Shown here: positions 1-64,000 of the stretch, one piece after another
Layout: each line of letters opens with the position of its first letter
How positions within the stretch are numbered: position 1 is the stretch's first letter
NCBI RefSeq assembly: GCF_039555335.1
Contig: NC_092628.1
Location: 101,330,647-101,394,646 of the forward strand
Origin: Amphiura filiformis
Lineage: Eukaryota > Echinodermata > Ophiuroidea > Amphilepidida > Amphiuridae
Length of the DNA stretch: 64,000 nucleotides
Direction: 5' to 3'
The notes under the pieces: generated by a model
Seen by the model: only the letters and a program-made list of their open reading frames with translations
The model's database searches: none
Told to the model about the DNA's origin: nothing
Translations under genes and position numbers: made by a program

Positions 1-1095
1 TGATCACATGTCCCCGTGTTTACAGCTTGTCATCTGTGCACCTGGTATTGCCATCAAATAAAAGCAATTTGGTTAACTTTATTGTACTATTATTGATGAC
101 ACTGATTATAATGCCAAATAATAACAAAATGAGATATGATAGTATTACCATGATTACCCTTTACATTCTATTGACTGAAGCATATGAAGAGCTTTGTTGC
201 AAAACCCCTTACATCCACTTTTAACTTTTTGAGAAAAACAGCTTTTTTTAATTGTGCAAGTATTACTGGTTCGATTTGATTCAATTTGGGTTTGGATAAA
301 GTGTTGATGAATAGAAAGTAAAAGAATAGGTTTGGTACAATTTTGAAGCCTTCCTATTTATTTTATTATATATTTTATATCGCGCCTTTGTAAAGGGCTT
401 TTGCAACAAAACAAATTTACCCCTTTTCTAGAAATCACCTTTGCAATCATATTTGAGCCCATTTGTTTGCACTACTTTATGTAACTTGACTAATGCTTTC
501 AAAATCAAAAAGAAAAATTGAAATATCTCATTTACTTGTTTAATTATGAATTTTAATTAAATTCGGGAAAATGGCATTTTTGAGTATTTCGAAGCTACAC
601 CTTTTGTTAATTAAAATGATTTTTTTCAAAAATAGTGACCCAAAAACAGTTCCCTTTGGTTTTATAAGGTAAAGAACATTCCATGCTACTAGTATACATC
701 AAAAAATTAAAACAAAACAATTCTATATTAATTTTATGTTCAGATTTCGGAAATTCCCTAAGATTTCCCAAACGGAAATATACCGTATCTCGGAAGGAAA
801 GTGGTATGAAGGTCAAACAACCACCAAAATGTGTATTTTTACCCACACGATAATGTCATGTCAATAACTCAATTTCACCCAAAAGTGGATGTAAGGGGTT
901 TTGAAACAAAGCTCTTCATATATTAAATATTTAAATGCAAACAAATTTCAATTTAATATTAATATTTTTTATTGTACAAAAAAGTAGTTTTGGTAAATAC
1001 ATAGACCTATGGCTTGATTCCAATTCACCAACTGCTTCTATGGCCTTAAGATTAGAGCTGTATATTTTTCTGTCCCTCCCAGGGTGAGCAAATTT

Positions 1096-1294
1096 CAAGT
1101 GGCGTGTCAAAAATGCTTCCCCTCTCTCAGCATTCCAAACAAACCTTGCCCCCACCCCTTGGGCATACCAAAAATTACTTTTGTCCCCTTCTCAGCCTGC
1201 CAAAACATTGCTTATCGCTCTTTATGCCCTGCCAAAAAATGCTTGCCCCCTTATTTTTTACCAGGGAGGGGGAGATAATTATCGCACAGCCCTT
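1096..1294 (-). mobile_element. MITE fragment (ggctgtgcaataatta family)
   Basis: Ends in a copy of the terminus aataattattgcacagccc (here taattatcgcacagccctta) and carries repeated blocks like caaaaattgcttgccccctt. The same terminus and blocks occur in the fuller copy at 51,506-51,897. The left terminus is missing. Confidence 0.55.
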
Positions 1295-1910
1295 AGACCA
1301 ATAATAAGGCAGGCTACATTGAATTTTGTGATGTTCACAGTCACACAATTAAGCTGCAGAAATCAGTGCATCAATATGCACACACTTGAATTGTCTATGT
1401 TCTAGATTCTGGGCTTTATTGTACTATGTTATCAATACAATTTATAGGTCTCAGCTATGCACTGTCAATTGATCCATTTGCAACTAAATACGTGCTCAGA
1501 ATGCACCAACATGGTTGATTTAATTTGAGGAACATCAAAGTTGAACTTAAGGTTATGAGATGCAATACCACACAAATTAAATTATGTTATCTTATTAATG
1601 GCTTTGTCAGCATAAAACAATAGGCTGGTGGATATCAACTTGGAGAAAACAGGCTTTTCCCTGTATAGATGTGTCTGTTTTCAGAATTTTGAATTTAGGG
1701 CTAATTGATGAGGAGGTTTAAACTAAAATGCTAAATTAATTTCAAACATAGTCCTTGTGTAGTACGCGCACAATGTGAAGCGTATATCTGATCTCGTTCA
1801 AAATAACATGCGCCGGATGATTAGTAGTACGCGAATTTTATAAAAGGGATTCAGCTTCCAATTTGAGTCAAATCAGGGAAGTGCCTGGTAAAATTGAGTG
1901 GGTGGAAAAA

Positions 1911-2096
1911 TAAGCTATTCCAGTTATAATCCATACACCCCTTATGGAAGACATGACCTTAATCTTCCATACAGGGAGTGTGAATTTCAAATGGGATTAT
2001 CTGAATGGGCAACTCCATTTGAAATCTTCACCCCCTGTGTGGGAGTTTAAGGTTATGTTTTCCATACGGGGTGTGTGGATTTTAACTAGAATAGGC
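1911..2096. mobile_element. palindromic MITE, copy 1
   Basis: Degenerate member of a ~185-bp family in which nearly the whole element is one inverted repeat. It begins like gctattccagttgaaatcc, reaches a centre near caaatgg...ccatttg, and ends with the reverse complement. Blocks such as gaccttaatcttcca and tgaatttcaaatgg are shared by all copies. Confidence 0.75.
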
Positions 2097-2377
2097 AAAT
2101 GTCTGTACAGCGTCCCAGTGTCACACAACTCGGATGGATAGAGGCATCCTTCACTACTTCACATAGATGTGTGTGTTCCTATGTAAAGTAAAACCATATT
2201 GCAGACAAGTACATGTATAATGAAATAATAATAGGTTGCAATAAGGTAATCTGGAGATAGATTTAATAAAACTAAGCCTAGATTATTTTCTTCAGTTCCC
2301 TGGAACAGAACATATTGAAATTCATGCTGTACAGAATATGAATTCTTTTTATTTTAAAAACATATTGCGCTTTACAG

Positions 2378-2401
2378 GTACGATGAAAATTCTGGATTTG
2401 T
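2378..2401 (+). CDS. eef2k: possible short eEF2K kinase-domain exon fragment
   Basis: After a good acceptor (tttacag) the frame reads YDENSGFV. This resembles the alpha-kinase segment YNSNSGFV of vertebrate eEF2K at 6 of 8 positions, and GTATAG could serve as donor in phase 2. Against it: the exon would be only 24 bp, and the next expected block (PQAFSHF through VVDIQGV) is not visible between here and 4174. The same frame in fact stays open to about 2529 with no recognisable sequence. This may be a chance match, a fragment, or part of an unrecognised exon. Confidence 0.25.
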
Positions 2402-3850
2402 GTATAGCTGTGCCCAGGTGCTACCCTGGATGTGTAGCCATTCATTGTGGTATAACGACTTCCCAATGTTAAAACTTCCAAGTGATTATTATTACTATGG
2501 TGTTTCAAATGTCAAAGGTTTGTTTTGAATTGGTTGACTTACATGTATGTAGGTCACAATAGGAATAACTGATACAATGTTATTGTTTTGGTGTTATCAA
2601 AATTGGTAATTTATCTGGTAGAGTTTAAATGTGTCAATAGGGTGTCATCAGTGTATATGATGAAGTGCTTAGAGTGTAGGAATGTATGCAAAGCACAGGA
2701 TGCTGTCATCACAAAATTGCAAACATGCAAAATACCATGATTTCCTTGAAATGAAGACATAAGAAATAAATTATAGTAAAATCCATTTTTTTAAATTTCC
2801 ACAATGCATCAAAAGAATCAAATGGACACTGAAGTAAATATTATGTGAGATATTGTCATAAGGCAAGTGAGGCCACTACCTTTAAATGTACACACAATAA
2901 TGATTGAGGTACAACACATAATTATATGACCACAAGAAGCTTGTATTATTACTGACCACAATTTAGAAAATTAAAATAAAACTAACAATACAGATAAAGA
3001 AAGAGAAAGGAAGGAAAGAAAAAATGCTTTGGAAAATTCACTTGAAGGGCTTACAAACAAACAAACAAACAAACAAACAAACTTAGGATTTATGACTAAG
3101 CTTCACCTTGCCTATGAACTTGCATGAATGATCTGTATTTGGAGATAAGATCAGATGTTGTAGCTTTAGGGTAAATACATATATAAATGTCAGCTGTATC
3201 AAGCAGTGCAACCCAGCCAGGTACCCAGACCTAGACATGGATTCTAGGGTTTGGCGGAATTAATCAGTCAATCATCTTGACTGGTTACCACAAATGATAA
3301 ATCGTCTAAAAGTGATTAGCAGTTTTGCAGGGTTTGTGAGTTGGTGACCTTCTCTCTTTAACATTTATCTGAAGGAAATCAAGGATTCAAATGAGCAATA
3401 CTTAGTGATTTTCATGACATAAAAAATTGTAAAACAAAACCTTCCTTGGTTTACTTCACAACACAAATGTTCTGTATAGGCTGTCTTTGCGAATATGATT
3501 TTTTTTCTTGTTCAGATTCTCTCCACCTGATCTCTTCTTCGTCTGAGGACAAATTTTGACAATTCTGGCATGTGAGAGTTTCTTTCCAGCTGCAGTGATT
3601 TCCTGTGATATTATTTTGATTTTTTTTTGGTGATTTTCAAAACTTAATCTGTACTATTTTGAACTAATGAAAGTAGTTCTCACTATCATACATGAACATT
3701 CACACATATGTCAAATTATATTGTTGTATTAGTGTATTTAGAATAATACTGTAGTAGTATAGTATTTGCTATGCAACTTCTTATTTATTATAATCCTAAC
3801 GGTACCAAACATCACAAAACCAAACTTCACAAAGCATATGCACGGGCAGG

Positions 3851-3995
3851 TATCCCATGTGATGCGATTGCGTCATCATGCGAACAGTCATATGGTCACG
3901 GAAAGCTTGGCCGGCAAAGCTACACCCCGTGGCAAGGTAGGTCCGTGCATCTGTCTGGCACCCGAGGGGTCAGTGGTTCAAAACCACACTTTTTT
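3851..3995 (+). mobile_element. tRNA-like SINE, copy A
   Basis: Contains an A-box-like tggcaaggtagg and a B-box ggttcaaaacc about 40 bp apart. Upstream it shares blocks with the copy near 60,735: tcacggaaa, ggccggcaa and the gaggggtca before the B-box. A T-rich tail follows. Internal pol III promoter boxes plus two copies indicate a SINE. Confidence 0.55.
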
Positions 3996-4173
3996 CTCTT
4001 TTTCTTTCTTTCGTCCTTCCGTCTTTCCTTCTCCCTCACCAAAAAGCAGCTAGGGCGTTAGGGTTAATTAGCTATAACTAAACATTGATCAACTTGTGTG
4101 AAAACAAGTAATAGATCAGTTGATCAAATCAAAATGATATCAGCAAAATATACCAATTGTTTTAATTCTGCAG

Positions 4174-4372
4174 GTGTGGGGATCTTTGGACGGATCCACA
4201 AATCCACACATCCACCGGGACCGAGTACAATGAAGGCAACCTTGGTACTAGAGGGTTTGCGCTGTTCTTTGCGACACACGCCTGCAATGAAATTTGTCGC
4301 AGTTTGGACCTGACTCAGTTTGACTTGCATCCTACAGAGTTCAGAGACCATGAGAAGGTTGTGCAGTTGCAG
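4174..4372 (+). CDS. eef2k: eEF2K exon: end of alpha-kinase domain
   Basis: Reads GDLWTDPQIH, then the glycine-rich GNLGTRG loop, then THACNEIC. By family knowledge the Asp of TDPQIH helps bind metal, and His-x-Cys-x3-Cys are zinc ligands of alpha-kinases. All are intact. The start follows ttctgcag and the end precedes gtaagaag; 66 codons plus one leading base finish in phase 0. The residues just before it (VVDIQGV in relatives) must come from an exon I could not find in the window. Confidence 0.93.
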
Positions 4373-7300
4373 GTAAGAAGGTTTTTAACCTCATGAGAAC
4401 TACCTGCCGATTGGCAAAAAAAAAAAATTGTCGTTATCAATTGACCCAATCAGCAACATTGTTAGAATAATTACACAACACAAAAAAAATTGGGGTGAAT
4501 TATTTGCAAAGCTCCATTCTGATTGGTGATTAAAGTGAAAAAATGATGTAATTGACCAATCAAAGGCAATGTTAGATTGGCAGGTAGTGCTCAGGGCGTT
4601 AAACAGTAAAAGAGTATATTACACAACCATGTTGCAGGCTGGTAGATAAAAAAATAATGCAACATTTGAAGATGGTAAAGTAAATTTTTTAATTCTTCCT
4701 TGGTTTTTGCTGTGCTTCAAGCGTGAATGCCGCAGAAGTGATCAAAATCGCGCTGTTGAAGCTGATTGGCTAATCAATGGTTATGACAGCAAAATGTTTG
4801 ACATCAAATCTTCAACGTGATGGATAATCACCATTACATAACTGGACCACTGAAGAATTAAACAATTTACTTTAAGGATATGAAAGGGATTTTGAAACAT
4901 TTTAAATAAAGAACAAATAATTCAGTCACCGGGAAGTGATGCAGAAATTAAAGGGGACATATTTGAATATAATTGTTAATAAAAGTGTGTTCATCACATA
5001 ATTTCCCACAGCAAAACCTACAGCACTCCGAATAGTTTGATATCAGTGAAATGTGAATGCAATGTTAGTGATGACATTGAGATTCATAGTTTGATAAATG
5101 CGCTTATAACCAAGAGCCCCACATGTTGCTTGCCCAAGACATCAGATTTAAAGATAGATTACAGAGAAATAGACCATGTCCTACAGTGAACTATATCATA
5201 GGCTAGTATGACTTCCTTCTATCATACTTATGCGTTATTGCATGGTCAGTGTGTGCCATAACCTGTATATCATAGCCTAGATAGCTCTAGATTAAACTTG
5301 TCCAGGGTTGTGTTCAAAGACAGCTTCCTGTTATTGTCCATAGGGGCAGCAGTGGTAATCAAGATTTATTGTAAACTTCCACTTAGCAACTGAAAAGGAT
5401 CTAGGGATGAATTTTTTGGGAATAACCCAAAAATTGATATTGATGATGTTCTGTATGTTTGGAAGGATGTGGATAAAAATCTCAATTATGTTTGTATAAA
5501 TCATCAGTCTTAAAAATGTAATTTTCAACATTTTGGAATTATGTTACTGGCAGGGAGAGAGGGGTTGGCCGAGAAACAAAACTAGTTTCATTTATGTGAC
5601 TTCATCTATCTTTTGGGTTGTCCCCATAGGTAATGGAAGAACTTTATATTAAGTGCAGCTCTTGCTCCTACTGGCATTTTTCTGTTAGATGATTAGCTTC
5701 GTGAATTCAAAAAACACTTTCTGAAAATATTTGTTTTTAGCAAATAAATGAAAAAGAAAGTGAAATGTAATTTTAGAAAGTGTTTTATGTATAGTTCTAT
5801 GTTAGACAACTTAATATCACATATTTAAAGGCAGGCAAAAGAAGCTCAAAACCGGCAAATGGCGAAAAATTACACTTTTGCATTAACGATGTCCATCTAT
5901 TGATAACTGACATATATATGACTTCAACCTTTATTTCTCACAGAGAAATTCAGATACACATGTACGGGGATCTACATACCACTGCACCCGCGCCCGCACC
6001 AGACCATCCATCTCACCAATGGATGTGACACAATTTGTCATCTTAGAGAGACAAATCTCAATGTCGGAGAGCTCTACTGGCTCAATGTCTCCACCAGTGG
6101 GGTCACCACCACCTGACTTCTTTGAACCCTCGTCACCAGATGACATCAGTATGTCACCAAGAGACAGCCACTTGTCCGAGTCTCCAATGTTGACTGACTT
6201 ACCGCGGTTCTTTGGCAACAGAAGACGACGCGGTGTTAGTGAATCGGATAGTGATACACTGTCAAGGGTAGGTTTCAATTTTAACATGCCCCTCACTGCA
6301 GTATGGCAGCATGATTGGGCTATTCCAGTTGAAATCCATACAAGATCCAAATGTAAGACCTGACCTTGATCTTCCACACAGGGAGTGTGAATTTCAAATG
6401 GAGCTACCTGAATGGTTGACTGTATATGAAATCTACACCCTTGTGTGGGAGATTAAGGTCATGTCTTCCATAGAGGGTATATGGATTTCAACTGGAATAG
6501 CCCCATTTATGTTAATAACAATTGTGCTGTTTAGTTGCACATATTGCATTCAAGTCTGTTTGGTAAACCTGTATGTTGAAATGATACTTGTTAAGTTTCT
6601 AGGTTAAAAAGCAAAACAAGACTGTCACACCAAGATGCAGCATAAGATCGACTTATTATGTCGGTGTGGTTTGTTACATAATGTAATGAAATCTCAAACT
6701 AAATATCATTGTCATATTATTTGGATCCACTCTTTTATTTAGAAAACGCAGTTTTTTCAATTAGTATGGAAAATTGATGGGTACTAATCATTTTGATACA
6801 AGTTGCACTTGTTTAAACAGACTACATTCAATTTAATTAGATACTGGATAATCTAGGATATAATCATGCCTGTTTGTAGTGGACAAAAATGCTAGACATT
6901 TTCAGGCACAAGCATAATTTTGTAAGCTCTACATTGTGTGACAGAAAGTAGCCAAGCCAGCTCAAGACATTGATATGCATCACTTTATAAAAGAAAACTT
7001 GGATGGACAAAGGAACTTGTGTTGATACCTGTCCTAAAAATATTGCTCAAGACCTGACTCTTGCTACTATTGTGATGTATATCTTGGTTGATTATGGCTG
7101 TGACTATGAGGCTACTGTATTCATTGTATTCTATAGAGAGCTGCTTATGCCCTATAGCAGTATTGTGAATTGGCTAGACGAGGTAGCATGGGTTTGGAAG
7201 CATATTGAGCTTAAGCTGCTAGGCACTACACTGGTGGCAGGCTGGCATGACTTATACTGCTGCATGTATAATGCTTATACTAATGTACAGGGTGTCCGAA

Positions 7301-10300
7301 AATGATGTGCTATACTTGCGATATTCCATCTCACTGCTGTATATAATATTATAATGTATAATTTGTTTGATACAACTTTTTTAACACAAGATTTAAGAGC
7401 ATCTTGCATGACTGACTTAAATGCTTTTAAATTCTTGTGATGATGATTTGTAGCAAAAAAGAGAACTATTTGAAGCCATGTTGGAAGATCGGATAGATCG
7501 TGAAATAGTGTCGGTATGTAGGAATCACATCCCAATTCATTGATATATAAACAAAAATCATAAATTCATAAATTCAACAAATTACAGATTCAAAAACATC
7601 ACAAAAGAACCACAGGTTTCATCTGCTTTTATACATTTATCTGGCTGATCATTGCCTCTCTGTAAATCACACGATGAATAGAAGTACGTTTTCAGGATTA
7701 ATCCTGAATTCAGGATTTTTTTTATCTTCCTTTCAAGGTAAATTTTCAGGATATTTGTCAGTTTTTCAGTAATTTCTCTTGACACCTCTGTGATAGCCCT
7801 CTACATTTTAATGGTGTGATTATGCAGCAGTTTTCAAGTTTTTTTTCCTTTATGATTTAGGCCATAAGTGTTTGTTTCTGAAAAAAAAAAATATGGTAAC
7901 TTTGGTTTGTATAGGCTTGGAAATTTGTTGGCTTTCCAAGAAAGAAATTATTAGAATTTCTTGAAATTAAGACATCTTTTAATAGGAATGGATATTTTTA
8001 AAACCAAGGACTAACAGAAAGAAATCAATTTGCCATGCATTCAGTTTCAATTTCAAATTTTAGCAGTTTAATCAAATATTGAGCAAAGAAGCCCACATCA
8101 AGAACATCATTGACATGTACATACTCAAAGAACATGTTTGGTATGATAAGTTAATGAAGTATGGTTTGTATTAGCTAACTATGATGTATCACTGCTTAGC
8201 TGCTTGCTGTTTTTCTTGCTTTTCTTACTATATATTCTCACATTCACTCTTTGCTTAATGCCGACCATGTATACTATGTAGAAAAAGGATCGCTCTGGTT
8301 CGGATGATTTTGATCACATTCTATTGCATGCGTTTGGAGATATGGTAGGTGGAATGCTTAAATGACTGACTTCATTGACACAGGTGTTGTGTGTCTAATA
8401 ATGTTAGATCATGGTCAAGGCTAGATTTATTGAATCCATTTGACTGTAAGTTTAACCCTACCAAATTTGTCATGTGTGTACACCCCTACATACAGGTCAA
8501 TAGTCTTTGGACATGGGCATGTAGACTAGTATAATGCATAGCATAGAATAGCAATCTGGTCTGGTGCAAGATACATGCTTAAGCCATATATCACCAATTT
8601 CTGATCTGTGCCATTATCCATGTTGACTTATACCGACTACATGGATCCTGGGTTTCACTACCGAAAGTCAGTTTGACCGAAATTCCTTCCCACAATACAA
8701 TATGCAATTATGCATGTGCTATTTAGGGATTCAATCATGTTACACCGTTGTTCATCACCGATTAACAGCGATGCGGCCGCGTAGTCTGCGTGGTTTACTT
8801 TGCGAGGGCAGCTTTAGCTGCCCTAGCGAAGTAAACCACGCAGACGCGCCGGCCACAAGTTGTTCATCGGTGATGAATAACGGTGTAACATGATTGAATC
8901 CCTTTCAACAACGAAACAAGCTGATTGTATAATTCACATGATTCTTTCTATTGGAATGTCCGTTTGTCATTGCCACTCAACCTTACAAGAAGATCGCGGT
9001 ATTTCTGTTGATATCAGCAATAAAACTAAAGAATAAAGCGGTAATATTTAGCTGCTACCGCCAACATAAGAGAGTTCATGTTTACGCATAAGTTCCAGAC
9101 ATGACGAATTTTACGCGCTCATGCGTAACACGTACGCATTAACTGGCATTCGCGTATACACTCAGGAAAAGTGTGGATTCATCACGGATTAACAACGCTT
9201 GGCTCCTGTACAAAGGTATAGGAAGAGTTGTTGAAAGCATATTGAACCCATCGTTGGACATTTTTCCAACAAAACAAATCTAGGCTGCTGGTCAATCATC
9301 TGCCATTCATACATAACGTGATATGCATGATCGCCCGCTAGCCTGAATTTGTTTTAAAAATGTTCAATGATTGGTTAAAATAAATATGCTATAACAGTGC
9401 ATTCTTTAGCATCCCACATGTGCCATCAGCAGAGCTGACAGTGTGCATTCCCATGCGACATATGCTACAGGTTGTTCCAGGATAAGTAAGGAAAGGGCCA
9501 TTTTGGTCAAACTGACTGGTGACTTAAGGTAGAGAAACCTAGGGTCTACGTATTGAGTACAAATTTACACTTGAAGTTGCACCAAACTTGAGGAGAATCC
9601 TTCATACTTGATTCTGACAAGCAACTTTGGGGAGAATCAACATGTTATGATTAGAGGTTTGTAAAATCACAATTGATTCTCACAACTCTTTCCATGAGAG
9701 TGATTCAATTGCAGAAATTGATTCCTTGATTGCGCTTTCATTTGGTGCTTACATGCTAATGTTTCAAGATTTCTGACAGAAGCAAACATCAAAAACATGT
9801 TTCAGTAATCACGTATTTGATTAAATACAATAGATACATTTCAAATGAGGGAAAGTCTTCTGTTACTCTATATTAGAAGCCTACATATATTTTTTGTGTA
9901 GTGGCGTACGTGTAGTTTGGTACCAACCTCTATATCAAGTGCAAAATCATAGTGCAATGGCATTACAAAGAATATCATCATAAACAAACAGCTCCATTAG
10001 ATATGATAATGCATGATATCAATGTGAAACACGGCACCTGTCATAATATGACTAATAGAATAAGAAGATTAGTGTTGTTATTTGTATAGATTTCAACCTG
10101 TTCATCAATTTATGTGTGTACCAGTAGTAGTTGTAATAGTTCACAATGTAAAGCCATGCAGATTATTCCCAATTTTAATTACTTGACATTTCCACCCCTG
10201 TAATGCAATATTGTTGAGCTGATCGTCTGCATCAAAATTGGCTTTGAACAAGAAGATATTACTGCGATTGTTTGCAAAAAGGAATTAAACAAATTATATA

Positions 10301-13300
10301 CATGCAGGCCACTCAGTTTCTGTGCAAAGAGTCAAAGGGCATATCATAAAGCAATAGCTAGGTGCGTTGCATTTTTGTTTATGAATTCACTTCTGTCACT
10401 GATTGGCAGAGTGGCTGTCAATATCTAATCGATAAGTTGCTAACATGCTTGAGCATCAAGTCCTGTATCAGTTGACTCCAAGGCTCACAGCGATTGCACA
10501 CTGCTAGCGATTGTGAAAATATAACCCATGTAATCTCTAGCAATTTTGAACTATAAGTATGAAATGCCCATAATAATAATATCAAGATAGACTTTGTGAC
10601 TGAGAAAATGGTGAGAATTATTAGTATTTTAGTCCACATTCTTGTCTCTTCTCTGTCCATGCTAGCCTATTGTATTAGATCTGAACTTCATGTATACAAG
10701 AAATGAGCCTATTGTCAAGACTTCATTGAGAGATTGGACAGCTTTATTCCATAAGCTGTATCATCCATGTCTTGATACAAGGCTAACTCTTGAGTATGCT
10801 TACATGAAGGTAATACCGGTGTGGATGTAGGGTGCACACATATGCACTGTTGCAGAAACACACTCATTTTGTATAATTTGCTTTTTTTTCACAGCAGCAC
10901 AGCACAACTAACATTTATTGCAATTTTTTTACATATTACGCTGCTTAAATCTGCTTGCTTTTGTCTTTCTGTTTCCTTGCATGCTGTTGTTTGTTTGTCA
11001 ATAATATTTTAGAGAGCTGCATCAAACAATATACAAATAACTGAAGACGATGATATAATGGTTCCGGTATGTAGAATTAGAGTCAGACAACTAATTTGAG
11101 GTGCAGTGGGTAACAACATATCATGCATGGAGTGATCGATATAAGAAACATAGTCACTAATAATACATCCAAAAAATTATATTACTCAAAAATTGAGATG
11201 CCTAATTTGATCTTGAAGTGGAGTGGGTAACATATCATGCATGTAGTGATCGATATAACAAACATAGTCACTAAAACTAAATACTCACAAAATCATTTTA
11301 CTCAAAAATTGAGATTAAGAAAAATAGAGCAAAGAATGCCTAACTAATTTGATCTTGAGGTGAAGTGGGTAACATATCATGCATGGAGTGATCAACATAC
11401 GAAACATAGTCACTAATAATACATCACAAAATCATTTTACTCAAAAATTGAGATTAAGAAAAATAGTGGAAAAAATGCCTAACTAATTTGATCTTGAGGT
11501 GGAATGGGTAACATATCATGCATGTAGTGGTCAATACATTTAAAACTAAATACGTCACAAAATCATTTTACTCAAAAATTGAGATTAAGAAAAATAGAGC
11601 AAAGAATGCCTAACTAATTCGATCTTGAGGTGGGAGGGGTAACAACATTTCATGCATGTTATTATCAGTTAACCAACATTAACTTGTAGTTTTACATGTG
11701 CATAATACATCACAATCATTTTGCTTTAAAATAAAAAATTGCCACTCATCCATCACATTTAATGAACTAACCAACATTGTGTTGTGTTTCAAAAACAAAT
11801 AGCATGCAAATATAAAGAGCATGTCAATTCACAGATATATCTAATATAACTCAATCCTCATAAATATTGTATGATTAACCATCATGCATCACAAATCATT
11901 TTGTAAAGTCTAAATGTGTTTATGTACATGTAGTAATAGTATAAACACATCCAAAAAAGGTAGTCCCCACTATATATATGGTTCATAACATAAGGAAAAC
12001 AATAACAAATGTGGAGAATTTTGTTAGCTGTTGTAGGATACTTAACTTGTGTAAAACAATATCAGAATAATTGAAAAATTAATGAACAGCATATGAAAAT
12101 CATGCATAATGATAATGCTCTCCAAATTGAATAGACTGTGGTCAATGATGGCTCTTAGTGATCAATGATACATGCTGACCAGTGCCATACCAGTGTGGTT
12201 TCAAACAGGGGCTAACAAAATTTGTTTGTATCAATTTTATTGCTTTAATTTAATTGTCATCAAGGTAGTGGGAACTTTGTTTCTTGGGTGTGTTTATATA
12301 CAGTAATAATGGTCACACCGAGGTGTGGAATTGAGTGTGAGGTGAGGTAAGGTAAGGTATGGAGTGGAAAGTTTATCAAAACAAATTCAATATTATTTGT
12401 GACCTAATCTTGTCACAATTGGTCATCTTTGGGCAGAGGTTGAAATAGAAAGATAAAATCAATGAGTGGGATAATCTTAGAACTTGATTTAGAGATTTAT
12501 GCTATTCTACATAATGGCTATAGAATATAATTTGTGGAGTTCCAGCTATAGTCTGGTTGCCTTCCTTGAGGCAGTAATTTTGATATTTTTGTTTATTGTA
12601 TCTCTGAACATGATGATGAAAATTATATAAAAGTATACATTTTTAGAAAATAAATAATGCAAGTAACCCAACAAGCATATCAGAGTCCTGTAAAAATGAG
12701 TATTTTTTGAAAGTTTACAAAATTTGATACTTCTTTACTGCCTCGAGGAAGGCATACAGACTATTATATAGAACATATTATTTTTTATAGAACATGATGT
12801 TTGGAAGCTTCAGGGAGGAAAATATTTCATTTGGTCTGCAAAATTTCAAAGAGTATGAACACCTTTAAACAGGGTACTGTGATTTGATGCTGGAAATAAC
12901 ATATCGTGCATTATGCATATTTCATATTTTTGACAGCAATATGCACTGTACAATGACCTACTGTGGACTGAGGTATACAAATCTCAATACTTTGGTTGGT
13001 TTTGTTGTTGGAATTACATAACAACCTTAATTGTTGCTGTGAAATTCAATAGTGTTTTTATAACCTCCAGTTTAGTTTGTTAATTGCATCAACTGCAGCA
13101 ATTGCCTAATAATAAACACATGGGGTAATTATCTTTTGTGGAAAAAAAAGAAAGAAAGATGTGACAGTTAATTATTTTATTTCATCATTTTGATGTATTT
13201 GAAACCTGCATGTTAACTGGCACATTCATGTGTTACGTCCACAAATAATACGCATCCTGCAAGTTCCATTTCAATGCACTAATTGTGTAGATTTGGTTTG

Positions 13301-16300
13301 TGTGATGAATCTCACATGACCGTTTCATTCTTTTTAATGTCACTCTGTTTACAATTTACAAGCAATAGTGAAAGTGGGAAATTGGGATTTTTTTGTTGAC
13401 AAAATTACATGAAATCAGGGAAGAGAATGATTGATGGGTGGATACTGTATCCAAGTGCTCACATGTGGTATTAGAATTCAGTATAGCAATAAGTAACCAC
13501 CCAATACTGCCAGAATGATGTGGTAATTAATTGAGCAATGTACTGACCTTTCAGTAGACCATTTTAAAGTATTCCAATTTGATGGGTAAGGCAATTATGT
13601 GGTAACTCTGTCTTTGCAAGATTCTTGTTGATTGAATTCACACTAATTACAGTTAGAACATGCTATGGCCCACTTCTTATATAAAATGCGTCAGATTGTG
13701 ACATTTTACTCATTGCTAAAGCGCACTACAAATTCACATGCATGTGTAAATGTGTGAGGCAAGCTGCCTGGGTGTCAAGTTGTAAACATGCCTGGAAAAA
13801 TTGTGGGATCCAGGAAGATACTTCCAGGGAAGCTGGGCATTTAGAGGGAACTTTCCCCATTTTTAAAGGGAAATGGTGCTTCCTCAAATGAAGTAATACA
13901 TAAGAATTTATGAAAAATGTTGCTACTGTAAGTACGGTACTTAATGTACTTAATAATTTACCCATTTTCCTTGGCCTGGTTGTCAATTTTATTATTCACT
14001 ATTGAGAAGTAGGGTTAGAACCTTCCAGCAAGTTAAAATCCTACTAGACAAGTTGTGGACTACAGCAGCAAGATCATAAATCAAATCAATGCTTTGCTCT
14101 CACATGTAAGAAGGAATATTAAAAAATTGACATTTCATACTTACAGACACAGATGATAGAAATTACAAGTACATCAGGCATGAATGTTAGATAAATTAAG
14201 AAGTACTAGCCCCTCCTCGGCTATAAACCCACCCTAGTTTTGGAGTGAAATCGCCCATTTCGTGGTGAGGGAGGTATGGTATATATAACAGGGTATCAGC
14301 AAAAAGGAAATGCAAATTTTTCTGTAACTGTTTAGAAATTGTGTGTGTATGTGTGTGCAATGATGTAGGAGTTTGATGTGTTGAAATACCTGTTATAACA
14401 ACTTGGATTTAGCATGTTATGATGAAAGCATTATTATCATTATCAGTACAAATATTATCATTAGTATTATTTTTTGACCTACATTGATCATGAACAATTA
14501 CAAATCAAATCATGATATTTTCAGCATTTTGCAAAGAGGGTTTTATGGCACTTGACTAGTAACCCTGAGGTTCTGGATTTGATTTCACATTATCTCTTAT
14601 CACAGAAGCCAAACATTTAAAAAGTTTGTATGCTTTTTGATGTAGCATCTGTAAAAGAATATATTTCTGTACCATTTTTCACCCTGATGTGGCAGTGACA
14701 TCAATGTGTTGAAGCAGCTGTTTTGCTCACGCATCTATGCAGCATCTTTAAATACATGTGTGTGTACACCAGCGCTTTGAGCAAACGCTAGCGATTTGAG
14801 GCTGCGCCCAATGGAATGCACACTGGCGTTACGGTATCAGGTGAAAAATGATATAGAACACGTATACATGTAGGCTGTCAGACACTTGTTTCAATTATTA
14901 TTTTTGCATTTATTTATGTGAAATGATTGCCAGCAAGCTTGATTTTAAGCTGTAAGTGTGAACAGTTATTTTGTATTTTAAAAGCAAAAGCAGCAATGAA
15001 ATGCATTTTGTAATCAATCACCAGGAAGTGCATGCATACGTAATACCAGATGGAATGTGTGTTTAAAAAAAAATGTAGTGTTTGGAATAGGGAAGTAAAA
15101 CCAAGAAATAATATTAATAATAAAGTAAATAAATGAAGCAAATATAACATGAAATAAATGAAACAAAAACTAACATTGAATTTGTATGACATCATTTGCT
15201 TCATTGTATAACCAATGGGCTATTCTAGTTGAAATCCATACACCCTCTGTGGAACTTAAATATAACCTTAATCTCCCACACTGGGAATGAAAATTTCAAA
15301 TGGAGTCGACCATTCAGGTAACCCCATTTGAAATTCACATGCCCTCTATTGGAGATTATGTCTTCCATAGGGGGTGTATGAATTTCAACTGGAAGAGCCC
15401 TTCCTCTGAAGTAAAAAATGCAATATCTTTTTCCTACAAGTAGATATTTTGTTTTGCAGACATTCAAAAATATTTGACAGCCACATAAAAACAGTATCTT
15501 CTGTGTTGTTTACTGCAGAATTATGCAGCTTTTTTCCATATGATTACTCATACATTATGTGTCATATCCAATATCTCTCTGATATCAGAATCAGTGATGT
15601 ACCGGCTGAAATATCCAAGGGGGAGGGGGTAAAATTGACAGTTCGTCCCACTGACTGGCTCTCAGAATTACTTCATTGGGACAAATACTCGCAGAGGCTG
15701 TAAAAATTTGCTATTGTTTTGCTAAAATGGACTAACATGAGCTTCATTTGGGGCTGATACAGGCCTAAAGGAAGAAATATTGCCCCCCCCCCCTGACTTC
15801 CGCTCGGTATGCCACTGATAAGAATTTGGATTGTGTTATATCATGTTTAACCTGTTTATTGTTTTCTCTTTGCTATTACCAGGAGGATGAGCGAGCTGCT
15901 ATGTTTATGAATCAGCAGCACAAGGCATCATCCGTCAACCAGGAGATGATGATGAGAGCCAAACTGAACCATCAGAAAGCTGGAGGATCCATACTGGGAC
16001 AGGTTAGTCCAATACCAGGGGGCACATCGTCATGCCATTATTCCAGATTTATAGACCCTAGATGTTGCAGTTGAAATTACAGGAGGATGGATGGACCAAT
16101 TTTTTCACATGATTTTTAATTTATGTTCAATGACCTTTACCCCCACAACCCTCCTAAGAAGTTTTAAGCTAGCAGTTCAATTGAACTTATCGGTAAATCC
16201 CATAATTCCTTGTGGTTAGACCTGAGATGTTATCATTTGACATCACACCGATGCGCACATCATTTAGCGAACATTGTTACTGCACATTCCAAGTCAGCCT

Positions 16301-19300
16301 GATATCAAATGATGACTAATTACAATGTGAATTATGCGATTTACTAAAAAGGTTAATCTTTTTGAAGTGAGACACACTACTTCAAAAGTCTATGCCCGTA
16401 TACAGGCATTTTTTCACCGCCTTCTAATACTGGATTGTCATAACAAAGCTTAGACAGGTCTGTTATAGTATAGTTTGGTTTGAGCAATATGGATGAAATC
16501 GAGTGAGACGTAATGTGCAATGGTCCCCGTCCCCGTGGTAAAGAAAAAATATTCACTCACCAAGTTATGAATATATTTATTAACAGGGATGTAAGTTTTC
16601 TGTATTTTTACAGAATTCTGTAATTTTTGTAGTCCAGATTTACGCAATTTCTTTTATTTTCAGCCCATTTTGGGCTTTTTAGCCCGAATTTACGCGCTTT
16701 AAGGGTTACTTACATCCCTGATGATTTTATAAAACGCATTTGGTGTAGCTCATTTCTCTTAAATATTTGACTCTCTTGACTTCCAACAGATTCATTTGGA
16801 TCTTGCACGTTATCACGAGATTGGGCGTTTTGCGGAAGATGAAAATGATCGTAACATGGATGCGGCATTATACCATTTGGAGCAGGCAGCTAAGTGTGGT
16901 GTGCTAGAAGCCATCATTGGCATGGCTAGGATGTATGTACAACTTCCTCATGATGTACTGGAAGAGATGTCTGTGGATGTAAGTTTATAATGTAGTATTA
17001 AATGACTAGGGTCTGCACAGTGAGTGATTTATCACTATCTTAAAGGAGTATTTTGTGATCCTAGCATCATATTTTTATGACATTTTTCATCAGATATCTA
17101 CGACAAAAGCTTATTCCCAAAATTTCAGTTGATTACGATTTTGCATTTGAGAGTTATGCATGATTATGTGTATTACACTGCTTCATAGGCCACTGTTGTA
17201 ATTTCGTTCTGGTACACCAGAATATTATTCAAATTTGACAATATTTTTGATATACGAATCAATCTGCAAGAAATTGTTTGCAAATAAACATTACGTAGCC
17301 AGATGTTTCCAGTGGTATAAAAATCTCAACTTTTTTTTAGAATAGTGGGGAGATGTGGCTGTGGATTACGAAATGCCCTTTTAAATGACTCACTATTTCT
17401 TGTTAGATTTACTGAAACTCACCATAGGCAGTGTTGTTAAGCTCTGAAACTCAAGCTTTAAAAGGACTTACAATGTTTGTTTCTGCTTTGAATTCAACTA
17501 CCTTCAATGAATACGCTTTGCTGTTGGAAATATTAGTAACACACAATTTTATACTGATTGTACAGGACACTGATGATAACATAGCTGAGGGATTGGAATG
17601 GATGGAAATCGCAGCTCAGGCTGGAGATAGAGCTTCTTTATTATACCTGGCTAAAGCCTATGATACAGGCAATGGGCTGAGCAGCCACAGGTGAGACAAT
17701 GTAGAGAATCCCATGGGCACTATTAACTTTTTTTACGGTACCTCTGATTGGTTAATTATATGATACAATCATCTTGAGTAGCCAACCAAAAAAGAGCTTT
17801 TAGGTCTATTGGTAATTTGAAGCATAATCCCCTTCGGTCGTACTGACTATTCTTACCATCTCTTGATTGGTTCAATACATGACCAATGAAAATAATTGTT
17901 AAAGGCTGATAATGTGGTGTTCATGCAGTTAATTTAAAAAAAGTTAGGTCAAATGATTTCTAACAACTAAAATGTGTTCCACCATAAATTGGCAACATGA
18001 CCTTTGCCCCATTTTGTGTAAGATCGGTGCATTTTGGAATAGTTAATGTTATAGTGTTCATGGTTCAGCTCTTATTTATCTGTAACAAGTATAAGGTGGT
18101 GAAGCCACCTCTTGAACCCATCAAAATTGATCAGTTGTTGTCATTTTTCATGCAGAGAGCGTGACTGGACGGAAGCAACACATTGGTACCAAGAGGTTTT
18201 GGAAAACAACAATGAAGATGATGAAGGAACATTTGATGCTACTATGGATGATCCTCCATATACGATACAAGCTAGACTGGCTGAGATGTACAGAGGGGGA
18301 GGGTTTGACCTAGAAGCAAGCCCCACTAAAGCAGGTATGTATGTATGTATAATAGATGAGGTGACATTAGCCATCCTCCATATACGATACAGGCTAGACT
18401 TGCTGAGATGTACAGACAGGGAGGTTTTGACCTAGAAGCAAGCCCCACTAAAGCAGGTATGTATGTATGTATAATATATGAGGTGACATTAGCCATCCTC
18501 CATACACGATACAAGCTAGACTTGCTGAGATGTACAGAGGGGGAGGTTTTGACCTAGAAGCAAGCCCCACTAAAGCAGGTATGTATGTATGTATAATAGA
18601 TGAGGTGACATTAGCCATCCTCCATACACGATACAAGCTAGACTTGCTGAGATGTACAGAGGGGGAGGTTTTGACCTAGAAGCAAGCCCCACTAAAGCAG
18701 GTATGTATAATAGATGAGGTGACATTAGCCATCCTCCATACACGATACAGGCTAGACTGGCTGAGATGTACAGAGAGGGAGGTTTTGACCTAGAAGCAAG
18801 CCCCACTAAAGCAGGTATGTATGTATAATAGATGAGGTGACATTAGCCATCCTCCATACATGATACAGGCTAGACTTGCTGAGATGTACAGAGAGGGAGG
18901 TTTTGACCTAGAAGCAAGCCCCACTAAAGCAGGTATGTATGTATAATAGATGAGGTGACATTAGCCATCCTCCATATACGATACAGGCTAGACTTGCTGA
19001 GATGTACAGAGGGGGAGGTTTTGACCTAGAAGCAAGCCCCACTAAAGCAGGTATGTATGTATGTATAATAGATGAGGTGACATTAGCCATCCTCCATATA
19101 CGATACAGGCTAGACTTGCTGAGATGTACAGAGAGGGAGGTTTTGACCTAGAAGCAAGCCCCACTAAAGCAGGTATGTATGTATAATATATGAGGTGACA
19201 TTAGCCATCCTCCATACACGATACAGGCTAGACTGGCTGAGATGTACAGAGAGGGAGGTTTTGACCTAGAAGCAAGCCCCACTAAAGCAGGTATGTATGT

Positions 19301-21998
19301 ATAATAGATGAGGTGACATTAGCCATCCTCCATATACGATACAGGCTAGACTTGCTGAGATGTACAGAGAGGGAGGTTTTGACCTAGAAGCAAGCCCCAC
19401 TAAAGCAGGTATGTATGTATAATAGATGAGGTGACATTAGCCATCCTCCATATACGATACAGGCTAGACTTGCTGAGATGTACAGAGAGGGAGGTTTTGA
19501 CCTAGAAGCAAGCCCCACTAAAGCAGGTATGTATGTATAATATATGAGGTGACATTAGCCATCCTCCATACACGATACAGGCTAGACTGGCTGAGATGTA
19601 CAGAGAGGGAGGTTTTGACCTAGAAGCAAGCCCCACTAAAGCAGGTATGTATGTATGTATAATAGATGAGGTGACATTAGCCATCCTCCATACACGATAC
19701 AGGCTAGACTTGCTGAGATGTACAGAGAGGGAGGTTTTGACCTAGAAGCAAGCCCCACTAAAGCAGGTATGTATGTATGTATAATAGATGAGGTGACATT
19801 AGCCATCCTCCATACACGATACAAGCTAGACTTGCTGAGATGTACAGAGGGGGAGGTTTTGACCTAGAAGCAAGCCCCACTAAAGCAGGTATGTATAATA
19901 GATGAGGTGACATTAGCCATCCTCCATACACGATACAGGCTAGACTGGCTGAGATGTACAGAGAGGGAGGTTTTGACCTAGAAGCAAGCCCCACTAAAGC
20001 AGGTATGTATGTATAATAGATGAGGTGACATTAGCCATCCTCCATACACGATACAGGCTAGACTGGCTGAGATGTACAGAGAGGGAGGTTTTGACCTAGA
20101 AGCAAGCCCCACTAAAGCAGGTATGTATGTATGTATAATAGATGAGGTGACATTAGCCATCCTCCATATACGATACAGGCTAGACTTGCTGAGATGTACA
20201 GAGGGGGAGGTTTTGACCTAGAAGCAAGCCCCACTAAAGCAGGTATGTATGTATGTATAATATATGAGGTGACATTAGCCATCCTCCATACATGATACAG
20301 GCTAGACTTGCTGAGATGTACAGAGGGGGAGGTTTTGACCTAGAAGCAAGCCCCACTAAAGCAGGTATGTATGTATAATAGATGAGGTGACATTAGCCAT
20401 CCTCCATATACGATACAGGCTAGACTTGCTGAGATGTACAGAGGGGGAGGTTTTGACCTAGAAGCAAGCCCCACTAAAGCAGGTATGTATGTATGTATAA
20501 TATATGAGGTGACATTAGCCATCCTCCATACACGATACAGGCTAGACTTGCTGAGATGTACAGAGCGGGAGGTTTTGACCTAGAAGCAAGCCCCACTAAA
20601 GCAGGTATGTATGTATGTATAATATATGAGGTGACATTAGCCATCCTCCATACATGATACAGGCTAGACTTGCTGAGATGTACAGAGGGGAGGTTTTGAC
20701 CTAGAAGCAAGCCCCACTAAAGCAGGTATGTATGTATAATAGATGAGGTGACATTAGCCATCCTCCATATACGATACAGGCTAGACTTGCTGAGATGTAC
20801 AGAGAGGGAGGTTTTGACCTAGAAGCAAGCCCCACTAAAGCAGGTATGTATGTATGTATAATATATGAGGTGACATTAGCCATCCTCCATACACGATACA
20901 GGCTAGACTTGCTGAGATGTACAGAGCGGGAGGTTTTGACCTAGAAGCAAGCCCCACTAAAGCAGGTATGTATGTATGTATAATAGATGAGGTGACATTA
21001 GCCATCCTCCATACATGATACAGGCTAGACTTGCTGAGATGTACAGAGGGGAGGTTTTGACCTAGAAGCAAGCCCCACTAAAGCAGGTATGTATGTATAA
21101 TAGATGAGGTGACATTAGCCATCCTCCATATACGATACAGGCTAGACTTGCTGAGATGTACAGAGAGGGAGGTTTTGACCTAGAAGCAAGCCCCACTAAA
21201 GCAGGTATGTATGTATAATAGATGAGGTGACATTAGCCATCCTCCATACATGATACAGGCTAGACTTGCTGAGATGTACAGAGGGGGAGGTTTTGACCTA
21301 GAAGCAAGCCCCACTAAAGCAGGTATGTATGTATAATAGATGAGGTGACATTAGCCATCCTCCATATACGATACAGGCTAGACTTGCTGAGATGTACAGA
21401 GGGGGAGGTTTTGACCTAGAAGCAAGCCCCACTAAAGCAGGTATGTATGTATTATAGATGAGTAATGAAGTAAGACAATGCGAGACACAAATTAATGTAT
21501 GCGAGGATCAGAAATAAACAATGCAAGCCCGAGAAATTATGATTTAAATGACATGTTTGGGGCTCAAGCAAACTGACATATGAAAATTTTGAGAGAGAAA
21601 AAGTCAGGACTCAGCGGGGATTGAACCCCAGTTGCTGGATTATCGGTCCAGAGTCGAGCTACTGTACTACCTTAGTTCACAGTCGGTACTCGGGCAATCT
21701 CAACTTAAGTCCCCATGATAACTCGATGCAAAGCCTTACGACCCCAAGTTTTGATCTTGTGACCAGTTTGGTAATCCCTGCCTAAAACTGTGTTTGAGAA
21801 ATGAAATGCCACTTAGTTATTGTCAAGATTATAAACTTGTTTGTTTCATACTCTTGTTGCTCATGTGTAGGTGACCTCTACAATGAGGCTGCAGAAGGTG
21901 CCATGGCCGCCATGAAGGGTAGGCTGTCCAACAAGTACTTCATGCTAGCAGAGGAGTGCTATGGAGAATGTGAAGAAGAAGAGGAAGAGGGGGAGTAA
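4174..21998 (+). CDS. eef2k: eukaryotic elongation factor 2 kinase, 3' part of gene (multi-exon)
   Basis: eEF2K is the Ca2+/calmodulin-dependent alpha-kinase that phosphorylates eEF2 and slows translation elongation in the cytoplasm. The window holds its C-terminal half. Confident exons are 4174-4372, 5944-6267, 7454-7513, 8282-8344, 15883-16002, 16790-16978, 17566-17690, 18156-18334 and 21871-21998 (stop at 21996). Less certain linker exons are 10666-10809, 11013-11066 and 12937-12972. All have AG/GT borders. Introns are phase 0 up to the exon at 17566, then phase 2 and phase 1, and every junction fits. Translation gives the end of the alpha-kinase domain, a Ser/Pro-rich linker, Sel1-like helical repeats and the conserved C-terminal tail that recruits eEF2. 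The N-terminal calmodulin site and kinase N-lobe lie upstream of the window. The last intron contains a large array derived from the penultimate exon. Confidence 0.95.
5944..6267 (+). CDS. eef2k: eEF2K exon: regulatory phospho-linker
   Basis: 108 codons, phase 0 at both ends (ttatttctcacag acceptor, gtaggt donor). It opens with NSDTHVRGST, which lines up with the autophosphorylated Thr348 segment of human eEF2K (SAKTILRGT). RARTRPS follows, near the human Ser366 mTOR/p70S6K site. The remainder is acidic and rich in Ser-Pro dipeptides (SMSPPVGSPPPDFFEPSSPDD) and ends in a basic RRRR stretch, as expected for the disordered R-loop. The homology of the individual phosphosites is inference from spacing. 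Confidence 0.88.
6314..6504. mobile_element. palindromic MITE, copy 2
   Basis: Terminus attgggctattccagttgaa at the left and ttcaactggaatagcccca at the right, with inverted-repeat blocks between. It lies in the eEF2K intron shortly after a donor site. Transcribed, it would fold into a ~90-bp hairpin. Confidence 0.82.
7454..7513 (+). CDS. eef2k: eEF2K small linker exon
   Basis: 20 codons, QKRELFEAMLEDRIDREIVS, between gatttgtag and gtatgtag, phase 0-0. It fits the run of phase-0 linker exons and is charged and helical. Direct similarity to vertebrate eEF2K is weak, so the call rests on splice signals, phase and position. Confidence 0.6.
8282..8344 (+). CDS. eef2k: eEF2K small linker exon with SGSDDFD
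   Basis: 21 codons, KKDRSGSDDFDHILLHAFGDM, between tatgtag and gtaggtgg, phase 0-0. The acidic serine cluster resembles the ESDEDSLGSSG part of the vertebrate linker, but alignment is loose. Confidence 0.6.
8725..8903. mobile_element. GC-rich near-perfect hairpin element
   Basis: 179 bp running from agggattcaatcatgttaca to its reverse complement tgtaacatgattgaatccct. The arms also contain gcgtggtttactt and aagtaaaccacgc around a short loop of gcagctttagctgc type. The inner part is GC- and CpG-rich, unlike its surroundings. Probably a young foldback MITE; no coding. Confidence 0.85.
10666..10809 (+). CDS. candidate eEF2K-linker exon
   Basis: A strong acceptor (tctcttctctgtccatgctag) is followed by 48 open codons, phase 0-0, and a gtaata donor. 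The product (PIVLDLNFMYTRNEPIV ... LTLEYAYMK) has no recognisable relative and is hydrophobic for a disordered linker. It is compatible in phase with the flanking eEF2K exons and could be lineage-specific or alternative. Confidence 0.42.
11013..11066 (+). CDS. candidate eEF2K-linker exon
   Basis: 18 codons, RAASNNIQITEDDDIMVP, between aatattttag and gtatgtag, phase 0-0. It is acidic and disordered, like the eEF2K linker. A ~125-bp tandem repeat begins 20 bp downstream. Confidence 0.5.
11086..11670. repeat. ~125-bp tandem repeat, about 5 copies
   Basis: Blocks aggtggagtgggtaacatat, catgcatgtagtgatc, acatagtcactaa and ctcaaaaattgagattaag recur five times in order with small indels. Intronic. 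Confidence 0.85.
12547..12767. mobile_element. MITE with ~40-bp terminal inverted repeats
   Basis: Left tatagtctggttgccttcct then tgaggcagtaa; right ttactgcctcgaggaaggca then tacagactatta, the reverse complement with few mismatches. About 220 bp, no coding. Lies in an eEF2K intron. Confidence 0.75.
12937..12972 (+). CDS. candidate eEF2K micro-exon
   Basis: 12 codons, QYALYNDLLWTE, between ttttgacag and gtatac, phase 0-0. Phase and splice signals fit, but the exon is very short and not recognisable. Confidence 0.3.
15216..15400. mobile_element. palindromic MITE, copy 3
   Basis: Same family: gggctattctagttgaaatc at the left, gaatttcaactggaagagccc at the right, centre near 15,300. Lies in an eEF2K intron. 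Confidence 0.82.
15592..15817. mobile_element. hAT-like MITE
   Basis: Termini cagtgatgtaccgg and cggtatgccactg are inverted repeats starting CAGTG. Flanking 8-mers atcagaat and ataagaat match at 7 of 8 positions, fitting an 8-bp hAT target duplication. Confidence 0.7.
15883..16002 (+). CDS. eef2k: eEF2K exon before the Sel1-like repeats
   Basis: 40 codons ending GGSILGQ, which matches GKSILGK in vertebrate eEF2K just before the first helical repeat. Acceptor ttgctattaccag, donor gttagt, phase 0-0. A hAT-like MITE ends 65 bp upstream of the acceptor. Confidence 0.88.
16584..16720. mobile_element. short TIR element (cagggatgtaag)
   Basis: Begins cagggatgtaag and ends cttacatccctg, a perfect 12-bp inverted repeat around 137 bp. 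The CAGGG terminus suggests hAT, but no convincing 8-bp duplication is seen. Confidence 0.6.
16790..16978 (+). CDS. eef2k: eEF2K exon: first Sel1-like repeat
   Basis: 63 codons, IHLDLARYHEIGRF through LPHDVLEEMSVD, colinear with human VHLAMVRYHEGGRF...LPHHILADVS. It forms the first helix pair of the C-terminal Sel1-like region. Phase 0-0, donor gtaagt. A TTAA-flanked MITE begins 61 bp after the donor. Confidence 0.94.
17040..17384. mobile_element. TTAA-flanked MITE, copy 1
   Basis: Starts ttaaaggagtattttgtgat and ends attacgaaatgcccttttaa. The body matches copies at 50,980 and 58,901 throughout (ccaaaatttcagttgatt, gagttatgcatgattatg, cagtggtataaaaatctcaa). About 345 bp, non-coding. TTAA at both edges suggests piggyBac-type target duplication. 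Confidence 0.82.
17566..17690 (+). CDS. eef2k: eEF2K exon: second Sel1-like repeat
   Basis: Reads DTDDNIAEGLEWMEIAAQAGD then SLLYLAKAYDTGNGLS, matching human GFDYLLKAAEAGDRQSMILVARAFDSGQNLS. Acceptor ttgtacag, donor gtgaga, ends in phase 2. Confidence 0.94.
18156..18334 (+). CDS. eef2k: eEF2K penultimate exon: third Sel1-like repeat
   Basis: Starts phase 2 after tttttcatgcag and reads RDWTEATHWYQEVLENNNED through PYTIQARLAEMYRGGGFDLE and ends SPTKA plus one base (phase 1) before gtatgt. It aligns with the human stretch ending YGLEKDPQRSG. The last ~84 bp and the donor are the founder of the downstream array. Confidence 0.95.
18335..21450 (+). repeat. tandem array of ~26 copies of eEF2K exon end plus splice donor
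   Basis: The motif gcaggtatgt occurs 27 times, the first at the authentic exon end (18331) and the last at 21437, giving a mean period of 119.5 bp. Each unit is an ~84-bp copy of the exon 3' end (from cctccata to aaagcag), then 2-4 GTAT tetramers, then a short spacer taatagatgaggtgacattag. The coding part keeps the exon's length and frame in most units; two units (~20,690 and ~21,050) lack one G. Unit length steps by 4 bp with GTAT number. No copy extends to the exon's 5' part, so duplication began across the exon-intron border. The minus strand shows repeated 60-78 codon ORFs, which are shadows. Confidence 0.97.
21607..21679 (-). repeat. tRNA-like sequence (SINE head or tRNA pseudogene)
   Basis: On the minus strand a 73-bp stretch contains a perfect T-arm (gggg-ttcaatc-cccc), a five-pair anticodon stem (ctgga/tccag) around a GAT anticodon, and a degenerate D-arm. 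The acceptor stem has mismatches and position 33 is C rather than U. A functional tRNA is therefore unlikely; a SINE head or old pseudogene is the better reading. It lies between the array and the last eEF2K exon. Confidence 0.6.
21871..21998 (+). CDS. eef2k: eEF2K terminal coding exon and stop
   Basis: Acceptor ctcatgtgtag, then GDLYNEAAEGAMAAMKGRLSN through YGECEEEEEEGE and TAA. It closely matches the human C-terminus (GDLYTQAAEAAMEAMKGRLAN). This tail is needed for eEF2 phosphorylation in characterised eEF2Ks. It is joined to the previous exon across a 3.5 kb intron consisting mostly of the exon-end array. Confidence 0.96.
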
Positions 21999-23076
21999 AC
22001 AGCTGGAATACCAAATAAAACACACAGGACAATATGGACATCAAAGATGGTGAATCGATAGGATTGATACGTAATATCAAATGAATGTAAGATATTGGGA
22101 TACCTGATTGAGGATGATGCATGGATTGATGTGTTACAACGAAAGACTGGATTGAATATCTGAAGAAAAAGGAGTTACTGTCTGTAGGAAATGAATTATG
22201 TAAGATAACAGTCTGATTATCATAGTTGGGATTCAAGTTTGAACTGAACTGAACCTGAGAGATCAGTTGTGTATTGTGAATCAAAGACAGACTCGATTAT
22301 ATCAGAGATTGAAGACTTGAAAACTATGTATCAGTATCAGCAAGATCTGATTAATGGAATTGATAAAACATTGTCGATGAAGACAGCTTAAATATAAGAT
22401 ATTTGGTTACAGAGGGTGCATGGGTTAGTGTGTAAATAGTTTATAAATGATGATCTGTATGAAAAATGACGAGCGATACTTGAAAATGATGAAATGTAGG
22501 TGCTTTGATATTATTAACAACTGGAAATGTATAATGATGAACTTGTCCATAGATCATTGTTAGGTATTGGTTGCTATGGCTACTGATGTACAGGATTAAC
22601 CTAAAATCATCAAGTTATTCTTATATTCTGATCCTTTGCATGTGTGTTTCTTGCATTTAATGTGATCCTGTTATATATGTGCAAGGTATATGCTCAAGAT
22701 GTACACTACTTGTGGCTGTATTGGTTCAGAGCATTTATTATGATTCTACAGACAAAGAACATACATTGTTAAAATATAAGACTTGGTAGTGATCCACCCA
22801 TACCTAATAATGGTCAGTTCCGTTAAATCTTATGTAATTTTGCTATTTCTATTTGGAATAGAATGTTTACTGTTACTTTTGTAATATTTTGGACTATTAA
22901 AGTGCACTGTATAATATGTATTGGATATAATGATATCAGCACAATATACATGCATTACCTATGGTTTAGTAAGAAATTACAATAGCAAAATTGTATTGCA
23001 TTTAAATATTGAAATTAAAGCCATAACATATGAACTTTTAAAAAAAATTTCAAACCTTTTTTTTTAAATGGTCAAG
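21999..23076 (+). other. eEF2K 3' untranslated region (probable)
   Basis: No coding sequence. Possible poly(A) signals are AATAAA at 22014, only 16 bases after the stop, and ATTAAA at 22896 and near 23014. The later ones would give a 3' UTR of about 0.9-1.0 kb, and I consider them likelier. The Penelope-like element begins immediately after. Confidence 0.5.
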
Positions 23077-23289
23077 TGGGTTTTCTTTCTCTTGAAACAG
23101 ATTCATCAGGATCGTTCATAGTTCATAAGATTGATAAAGGTTCTTGTTCAGATCCAATAAAATGATACTACTCACTCAGAAATATTTCAATTCCTATCAG
23201 GAATCTTGTTCACTCTGGTACTGGTGTTTCTAGGTGTTTTTAGAACCGGCAACACTTCTGTCTGGTTTTTCCTGTATCCCACGGCTGAG

Positions 23290-24355
23290 ATTGTTCCCCG
23301 GTTGTACGGTAGTCCTAAAATTCACAAGAAGGACACGCCTCTCCGTCCAATAGTAGACTATACAGGCTCCATTGGATATAATGTATCACGCTCACTGGCC
23401 GACATCCTAAGTCCCATTGTGGGTACTACCAGCCACCACGTGCTCAATTCTAGACAGTTGGCTGAGGACTTAGGGGAAATTACCATCAAAGAGGATGAGT
23501 GTCTCATTTCACATGACGTTGTGTCTTTATTTACTAATACCCCCATTGAGCTGACTTTGGGCATCATTCGTCATAAACTAGAGCAAGACGCGAATCTCAA
23601 ACAAAGAACCCTGCTTACAGTTGACGACCTCATGGAGTTGGTTAATTTCATTCTAACCCACAGCGTATTTCCGTCCAAAGGTGTAATTTATAAGCAAAAG
23701 AAAGGAATGGCAATGGGTAGTCCACTCAGCCCGATAGCAGTTGACCTCTTCATGGAATGGCTTGAGGAGGAAGCGATCACTACAGCCCCGCTCAATTGCA
23801 AGCCGTCTCTTTGGAAGAGATATGTAGCGATGTTCTTGAGGTTATTAAGCGTGGCGAGGCAGAGAACTTGACCAACCATCTTAATCAAGTTGACCCGACA
23901 GGGAGTATTAAGTTTACTTACGAGGAAGAATCCAACAGTAGCCTACCCTTTCTAGACACGCTCATTATCAAGAAGCCTGATGGCACCACAAAGCTCTGTA
24001 TTTATCGCATAAGCCAACCCATACAGATCAATACTTGCAGTTTGATTCACACCACCCACTACATCAGAAGTTGGGTGTCGTAAGAACTTTGTTAGATAGA
24101 AAAAGACACCATTGTAACGAGACAGAAGATCAGCGCAAAGAGGAGTTGCACATAAAACAAGCCCTCGCCAGATGCGGTTACCCTGAGTGGTCGATCAACA
24201 AAGTTAAAGCGGACAAAGAGAACCCTAAACCTAAGGTTAAACCCCCCAAAGACACTAGGGAGAGGAGTAAAGGCCTTGTGGTCATCCCTTATGTGGAGGG
24301 CCTCTCGGGAGGGTTTCAAGAATTTTTAAGAAACACGGATTCTCCACTAGCATGA
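23290..24355 (+). pseudogene. Penelope reverse transcriptase, truncated and frameshifted
   Basis: The first frame gives PRLYGSPKIHK, LRPIVD, DVVSLFTNTPI and KGMAMGSPLSPIAVDLFMEW, the typical Penelope RT blocks. The frame breaks at ~23,835, inside the segment that should carry the catalytic YVDD box. The downstream frame resumes with LEVIKRGEAENLTNHLNQVD and LPFLDTLI. A third frame from ~24,035 gives FDSHHPLHQKLGVVRTLLDR. The N-terminal RT part is absent, deleted next to the left pseudo-LTR. Codons before position 23,290 come from the pseudo-LTR and are not protein. Confidence 0.88.
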
Positions 24356-24835
24356 AACCCCACCATACGATCTGAAACATGTTAGTCCATCCAAAAGACA
24401 AGCGTGACCCATTGCAATCGGCGGAAGTTATTTATGAGATCCCGTGCCAGAATTGCCCCAAAAGCGTACATCGGGAAGCGGGTCGCTTGTTTGAGACTAG
24501 ACTAACGGACACATAAATCAGAAAGTGAAAAAGTGAGCGCAAAGAGCTTCACCAGGTCACAAAGAAAAGCATCAGCTTCTGAAATCCACAAATCGGCTAT
24601 TGCAGAACATGTTGCACATCAAAATCATGTGATTGGGTGGGATGAGGCTCAGGTCATAGATCAAGAATCAGACAAAACAACACGCTGGCTAAAGGAAGCA
24701 ATCTGGATTAGAAGTAGAGGAAAAGACACCATGAACAAGGACGAGGGGGCTTACAGACTGGACAAAATTTATGACCAGGTCATAAATTCTCGGCAACAAG
24801 AAAGTTTGGTGGCGTCATCAAAACCAGACAGAAGT
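24356..24835 (+). pseudogene. GIY-YIG endonuclease of the Penelope-like element
   Basis: Cys-rich IPCQNCPKS precedes a YIG motif around 24,468. The frame shifts after YIG, and the conserved GRLFETRL follows in another frame. Then come HKSAIAEHVAHQNHVIGWDE, RWLKEAIWIR and YRLDKIYDQVI, the usual end of the Penelope endonuclease domain. This arrangement (RT then GIY-YIG) is specific to Penelope-like elements. Frameshifts and an in-frame stop make it inactive. Confidence 0.85.
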
Positions 24836-26982
24836 GTTGCGGTTCTAAAAACACCTAGAAACACCAGTACCAGAGTGAACAAGATTCCTGATAGGAATTG
24901 AAATATTTCTGAGTGAGTAGTATCATTTTATTGGATCTGAACAAGAACCTTTATCAATCTTATGGGTTTTCTTTCATTTTAACTCCTCATTTAAACTTAA
25001 AATGGGTACAAAACTTTCCTGACAGTTATTACCAATAATATTATTTTGTGGAAGATATGGCTTTAAGTTGTTACATATTGTAAATATATTTTTCTCACTT
25101 AACTATGTGCTCTTAGTTACGACACAATGATTTTCACAGAGCAGGACTCTCTTTATAGTTTAGAATTCACTAACAGAGTTACCTCAGTATGATGCCAGCT
25201 ATCTACTAACCTTTTTACTTTTTAAGTTCTTTAGATTTTTTAGAATTTAGTTTTTCTCCCTTTTTACTAACATGGTGCAACTATTTGTCAATACTAATTT
25301 TATCGAGTTATTTGGTTCTGGGTGTGTAATGTTTATCCTTGTCAATCAAATAATTATTATGTGCCATGTTTATTCATTGGTTAACTGCATAAAAGTAGGT
25401 GGGGTCAGATTATTATGCTTAGGCTACAACCAATCAGAAATGTGCTTACTTGATTGTCTGGATCTGTTCTGTTTTGTCATATATTTGTCTGCATCCAACA
25501 AAAGAAACACATCTTAAATGTCAGACCATAACTCCTGAATGAAACAAAAAGCTCCCACAAGACTTGTATTCAATTTTCAACAATTTTAAGAGACATATTT
25601 TGCATTGATCCAATTGAGAGGTATTTGTTATTTTTAATTGTCTTAATTCACAGTATAGTTGATCTAAGACTACAACAGGTGGCCATTTATGTATGGTATT
25701 ACTTCAGCATTTGTCCAGTTTTAACATATTTTCAATAACCAAACTTATTGCCAAACCACCTCTTTTGTATTTCATGTTTAGCGACCTGTATCCTTAATAA
25801 ACTATAGGTTTCTTTCTCATATAGTATATAAATTGCAATAAATTGCAATAATCCTCTCTGTTATGATACACACTAACATTTTACCCACAATATTAATAAT
25901 CATAATTATGGTATTTATGTTTAAAATAATTATTGAGTTGTTGATAAATCTTCTATTTTTTCATGGCATCAATTGTATATATGACTGTATATTGTAATTA
26001 AGACATGTCATATTGAATAGGAATACTTTACAAGGATACAGATATGAATGTGTTAGGTGTGGTCTTTGAACATTGAAAATATCATGGTAGTGTTGGTGAG
26101 ATATTAAATGTAAATTGAAAGAAAAACAATGACCGATATGAATGTTAGAAATTTGTAAATAACTATTAGAAAACTGCATGACTACAGTGTATAATGAAAA
26201 GTTGTAACTAGTATGAATGAACAGATTGACCCTTCTATTGGTTGGATGACACAGCAGGTGCTTCATCTTTATGTAGAGGGCCGGCAGGTGTATTTCAATA
26301 AGTCTCTTCCCAAAGTTAAGTGCATTATCAGCTTGTAATTAACAAAGCAGATGCAGTGTTCAATTGACTTGAGAGGACAGAGATGGATTGGAATACCCCT
26401 TGTAAAGTCTATTCGGCTTATAATTGGCAAAATTATTTGGTTTTTGTTACTGCGGATATCAATAAAGTCCAACTTACACTGCGTAAATTCACATATGGGT
26501 GCACCAGATGCACATTATTACAGGCAAATAGCCTGTGATGCACCCAACTGCCTATATGCTATTCTATATCAATACACAATGTTATGAGTCTCATTTATTT
26601 GCCAATTATAAGTTGAAGAAACTTCAGTATGTGTAACCAGCAGGCGTGAAGAAGTATTCCTATTAAAATATGACATTGACAAGTAAAGTATAGCTTGGAC
26701 ATTATGATGCAATTGTTATATATTCAGCTGTTAACTATGACTGTATATATAGGATTCTGTTGAAAACAAGTGAGTAATGTAATGGTAAGAAGTAAGGATA
26801 AAATAATGGTGGTAAATACAATGGTTAAGAAAGTAAATGCAGTGTGGTTAACATATATGTTAAGGCAAGTGACACTGATGGTGAGTACAAGGCTTGTAAT
26901 ATCTGTAAATTAAAACCTTGTATTGTACTTTTCTGTTAAAGTGATCAATAGATGTGTAACAGTAGTCTGAAGTTAAATTCCA

Positions 26983-27172
26983 GGGCTATTCCAGTTAAAA
27001 TTCTATAGCCTACACCCCTATGGAACACACGACCTTAATCTTCTATATGGGGAGTGTGAATTTCACATGTGTTTACCTGAATTGGTGACTCCATTTGAAA
27101 TCTACACTCCATCTGTGGGAGATTAAGGTCATGTCTTCCATATGGGGTATATGGATTTCAACTGGAATATTG
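26983..27172. mobile_element. palindromic MITE, copy 4
   Basis: Starts gggctattccagttaaaatt and ends tggatttcaactggaata. Intergenic, downstream of eEF2K. Confidence 0.8.
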
Positions 27173-28097
27173 CATTTTGTAAGAGAGTAAATACTGGGTG
27201 TTCCAGTTAGAGCTATGGTAATATGAGTAAGGTAATCAAAGGTGAAAGCATTAAATTGACTAAATGTATTTTGCTCGACTAAAATGTATTGTGCTAAAAG
27301 CACTGTTGTGTATAATCATTTAAGATAAGATGGGATGGGCATTGTTTTAAATTATATTTTGCATAAATGATGAGAAGTTAACAAGAGCTTGACATTGTAT
27401 ATATAAAAGGCTTGGCTCATATATGGAATCAAGTGGGTATGAAGTATACAGATCTGTGTTGGAGACTACACACTTCAAAGAAGAAGTATTAATTGCATAA
27501 AATATTATTACATTTGTTACATATATTTTACATAAAGGAAAAAAATTAAAAAAATTGTATTACATGTTCTCTTTTTCACTATCAGAATCATACAATATGT
27601 GCACTCTCTTCTGTTATGTTTTTATCAAATTTTCCATATTTCTAATTAATTTTACACCTACTTACACCTGTGAAGAAATGTACATACAATGACATGTAAC
27701 TCTGTTTCCCAATGTTATGCCATTGTGTAGTTTTTTTCTCCCAAGATACTGCAGTGCTTGGGTATTGGTGTCCATCATGCATGGAAAAGGTGTGCCTAAC
27801 AAAGAGACACTTTTGAAGAAGTTATGGGGTAATTCTCTTACTATTCAGGACTTGTGATAATACCAAATGCAACAACTAGTTTGAGAGTTTCCTGCTACAA
27901 ATCTTCATACAGTTCTTGTATTATAAGTAAACATGATACTTATTTGAAATTGAACTTATATCACAAGTATTTTGGCAACTTCTAAGATTATACATCCGAG
28001 TTAGAAATTTCAAGGGAATAATATTGTTGAAATTTTAAGCACATCCTGAATGAAGTTTTGATGCAAGTTTTGTGGACTTAGGTTTGAAGGCAGATGC

Positions 28098-28380
28098 ATT
28101 GGGCTATTCTAGTTGAAATCCACACTACCCCTGTGGAAGATTTTGGAAATATCTTCCACAGAGGGAGTATGTTTTTCAAATGTAATTGGTCAGAGTTTAT
28201 CATTTTGAAACCCATACTCCCCCTGCATTATGGCTTTACCTATATATTCCACAACTAGAGTGAGTATTTCAAATGGAAGTTACCCAATTGTCAATACTAG
28301 TCTAAACTCATACTCCCTCTGTGGAAGACTTTAGCTAAATCTTCCACAGGGGTAGTGTGGATATTAAATGGAATATCCCT
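28098..28380. mobile_element. palindromic MITE, expanded variant (copy 5)
   Basis: Shares the attgggctattctagttgaa terminus and a degenerate opposite end, but is ~283 bp. Several internal inverted blocks (tggaagatt/aatcttcca type) look like an expanded or composite member of the family. Confidence 0.7.
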
Positions 28381-29753
28381 TTGTTTGAATCCTTTGGAGT
28401 TCCCTTGGTAGTGTTATAGATGTAACAATGTAGGTGCTAAATTGTAAAAACGATATTATTACCATCAAGTGTTCTACCCATGTAGTAGATAGCAAGTGCT
28501 TTGTGAATGCAGATGAAGGAGCCTAATATCTTAGCAACCATGATACCAGCTGAGATAATGATGATCTCAAGATCAGGTGGCTTCTAGAATAGTTTAAATT
28601 TTGATTATGAATTTGATAAATTACTTAACACTGCATAAGCATTTGCTATTTACTGCTGTCTATAAATTTTTTACATGTTAGATGTTTTAAGTAAAAAAAG
28701 AGACACATGTAGCTCTTAACTTTTATTTTTTGGTGTATGTGGTCCTGTAAACCCTTTTGTGTAGTGAAGTACACGCCCGATAAAATTACTTACAATATAA
28801 GTCATAGCAGCATGTAGACTACGCTGAATGAAGACGCCGTGATGGTGTCGCAAGCTACGTCTTTGCTCAACTCAGACTCTGAAAAGGTAACTTTTTAAGC
28901 TTATGTCAATATAAGTCATGTTTATTCTGTAAATAAGTTGCTACAGTCCTCCGGGGTGACCATTCGTATTGTTTCAGAGCCTCATTTCATTCTTAATTTT
29001 TCATATTATATATGATAAATGCCTGTGATATTAATAATTGCTTACAAAACAGCGGCACAGAACAGATCTGTGCATGTATGGGAGACTTCTCGAGTAGGGC
29101 AATTCCCTTTCATGTAAAATAGAATTTCCATAAAATGTATGCAAGTTATGAAACTGTATAAACAAAGAACTGTGGTTTGCAGATTTTGACAGCTTTCGAG
29201 ATCTGCTCAGTACAAAGTTATTTTTGAGAAGTTTGACTGTTTTGGGAGGTGTGTGGATATAGGAAGAGGAATTTATGAGGGCCAAATCCAGCAATCTTGT
29301 GAAGAATTGCAATGCTTTATAAGTAACTGTGCAAGATTTAATATTTTACAATAAGTTATGGAACTTACGAAAAATTGCAAATCTTGCATCAGTTGGCCCA
29401 GGTGAGTCCTACTGCTGGAATCTGCCAGATATTAGACTCTGACACCATTGGTTTACAAACAACTGTTAGTAGCAGTAATTATGCTGTATTATATGCCAAG
29501 GTTAACCAGAGACAGGTGAAATTACTTTGTTGGCTGAGCACTACAAAGATGATCTCCATTTGCTGATGTGTGTAAGATTGCCTGTGATATGTATGCATGG
29601 TGCATGCATTCATACAGTCTTGAGTGAACTCGTACATATCAATGGTAGTTGTAGTCACAGCAGCTGATGGAGATGCGTCTTTGTGCCGCTAAGCTAGCAA
29701 AGTTTGAATCTGATTCTGGTTAATCTGTTCCTATTTGTTGCTGATCAAAATAT

Positions 29754-29891
29754 ATTGGGCTATTCTAGTTGAAAAAATTTCAAATGGAGTCACCCATTCA
29801 GGTAACCCCATTTTGAAATTAACACTCCCTGTGTGGGAGATTAAGATCATGTCTTCCATAGGGGGGTGGATTTCAACTGGAATAGCCCAAT
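29754..29891. mobile_element. palindromic MITE, internally deleted (copy 6)
   Basis: Keeps both termini, attgggctattctagttgaa and ttcaactggaatagcccaat, which are exact complements except for one position. About 50 bp of the left arm are missing. Confidence 0.82.
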
Positions 29892-30750
29892 TCAGAATAG
29901 TATTATGCATACACCAATGTATAAGGCATGTCTCTGTTACTATAATTATGATGATATTATATGCACCTTGCACGTAGCATTATTCAGTGTTATATATTTG
30001 TGTCAAATATTGATATCATTGGAGCTGTACATTTCTCGTGACAAGTTTTGTTTCTCTTCTCTTTCCACCATTGAAATATAACATCTATATTCTACAAGTC
30101 CAATAATAATGGTATATACAATACATAATATAGCATTTGTAAGATATGTATATGCTGCTATCTATGTGTATAATGGACTGTAGCTAAGCTTACCATTTAT
30201 GAAATCTGTGGGTAAATCTCCTCATATATCACTTATGTATATATGTAGTTTTGAGCAATGGAGGGTAGGGTAAGAGTTTTAATAAAACCTTGTATGTGCT
30301 AGGGTCCTGATTTATTCAACCAAAAAAGACTTCGCTACGCATTGTGAGTGTCCAACTCCAATACCAACTTTATGATAACCTGGGATACAGTGGGTTTGGC
30401 CAATTACAATGCATAGCAAGTAATTGAGAGATCAACACCAGGATTGGATTTCACACAACTTTTGTTCCAAGTAAATCAACCAAAAAAAAAAAAGTATGAT
30501 CAGTGCCATTCAAATTTTATGATGGGTTCTGTTACCAATCATAATTCGTTTTGTGGAATTGAACCTACCATAACACCTTGAAGCATATTAAATGTTAGCT
30601 GTGAAATCCACACTTGGTCTTACAACATTTTCAAAACTGGCAAGTCATTTGTAGCAGTGGTGGTTGTTCCTGACTTACAGTAACATAAGTTAATGTATGC
30701 ATGCCTTTGTATTGAGTTAAGAGATTGAAAATGGGTTAAAGCACTTCCAT

Positions 30751-30931
30751 AGGGCTATTCTATTTGAAATCCATACCACCTGTGGAAGACACAACTGTAA
30801 TATTTTACACAGGGGTGTAGATTTTAAATGGAGCCACCCATTCAGATGACTTGATTTCAAATTCATACTCCCTTTGTGAAAGATTAAGCTCAAGTTGTCC
30901 ATAGGGGGTGTGTGGATTTCAGATAGAATTG
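30751..30931. mobile_element. palindromic MITE, copy 7
   Basis: agggctattctatttgaaat at the left and tggatttcagatagaattg at the right. More diverged than copies 2, 3 and 6. Confidence 0.75.
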
Positions 30932-32691
30932 CACACTGGTATCAGATCAGGTGATTCAATAATAGGCTTGTTACACATTTTGATACACCAATAGATGTTT
31001 TCAAATCAAAGTTTTCTGAAGACAGCTACCATTTATTTCTGATGACCCTGTTTATCAGGTCATCATACAGCTGTTGGGCGCAGCACCTACGCTAGTTACA
31101 CTTTGTGTAATGCCTGTCACTGGAGAGCGCATATGTGAATTAACACGAGCGTAAAAATGCTCGCATACACTGGATACGCATCTGGGGCACATGACCTGGT
31201 TTTCCAAATGTTTCCGAGGTTGATTTGAAAAGGTCTATGGCTAAGAAATATGCAAGTCTGTTGAGGGGGAAAATATGTAGTCTTAAGTCAGCCAGAGCTA
31301 TACACTACAAGTGAGTTTGTCAGTATGAATCAAATGAAAGACTATATGGTAGCAAAAATTGTATGCAGTGCTTCAATCTAAATAGTGGTTGAGTGCAAAA
31401 GAAAATCAAGTGTGCTGTATATTATAGCTTGTATAAGTCTGCATTAGATTGTGCATAGGGTGTTGCAGAAGTTGTACACATATTTTCTTTCCCAGAATAA
31501 GTGAGTCAATGTGTACCTGAAGTGTTATGCCAGAAAATGATGCAGTCCAAATGCCGGTATGGGACTTATTGTTGTATTAACTAAACAGCCATAGGGTTGG
31601 ACTATATTCAAGTCTGAACAGTATAAAGTGCAACAAGCATTAACATCTAGTGTATACAAGAACTGATGCTTAACCCTCAGATAAACTTTTTGACTGTCAG
31701 TGTAGGTTGGGCCAGTTGTGGTGGTTCTGTATGATCAGTTAAGTAAATGAGGGGTTAAGGTTTACTCAAATTTACAACTCAAATTCAATTGCCAAAAGTA
31801 TGTGCCAAATACAAGCCGTGGGCCATAGGGTGTTTACTAAATACAACAATTGTTTTCCAAAATGCTTCCCAGATCCATTGACACAGATGAATGGAAGCAA
31901 CACACTGGATATGACTGTTGTGTTCAAGCTGTGATATCTCTTGCATAAGGATGGTAAATGAAAGTACAAGGGTGCAGCGACTTACACTAAATGCACAAAA
32001 TCACGATTTACAATATGACTATTAACACTCAATGCACAATATGTTGATTTTACGGGTTATTTGATTCATTTACATGTAAGCTTCATATCACAACTAGACG
32101 CACAGCTTATAATGCTGTTAAAGATATTGATATAATTCTATCAATTTTATACTTGTGCCAATTATTATGACTCGTACTATAATCAATCATTATGGCTGTG
32201 TGTACTTCTATATTGGTATATTTGTACTAAATATATGTACTGATTTACGAAGTTACTATCATTAGAAATAAGTTCTACTGCTGCACAAATAGGCTAGCAA
32301 TATGCATAATCATAATAATTATAGAAGCAATTATTCACTATTCGTTTGTCAGACAGGGCCAATAACAATAATATTACAACTATGCTGAAATATATTGTCT
32401 GTATTGATGTAGCAAATTGGTCATGGAACATTAGCAGACCCTGTAATCTGTGAACCAGAAGTCAAAACATGATTTGTCTGTAAACCTATTAATTTGACAA
32501 TATTGTACTGCATACAAATTAACCTCAATTTTGATGTAGCCTACATCAAAACGTTTAAGTAACTGTCTTAATCTCCTATGAAAGGAAGCTACAAAGTATC
32601 ACCCTGTATTTGAATGTTTTAAGTTGCATAATGTAAGTGTATATTGTAAACATTTCTTGTTGGTAGGTTGTAGTTTACTGAAGTGTATAAA

Positions 32692-33040
32692 CCATAGAAT
32701 TAGAGAAGGAGAACCGGGACTTGGGCCGCCATCTTGATACAGTGATGGAGCAAAAATTGGGGTTATTCGGTTTCCCTCAGAATGCGCTCGAGGCATTGGT
32801 TGTCATGCAAGCATGACATGGATGATGACATGGATGATAAACACATTTGAGAGACGCACTTATGCGACATACACATGAGTACCAAGACGCTTCAGATGAG
32901 ATGCAGAATTGTTTTCATTTGTCTCTGCGCACCGTCGGCAAAGACTTGAATACCCCCAATTTTCTCCCCATAGCTAGCTGACGGCGCAATTGTATGTGGC
33001 AGTTTAGGGAATCTAAGTTCTCCTTCCCTAATTCTGTGGT
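32692..33040. mobile_element. MITE with ~23-bp TIR
   Basis: Left ccatagaattagagaaggag and right ctccttccctaattctgtgg are inverted repeats with two mismatches. About 350 bp, non-coding. Confidence 0.65.
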
Positions 33041-34603
33041 GTAAACAGATCAAATTAAACTAATTTCTCTGTGTAAGGTTTGAGTGTCTTTGCATGATTG
33101 GAAATGTTGGAAAAAGTGGAAGAAAAAAAGAAAGTTATATGTTACCATGATAATTATAAATACTTTCTAGATTAAATGAAGAGAACCAGGTGAGAAAATG
33201 TATATCTGCTTTGACACAGGTTTATTGTGAATCTATACTATTAAAGAGGAACTTGCCGATAATCGATACTTTGAAGAGGAACTGATCGATTCATCGGTAT
33301 CATCTCGGAGATTATAGATAAATTATAAATTAATAAATAGATAAATAAATAGGTTCTAGCATTTCCAGATGAATGGTAAATGCATAGATAGATAGATAAA
33401 TTAATAAATACAAATAATTATTTGGATTTGGATTTATTCGGTAGATCAACCAATGGTGGCCCGCTTATTTACGGTCCGTTGCTGCGTTGCTATCGCGGAT
33501 TACGCACACAGGTCGTGGCAACTTCCAGACGCGCTAATGGTAACAAAACTTCCAGTTTCAGTCTAAGACGGAAAATATCACATCTCTTAGAGCGGAACTA
33601 ACAAATTAATGGCTGAGACAAAGGTGGTTTTAAGTTACGTATTTTGAAAATAAATGGTCCAAGTGATCTAATAATTTTGAAAGTGATATTAGTTTATCCG
33701 TTCGTGGTGACTTTCGACGGAGAGTGGCTTTATGCGGCATGGTAACCGCAACGGCTATAATAATTGATCAACTGCATTCGTTTATGCAAATTATGACTTT
33801 CGGAAACTTCTTTTGTGATGACTTTCCGAAGATTTTAAATTCAAGGTAGGCCTAGGCATATATACGGTATTGGAAAGTAATTTGAGTTTATTCGTTTGTC
33901 ATGTTGTGATGAATTTCGATAGGGAGTGTGGGACATTATTAGCAGATTATAGCATGGTATAAAACCGCAACCGCTAAATATCCGTGGCGTAGATTTCTTT
34001 TTGACATTAGGGGAGGGATGAAAACATTTCTTGAAGTAGGCATATTAATAGTGAATCCGGCATCTTTTGGCAACATTAACAATGGCGTAGATTTCTCTTG
34101 ACATGGCATGGGGGATGGGTCCGTTTAAATCAATTTCTTGCAATAGGCCTACAGTGAAGCCCGCATCTTGGCTGCAGAATAATTTATGGCAAGCTAATTA
34201 GGCCTACTGGTGAATTATATTGTGCAAAAGTGGAACAAATTCGCACGAAGGCCATAAAAATTGGCACTTTTTAGTTTGGCCAAAAATGAGGTTAATTTTG
34301 TCAGAAACCCACATCTATTATACATGTGTGAACTTGGGGTGATTATACGGACCATTGACCTTATCAAAACATTGGGGGGGTTATACCCACCCCAACACCG
34401 AATTTACGCTATGTAACTCAACCTTCTTGAAACCCAATGTTGCTATAGGCCTACTTGATGAAACAGAAACACATATAAAAAAAGAACGACGAAAGAAATA
34501 AAGGAACCCACATACATGCGTCAACATGGAGGTGATTCAGTAGATCATGCCCCTTATCGAAATATTGAGGAATTTATTACTCAGCCCGGGATTTATGCCT
34601 ATG

Positions 34604-35440
<837 letters not shown>

Positions 35441-35591
35441 CGTTTGCAAAGTAGAGGCAACAAATGGTAGGCCTACCACATCACTAACAGCGTAATAATT
35501 GAGCTGTTAAAAGCGATACCAATTGACATGATTACCATTTCCATCGTTTATACTAACCGATCCCGTTTACTAACCGCTCCCATTTACTCAT

Positions 35592-35629
35592 CTAGCGGGG
35601 GGCCCGCGCGAAGCGCGGGTACCCGCTAG
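35592..35629 (+). other. Helitron 3' terminal hairpin
   Basis: ctagcggggggcccgcgcg and its near-complement cgcgggtacccgctag form a stem with a gcgaagc tip and end at CTAG. It is the transposition terminator expected at a Helitron 3' end. Confidence 0.8.
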
Positions 35630-36668
35630 TGTAAATGAAAGAATAGTTAGTGGTTGAGGTCTTGCATGTTGTAGAATATGTATGGAAAAATTCAAAAAGA
35701 AATTGCCTATGTGACTTTTATCTTCTGTTTTACTTGATAAAATATGGTGTGGTTTTTTTTTTTCATTATTTGTTTTGAAGGCAATGTAAATTTAGAGTAA
35801 ATTTTAAAAGAGTACATATTGCGATATATATTTTGGCATGTCTTGTATGCTATTCATGTATTAGGGAAGAGTGGGAAAAGGTTTCAACAAGTTGTCAGTT
35901 ACTATAGGTGTTTTGCTTACTCTGTTAAGATTGAATGTGAAATTCACTACAACAATATGATATCATTTTATTAAGTACATAGTGTGTCGAAAAGGCTGGT
36001 TTAACTCAACTTTGCATTATGATATTGTGTAGTCCACAGTGTCAGCCTAGCTTTGGGCAGGCATTTACCAGGCAATTTATACCAAAATATTTGTAGTACA
36101 TTTGTTGCGTTACACACATCATATTTCCATAAGCCATTGTAATTTTGTGCTGAAAATGATAGGCATAGGAGAGTGATATTTGCTGGAATAGTTACGACAT
36201 GTAACTTCCTAAAGTTGGTTCAATCTTGACAGTATAAACACACCTAAGAAACCTGGCGGGGTCTTACATATTTTCATTTTATCAGTTTAAAAAAAAAAAT
36301 TTAATGTTGTTTAAAAGGCATTCCGTGAAGTATGAAATACTAAGCCCTCCTGTCATGTTTAATGTTTGTTTATCAATATTACATGTAATGGTTGCTCACT
36401 CAAAACCCATATAAATTGTCATTAAAATTATGTAGTCCTTGCAAGTTTCAGTAGTCTCATATCAAGAGGCAAAGTTACATTTTGTATTCTGGGTACAGTA
36501 AAGGTACCAGTATTATATTTGTGTTAATGAATATGAGACTTCTGAAGCTTTACATGGAACTAATTTCTGTACATAAAGTAAAAATATTCATTGTAATACC
36601 ATGTAATAATACCATGCTCATTATATAAAACATATTCCATTTATATGTACTGAACAGGCCTACCTCAT

Positions 36669-36850
36669 AGGGTTATTACAGTTTAAATACACCCCCTTTG
36701 GAAGGCATGACCTTAATCTTCTGCACACGGAGAGTGAATTTTATATGGGGTTACCTGAATGGGTGATTCCATTTGAAATCACTACTTCCTGTGTGGGAGA
36801 TTAAGGCTATGCCTTGCAAAGGGGTGTATGGATTTCAGCTGGAACAGCCC
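36669..36850. mobile_element. palindromic MITE, copy 8
   Basis: Left agggttattacagtttaaat, right ggatttcagctggaacagccc, usual internal blocks. Sits 6 bp from the TTAA-flanked element at 36,857. Confidence 0.75.
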
Positions 36851-36856
36851 GTTAAC

Positions 36857-37804
36857 TTAAGGTGGAATCCCCCCGGTTTGGGTGATCTGGAATCAAAAGC
36901 TTGTATAGGTAAACTTAGTGAATGAAACTTCCCATAACTAGGTGGCATGTATACCTTGAATGTATACCTTCAAATCCAATACTCAGATTGTTGGTCATAT
37001 CACCCGTTGCCATGGTAACGGCCGCCATATTGGATTTGGTGAATTTCAAAGGTAGAGGCCTTTGGTACATGATATCTCAAAAAGTATTTTAGCAATAGAA
37101 ATGAAATTTTGGGAATGTGTTTTTCATAGGCAGGACTCGAATCTGAACTAGAATGATGATAATCATGTGATGTCTTGGGGGTCTACCGGGAGGTCAAAGG
37201 TCAAATTCAAAATTTAATCATTATTGTTGTATGCTATTTTGATGTTGCCATAGCAACAACATAGTTCCCAAGCTTGGAATTAAAAATTTCTAGTCTATTT
37301 TATAGCCCTGCATATCAGCAACACTCAGTTCAAATTTGAAGTCCATACCTCAAATACTTTTTGAGATATTGTGTTCCGTGTGGGGGTGCGTTTGCGAAAA
37401 AAAGTTTTCAAGATATCAGCAATTTAGTGAATTTTAGTCCAGAAACACTGTTTTTAGGATTTTTTATATTTTAGAAACACTGTTTTACTTTAATTTTGAT
37501 TTGGAAAAGACACACTTGAATTATCACAAATAAAAATGAAGATTTGAGGTCAAAATCTTGATTATTTTTTGAGATATGAATTTTTAAATGGAAAAACGTT
37601 AAATATCGCAGCTTGAGAAAACAATAAAATACATAAGAATTAATTTAAAAAAAAATTGCCTCACGAAGTTACATTTTTGAATATAACTTTTGAATGGAAG
37701 CTCCGATTGTTGTCAAACAAAAAGCAAAAGAAAGGTAGATTTTTCTTTAATTCCAATTTGTAAAGTAAATTTTTTTTACCACAACCGGGGGGATTCCACC
37801 TTAA
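36857..37804. mobile_element. 948-bp TTAA-flanked TIR element
   Basis: Starts ttaaggtggaatccccccgg and ends ccggggggattccaccttaa, a perfect 20-bp inverted terminus. The interior has no ORF of note. TTAA at both ends suggests a piggyBac-type target, mobilised in trans. Confidence 0.85.
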
Positions 37805-38523
37805 CCCATGTAAATATCAAGTAATTTGCTACAAGAATGGCCATCGTAAAGTTTACAAAAAATTGTATAAAAATGAATTGATAATAATAATCATTCACTC
37901 TTACCAATACTACAATGTAAATACAAAACAATTGGTGTCAAACAAAGGTAAATGGGCTTTTTGTAAAGTTCTATGTTCTATATTTTTCTGATTCTTTTGA
38001 AACCTGTTTCAAAACATTAAATCTATTTTGTTAAAACTCAGATTGGACAGAAAGGCTGTGTTAGCTAACTAGGTAGTATAGGAGTAAATGAATTGACTGA
38101 AATAATATACACATGGTATGCCTTCTGTTGGAGCAGTAAAACCATATCTCACAGATATTATATCGAGGCTTACTTTGTGTATATTGCAGCATTTGAACTG
38201 ATTGTTATGCCCACATGGAATAGAAGTCGTGGAGAAATATTTATGGTGCGTTTTTACCAGATGTATGTTATCACCAAATTTGATGAAGGACCTATGTACA
38301 TTATATGCTTGTAGGCCCTGGTATAATTACTTGCTTATTGTAACTGCTATCCTGAGAATGACCTGTTAATGTAATAGACTAATCATCTAGGTACTAACAT
38401 AACAAGTCTTGACAAGATTGCTACAGTTCTGCCTATCCAGTACTCATACATTCCAAAGAATGAGATTGTATCTCTAACAGTTGTCAAAATACATTTTAGG
38501 CTTACTGGCTTTGGTGCAGTGTT

Positions 38524-38683
38524 CAGGGTTCCTGCGGTCCTTGAAAGTCCTTGAATTTGAAAACACATTTTCAAGGCCTTGAAAGTCCTGGAAATTTGCA
38601 CATGGTCCTTGCAAGTGCTTTTGGACCTTGAAAGTCCTTGAAAAGTCCTTGACTTTTAAAGGCTTCAAGGTGCGGGAACCCTG
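38524..38683. mobile_element. hAT-like MITE with ccttgaaagt repeats
   Basis: Ends cagggttcctgcg and gtgcgggaaccctg are inverted repeats. The interior repeats ccttgaaagtccttga several times. The target duplication is unclear. Confidence 0.65.
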
Positions 38684-39199
38684 GGTGTTCTGCATTTCCA
38701 TTCTAATAGCATTCTGTGGAATGTGTTGTAAGTGATAGAAGATGAAGAACTGTCCTCTTTTGTCAAAAGATTTGGCAATAACAAATTACTAACACTATTT
38801 TCTGTATTCATTTTGCTATCAAGTGACAATTAAATTGCTTTTATTCATTATGTATCCTTAATCAATATAATATTCCACTAAAGGATAGTAGTTATGATTG
38901 AAGCAGATCATGAAAGGAAGGATTGATATTATAAATGGAAATACTCAATATTTTTTGTTTTTTAATTCAAAAATAATTTTGATTCGCCAAAATGCATAGT
39001 ATTACTATATAAGCAAGTAGTAAATCTGCCTTGGTTAAAAAAAAATACAATAGAAAGTAGCTCTTCCATTATTGAAAAAATGTTTTCTGTTCACTGTAAA
39101 ATCTTATTTTACTAAAAATGTATTGATTAAGGTTCTCTTAAAGAGATAAAAATCAAATAAAAACTTGAAAAATAATTGACATGCTTCCTAAATGTTGTA

Positions 39200-39205
39200 T
39201 TTATT
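39200..39205 (-). promoter_or_regulatory. candidate poly(A) signal of the TSSK-like kinase
   Basis: AATAAA on the minus strand, about 175 bases after the stop codon at 39,379. It is the first such hexamer downstream of the stop that I noticed. Confidence 0.5.
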
Positions 39206-39378
39206 GTTGTTGGAGTGCAATAAGTTTATGTGAAAGTAAATAATTTGAAGTTGAAACAAAAATTTCACTCTGGATATCTTCAACAGAAATTTTGTCCACA
39301 ATTTAAAAACATTGTTTGTTATCAACAATGTTATCAACAAGTCCTTAGTTTTACACAAATCAATAATGCAGTTTTCTG

Positions 39379-39872
39379 TCATGGAGCATGCATGAAGTTC
39401 TCCAGTTTAGATCTGAAGGAATTGGCCATCATTTGTTCTTCCGGATCCAGAGCACCAGGAATTGCCCAAAGTGCCAAAGTCTCCACGGTTATCGCATTCC
39501 GCCTGACCATCAACGCTGATCTCTGTTTCTTGACACCAGCTTGTGTTGCCACCTTGGCAGAAACATAGTAGTGCATATCGTGGAGTTCTTTATCAACTTT
39601 GTCTTGATGTAAGCGAGTTGCAGACCGCATGAGATCTTCGCTGGCCATCATGATCTGGGAACCACTTGATGTTATGCTACCATTATGGAAGATGAGAGAG
39701 CCTCGCTTGAGAGTACCTCCTTTTTTAGTGGGTAGATGATGTGGATGAGTTAACAACATAAGGCTACTTTTACGATGCATTCCACCGGCATGTTTCACTC
39801 CCCCTAGTGAATGGATGTTATTGTTAGCCAAGATGCAGGACACGTGAGTACTCATTCCTGTCGCTGGGGATA
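39379..39872 (-). CDS. TSSK-like kinase exon 10: C-terminal extension and stop
   Basis: 164 codons including TGA at 39,379: SPATGMSTHVSCILANNNIH through RSKLENFMHAP. Acceptor taatttgcag in matching phase. Contains a helical heptad-like stretch (SEDLMRSATRLHQDKVDKEL). No recognised domain. Confidence 0.82.
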
Positions 39873-42800
39873 CTGCAAATTAAAATGGTAAGCAAAGAGA
39901 ATCACAATTTAATTCCAGCGCATATGCCGCCAATGCGTGTTACTCTGTTGGTTGTGACTGAGGCCATCCTTTTGATGTGTAATAACTTTCAAGCATGCCA
40001 TGTACGTAAAAATCGTGTACATGGTCAACCAATATTTCGATCGTAATAAGTAAACATGTCTTCCACTGGAGTGTATGGATTTTAACTGTAATAGCCCAAT
40101 GTGCCACTAAGTCAAGTTTCACTATTTTGAAAAATTAAAAGAGTTAAAAGTTGCGGTACCAATTTTGGCTTAAAATCTCCCATAAAATACAACTTACAAA
40201 ACTCCTATGGAGATTGACAATCATGGATATTGATTAAAAGGTTGACAGTTTGGTGAAAAACATGAGATTTTGATGGCTAATTGAGACCATAACAATGAAG
40301 GCATGTATCCAACTTTGCCCAACTCATTGGTATCTAAATGTCAATGATTTTTGAAGACGAGGTAAAGATTATTCAAAGCAGTGATTTTGGTGCTAAATTG
40401 AGAACACTTGTATTACTCACAATCAGCTTGGCTCAGTTGTTTACCGATCCTCTTTTTCACTGGTCCTGTGATGCCTAGATCTGTCTGCCACAGATGGATA
40501 GGTACTGAGGTCATATTTTTGGCCCGTTTTATGCCGATGTTGCTACTTGAGCCCTCACCGTATCTAAGGTAAATAGAAGTGATATTTCAGAGTTGTAAGA
40601 TTTTGACATAACTTCAACACAATATAATTGCATTTAAAAATGAACACACTCACAAATACACACAGCTCAAAATATAATAATTCAGTGATTCATATACATT
40701 TTCTTGCTTTTTTCTAAAGCAAATATGTGACAGCATTAGTGGAGAACCATTTAAAAGGGTATTTTGTGATTGTAGTATCTGACATAGACGGGGTAATTGA
40801 TTTCTCGCTCTGTGAGCAAGCTTGTATACGACATTGCGGTCATGGTTATACTCTCTCCACTTGAGTGAGTGCCGCTATAGCCTGCTGCGCGCTGTAGTCC
40901 ATACAAGACCAACGCAATATAAAATTGAGAGTCTTGGTCAAATTTTGAGTTCAAAGCGCACGGCCAATTTTCAAAGCGCAAGCTAACGACTATAATATCT
41001 GTTCAACACGTATTTTCAAGTGTATGAGACCACATCTGGTTTCTTGAGAAAAATTCATTTACGGGAGATATTCATCATTTTCTAACTCAGTATCCGAAGA
41101 TTTTCGTCTGATATCAAAATCGTGCATAGCAATTCACGTGTATTGATCCTGTGTATTCATTTTAATGTCACTGCTGCACCAAATAATTATTAGCCAGGTG
41201 ATGTCAGTGTGTCCTGTTGACATTCTCACATGAGCAATACATCCAGGCTACCCTTATAATATACTCCAGGTACTTACACGTATCTAACTGCTACAGCCCT
41301 GAGTATATCAGTGACTCGGGTGAAGGTTTCATCGCTGGTTTTAGTGCCTCTTTTGTGATCTTCAAAGAATCCATGCTCTGCATTCATGTCTAAAGAATCG
41401 CAATGCTTCCCTAGACTTGATCCTATTGACACTGTGATAGAATAGTAATGGAATAATGATTTCATTGGACCTTTTGAACACCATCCAGTAAATTCACAAA
41501 CCTAGCTGGGGTCATCTTTTGAGTCTTCTTTGGTATTTGTTTACATTTTGAAACTCAATAATGCAATGCTACAGGAAACCTGTAATAACTGTTATCTCAA
41601 ACATTTGTGAACTTGCATTACACATGAAAACACTGCCACATACAGAGATATAGAAGGAGCTTTATGGACACAAATTCAAGAAACAGAGTTGCTGTATGGC
41701 CACAAAGTTTATTTAGGTCTACTCACACAATGATGATTCTGAGTGCACAGGTGTACTATAAGCTGCTGTAGATGTATCTATAGGTCTATTCAACCAGTCC
41801 ATATGTTTCAACTCATCCAATGTAGGACGACTCCTTGGATCTGCAGACAGCATGGCTCGTACAAAGTCTCTACAATCTGAAGGCGTACAAAGCAAAGGTA
41901 GATGTTTCAATTTGTAGTGTCAATGAAGTATCAATACAGATGAATAGAACAAATATAGGCCAAGCTAGACAATGGAACCAAAAAGCAAAAGGAAAGCTAA
42001 GAAACATAATCAATGCAGGACAGCAATATGAAGAGAAGAAGATTCTGTCAACTTGCACCAAGTACTTTGGACAGAAACAGTTGGCAAAAACCTGTTGATG
42101 ATTGGCTGTCAACAACTCAAACTTATAACCTTTTTAAAAGTTTTAAATTATGTCTTCTTCATCTCTTTCTTGGCCTGCCAAACCTGGCTACCAAAGCACA
42201 CCATGTAAATGCTTGTTTCACACCATGTTACACTTTCACTTGTTTTCACATTTACTGATACCTTACAAAGTTACCATTATGTGCATTCTTCCTGGGAAAA
42301 TATAATGTCCATTTTGACATGTACATCTGCCATCTATAAACATGATAAACTAATGATGTAGGGCCTACCAATTTACAAACCTTTTGAGACTCTCTTGTGA
42401 AAGCGTAGTTTTTCCTGTGGATTGTAGATAGAATCTATCAAGATATCCAAGCATTCATCATGATATGGTAGACGACCACATAGCATGCAGTATAGGACAA
42501 CACCTAGGATAAATAGATGTGGAGAAAAGTGAAAGTGAGGGTGGTGAAAATGTGAACATTGGCCAAAATTTGACAATTATTATTACCCCAAATAGTGTGA
42601 TTTTTAGCCTAGTTTTATGTTTTGGCTACAAACATCAGTGGCGTATATAGATTCATAGGAGCATGGGGGCATGTGACCACTCCCCCAGGTGGGGGACAGG
42701 CCCTGAGGATTGATGCCCATGACTACAACAACTAGAGAGGCAAAGCCAAGTAACAAAGCCTTAAATACCATGCAAAGCACCTACCCCCCCCTCAGAAAAC

Positions 42801-44490
42801 AATTACTAGTACTGCCATTGGTTATGCCATTTCCTTAATACTTCTTACCTAAACTCCATACATCAGCAGCTTTTCCATCATATGGCATTCCTTCCAGTAT
42901 TTCAGGAGCTGCGTAACCATAGGAACCACAATATTGATTTAACTTTTGGCCAGGAAGACACATTGTTGCAAAACCAAAATCTATGAAGTTATGGAAAGGA
43001 GAATAAAGATTTCAATTAGCACATTACAACAACACAACAAACTCCTTAAATATATCAAACAAAATGCTTTAGGAGAGCTTAATAATTATTATTTCTCTTT
43101 ATCTTCTTGCTTGAAATAATTTCTTAAAATGCATGGGGAGAGCAACCACTAGGTCAATTAGATGTTATAATTGTTTAAAAATATGATTTTTTTTTTTAAA
43201 CTACAATTTATGTTCACGAAATCATCTTACACTGAAGTAAAAAAAGTTTTGTCTGTTTGTCTACTTTTACTGTCTGTCTACTTGTTGTCTTTTGTTTTTC
43301 AGCCCATCACTGTCATTCATTTGTGCTTTTTGTTCCGAATCCGAGTTTGTATAATGATGTTGCTGAGTTTATTGTCAATGTTGTTGTTACTGAAGTACAG
43401 AATACTCAAGATGATAGTCGACATTTCTTCTGATAGTTAAACCAAATTTATTTTCATTTTTCTATACTACTGACCTCCAATTTTAATATCATCACGCTCA
43501 TCAATGAATATGTTATCACACTTGATATCACGATGTACTATATCAAGAGAGTGCATGTAGGTGACTGCATCTAAGATGTGACGAAACATGGCTCGGGCAT
43601 CTTCCTCCGCCAAATGACCTAGAAATGGATCAAAATGATATAATACAATGAGAGGAACTTAATGATTTCATAATTTCCAAAATGAGGACATTTTGAAAGA
43701 GAAATTTGTTAACATGCAAAAGTGGTGACATTTTGAGAATATTTGCAACAATTCTTTGTCAATTTGTCTTTCAAATCCATTTCAGCATTATCTTGAATTC
43801 AAACGAAGAAGCTACAAAGTCACAGAGGTGAAAATCGTTTTACGAATAAAAATTTGAAAGATCATGGGCCTACTAGAAAATTTTCTTTCAAGATATAGAG
43901 TAATATCAGATGTTTTATTGGACAAATTGAGAATACCGTTCCCTGATGAGGACCTATAATTATAATAGGTTTAAAGGCAGTACCGCAAAGAGGAGGAGGC
44001 TTTGTTTTTCCTAGCCCGAAATCCGGATTTTTGTTAGGGGCTTAATTTCCATCCAAAATGTGGACCTTTTTGAGAAATTGGCTTACATGCAAAATGAACG
44101 GACTTAATGCCCTTAAAATAAAACTTTTTGAGGCAATTTGAACAAAATAAATTGTCCCTTACTGTTTTGTTTTGAATTTAGTAGGCGCTATACAGTATGC
44201 CAGATTTTAAAAAGAGGAAGGAAAGAGAGCTGTACGAGAGGGAGGGTCCGTAGAATGAAGGAAAGAAATGTAAAGCATAAGAGACGTATTGTTAAAGAGA
44301 GACAAACAGAAAAATGAATAATCGCTTTGAATATTGAAATATTTTACCTCTTTTGTTGATGTATTTGAGTAGATCTCCTCCAGGTAGATACTCCATAAGT
44401 AGGTAAGCATGTCTATCTGTTATCATGGCTCCATCCAATCCCACCTTTGTTGAAAAAAATCATAAACATCATCATAAACATCATCATAAA

Positions 44491-44523
<33 letters not shown>

Positions 44524-44598
44524 TACTATCACCATCATCATCATCATCATCATTACTATCACCATCATCATCATCATTATCATCATCATTACTATCAC

Positions 44599-44637
<39 letters not shown>

Positions 44638-47600
44638 AATCATCATCATCACCACCTCCAGCATCATCACCATCATCATCATCATCATAATCATCATCAT
44701 CACCACCTCCAGCATCATCACCATCATCATCATTAAAAACAACATGAACAACATTATCATCATCATTATCATCATCATCATCACCACCTCTCATCATCAT
44801 CACCATCATCAACATCATCATCATTATCATCATCATTAACAACAACAACATCAACAACATTATCAGCATCATCATCATCATCATCATCATCATTACTATC
44901 ACCATCATCATCATCATCATCATCGTTACTACAGTATCACCACCATCATCGTCATCATCATCACCACCTCTATCAACATCATCATCATCATCATCATCAT
45001 CATCAACAACATTATCATCAACATCAATAATCATTCTTTGTGAGCCATACTTACCAACCGTTCATGTCCCAGCATTTTCATGACGGTAATTTCTCTTGGC
45101 AGGAACTTATCAATAACTTCTTTCGGTGCTTTTAGTTTGTAGAAAACTTTCACTGCATAGGTGCGGTTAGTTTTACGGCAATACATTTTCTTCACCTAAT
45201 GAAAAGATATTAAAACCCGCATAATTAATTCAAAATTAAAAAAGAAAACGAAGTCTCCACTTCACCAACTCAGATGGAACATATTATCCGATGTTGCATC
45301 CATACACATTTAAATTAACAAATTAATGATGTTTAATATCTATTTATTTGCACATGATGAGGGACGTATTAGGCCTACATGGGGGGAAATTTTGCTCCCA
45401 AAATAGCACACTACTTTCAGTTACTATACTTTTGAAAGCACATTACTTCGTCAGCTATCTACTGTTGATAGCACACAATTTCGTCAGCTATATCTACTGC
45501 TGATAGCACACAAAACTTCGTCAGCTACCTATTGCTGATAGCACATTACTTCATCAACTATATTTACTGCCGATAACACACTACTTCATCCACTATCTAC
45601 TGCTGATAACACACTATACTTTATCCACTATCTACTGCTGATAACACACTACTTAATCCACTATCTACTGCTGATAACACACTACTTCATCCACTATCTA
45701 CTGCTGATAGCACACTACTTCATCTACTATATTGCTGATAACACACTACTTCATCCAATATCTAGGGGAGAGCGGGGAGTGTTCGCCCTATATTTTTCTG
45801 ACCAGCCTAGCGATGTCAATTTTAAGGTTAGGGGTGACCTGATTAGCCCATGTGAAAGCCCTATGTCTTAGCTATATACGACCACAATTCCAGGCCTATA
45901 GGCCTTACAATAGCAACAGGATAGAGCAAACGAAAAAGTTTTGCAAAGTGGCGAACTTGCCCCATACTGGGGCAGGTTCGCCCATATGGTGGGGTAAGTT
46001 ACCCTAATCACAAAAAAGGTTTAAACATTGCATAACAATAACAAATTAAATGCAAACATTTTAGCAAGAGTTTACAGGGCATTCATTCTCTTCAAGGGAG
46101 TCACTAAATTGTTGCAGGGGTCGGGTCAGGGTAAAATGTAGGGGTCCAAAGTGAGCTTAAACTTATCATGTTTACAACTTCGGGGAGATTATGGATTAGG
46201 ACATAAACGGTGGTATGAGTAATACTGATACCACATAACTTTAAAAAACATGCTTTTCAGTAGTTTTACCTTGTTTAATGGCATAATTATAAATATTTTG
46301 CATAATACGCTGATGGGGCAGGTCCGCCCTCCAGTTTGGGGTAAGTCCGCCCGGGGAAGATATAGGGCGAACATGCGCCCCATCCTCAAAAGGGCGAACG
46401 TGCCCCTTGTGCACATTTTTGTATTTTCTTCAGGGTATGCAAAATACAAATCGAATAAGGAGTTTATAACTGCATTAAATCTTTGACAAATCCCATATGT
46501 TCCCAATACAGATTTTCATTAAAACCATCTGATGTATCAATGATAATACAACATTATTAATGCAAGAAAAAATTACCTTTTGGTGTAATTTTTTTTTTTT
46601 TGTTTTGGCTGCAGTTCGATGAACACGTCCCTATATGTCGCGTAGCTAATATGAGAAGTTTATAACGACCTATGTCACCTAATTTTCCCATCACCAAATT
46701 CCCCGATAGCCGTAGTGCTGAGAAACAAGGGGTGGGCGAACCTGCCCCTAGGGCGAACACTCCCCGCTCTCCCCTACTGCTGATAGCACATCACTTCTTT
46801 TCTACTGCCGATAGCACACTACTTCATCCACTATACTGACTGCTGATAGTATATTACTTCATCAGTTATCTACTGCTGATAGCACACTACTTCATCAGTT
46901 ATTTATTGCTGATAACACACTACTTCATCGACTATCTACTGCTAATAACACACTACTTCATCCACTATCTACTGCTGATAACACACCACTTCATTAGTTA
47001 TCGACTGCTGATAGCACGCTACTTTATCCACTATCGACTGCTGATAGCACACTACTTCATCAGTTACCCAGCAAACACAAAACGTTTTCGACATCATTCG
47101 CAAAAGGTTATAAAAGGTTGTCAGAAAACGTTTAAATGTCGGGTTATATAAAGGGTATATTAAGAGTATAAAACGTTTTCATAACCTTCAAAAAATTGAA
47201 AAAATTGATAATCAGCAAACAAAAATGTTTTACAGAAAACGTTTAAATGTCGGGTTATATAAAGGGTATAAAAACGTTTCAATAACATTCCAAAAACATT
47301 CTTGAAAACTTGATACAAAACATTTTAAACAGAATGTTATTTTGGGGTTGAAAAATTTTTTTAAGAAAAATGTTTGCCCAAAATATTTTCAATAACGTTT
47401 TCAAAACGTTTTCATGACCATTATATACCCGACATTTAAATGTTATTAAAAGGTTTTGTAAAAAACATTTCTGTGTTTGCTGGGTTCAAATATTTTAACA
47501 TAATGTTATTTGAGTACCGTATTGACACAATATTTGGCAAAAACGACATGCCAAATGATCTAAAACATTCAGTTGTTGACATGTATGCCGACGATACCTT

Positions 47601-49288
47601 GATTTATGTTTGTAGTAAAGATGTTAAGGAAATAGAGAATAACCTAAATGAAGATCTTAATACACTCTGTAAATGGTTTGATAATAATCTTATGAAAGCA
47701 AATGTGAAGAAAACAAAAGTTATGTTACTTGGTACACCTGTTAAAACTAGTAAAATTAATCATGTTAAAGTGTATATGAATAATGTTGAGATTGAAAATG
47801 TCACATGTTTTAAATATCTTGGTGTTCAAATTGATGTTAACTTGAAATGGAAAGAGCAGATCAACAATATTTGTCGTAAAGTGTGTACAAGTCTTGCAGT
47901 CATGAGAAGAGTTAAGCCGTTTGTCCTGAGAAGTTCACTGATTACTATATACAACACTATGGTTTTACCACATTTTGATTATGCAATTACTATTTGGAGT
48001 AGCTGCAGTGTAATAAACTTAAATAAGCTTCAAAAACTCCAAAACACGGCAATGCGAATTATACTAAGTGTACCATACAGAACTCATATAAACGACATGT
48101 TACGTACTTTAGGCTTCATGAATATAAGAGACCGTATTATTTTCTTAACTGGATGTATGATGTTTAAAGTTAAAAATGAAATTGCACCCTCCTACCTCAA
48201 TGATCTGTTTCGTCCAGTTAATATCATTCATTCTGTTAACACTAGAGGTAGTGTAAATGGCGATCTATATGTTCCAAAGTGCAATACAAATTATGGTAAA
48301 AGCTCTTTCCAATACAAAGGTAGCGTATTATGGAATGTTATTTCGAAAGATATTCGTCAAGTCAACTCACTAATGCAATTCAAAAAGAAACTCAAAGATG
48401 ACCTGAAATTGTAGCACAACTAATTCTGCAGCTCATACATGTCATATGTTTTTAAATACTTCGTGTAGCTTTTGAATTATTTTAATTACAAAAACTTGGT
48501 TTTCATGCTGTATAATATTTATATTTAGATTTATGTAAGCTCAATTTTTTATGGTTTATAATAATGTATAATCTACGTGTATTTAATGCTTTTATATGTT
48601 TGTCTCAGGGCCCTACTGAAAATCAACATTGTAATATTTGTTGAGTAGGTTACCCTGTTTAAATATGGTTAATAAATAAATAAATAAATAAATAAATAAA
48701 ATGTTTGCAAACCTAGTTTACAATAACATTTTTTAAAAACATTTAAAATATTTGTTGTAGTGTGTTTTCATACAAAACGTTTTAAAATGTTATCATGACC
48801 TTATATAACCCGACACTTTAATGTTATTAAAACGTTTTTACCTAAACCAAAAGCCAAAATATAACTTATTTAAAACGTTTGTGTGTTTGCTGGGTATTTA
48901 CTGCTGATAGCACACTACTTCATCGACTATCTACTGCTGATAACACACACTACTTCATCCACTATCTACTGCTGATAGCACACCACTTCATTAGTTATCG
49001 ACTGCTGATATCACACTGCTTCATCAACTTTATCTACTGCTGATAGTATACACTACTGAAATATTATATTAACATGATTAAAATATAGGTTTATCCTATT
49101 TGAAATGGGCCTACCTTTGTATATAGTCCCTCTCCTAAAACACCTTCCTCAACCAGGCCAAGTCCGAGGCAATCTAGCGGATGCGAATCATTTCTCTGGG
49201 GTAACCACAATCCGTTTCCTTTCCTTTGTAATTTGAGCGTCTCGTCCGTGTAGCAGATTCCGTCCTTTGCTTCCATTCGGGCTTCCAT
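39379..49288 (-). CDS. TSSK-like Ser/Thr protein kinase with long C-terminal extension (10 exons)
   Basis: Exons in transcript order: 49288-49115, 45195-45055, 44444-44348, 43618-43475, 42980-42849, 42503-42381, 41876-41727, 41431-41278, 40563-40421, 39872-39379. All junctions are GT-AG and in phase, giving 583 codons. The kinase domain (about residues 50-340) shows LGEGLYTKVKK (Gly loop), YAVKVF (ATP Lys), LPREITVMKML (helix-C Glu), HRDIKCDN (catalytic loop), DFGFAT, APEILEG and DPRSRPTLDEL. The Gly loop, LPRE block and HRDIKCDN resemble testis-specific serine kinases, which are normally about 270-370 residues. The extra ~250 C-terminal residues match nothing I recognise. An active kinase is expected; substrate unknown. 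Confidence 0.9.
40055..40101. mobile_element. palindromic MITE, right-end fragment
   Basis: Only the terminal part remains (tgtcttccactggagtgtat through aatagcccaat). Lies in the last intron of the TSSK-like kinase gene. Confidence 0.6.
40421..40563 (-). CDS. TSSK-like kinase exon 9: C-terminal extension
   Basis: YGEGSSSNIGIKRAKNMTSV through KKRIGKQLSQAD. Phase 2 to phase 1, acceptor ttaccttag, donor gtgagt. Basic; not recognised. Confidence 0.78.
41278..41431 (-). CDS. TSSK-like kinase exon 8: C-terminal extension
   Basis: SIGSSLGKHCDSLDMNAEHG through TDILRAVAVRYV. In frame with exon 7, phase 1 to phase 2, acceptor ctatcacag and donor gtaagt. Not recognised. Confidence 0.8.
41727..41876 (-). 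CDS. TSSK-like kinase exon 7: end of kinase domain
   Basis: DCRDFVRAMLSADPRSRPTL then DELKHMDWLNRP closes the domain. A Ser/Thr-rich segment begins the extension. Phase 1-1, strong gtgagt donor. Confidence 0.92.
42381..42503 (-). CDS. TSSK-like kinase exon 6
   Basis: GVVLYCMLCGRLPYHDECLD through RFHKRVSK. Phase 1-1, acceptor tttatcctag, donor gtttgt. Confidence 0.9.
42849..42980 (-). CDS. TSSK-like kinase exon 5: activation loop
   Basis: DFGFATMCLPGQKLNQYCGS then YGYAAPEILEGMPYDGKAAD and VWSL. Phase 1-1. The APE motif and activation-loop Ser/Tyr are intact. Confidence 0.94.
43475..43618 (-). CDS. TSSK-like kinase exon 4: catalytic loop
   Basis: HLAEEDARAMFRHILDAVTY then IVHRDIKCDNIFIDERDDIK. 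Phase 1-1, donor gtcagt. Confidence 0.94.
44348..44444 (-). CDS. TSSK-like kinase exon 3: hinge
   Basis: VGLDGAMITDRHAYLLMEYL then PGGDLLKYINKR plus one base. The acceptor (tttttttcaacaaag) lies directly against the CAT/ATG repeat that fills intron 2. Confidence 0.9.
44455..45035 (-). repeat. CAT/ATG trinucleotide repeat filling intron 2 of the kinase
   Basis: About 580 bp of catcatcat with cac, aac and tat variants between the exon 2 donor and the exon 3 acceptor; the whole intron is 610 bp. It includes a duplicated block with caccacctccagcatcatca at about 44,650 and 44,700. His, Ile, Met or Asp homopolymer ORFs across it are artefacts. Confidence 0.98.
45055..45195 (-). CDS. TSSK-like kinase exon 2: ATP-lysine and helix C
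   Basis: 47 codons, phase 0-0: VKKMYCRKTNRTYAVKVF then FLPREITVMKMLGHERL. Donor gtaagt. Confidence 0.93.
45436..45762. repeat. ~33-bp minisatellite, segment 1
   Basis: Unit of the type tactgctgatagcaca plus ctacttcatccactatc, repeated with single-base variants. Continues at 46,775-47,064 and 48,897-49,056 after transposon insertions. Lies in kinase intron 1. Confidence 0.92.
45765..46774. mobile_element. 1,010-bp TIR transposon, TA target
   Basis: Perfect 26-bp inverted ends (ggggagagcggggagtgttc and on to gcccta), flanked by TA (45,763 and 46,775). It interrupts the minisatellite unit tatctactgctg, so the empty site can be read off directly. The interior repeats gggcgaac / gttcgccc and ggggtaagt motifs and has no transposase; its 105- and 78-codon ORFs overlap those repeats and are not credible. 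Confidence 0.92.
46775..47064. repeat. ~33-bp minisatellite, segment 2
   Basis: Same unit as 45,436-45,762 (tactgctgatagcacactac), resuming after the 1,010-bp transposon. Confidence 0.92.
47486..48414 (+). pseudogene. LINE reverse transcriptase, 3' fragment
   Basis: An open frame carries DMYADDTLIYV (YADD catalytic box of non-LTR reverse transcriptase), then CFKYLGVQIDVNLKWKEQI, YNTMVLPHFDYAITIWSSC, LQKLQNTAMRIIL and a typical LINE C-terminus ending KKKLKDDLKL. This is the L2/CR1/Jockey type of arrangement. The palm N-terminal half, endonuclease and ORF1 are missing: a 5'-truncated insertion whose remaining frame is intact. The first codons of the open frame belong to the host TIR element. 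Confidence 0.82.
48669..48699 (+). repeat. AAAT tail of the LINE fragment
   Basis: Seven or so aaat repeats ~255 bp after the RT stop codon mark the LINE 3' end. Confidence 0.8.
48897..49056. repeat. ~33-bp minisatellite, segment 3
   Basis: The array resumes with tactgctgatagcaca-type units and ends ~60 bp before kinase exon 1. Confidence 0.9.
49115..49288 (-). CDS. TSSK-like kinase exon 1
   Basis: ATG at 49,288 begins MEARMEAKDGICY; the exon ends GVLGEGLYTK before gtaggc (phase 0). The codon before the ATG is GTG, not a start. The CpG-rich sequence upstream (to ~49,880) is the likely promoter. Confidence 0.85.
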
Positions 49289-49880
49289 CACCCCGGTTTT
49301 GTTTTGGTTTTTTTACCCCTAAGTGAAGGTCTGTTACCTAAAATCGTCGACGTTCATAAACTGAATTATCTTGACAAAGATTTACGAAAGCCGGTTTATG
49401 CGAAAACCACGGGAATCAAACCGAGGAAAATTATTGTTGGCCTACATGTTATATTTCCCAGTGGGATTTCTGCACGATTGTGGGCTTAACGTGCGCGTAT
49501 TGTCACCAGGGTATCACGACGCGTCTGGCGTAGCACGCGTCATATGCGTCACGGTGATCAATGTTCAATCAAAACGCGCGTTTTAAGGCCAGAATAAGGG
49601 CAGACACATTCATCCACTCGTATTTGAGATTTCTTGATACTTATGACCACTAAAATGTACTTGAAACCGATAAAATGCAACTTGTTAATATTTCCTCCTA
49701 TTTTTGTTTGATATAAAATCATTATTTTATTCTTTTCAACTCCAAAAAGTCACATGGCTCAAAACAGCGTTGTAAATTGGCGGGAAATAATGAGTCAGGA
49801 ATAATTATGCGAAACAATTAATTATTTGTGATTACGCTCGCGATTTGCGTTGCATGACGCGGCGCAACCTTGCGTGTATG
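49289..49880 (-). promoter_or_regulatory. CpG-rich probable promoter/5' UTR of the TSSK-like kinase
   Basis: Immediately upstream of the ATG, and unlike the CpG-poor surroundings, this stretch has clusters of CG (acgcgtctggcgtagcacgc at ~49,518, and again near 49,850). No TATA box is clear. Inference from composition and position. Confidence 0.4.
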
Positions 49881-49891
49881 TCCAACGCAGT

Positions 49892-50211
49892 AAGGGAGCT
49901 ATCATCGGGGCTATAATTTTCTTCGGAAAGGGATGGGGGTCCCAAATATACTGGGGGGAGTCATAAATTTTTGGCAAGAAAAATAGGGGGTTATAAAATT
50001 TTTGATGACCAAAATGTAGGGAGTCACAAGATGACCACAAAGAGTGTGTTTATTTTATTCAAACTTCTGATTTCAATTCAATTTTAGCCTGTTTAGGGGG
50101 TAAAGGTAGGGGTGTGTGTGTGTGTGTGGAGGGGGGTTATAAAATTTTAGGAGGGTAGCAACTTTTATAAATTTGGGACCCCCCCCTTCCAAAGAAAATG
50201 ATAGGTCCCTA
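49892..50211. mobile_element. TIR element (agggagctatcat)
   Basis: Left aagggagctatcat with ggggtcccaaat further in; right atttgggacccccccc with atgataggtccct. These are inverted repeats of about 45 bp with gaps. About 320 bp; non-coding, with G-rich blocks and a TG run. Confidence 0.65.
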
Positions 50212-50594
50212 AAGTTGCATTCGGGTTGACGCCAGCAAACGTGTGTTTAACAAAACAAAGATTTGCAGTCAAAATGCCACTCAGATTTTTCAATTATATT
50301 GAATTTTGGCGCATTAAAAGTAGACATTATGAATTCATTGGTGCAAAAAGATGCACATTTATTTTAGACCATGCACTGGATACACCTTTTACAAGCGTGA
50401 AAGTCTTTCCGTTTACAAATAATATATCCGTTTTGTGCATAATTTTGATATTTTTTTACTAAAACGTCGATTCTCACAGTTCACTTTTGACAACTTGCAC
50501 GTTTTTGTACTATCGTCAGAGCACATCAAATAATAACGGAAAAGGTTTTTCGTTTTTTCAAAATTTTTGTTTCAAACAAAAATATACACCATTG

Positions 50595-50975
50595 AAAGCC
50601 AATAGGGTTCTTTATAGAACAAACAAAAGTTCTGTAGCCAAGAAAAAAAGGTTCTTTGTAGAACCTTAAGCTTGAAGAACCTTTAAGGAATCTTTAAGAA
50701 AGAACCCTCAAAAGGTTCTAAGTAGAATAGAAAAAAAGTTCTTTATCCAAGAAAATGATTTTTAGTACCAAAAAGGGTTAACACTAGGCCTACTTTCTAC
50801 TTTTCTTAACTTTGTGATGAGTCCCTGATTGAATGAATTAGAATGTCCCTAGGCCTATTTAAATCTTTAAGGTTCTTTATAGAACTTTTAAATGTTCTTT
50901 TTAGAACCTTATTACTGCTTGGGGTTCTGCATACAGGACAAAAAAGGTTCTAAGATGAACTTTTTCTAAGAGTGT
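50595..50975. repeat. region of repeated ggttctttatagaacc-like palindromes
   Basis: At least eight occurrences of aaggttctt, agaacctt or ggttctaa in both orientations within 380 bp. Probably the inside of a MITE; termini are not clear. Confidence 0.5.
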
Positions 50976-50979
50976 AACC

Positions 50980-51335
50980 TTAAAGGAGGATTTCGTGATC
51001 CTAGCATCCTCTTTTTATGACATTTGTCAGTAGATATCCACGAAATAAGCTTATTTCCAAAATTTCAGTTGATTCCGATTTTGCGTTTGCGAGTTATGCA
51101 TGATTATGTGTATTACACTGCTCCATAGACAATGTGTTGTAATTTCGTTCTGGTGCACCAGAACGAAATTCAAATTTGGCGATATTTTTGCTAAACAAAT
51201 TAATCTGCAAGAAATATTTGGTACCGTACATAAACATTATGTAGCCAGAGGTAGGCCTATCCAGTGGTGTAAAAATCTCAACTTTTTTTGGAAAAGTGGG
51301 GGGATGAGGCTGTGGATCACGAAATGCCCCTTTAA
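50980..51335. mobile_element. TTAA-flanked MITE, copy 2
   Basis: Starts ttaaaggaggatttcgtgat and ends gatcacgaaatgcccctttaa. The terminal inverted repeat is about 20 bp. Contains an extra taggcctat insertion near 51,253 relative to copy 3. Confidence 0.85.
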
Positions 51336-51505
51336 CTCTATAACCGACACCCCATTTGCATATTGGGAATGAAGCACCTATATGCTCTACCGCTTTTTTA
51401 ATTTTCTTGAATTTTGACCAACTTTGATATAAAATTGGATCGATTGAGCCCATAATTATTGGTCGAGCTATAGCGAGACATATTGGGCGTAAAGCATCCA
51501 ATTTT

Positions 51506-51897
51506 AGGGCTGTGCAATAATTATGAGCCCTGGGGAGGGTAAAATTGGGGGGGCAAGAAATTTTTGGCAAGCTGAAAGGGGGGACAAACAATTTTTGGCA
51601 AGCTGAGAGGGGGCAAGCAATTTTTGGCACGCATTCATGGGGCGCCTTTTTAATAAAACGCTCTAAAAAGGCTTAGGAAAACAGTATGGAAACGCTTATT
51701 ATGCAAATTTTCCTGCACGCTGCGCTCGCAACATATACGTAGGCCTACATCTAGACCATTTAAGGTTTGCAATTTGGGATCCCAAAATTTGGCATGTTCA
51801 AGGGGGGGGCAAGCGATTTTTGGCGGGCCGAGGGGGGGCAAGCGATTTTTGGCGAGCCGTTTGGAAATTTTGGGCTCATAATTATTGCACAGCCCCT
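51506..51897. mobile_element. MITE with ggctgtgcaataattatgag termini
   Basis: Left agggctgtgcaataattatg, right cataattattgcacagcccc: perfect inverted repeat of about 25 bp. Inside, blocks of ggcaagcaatttttggca recur on both sides. Related fragment at 1,096-1,294. Confidence 0.8.
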
Positions 51898-52015
51898 TAT
51901 CATCATTATGTTTTGGATCCAATATTTTCACACACTTGGATTCTCTAAAACGTAATAATGAGAAATAATTCACAAAAATAGGCTTAGTTGAAAAATGTTC
52001 AAAAACTCACCAAAT

Positions 52016-52036
52016 GTCTTGTCTTGTCTTGTCTTG
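52016..52036 (-). repeat. pentanucleotide tail of the CR1 LINE
   Basis: Four cttgt repeats on + (acaag on the element strand), ~70 bp after the RT stop. A simple-repeat 3' tail instead of poly(A) is usual for CR1/L2 elements. Confidence 0.75.
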
Positions 52037-52106
52037 TCTGCTACTGCACAAAACGCCTGGTGTGGCTATCAGCGTACAGATCATGCATCGATTCGCTGAT
52101 AACTTA

Positions 52107-53804
52107 TTAAATTTTCTTCTCAATTTCAATTTCCTTACCGCCGATCAAGTTCTTGAAAGAGGCCACATCAGGAGCTATTTTGGTGGTAGGTGGCAGTGAG
52201 TTCCATTTTGGTATTGTCCGTGGATAAAGTGAGAATTTATAGCAGTCTTTGTTGGGGCGTATGACGTTATAGTTAAGTTCATGAGTTTGACGAGTAGTGC
52301 GTCTGGCTGTAGTGTTCTTGGTCAGGTGATGACTGATGTTAGATGGTGTGAACTTGTGAGTTTCTTTGTATATAGTTATGAGGCGAGCCTTTTCCCTTCT
52401 GTCTTGAAGAGTGTCCCATTTCAGATCATGAAGCATGTCCGTGACACTGCTGGTGCGTCTGTAGTCGCTCTTTGCAAATCTAACTGCCCTCCTCTGGACT
52501 TTTTCTAAATTATCCTGATGAATTTTCTGGTACGGATCCCAGATTGGGCTGCAATATTCTAGTCTCGGTCTCACCAGGGTTTTATAAGCAATCTCTTTAG
52601 TGCGAGGGGAACAGTTCCAAAGGTTTCTTTTCAGTAAGCCCAGAATGCTGTTTGCTTTGTTAACAGTCTGATTTATGTGTTTAGCCCAAGATAAGTTGCT
52701 GGATATCTCGACCCCCAAGTAGGGATGGTGATCTACAGTTTGGAGAGTAGAAGTTCCCATGCGATACTGGTGTGGAATGAAACTTCTTTGATGTGTCACG
52801 TGCATGATGAAACATTTGGATATATTGAACTTCATCTGCCAAGTTTCTTCCCAGGTACAAAGAGAGTTGATGTCTTTTTGTAAAATATCACAGTCCTCAG
52901 GAGAATTGATAGCTCTGTACAAAATCAGATCATCTGCGAAGAGTCTCACTTCAGATGTTACTCCCTCCGGGATATCATTAATATAGGCTAGGAACAACAG
53001 GGGACCAAGGACAGTCCCCTGGGGTACTCCGGAAATTACAAGTGAACTTGGGGATGCCTGTCCATCAATGACGACACTTTGCTGGCGTTTCGTCAGGAAG
53101 CCCTCAATCCAAGATTTGGTATCTCCTCTTATTCCAAGGTGGTCTAATTTTGTGAGGAGTCGTTGATGCGGAACCATATCAAACGCTTTACTGAAATCCA
53201 TTATGCATAGATCAGCACGGCCACGGTTATCAAGGATCTCAGCAACATCGTTTACCAACCCAGCAAGCGGAGTTTCGCAGGATCTACCACTTCGAAACCC
53301 ATGTTGTCTATCGCACAGCAGAGAGTACTTTTCCAGATGGTTCATGATATTGCTATGGATTATGTGTTCTAATTGTTTACAGGCAATACATGTCAGGGAT
53401 ACCGGACGATAATTACTTGGGAGTGACCTATCGCCTTTTTTGAAAATTGGCGAGACGGTAGCATTCAGCCAGTCCTGGGGTAAAACCCCTGAAGAGATGG
53501 ATTTTTGGTAAATTTTCTGAAGAATGGGTGCCACACTTGAAGCACATTCCTTTAATATCCTAGCTGGAATGTTGTCAGGACCTGACGCTTTATTGATTTT
53601 CAGGTTCTTGAGCAGTTTTTCAACTCCAAATGTAGTGATCGTGATTTTTGGCATATCTGGTACAGCACTAACTCCAAGATTTGGAATAGAAGAAAGGTCT
53701 TCTCTAGTGAAGACCGAGCAAAATTGCTTGTTTAGGGTCTCTGCCTTCTCTTTGGCACTAGATGCTATACGACCCGTCAAATTTAGGGGAAACGCCAAAA
53801 ACAT
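52107..53804 (-). CDS. CR1-type LINE reverse transcriptase (open frame)
   Basis: 565 codons by the longest open frame; true element sequence starts near residue 11 (GRIASSAKEKAETLNKQF) after a frameshift. RT blocks: NKASGPDNIP (71-80), SNYRPVSLT (130-138), HGFRSGRSCETPL (168-180), DFSKAFDMVP (203-212), GVPQGTVLGP (259-268), FADD catalytic box (289-292), then HPYLGVEISSNLSWAKHI and the LINE connection domain. Ends KEIEIEKKI. Intact catalytic residues; not translatable from the element's own start because of upstream breaks. Confidence 0.93.
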   Translation of the reverse strand: MFLAFPLNLTGRIASSAKEKAETLNKQFCSVFTREDLSSIPNLGVSAVPDMPKITITTFGVEKLLKNLKINKASGPDNIPARILKECASSVAPILQKIYQKSISSGVLPQDWLNATVSPIFKKGDRSLPSNYRPVSLTCIACKQLEHIIHSNIMNHLEKYSLLCDRQHGFRSGRSCETPLAGLVNDVAEILDNRGRADLCIMDFSKAFDMVPHQRLLTKLDHLGIRGDTKSWIEGFLTKRQQSVVIDGQASPSSLVISGVPQGTVLGPLLFLAYINDIPEGVTSEVRLFADDLILYRAINSPEDCDILQKDINSLCTWEETWQMKFNISKCFIMHVTHQRSFIPHQYRMGTSTLQTVDHHPYLGVEISSNLSWAKHINQTVNKANSILGLLKRNLWNCSPRTKEIAYKTLVRPRLEYCSPIWDPYQKIHQDNLEKVQRRAVRFAKSDYRRTSSVTDMLHDLKWDTLQDRREKARLITIYKETHKFTPSNISHHLTKNTTARRTTRQTHELNYNVIRPNKDCYKFSLYPRTIPKWNSLPPTTKIAPDVASFKNLIGGKEIEIEKKI

Positions 53805-54210
53805 CCCTACGTAGGCATTTTATATAATTCCAGAAGGGTTTGGTGTTATCAGTTTCAAGACATTCACCAATACTATGGACATGTTCCCGATGCAGTGTCC
53901 TCATTTGTCTGTCAATTTTGCGTCTTGATTGTTTAAATCTGTCCCAGAGTTCAAAATCACCAGTTTTTCTAGCCTTGTCATAAAGCTTGCGTTTTTTCCT
54001 GATATTTCTTTTCATGGTGGCATTTATCCACGGAACACTTGGTTTGGATGAAGTCATTTTGGATGGTATATTAACATCCATTGATTTTTGGATAGTGTTT
54101 GTAAAGCGATTCCAGAGCTCATCGATGTCCAAGTTCTGGACAACTTCTTCAGTTAATTCAGCACCAAGTTCATCGAGTTCATCAGTGATTTTACTGAAAT
54201 TTGCTTTTTA
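53770..54210 (-). pseudogene. CR1 LINE, linker between endonuclease and RT (frameshifted)
   Basis: Open frame with NFSKITDELDELGAELTEEV, IPSKMTSSKPSVPWINATMK, RKIDRQMRTLHREHVHSIGE and NTKPFWNYIKCLRRDVFGVS, typical of the CR1 segment preceding the RT. Separated by frameshifts from the endonuclease (~54,205) and RT (~53,780). Confidence 0.85.
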
Positions 54211-54536
54211 TACAGGTACACTTTCCGTTTTGGAAGTTTTGTGATTTTGGGTTTAATAGAAGCATGTATGACGACTATGTCGTGGTCGCTAATCCCTGGT
54301 TTTACATCCACATTGTTGACAAAAGCCGGATTATTGGTAAAACATAGATCAAGGATACTATTGTCTCTCGTTGGTTTTAAGACAACCTGCTGAAGATTGT
54401 GGTCTAGAGCGATTTCTAACATGGTTTTACTTGGTCCTGGGTAACGACCACACGGTTTGAAGGTATTTGTGACCCAATCTACATCTGGTAAGTTAAAGTC
54501 ACCTAGTAGCCAAACAGAGGACTGCTTTGGGATCTT
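54153..54536 (-). pseudogene. CR1 LINE endonuclease, C-terminal part
   Basis: After a frameshift at ~54,540 the frame reads LLGDFNLPDVDW (Asp/Asn active-site block), LEIALDHNLQQ, STILDLCF-like NSILDLCFTNNP and PGISDHDIVV (SDH catalytic block), the normal end of the APE-type endonuclease. Ends at a frameshift near 54,205. Confidence 0.87.
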
Positions 54537-55373
54537 TTCAAGGAATTTTCCAAAAGGCGGACGTAATCCGAGTTTGTTTTCTGAGAGCGGTAAAATCCTC
54601 CAATGTACACTGGAGCTATGCCACTAACATGGATACTAATCCACTTCAGTTCACAACCCTCTTGGTCTAGCTCCTGTTCGTCTTGGGCAATAAGATCATT
54701 TTTAACGGCCACAAAGACGCCACCGTGGCTATCATTATTATTGTCTCTATCTTTGCGAAAAATATTGTAATGAGATGGAAAAACTTCACCGGAGGTAATA
54801 TTGCTGTGAAGCCATGATTCAGAACCCACAACTATATCAGGTTCCTCTTCTTGGAGGAGGTACTGAAAGCCAGCTCGTTTTGCATGCACACTCTGGCAGT
54901 TAACATTCAATATTTTGAGAGAGCGAGTTTTAGGTTTGGATTTCATTGTTTTGCGTTTATTTGATTTATCAGTCACAGTGTGTCCACTTCTAACAGGGCT
55001 AGAAGTTTTCATAGGGCTATCAAAGTTGGAGTCCGTAGGTAAACTATCAATGGAATCATCACACAAATCGGTGAGGGCATCAAAACTGTTGTTTGATTTC
55101 AGCTCATTTAGGTCCATGAGGAACGAGGAGTGAAAATTAGGTAATCCGCAGCCATCACAGAGCCATGAGTAAGATGCATGATTGGCAAGAACGTCATACA
55201 CCTCGTCGCTCATGCCCAGGCAAAATTTATGGAACCAGTTATTACAGTTCTCACATTCAATACAATCCTGGCCCCACCTGGCAGCTGTGTTACAAATTTG
55301 GCAGGGGTATTTTAATTGTTGTGGTCCTGGGTTTGGGTTAACATCCCCAGCGAGCAATAGCAGAAGAGTTAAT
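54503..55373 (-). pseudogene. CR1 LINE 2A-like peptide, PHD finger and endonuclease N-part
   Basis: From the insertion boundary: LTLLLLLAGDVNPNPGP (2A-like; consensus D-V/I-E-x-NPGP with Asn for Glu), then a C4HC3 PHD-type finger (CQIC, CIECENC, WFHKFC, CDGC). A Ser/Lys-rich linker follows, then endonuclease blocks ILNVNCQSVHAKR, DIVVGSESWL, GGVFVAV and YIGGFYRS. CR1-clade elements are known to carry such N-terminal 2A-like sequences and PHD fingers. The frame breaks at ~54,540. Confidence 0.9.
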
Positions 55374-55877
55374 CCCCGGGGGGCACTTCGATTTGAAATG
55401 GATATAGGTGTAGGGCTGGCACTTTCGCACCCAGGGGCATTCGGTGAGAGCAAAATGTAAAAAATATGGGGTCATTGGGTGACAGCATGATTTTTGGCAT
55501 TCGGTGAGAGCAAAATGTAAAAAATATGGGGTCATTGGGTGAGAACATGACCTTTTTTAAACGGAATCTTTGGGTGAGAGCCGAAACAGCGCGACAGAAA
55601 CCTCGAAAATCGAATTTCTCGTTCTAAATGGCTTCAAATTTCTTTGTTTTTTCAAAATAAGTGACAAAATCAGTGATAAATGAAAGTTGCTGTTAAAAGT
55701 GAACAAGTAAGGGTCTTTGGGTGACAGATCAAATGAAAAAATAAGGGTCTTTGGGTGACAGAGCATGTGTTCGTAAAAAATATGGGGTCTTTGGGTGACA
55801 GCGACGCTGAAAAAGGGGGTCTTAACAGCCCTACATACGCGTCACCTCCAAAGTTGGAGTGCCCCCCCTCCCCCGGG
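55374..55877. mobile_element. 504-bp TIR insertion in the CR1 LINE
   Basis: Flanked by a 7-bp duplication agttaat (55,367 and 55,878) inside the LINE coding sequence. Ends ccccggggggcact and agtgccccccctcccccggg are inverted. The interior has tandem sub-repeats: cattcggtgagagcaaaatg twice with 60-bp period and ggtctttgggtgacag three times. No coding capacity. Confidence 0.85.
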
Positions 55878-56063
55878 AGTTAATCTAGACGTACGGTTCA
55901 GATTATGTATGGTAAAACGTTTTGAATGGCGATAATTGTTTGTAATGCGAAGGGAGACATGGAACAGACTCACCGGGCAGTTACGGGAAACAAGTGCATC
56001 ATCTATCGGCGCAGTCCAGTGATCCACATCGAGGTGGTGGCAATTCTGCAACACATGGTCCAC
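55878..56063 (-). pseudogene. CR1 LINE N-terminal segment upstream of the insertion
   Basis: Reads VDHVLQNCHHLDVDHWTAPI through KRFTIHNLNRTSRLT. Its final codons continue exactly into LLLLLAGDVNPNPGP at 55,373 once the 504-bp insertion is removed. No ATG in this frame; the real start of translation is lost or unrecognised. Confidence 0.75.
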
Positions 56064-56154
56064 ACTGAATAGACGTATTCAAGGCACAATATAATAGCAA
56101 CAAATGTCGAATAATGGGTTTCAAAATGACCCATGGTATAATACAATTCACGAA

Positions 56155-56450
56155 ATTGCACGTAGATTTAAAAATGGCCGCCAACCGCGGGAAACATGAA
56201 AAATTTTATAACTCAGTATACACCAAAATGTTTAAAAACTGCGAGGTTAAAAACAGCATCCACTGGTACACGGAGGTTTAAAAACACTTAGAATCGCGAA
56301 AATAATCCAGTATTGAAGAAATATACGAGGAAATGATACAGTTAACGTAATCCACTTTCCACAAGTCAGCACACAAAGTAGCGAGTTTACACGTAGATAA
56401 AAAATGGCCGCTACCCGCGGGAAACGCATGATGCACCAAAAGCATGATGC
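56155..56450 (-). repeat. two-copy 5' UTR repeat of the CR1 LINE
   Basis: The blocks cacgtagatttaaaaatggc / cgcgggaaacatg and acacgtagataaaaaatggc / cgcgggaaacgcatg recur ~235 bp apart. Tandem 5' monomers of this kind usually carry LINE promoters. Confidence 0.65.
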
Positions 56451-56463
56451 ACCCAAATTTCAA

Positions 56464-56793
56464 TCATAAAACATTATTTTCACCCAACTTTCAATATTTT
56501 TTGACGAATTTCTTTTTTTAATTTTCGAAAATATATAAATTGAAACCTGTTCGGAACGTCTTTCCTTCACTGTTTATCTTTTCAATCTTGTGCATGTAAA
56601 TGTTTCAAACTTACCGCGCTGCGCTGCTGAAAGCTGTTCGTCTTCGTTTTGTATCGCTTACCGCCCAGCGTTAATAGGTACGGGCAACATACACAACACA
56701 ATTTATTTACTTATTATAATAATTTATCACGGTCATGATCAAAAGAGAACAAAAATGACCTCGCAAAGTCTTATGTTAATTAGAAATAGTAGA
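56464..56793 (+). promoter_or_regulatory. YEATS4 promoter/5' UTR region
   Basis: Only ~330 bp separates the 5' end of the minus-strand CR1 LINE from the YEATS4 start. The stretch has a CpG-rich part (56,600-56,690) and upstream in-frame ATGs (for example 56,755), so the leader could be translated. No TATA box is clear. Confidence 0.45.
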
Positions 56794-56838
56794 ATGGCGG
56801 CGGCAGATTTCGGGCCCGATTCTGGTGGACGTGTAAAG
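56794..56838 (+). CDS. yeats4: YEATS4 (GAS41) exon 1
   Basis: MAAADFGPDSGGRVK matches the vertebrate N-terminus MAEFGPDSGGRVK. YEATS4 is a histone acyl-lysine reader in the TIP60/NuA4 and SRCAP chromatin complexes. The obvious donor (gtataa at 56,839) leaves phase 0, but exon 2 needs one base (phase 1). A donor at 56,831 (gtgtaa) would fit phase but drop VKG. A lost G (aaagggt to aaaggt) would restore the normal junction. The start ATG could also be the in-frame one at 56,755. Confidence 0.85.
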
Positions 56839-58084
56839 GTATAAACATTGTTGTAAAATTAAGAATAAAGATAAACTTACTTAGTCGGAGACGGTAGGCG
56901 GACGGTCAACGAATTCGGCAGTCTTTCCCTTTCGCTTTTCATGTTTTGCAATCATGATCTCAGAGTTCATCATCTGAATCAGAGTTTCCGAATTCTACAG
57001 TCTTGCTCAATTATAAAAGGGAATTTCGTGATCCACAGTCTCATCCCCCACTTTTTTCTCAAAAAAGTTGAGATTTTTAGGCATTTAAAGTAAAATAAAA
57101 AACACATGTCATGATAAACATGTATGTTTCACGTCCGGGTTTTTGAAAAAAAAGGAGGAAGAGGGGGCTTTTTATTTTTTATCGCAAAACCAATGTAAAT
57201 ACCCATAATTAGAGCTGTTTTAGGGCACACAATGGAAAAAGGAGGAGGCCTCTTTTTATTTGTTCTGAGAGATAGACCCCCTCAAATTATCACAAAACCT
57301 TCCAAAAGTGTTTCTTGATTATCATCAGCAAGGCTATAGAAAGTAGGTAACCCAGGCAAACCTTAGTTAACACATTTGCTGGTCAGCCAAATTCGCCGAC
57401 GATGTCAATGCATTTTTACATAGAAATTTAAAACTTGTGCCCGAAGAAAGAAACCTACATAAATATGTTTTCTATACTTCACTTGACCCAAATATATGAT
57501 TTTTATGGTGATAAGTCACCCGCACATGGAATTTTAGAGGATTTTGATAGCAGTTCCATTAAAAAAAGCTGCTATCGCCATGAGACTAAGATCTAGAAAC
57601 ACCCCGAAATGCCGTTTTGGGGAATTTTGCTAGCTGAATCTTTTTGATGAAAGTCAGTCTTTGACAAGATGTAACTTTGCTACGGAAAGTGCTATGAAAA
57701 AAAGGTTTTCAGTTTTGGCTTTGTTTACTCAAGGGCTTTAATTTGATATATAAAATGATGCAGTTTGATGGCAAATTTGAATTCACCTAGCATACCTATA
57801 GAAAGCATCTCTACTTCCCTGGCAAATTTGAATTCACCTGACCTTTCATACCTATTAATTTACATACACATATATTCGCATGTCACAAATAGGTCACCCA
57901 AAAATGGAGGGGCCGTATTAAAAACATGAAAACGCTTTCTTCGCACTTCAAACTTGGTTTATTCTAAAAGTATAGGCCTAATACCTATTGTAGAAAGTTT
58001 GGTGTCATTTTGTAGATAATTATGTTCTTTATCAAATACAAAAAAAACCCAAGTCAATTGGACAACTACTTTGAGAGTTATACT

Positions 58085-58160
58085 TCAATATGTAACATGT
58101 GTCAATGGAGGGGCCGGGGCGCGTGAGCCGGGGGCGGGTGAGCTGGGGCGGGTGAGCCCC
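58085..58160. repeat. GC-rich ggcgggtgagc short repeat
   Basis: Three or four degenerate units of the type gagccgggggcgggt in an otherwise AT-rich intron. Confidence 0.6.
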
Positions 58161-58900
58161 ATAGGATTGTACACAAAATTGTGAAAATATGGCAAACTTC
58201 AAACCTTTGTATCTTAAAAAGTACAACTAGCATGGACCACAAATTGCACATATATAATCCTGGACTGTACGTAGATCTACCTCATAGTAGATCAACTGTA
58301 ACAAAAGATGTAACTAATTAATTGCCTAATTAAATGCTAATTAAGACAGTTTTCCATATGTTACTGTACAAAATTTACACGTAATGCTCCGACATTTCTA
58401 AATGGCCTATCTCTTGCCTGAAACACCCTGCTTTTTCAAAAGTACACATATTTTTAAGGAAATTTGATGAGGAATTCAATTATGCTATTAGTTTTAGTGC
58501 CAGACATGGAGGAAAAAAGTTTTAATTGATAATGTCATACAAATTCTAAAATTATTTTACAATGTTTGTCCACCCTGTATGTTTAACGCAAGAGATACCA
58601 AAGTTTTTCTTCCTAATTTGTTTGAAGGGCCCATGCAATGTCTTTCTGAATCCATATTTATTTTGAGCTACATAGCTTTCAGAAAAAGAAAATATGGGGT
58701 TTACCATGACAAGAAAGATGCTAATTTTGTTGATCTTCCACCCTGTATATTTCTTACCCACCCTGTATTATGATGTTATACTTTGTTGATTTGTCATCCT
58801 TGTAATATAAGCTTTCCAGAAATATATACTTATAATGGTCTACAATGTATTCATTAAAAGTTGTGTCGAAGTGAATCAAAATTGGTGATATTTTTATCAT

Positions 58901-59244
58901 TTAAAGGAGTGTTTCGTGATCCTAGCATCCTCTTTTTATGACATTTTTCTTTACATATCCACGAAAAAAGCCTATTCCCAAAATTTCAGTTGATTCCGAT
59001 TTTGCGTTTGCGAGTTATGCATGATTATGTGTGTTACACTGCTCCATAGACAATGCGTTGTAATTTCGTTCTGGTGCATCAGAACGAAATTCAAATTTCA
59101 CGATATCTTTGCAAAACGAATTAATCTGCAAGAAATATTTTGTACATAAACATTATGTAGCCAGAGTTTTCCAGTGATAAAAATCTCAACTTTTTTTGAG
59201 AAAAGTGGGGGGATGAGGCTGTGGATCACGAAATGCCCCTTTAA
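58901..59244. mobile_element. TTAA-flanked MITE, copy 3
   Basis: Starts ttaaaggagtgtttcgtgat and ends gatcacgaaatgcccctttaa. Nearly colinear with copy 2. Lies in YEATS4 intron 1. A degenerate partial relative is near 57,015-57,085. Confidence 0.85.
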
Positions 59245-59801
59245 CATTATGTTACACAAAAGATGACTAATTCATGACATGTGACCATATGTATGTTGCT
59301 CGAGAAGTCCACAAATTTGATTTGATTTGCTTACCGACAGTGACCGATGAGCATTGTGAGCTTCACATTTAATTAAAAATCTAGTCGGATTTGCTGAAAC
59401 ATGACACTTTAAAGCAATGGAAGTTTTGAAGTAAACACAGCTGATCGCAACAGCCAATTGCATCAAAAATGTTGCTAAAATTGCATTTCAATAAAATTTC
59501 AAAATAGGCAATCTCTCGGTCAAAATCTGTCATATCTGCCACTCTGTAAATGTAGTCAAGTAAAGATGCAGTTGACTCATCAAAATAACTTTCATTCATA
59601 TTTCAACATTAACAGAATATTAGAAAAATAACACCTGTTGCAAAAAATATCACCGGTGACCTACTGAAAAAGGATAGCAACATACTGACGTACGTTCCTC
59701 TAGCATAGAATGTGTTGTGTATTATCATGAAGTCCTGTGTGTCATGTGTAAATTCAAAGATGGTCATATGTGTCTTTATAGTTATTAGTAGGACCCCTAA
59801 C

Positions 59802-60336
59802 CAGGGTCTTAGCTAGAAATTGAGGGTTGCCCATCAATCATTTGAATAAAATTGCCTGTCCTAATTTGACCTTTAAAACATAGCCCATTGGGGGTTCAAA
59901 GAGTTCAAGTATGTGCTTATATGTGACATGATCAAGGGGAATGAGTCACATGTCGACCCTGGTCGAAAATGAGTTTTACATTTGTTTCTAAAGAGAACAT
60001 TTAGAGCTTTCAGAAACTGAAAACCCCATGTTAATAGGACTTTTCTTTGCAAAGTTATGTCAATTTATCAATCACTAAAAACAATATAAAACAAAAGAAT
60101 TTTAACACTTTCTTTGCCAGTATCTCAAAATCAATATTAGCGACATCCGACTCATTTCCCTTGATCGTGTCACATATGGCCTTGTTATACAAATTGGGTC
60201 TACTAAAAAGGTCAATTAGCTTCTCAAAAAATACAATTTATAATATAGCATCTGCCAAAGGCATTAATTTTGCCCGTCCCAGGAGCAAACTCCCCGTCTA
60301 AAATGACGGCCAGACGGGTGGCTAGCTAAGACCCTG
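59802..60336. mobile_element. hAT-type MITE with perfect 8-bp target duplication
   Basis: Ends cagggtcttagctag and ctagctaagaccctg are perfect inverted repeats. The flanking cccctaac (59,794-59,801 and 60,337-60,344) is an exact 8-bp duplication, the hAT hallmark. 535 bp, without a transposase. Confidence 0.92.
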
Positions 60337-60720
60337 CCCCTAACCATGCTAGCGTAACATCAAGTAAATTTCACCAATTTCTACATGTTAGTTTGTTACT
60401 GTTGTAACTTCAGTTTAAAACCAAAAACAGCATATAGCATACATTGATGCTTGATGTCTCGACTCCTAGAAAGTTTCTACTTACAAGTCCAAGGAGACAT
60501 TTTCTGCAAGCTAAAAGTGTAGGACTCTTGAAGCCCATTTTCATGGTAATATAGGCCTACATTGTGTGTAAGAAAAGATTCTAAGAAAACATATACATGT
60601 AGGGTGGATATACATGTTCCTCACTGTGGGTTGAAATTGTATTCGATTAACCCTTACACCCAAAAATACCACAGAATACCACGATGAAAAATTCAGCGCA
60701 TGCATGCATCCCAGGGTCTG

Positions 60721-60856
60721 CGATGACGCAATCACCCAGCAAGTGTCAAATGCTCACGGAATTGCTGGCCGGGCAGCAATAACCCGAGTAGCTACCGGTC
60801 CGCGATCGTGCGGCTGGCATGCGGGGGGTCAAAGGTTCGAATCCCGGGGGTGCCAA
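60721..60856 (+). mobile_element. tRNA-like SINE, copy B
   Basis: Shares tcacggaattgctggccggg and ggggggtcaaaggttcgaat with copy A. The B-box ggttcgaatcc is perfect. It lies ~100 bp upstream of YEATS4 exon 2. Confidence 0.55.
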
Positions 60857-60959
60857 GTCAAAAATTCTTCTTCTTCTTGAAAGATTCGGATCTTCTTTGA
60901 CTTCCGATAGCAAAAAGCATGGGTTAAGTGATACTTGAGGTTTTTATTCGTTTTTGCAG

Positions 60960-61078
60960 GAATAACCCTCGTGAAGCCAATTGTGTACGGTAACTTTGCA
61001 AGATATTTCGGCAAGAAACGTGAAGAGGATGGCCACACTCATCAGTGGACTATTTATCTGAAGCCATTCAGAAATGAG
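60960..61078 (+). CDS. yeats4: YEATS4 (GAS41) exon 2: start of YEATS domain
   Basis: After tcgtttttgcag it reads [20 protein letters not shown] then [19 protein letters not shown] before gtatgt. This is nearly identical to the vertebrate protein ([20 protein letters not shown], then [19 protein letters not shown]). It forms the first strands of the YEATS immunoglobulin fold. The rest of the gene lies beyond the window. Confidence 0.97.
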
Positions 61079-62995
61079 GTATGTTCTTAAAATGTTGGCG
61101 ATAGTATGATTTTAACCAGATGAAGCGGCTGACTCTACCATATCCAGATCCAGAATGTTAAAACAGGCAAAAATATTTGAATGCGAGAGTCAGTTACCTA
61201 TAGAGGCAACTGTGATAAATTCAGACCATGTAGCAAACTCACCAAACAATCAATATAGACCTACATGACATGTACAAGAAAATGTATTTTTAATAATCAT
61301 GTCATTCATGATGTTTGGCTGTCCGGGCGGAAGCAAATTCATTAATCTACTCTGCAGCCTCAAAAATTGTTCCTAATTTCTCTTGGTCAGTATTCAATTT
61401 GTGTAGTAAATGCAATTTGGTTTTTGAATATGTGAATTTGAAATTACATATCCTCTTGTACAACTTATTATCAGCTAGTAGTAACAGAGCTACGGTACAT
61501 TTGGGCAATTCCACGGTAACTCGTGCTACACTTTATGGCGTCCTTTTACATACTTTGTGCTCCAGCTTTTAAATTGATTTGATTGGAATCTGTATTTTTG
61601 TATTTTAATACCCAACAGTCAATGCTAGTTCCTCATAGTATTGCTAATTCAGGATATCAACTTTTGTATGTATGGGACAGCTGTAAAAATCGGTAACTTT
61701 CGTACTACTGAGCAGAGGACATGCTTAAAAATCACTCATTTTTATTTTGATGGTGTGCTAAAACAAAAAACACTAAAGCCTTATTGATTATATGATAAGT
61801 AATTGCTATAATAAGGTTTGTTTTGGTATACCTTAAAAAGTTGTGCCCCTCATAGTTTTACATTGACTGGCAAAAAACATGGTAACTCGTACTCACGGTA
61901 ACTTTCGTGCTACAGTTTGTCCGCCATATATAAAATGGTATTGTTCATCTAAATGTCAATTTTTTTTTGATAACAATTCCTCAACAACTGGTGCAATGAT
62001 CAAATAACTCAATCTATGTACAAATAAGCCCCCAAATAACCCATCTATGTACAAATAACACTATTCAGTGTATGTACCAGCATACAATGTACCACACACA
62101 TTACATACAAACATCCCAGCCTTACATACGCCTTGCTTGATCCTGTTTGGATATTTTATTCTAGGGCTTAAATTTAAACAGTTAAATTGAACAGTCAACA
62201 ATTGATAAAACTTTTACTTCCATGTTATTTGACTCTAAATTCCCTCACAAAACTTGTAATGTTCATGGTTATTTGCTCTGTAAGTTTTTTAAAAATTGCT
62301 TTCTGAGTTATAGAATGTTTGGTCATCTTTTGGTTGAGACCATTTCCTGCTTGGTGCAAATACTCTACAGTTTGCCCGATTTCAATCACTTCACTAAGCT
62401 GGAAAATGAGCCTCATTACACTCAACAACAAACCAATTTCCAATACAAATCTCAGAACTATACAAATCTCAGTATCAACAATGTCACTGTGGCTGTTAAT
62501 CTCAGGATTTCCAGTATCTATTTTGTTTGTTTTATTTCTTCTTTTGCCTTGGTTACTCATTCAGTGGATGTTTTAAGGTATCCTCTGTTCTTCCATGAGG
62601 CCCATATTAATTGATTGGTTCTTAGACTAGATCCTAGGGGGTGGAGGGCTAAACATTTTGGTTGCATCATTTTGACCAGGTATTGATAGTGGGATATATG
62701 CTAAATAGCATGTTTTTTTAGAGAGACTGTACAATGTAAAGTCTTTGAGCTTAAAAAAAAAGGACTTTATTGGTGTGTGCAAAAATTTGGTATAAATAAA
62801 TTTACACTATTTTGGCACATGATCTGGGTGGAAACTGGCTCCTTGAATCTTATCTCTATCTTTGCCTTCCATATTTTTACTTTAATTTTCCTGCGACAGG
62901 AGGTCACTTTTCTCTTTAATTTTTGGCCCCCCACACATGTGTGGTTGCCTGGTTGTTTGTTTCTTTCTTTCTTTGTTTGGCTGTCGGGCGGAAGC

Positions 62996-63300
62996 AAATT
63001 CATTAATCCACTGTACAGCTCCAACACAATAACTACAAACTTGGTACGGTATGGTGATAGAATAATGGTGGCTTGATGTGCTGTGTAGTTTTGTGTTATG
63101 TTATTTGCATATTTATGAATATTAATGAGCTTATTTACAAATTTTGCCTACATTTTCATTAATCCACTTTGCAGCATTATAAACACAATAACCAATCAAC
63201 TTCAAACTTTGTTTGGTTGGATATGGTGGCCTGATGTGCTGTATAATTTTGTGTCATGTTATTTGCATATTTATGAATATTAATGAGCTTATTTGCATAT
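62996..63300. repeat. ~150-bp tandem pair
   Basis: Two consecutive copies share cattaatccac, cctgatgtgctgt / cttgatgtgctgt and atgttatttgcatatttatg followed by aatattaatgagctt. Confidence 0.8.
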
Positions 63301-63445
63301 TGCATATTATTTTTTATTTACAAACCTTTGTTATTTACACTTTTGTGTGTGTGTGTATGGGCACCTTAATTACTGAACTGCATAATTCTAGTTTGTCATG
63401 GGGCAGGCTTCCCCTCCCCCACTGGCTACACTGGTGCTAGAAAGC

Positions 63446-64000
63446 TGTTACCAATATCATGGTCACATATAAATGCATATTCATGTAGTTGGGAGATCCT
63501 CTATTGCTGCCAAGTGGTAGATTTTGCATTACCTTTGCTGGTACAGGGGGAAGTGGGCTATGGTAACTCGTGCTACATCGGTAACTCGTGCTACTGGTAA
63601 CTCGTGCTACAGTTTTAAATGGGTCATTATTATGTGATGGAGAGTGTTTTGTACATTAATTTCTTATTTTTACTCAAGGCACTACTAGTAGAAGGAAAAT
63701 AATAAGTGGCATCAATTAAATTGCCAACATTTTGAAAATATATAAAAAAATGCATCTTTCGGTAACTCGTGCTACGCCATATTTAGTGCTATGAAAACGC
63801 AATGAAAGAAAAAAAATAGTTACCAATACCATGGTCACATATAAATGCATATTCATGTAGTTGGGAGATCCTCTATTGCTGCCAAGTGGTAGATTTTGCA
63901 TTACCTTTGCTGGTACAGGGGGAAGTGGGCTATGGTAACTTGTGCTACATCGGTAACTCGTGCTACTGGTAACTCGTGCTACAGTTTTTAATGGGTCATT
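63446..64000. repeat. ~180-bp direct repeat carrying ggtaactcgtgctac clusters
   Basis: 63,446-63,627 and 63,819-64,000 are almost identical over ~180 bp (catatgtagttgggagatcc-like block, gctgccaagtggtagatttt), each ending in three tandem ggtaactcgtgctac motifs. The second copy runs off the window. Confidence 0.9.

Follow-up and report, generated by a model that had tools for sequence, protein, structure and literature searches.

The last intron of the eEF2 kinase (eEF2K) gene in the window, by which we mean the whole stretch of 64,000 nucleotides that was analysed, is filled over most of its length by 26 head-to-tail copies of the end of the preceding exon, each carrying a copy of that exon's own 5' splice site (Table 1). 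Our best explanation is that the array is a young intronic minisatellite produced by a duplication across the exon-intron border, that the donor at 18335 is used normally and that the effect on the gene is small; we give this reading a probability of roughly 0.63, and we regard the tandem repeat as probably young and mostly harmless.

Table 1. Features of eEF2K and of the tandem array in its last intron (positions are those of the window; a slash marks an actual or potential splice point here and in the text)
Feature	Position	Strand	Basis
eEF2K open frame containing the exon that encodes the end of the alpha-kinase domain	4166..4393	+	Pfam Alpha_kinase, 48.3 bits
eEF2K exon, C-terminal region	16790..16978	+	PDB alignment and splice sites
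eEF2K exon, C-terminal region	17566..17690	+	PDB alignment and splice sites
Penultimate eEF2K exon, 179 nt	18156..18334	+	PDB-aligned translation; atgcag/ acceptor, CAG/GTATGT donor
Complete tandem array of 27 units, of which unit 0 is partly exonic	18251..21462	+	Tandem Repeats Finder and unit-by-unit parsing
Real 5' splice site, GTATGTAT	18335..18342	+	10 of 11 U1 matches, preceding CAG counted
First of 26 candidate cassettes, from a GATGAG or TATGAG acceptor to a copy donor, 96 nt, 32-residue block	18361..18456	+	
Intronic copies (26), each with 84 or 83 exon-end bases, a GTATGT donor, a short stretch of intron and, except in the last, the GTGACATTAGCC joint	18373..21462	+	
Candidate cassette 20, 95 nt, frame-breaking	20631..20725	+	
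Candidate cassette 23, 95 nt, frame-breaking; unit identical to unit 20	20992..21086	+	
Unique rest of the last intron, single AATAAA at 21513	21463..21870	+	BLAST within the window
Last eEF2K coding exon, stop codon, conserved C-terminal tail	21871..21998	+	PDB alignment

The gene and the tandem unit

The gene, presumably that of an invertebrate animal, lies on the plus strand and the window carries its C-terminal half, in which the end of an alpha-kinase domain upstream, a SEL1-like C-terminal region and a conserved C-terminal tail identify an eEF2 kinase gene. The Alpha_kinase match covers profile positions 146-185 of 185, that is, only the last 40 positions, and the limits of that exon are approximate; the Sel1 match of the native tail is below the Pfam cut-off (26.3 vs 30.7 bits). 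When the four exons further downstream are joined, they read openly to the native stop and give 205 residues that match four eEF2K chains in the PDB (E 1.7e-56 to 2.7e-26, the best over residues 1-199), which we take to be those of the human protein. The checked exons are intact. An earlier, sequence-only reading of this DNA had named the gene eEF2K and had called the last exon, beyond the array, essential; the best PDB match bears out the name, and the exon is conserved with the solved eEF2K, the extreme C-terminus of which is reported, in passages of PMC5742810, as critical for phosphorylating eEF2.

Tandem Repeats Finder describes the array with a period of 122, 26.9 copies, 95% matches and a score of 5589, and a count unit by unit finds 27 unit starts, with GCAGGTATGT present 27 times and the internal edge GACATTAGCC 26 times. 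The array makes up 3,128 bases (88%) of an intron of 3,536 bases (18335 to 21870). The same earlier reading had proposed about 26 head-to-tail copies of an exon end with its GTATGT donor in this intron, a real donor at 18,335, an acceptor at 21,871, and a tandem unit built from the end of an exon and the splice donor belonging to it. The 26 intronic copies and both positions are confirmed, and GCAG/GTATGT recurs in 27 of 27 units; the limits had to be redrawn, as the array starts inside the exon at 18251, where unit 0 is the genuine end of the penultimate exon (its last 84 bases) together with its donor.

Each unit runs from the exonic bases through one to three GTAT steps and TATAATAGATGAG, or a near variant, to GTGACATTAGCC, after which the next unit begins. 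The exonic part is 84 bases long (83 in units 20 and 23) and the intronic piece 30-38 bases (22 in the last unit), with unit lengths of 122 (n = 12), 118 (n = 10), 117 (n = 2) and 114 bases (n = 2), and of 106 bases for the last unit, which lacks the 12-base GTGACATTAGCC and continues into unique intron (GATGAG/TAATGAAG). The 15-base joint sequence GAGGTGACATTAGCC occurs 26 times in the window, always exactly and always inside the array, compared with 1.14 occurrences expected by chance with up to 3 mismatches. By BLAST, one unit found three weak matches in the window outside the array (E 0.24-0.85) and the intron beyond the array had no good match elsewhere in the window; a 28-base unit core had no exact match among viral contigs, as expected. 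Head-to-tail units of the ~10 to >100 bp class with high identity place the array among the minisatellites. In the unique part of the same intron, a tRNA-like stretch on the minus strand (about 21600-21715), with a GGTTCAATCC-like box recognised by eye, is perhaps a tRNA-derived SINE; ARAGORN found no tRNA in the window, and a search of the window gave no second good copy of the stretch.

Over the exonic part, the 26 copies are on average 97.4% identical to one another (minimum 94.1%) and 92.9-96.4% identical to the real exon, with 8 variable columns among 84 and column 53 as the sole fixed difference between the real exon and the copies. The copies vary in blocks: similarity at a lag of three units was matched in 0 of 2,000 permutations, while the other lags tested (1-15) were not significant. 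The longest exact repeat within the array is 320 bases, and, when unit 0 and the truncated last unit are included, the 27 units comprise 18 distinct sequences in no simple repeating order, eight of which are present two or three times (units 20 and 23 are identical). The three-unit blocks and the 320-base repeat fit unequal exchange or slippage in blocks and argue against a simple assembly loop. No column varies within the last 31 of the 84 exonic bases (P 0.02, looked for post hoc), which, together with the 27 invariant donors, could hint at constraint near the donor. There was no significant sign of coding selection on the copies or on their 32-residue frame (P 0.09-0.31 across the models tried): four of at least eight substitutions in the copies are synonymous vs 23-28% expected (P 0.09-0.16 for this count), and a lack of stops in that frame would be expected in any case (P 0.68-0.79). 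On these grounds, selection on that frame was rejected.

A 139-bp minisatellite of 3.2 copies lies between eEF2K exons (11202-11644; best donor-like site 7/11), and three arrays of a 33-bp, TATCTACTGCTGATAGCACACTACTTCATCAAC-like unit stand 1-2 kb apart at 45403-45764, 46774-47062 and 48895-49046, with no strong donor-like site. An AAAG-type tract of 830 bases (34605-35437) is strongly purine-rich on the plus strand, and the skew over 34001-36000 is 0.42 for AT and 0.375 for GC. On the minus strand, a non-LTR-like element (52107-55471) contains RVT_1 (109.7 bits), Exo_endo_phos_2, the endonuclease part (34.9 bits), and a PHD finger frame (31.4 bits). Two reverse-transcriptase frames lie on the plus strand, one above the Pfam cut-off (47440-48414, 31.7 bits) and one below it (23161-23871, 22.2 of 29.6 bits), the latter presumably Penelope-like by its appearance to the eye. 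Recurring IPVEIHT-like and FKW-like chance translations, likewise noticed by eye, suggest a possible dispersed repeat at about 1898-2138, 6272-6604 and 15180-15509. Rfam gave nothing in the window at gathering scores.

Donors, acceptors and predicted products

The 27 donors all read ACTAAAGCAG followed by GTATGTAT and are identical over 18 bases. What had been described as 26 near-identical donor copies are equal to the real donor in U1 match and are exactly rather than nearly identical over those bases. Each matches U1 at 10 of 11 positions, on a simple match count against the U1-pairing consensus rather than a trained splice model. None of the 3,457 GT sites in the window outside the array reaches 10 and three reach 9; in four other tandem arrays of the window the best site scores 7/11, and the two other eEF2K donors that were checked score 8 and 7. 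Since the copy donors beat these two, complete silence is not a given; the 27 sites, equal in sequence quality, are a candidate cluster of alternative 5' splice sites. Masking of the donors by RNA structure was considered and rejected for the one pair of units folded (two of 27), where z was -0.11 and 86 of 200 shuffles folded as well. The real donor is itself a TATG microsatellite (GTATGTATGTAT, 18335-18346), which provides a second donor register 4 nt downstream (U1 4 or 8 of 11 across units).

If any of the 26 copy donors were joined to 21871 as the end of an extended exon, translation would meet the same premature stop, with the tail GMYVCIIDEVTLAILHIRYRLDLLRCTDREVLT (26/26); the last exon would be lost and the protein would end after 33 foreign residues. 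An RNA whose stop lies over 50 nt ahead of its last junction is a target of NMD, and the premature stop is so placed for 25 of the 26 copy donors, so that such RNAs should be decay targets. Exon definition, which disfavours the recognition of very long exons, argues against frequent use of the far donors: with successive copies, the exon would lengthen from 179 nt to 301, to 423 and finally to 3,285 nt.

Acceptors were measured by the pyrimidine fraction of the preceding 20 bases only, which is 0.60-0.70 at the four real eEF2K acceptors checked. The sequence-only reading had also given each copy a TTAG acceptor-like edge. The edge is there, at 26 joints, but its credentials as an acceptor are poor: TTAG/C has a pyrimidine fraction of 0.36 (21st percentile of the AGs outside the array), and the exon that it would open contains a stop in 26 of 26 cases (24/24 of 86 nt, 2/2 of 85 nt). 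With these stops and no pyrimidine-rich sequence upstream, TTAG was rejected as a cassette acceptor. The fraction is 0.41 on average for GATGAG/G (33rd percentile), 0.42 for ATAATAG and 0.40 for GCAG/G (33rd percentile). Not every potential acceptor is poor, since ACAG/GCTAG inside the copied exon has a pyrimidine-rich lead-in (0.65, 88th percentile, 18 copies measured); the 64-nt exon that it would start does not keep the frame and is interrupted by a stop in 21 of 21. Upstream of GATGAG or TTAG, a branch-like YTNAY motif at a distance of 12-45 nt was found in 0 of 26 units, although this test is weak, given that one of the four real acceptors checked (17566) also lacks the motif.

Origin of the array and competing explanations

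The anatomy of the duplicated segment can be read from the units: it comprises 84 bases of coding sequence, the donor site and some 22 bases of the intron, and a 12-base filler sits at the joint. From this we infer a tandem duplication spanning the 3' boundary of the penultimate exon, and the simplest history would be one such duplication across the donor, with the filler, and then amplification. Unequal exchange or slippage in multi-unit blocks, often of three, may have raised the array to 26 intronic copies, a process that we infer from the three-unit pattern. U1 probably binds many of the copy donors, and the 179-nt exon with its proper acceptor and the 18335 donor would be what is recognised as an exon. 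Most likely 18335 is the main donor used, because it alone closes the normal 179-nt exon beginning with a proper 3' splice site. Copy donors would be used rarely and would yield stop-containing transcripts that decay; the effect of the array would be small and its copy number would drift. This minisatellite reading is favoured by the low-pyrimidine acceptors at the unit edges (0.36-0.42), by the lack of YTNAY, by the absence of clear selection on the copies and by the other minisatellites in the window, one of them between exons of the same gene. The invariant donors and last 31 exonic bases, the strong U1 match and the ACAG/GCTAG lead-in count against it.

It is unlikely, though the strongest of the rivals and the idea put forward in the sequence-only reading, that the 26 copies compete with 18335 for the acceptor at 21871, such that active eEF2K depends on unit number and on splicing factors that shift 5' site choice. 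In its favour, 27 of 27 units share one 18-base donor context, all 26 downstream donors would lead to the same truncated tail, with 25 of 26 expected as NMD targets, and the C-terminus lost is the one reported in PMC5742810, in the passages cited above, as critical for eEF2 phosphorylation. Passages of PMC5585400 further report that SRSF1 and hnRNP A1 activate intron-proximal and intron-distal 5' sites, respectively; in the DOK7 case, as given there, SRSF1 moved the choice of 5' site toward the intron-proximal one, and by analogy a similar shift here would favour the copies nearest 21871. Against such competition, the copy donors need exons of 301 to 3,285 nt, contrary to exon definition, and nothing points to selection on the copy number. 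Somewhat less likely still is a combined device in which 27 identical donors compete, some units are read as in-frame 96-nt exons and unit number sets the ratio of kinase forms. If true, the number of units would govern the balance of three forms of the kinase, namely full length, truncated and extended by 32-residue inserts, and the 5' splice site itself would be both the amplified satellite unit and the dial.

We consider it improbable that each unit acts as a 96-nt, phase 1-1 cassette (GATGAG/GTGAC to GCAG/GTATGT), spliced singly or serially, which would place 32-residue blocks (GDISHPPYTIQARLAEMYREGGFDLEASPTKA or a near variant) before the last exon as a length-variable insert in the SEL1-like region. 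Tried singly, 24 of the 26 cassettes read in frame as far as the native stop; the first 19 are jointly open (+608 residues), and the cassette starts with GTGAC, the same five bases as the last exon. In random fillers of random length, GATGAG itself gives an open cassette in only 29%, but some AG does so in 64%, and finding one is therefore not surprising. Cassettes 20 and 23 are frame-broken, so that inclusion of all 26 would stop at residue 796 of 1,038, and the acceptor is well short of the real ones (0.41 vs 0.60-0.70) and lacks a branch-like motif in every one of the 26 units. Nor does a three-cassette model give three Sel1 matches; it gives one, sub-threshold at 24.3 of 30.7 bits, and the native tail is likewise sub-threshold. 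A shade less probable again is an assembly artefact, whether of the whole array or of its copy number: the 320-base exact internal repeat exceeds short reads and eight unit sequences recur, but the 18 distinct sequences without a simple repeating order, the clean joint to unique intron and the same 12-base filler in 26 of 26 joints speak for a real array. Very improbable, and the least probable of all, is a reading based on the AG/GT in every unit, after the AGGT model of intron gain described in passages of PMC3443670 and PMC4974935: GCAG/GTATGT is present in 27 of 27 units, but GCAG has a pyrimidine fraction of only 0.40, and the products would be hard to tell from ordinary splicing.

Significance and relation to known systems

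The 27 donors, identical over 18 bases and spaced 114-122 nt, provide a natural separation of position from sequence. As the donors are identical, any preference among them must come from position, exon definition or wider context. What is understood of the choice between competing 5' splice sites derives mostly from constructs or genes with two or few sites. Passages of PMC10632439 report that splice-aware alignment produces spurious junctions at repeats, so that junctions called from short reads inside the array would be unreliable. The array also shows how a partial exon and a splice signal can multiply, a possible raw material for new exons or introns, and, should splicing respond to copy number, a minisatellite would be tied to the control of translation elongation.

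The array shares with intronic minisatellites and VNTRs its head-to-tail, near-identical units (here of 114-122 bp), its block-wise variation and its confinement to a single intron. However, their units are anonymous intron sequence, whereas the eEF2K unit is an exon end with a functional-looking 5' splice site. A minisatellite upstream of DDX3Y is reported in an excerpt of PMC3039753. In earthworm metallothionein, as described in passages of PMC12783039, minisatellite-length repeats likewise occupy an invertebrate intron and duplicated exon sequence is absent from the final transcript; in contrast, the repeats there are distinct from the exon copies, and those passages do not describe the unit with a donor. 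On competing donors, passages of PMC8724738 contain nothing direct. Among the matches listed from the open-licence full-text literature, there was no tandem array with a 5' splice site as its unit, which weakly suggests that such arrays are rare.

Tandem exon duplication, as outlined in passages of PMC9013439, similarly repeats exonic sequence in the following intron, where it could be alternatively spliced. The eEF2K array differs in that it repeats no more than the 3' end of the exon, 84 of its 179 bases, and leaves out the acceptor before 18156; it is thus not a whole-exon tandem duplication. In the potato RdRp case, according to passages of PMC4974935, a tandem duplication across an exon-intron border also copied splice signals; there the acceptor side was copied once and the new intron is spliced in RNA, whereas in eEF2K it is the donor side that has 26 extra copies, and a new intron would be hypothetical. 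The duplicated AG/GT that the AGGT model needs is present in each eEF2K unit (27/27). The array is most likely an intronic minisatellite formed through a border-crossing duplication, related both to AGGT intron gain, as set out in passages of PMC3443670 and PMC4974935, and to partial exon duplication, as set out in those of PMC9013439.
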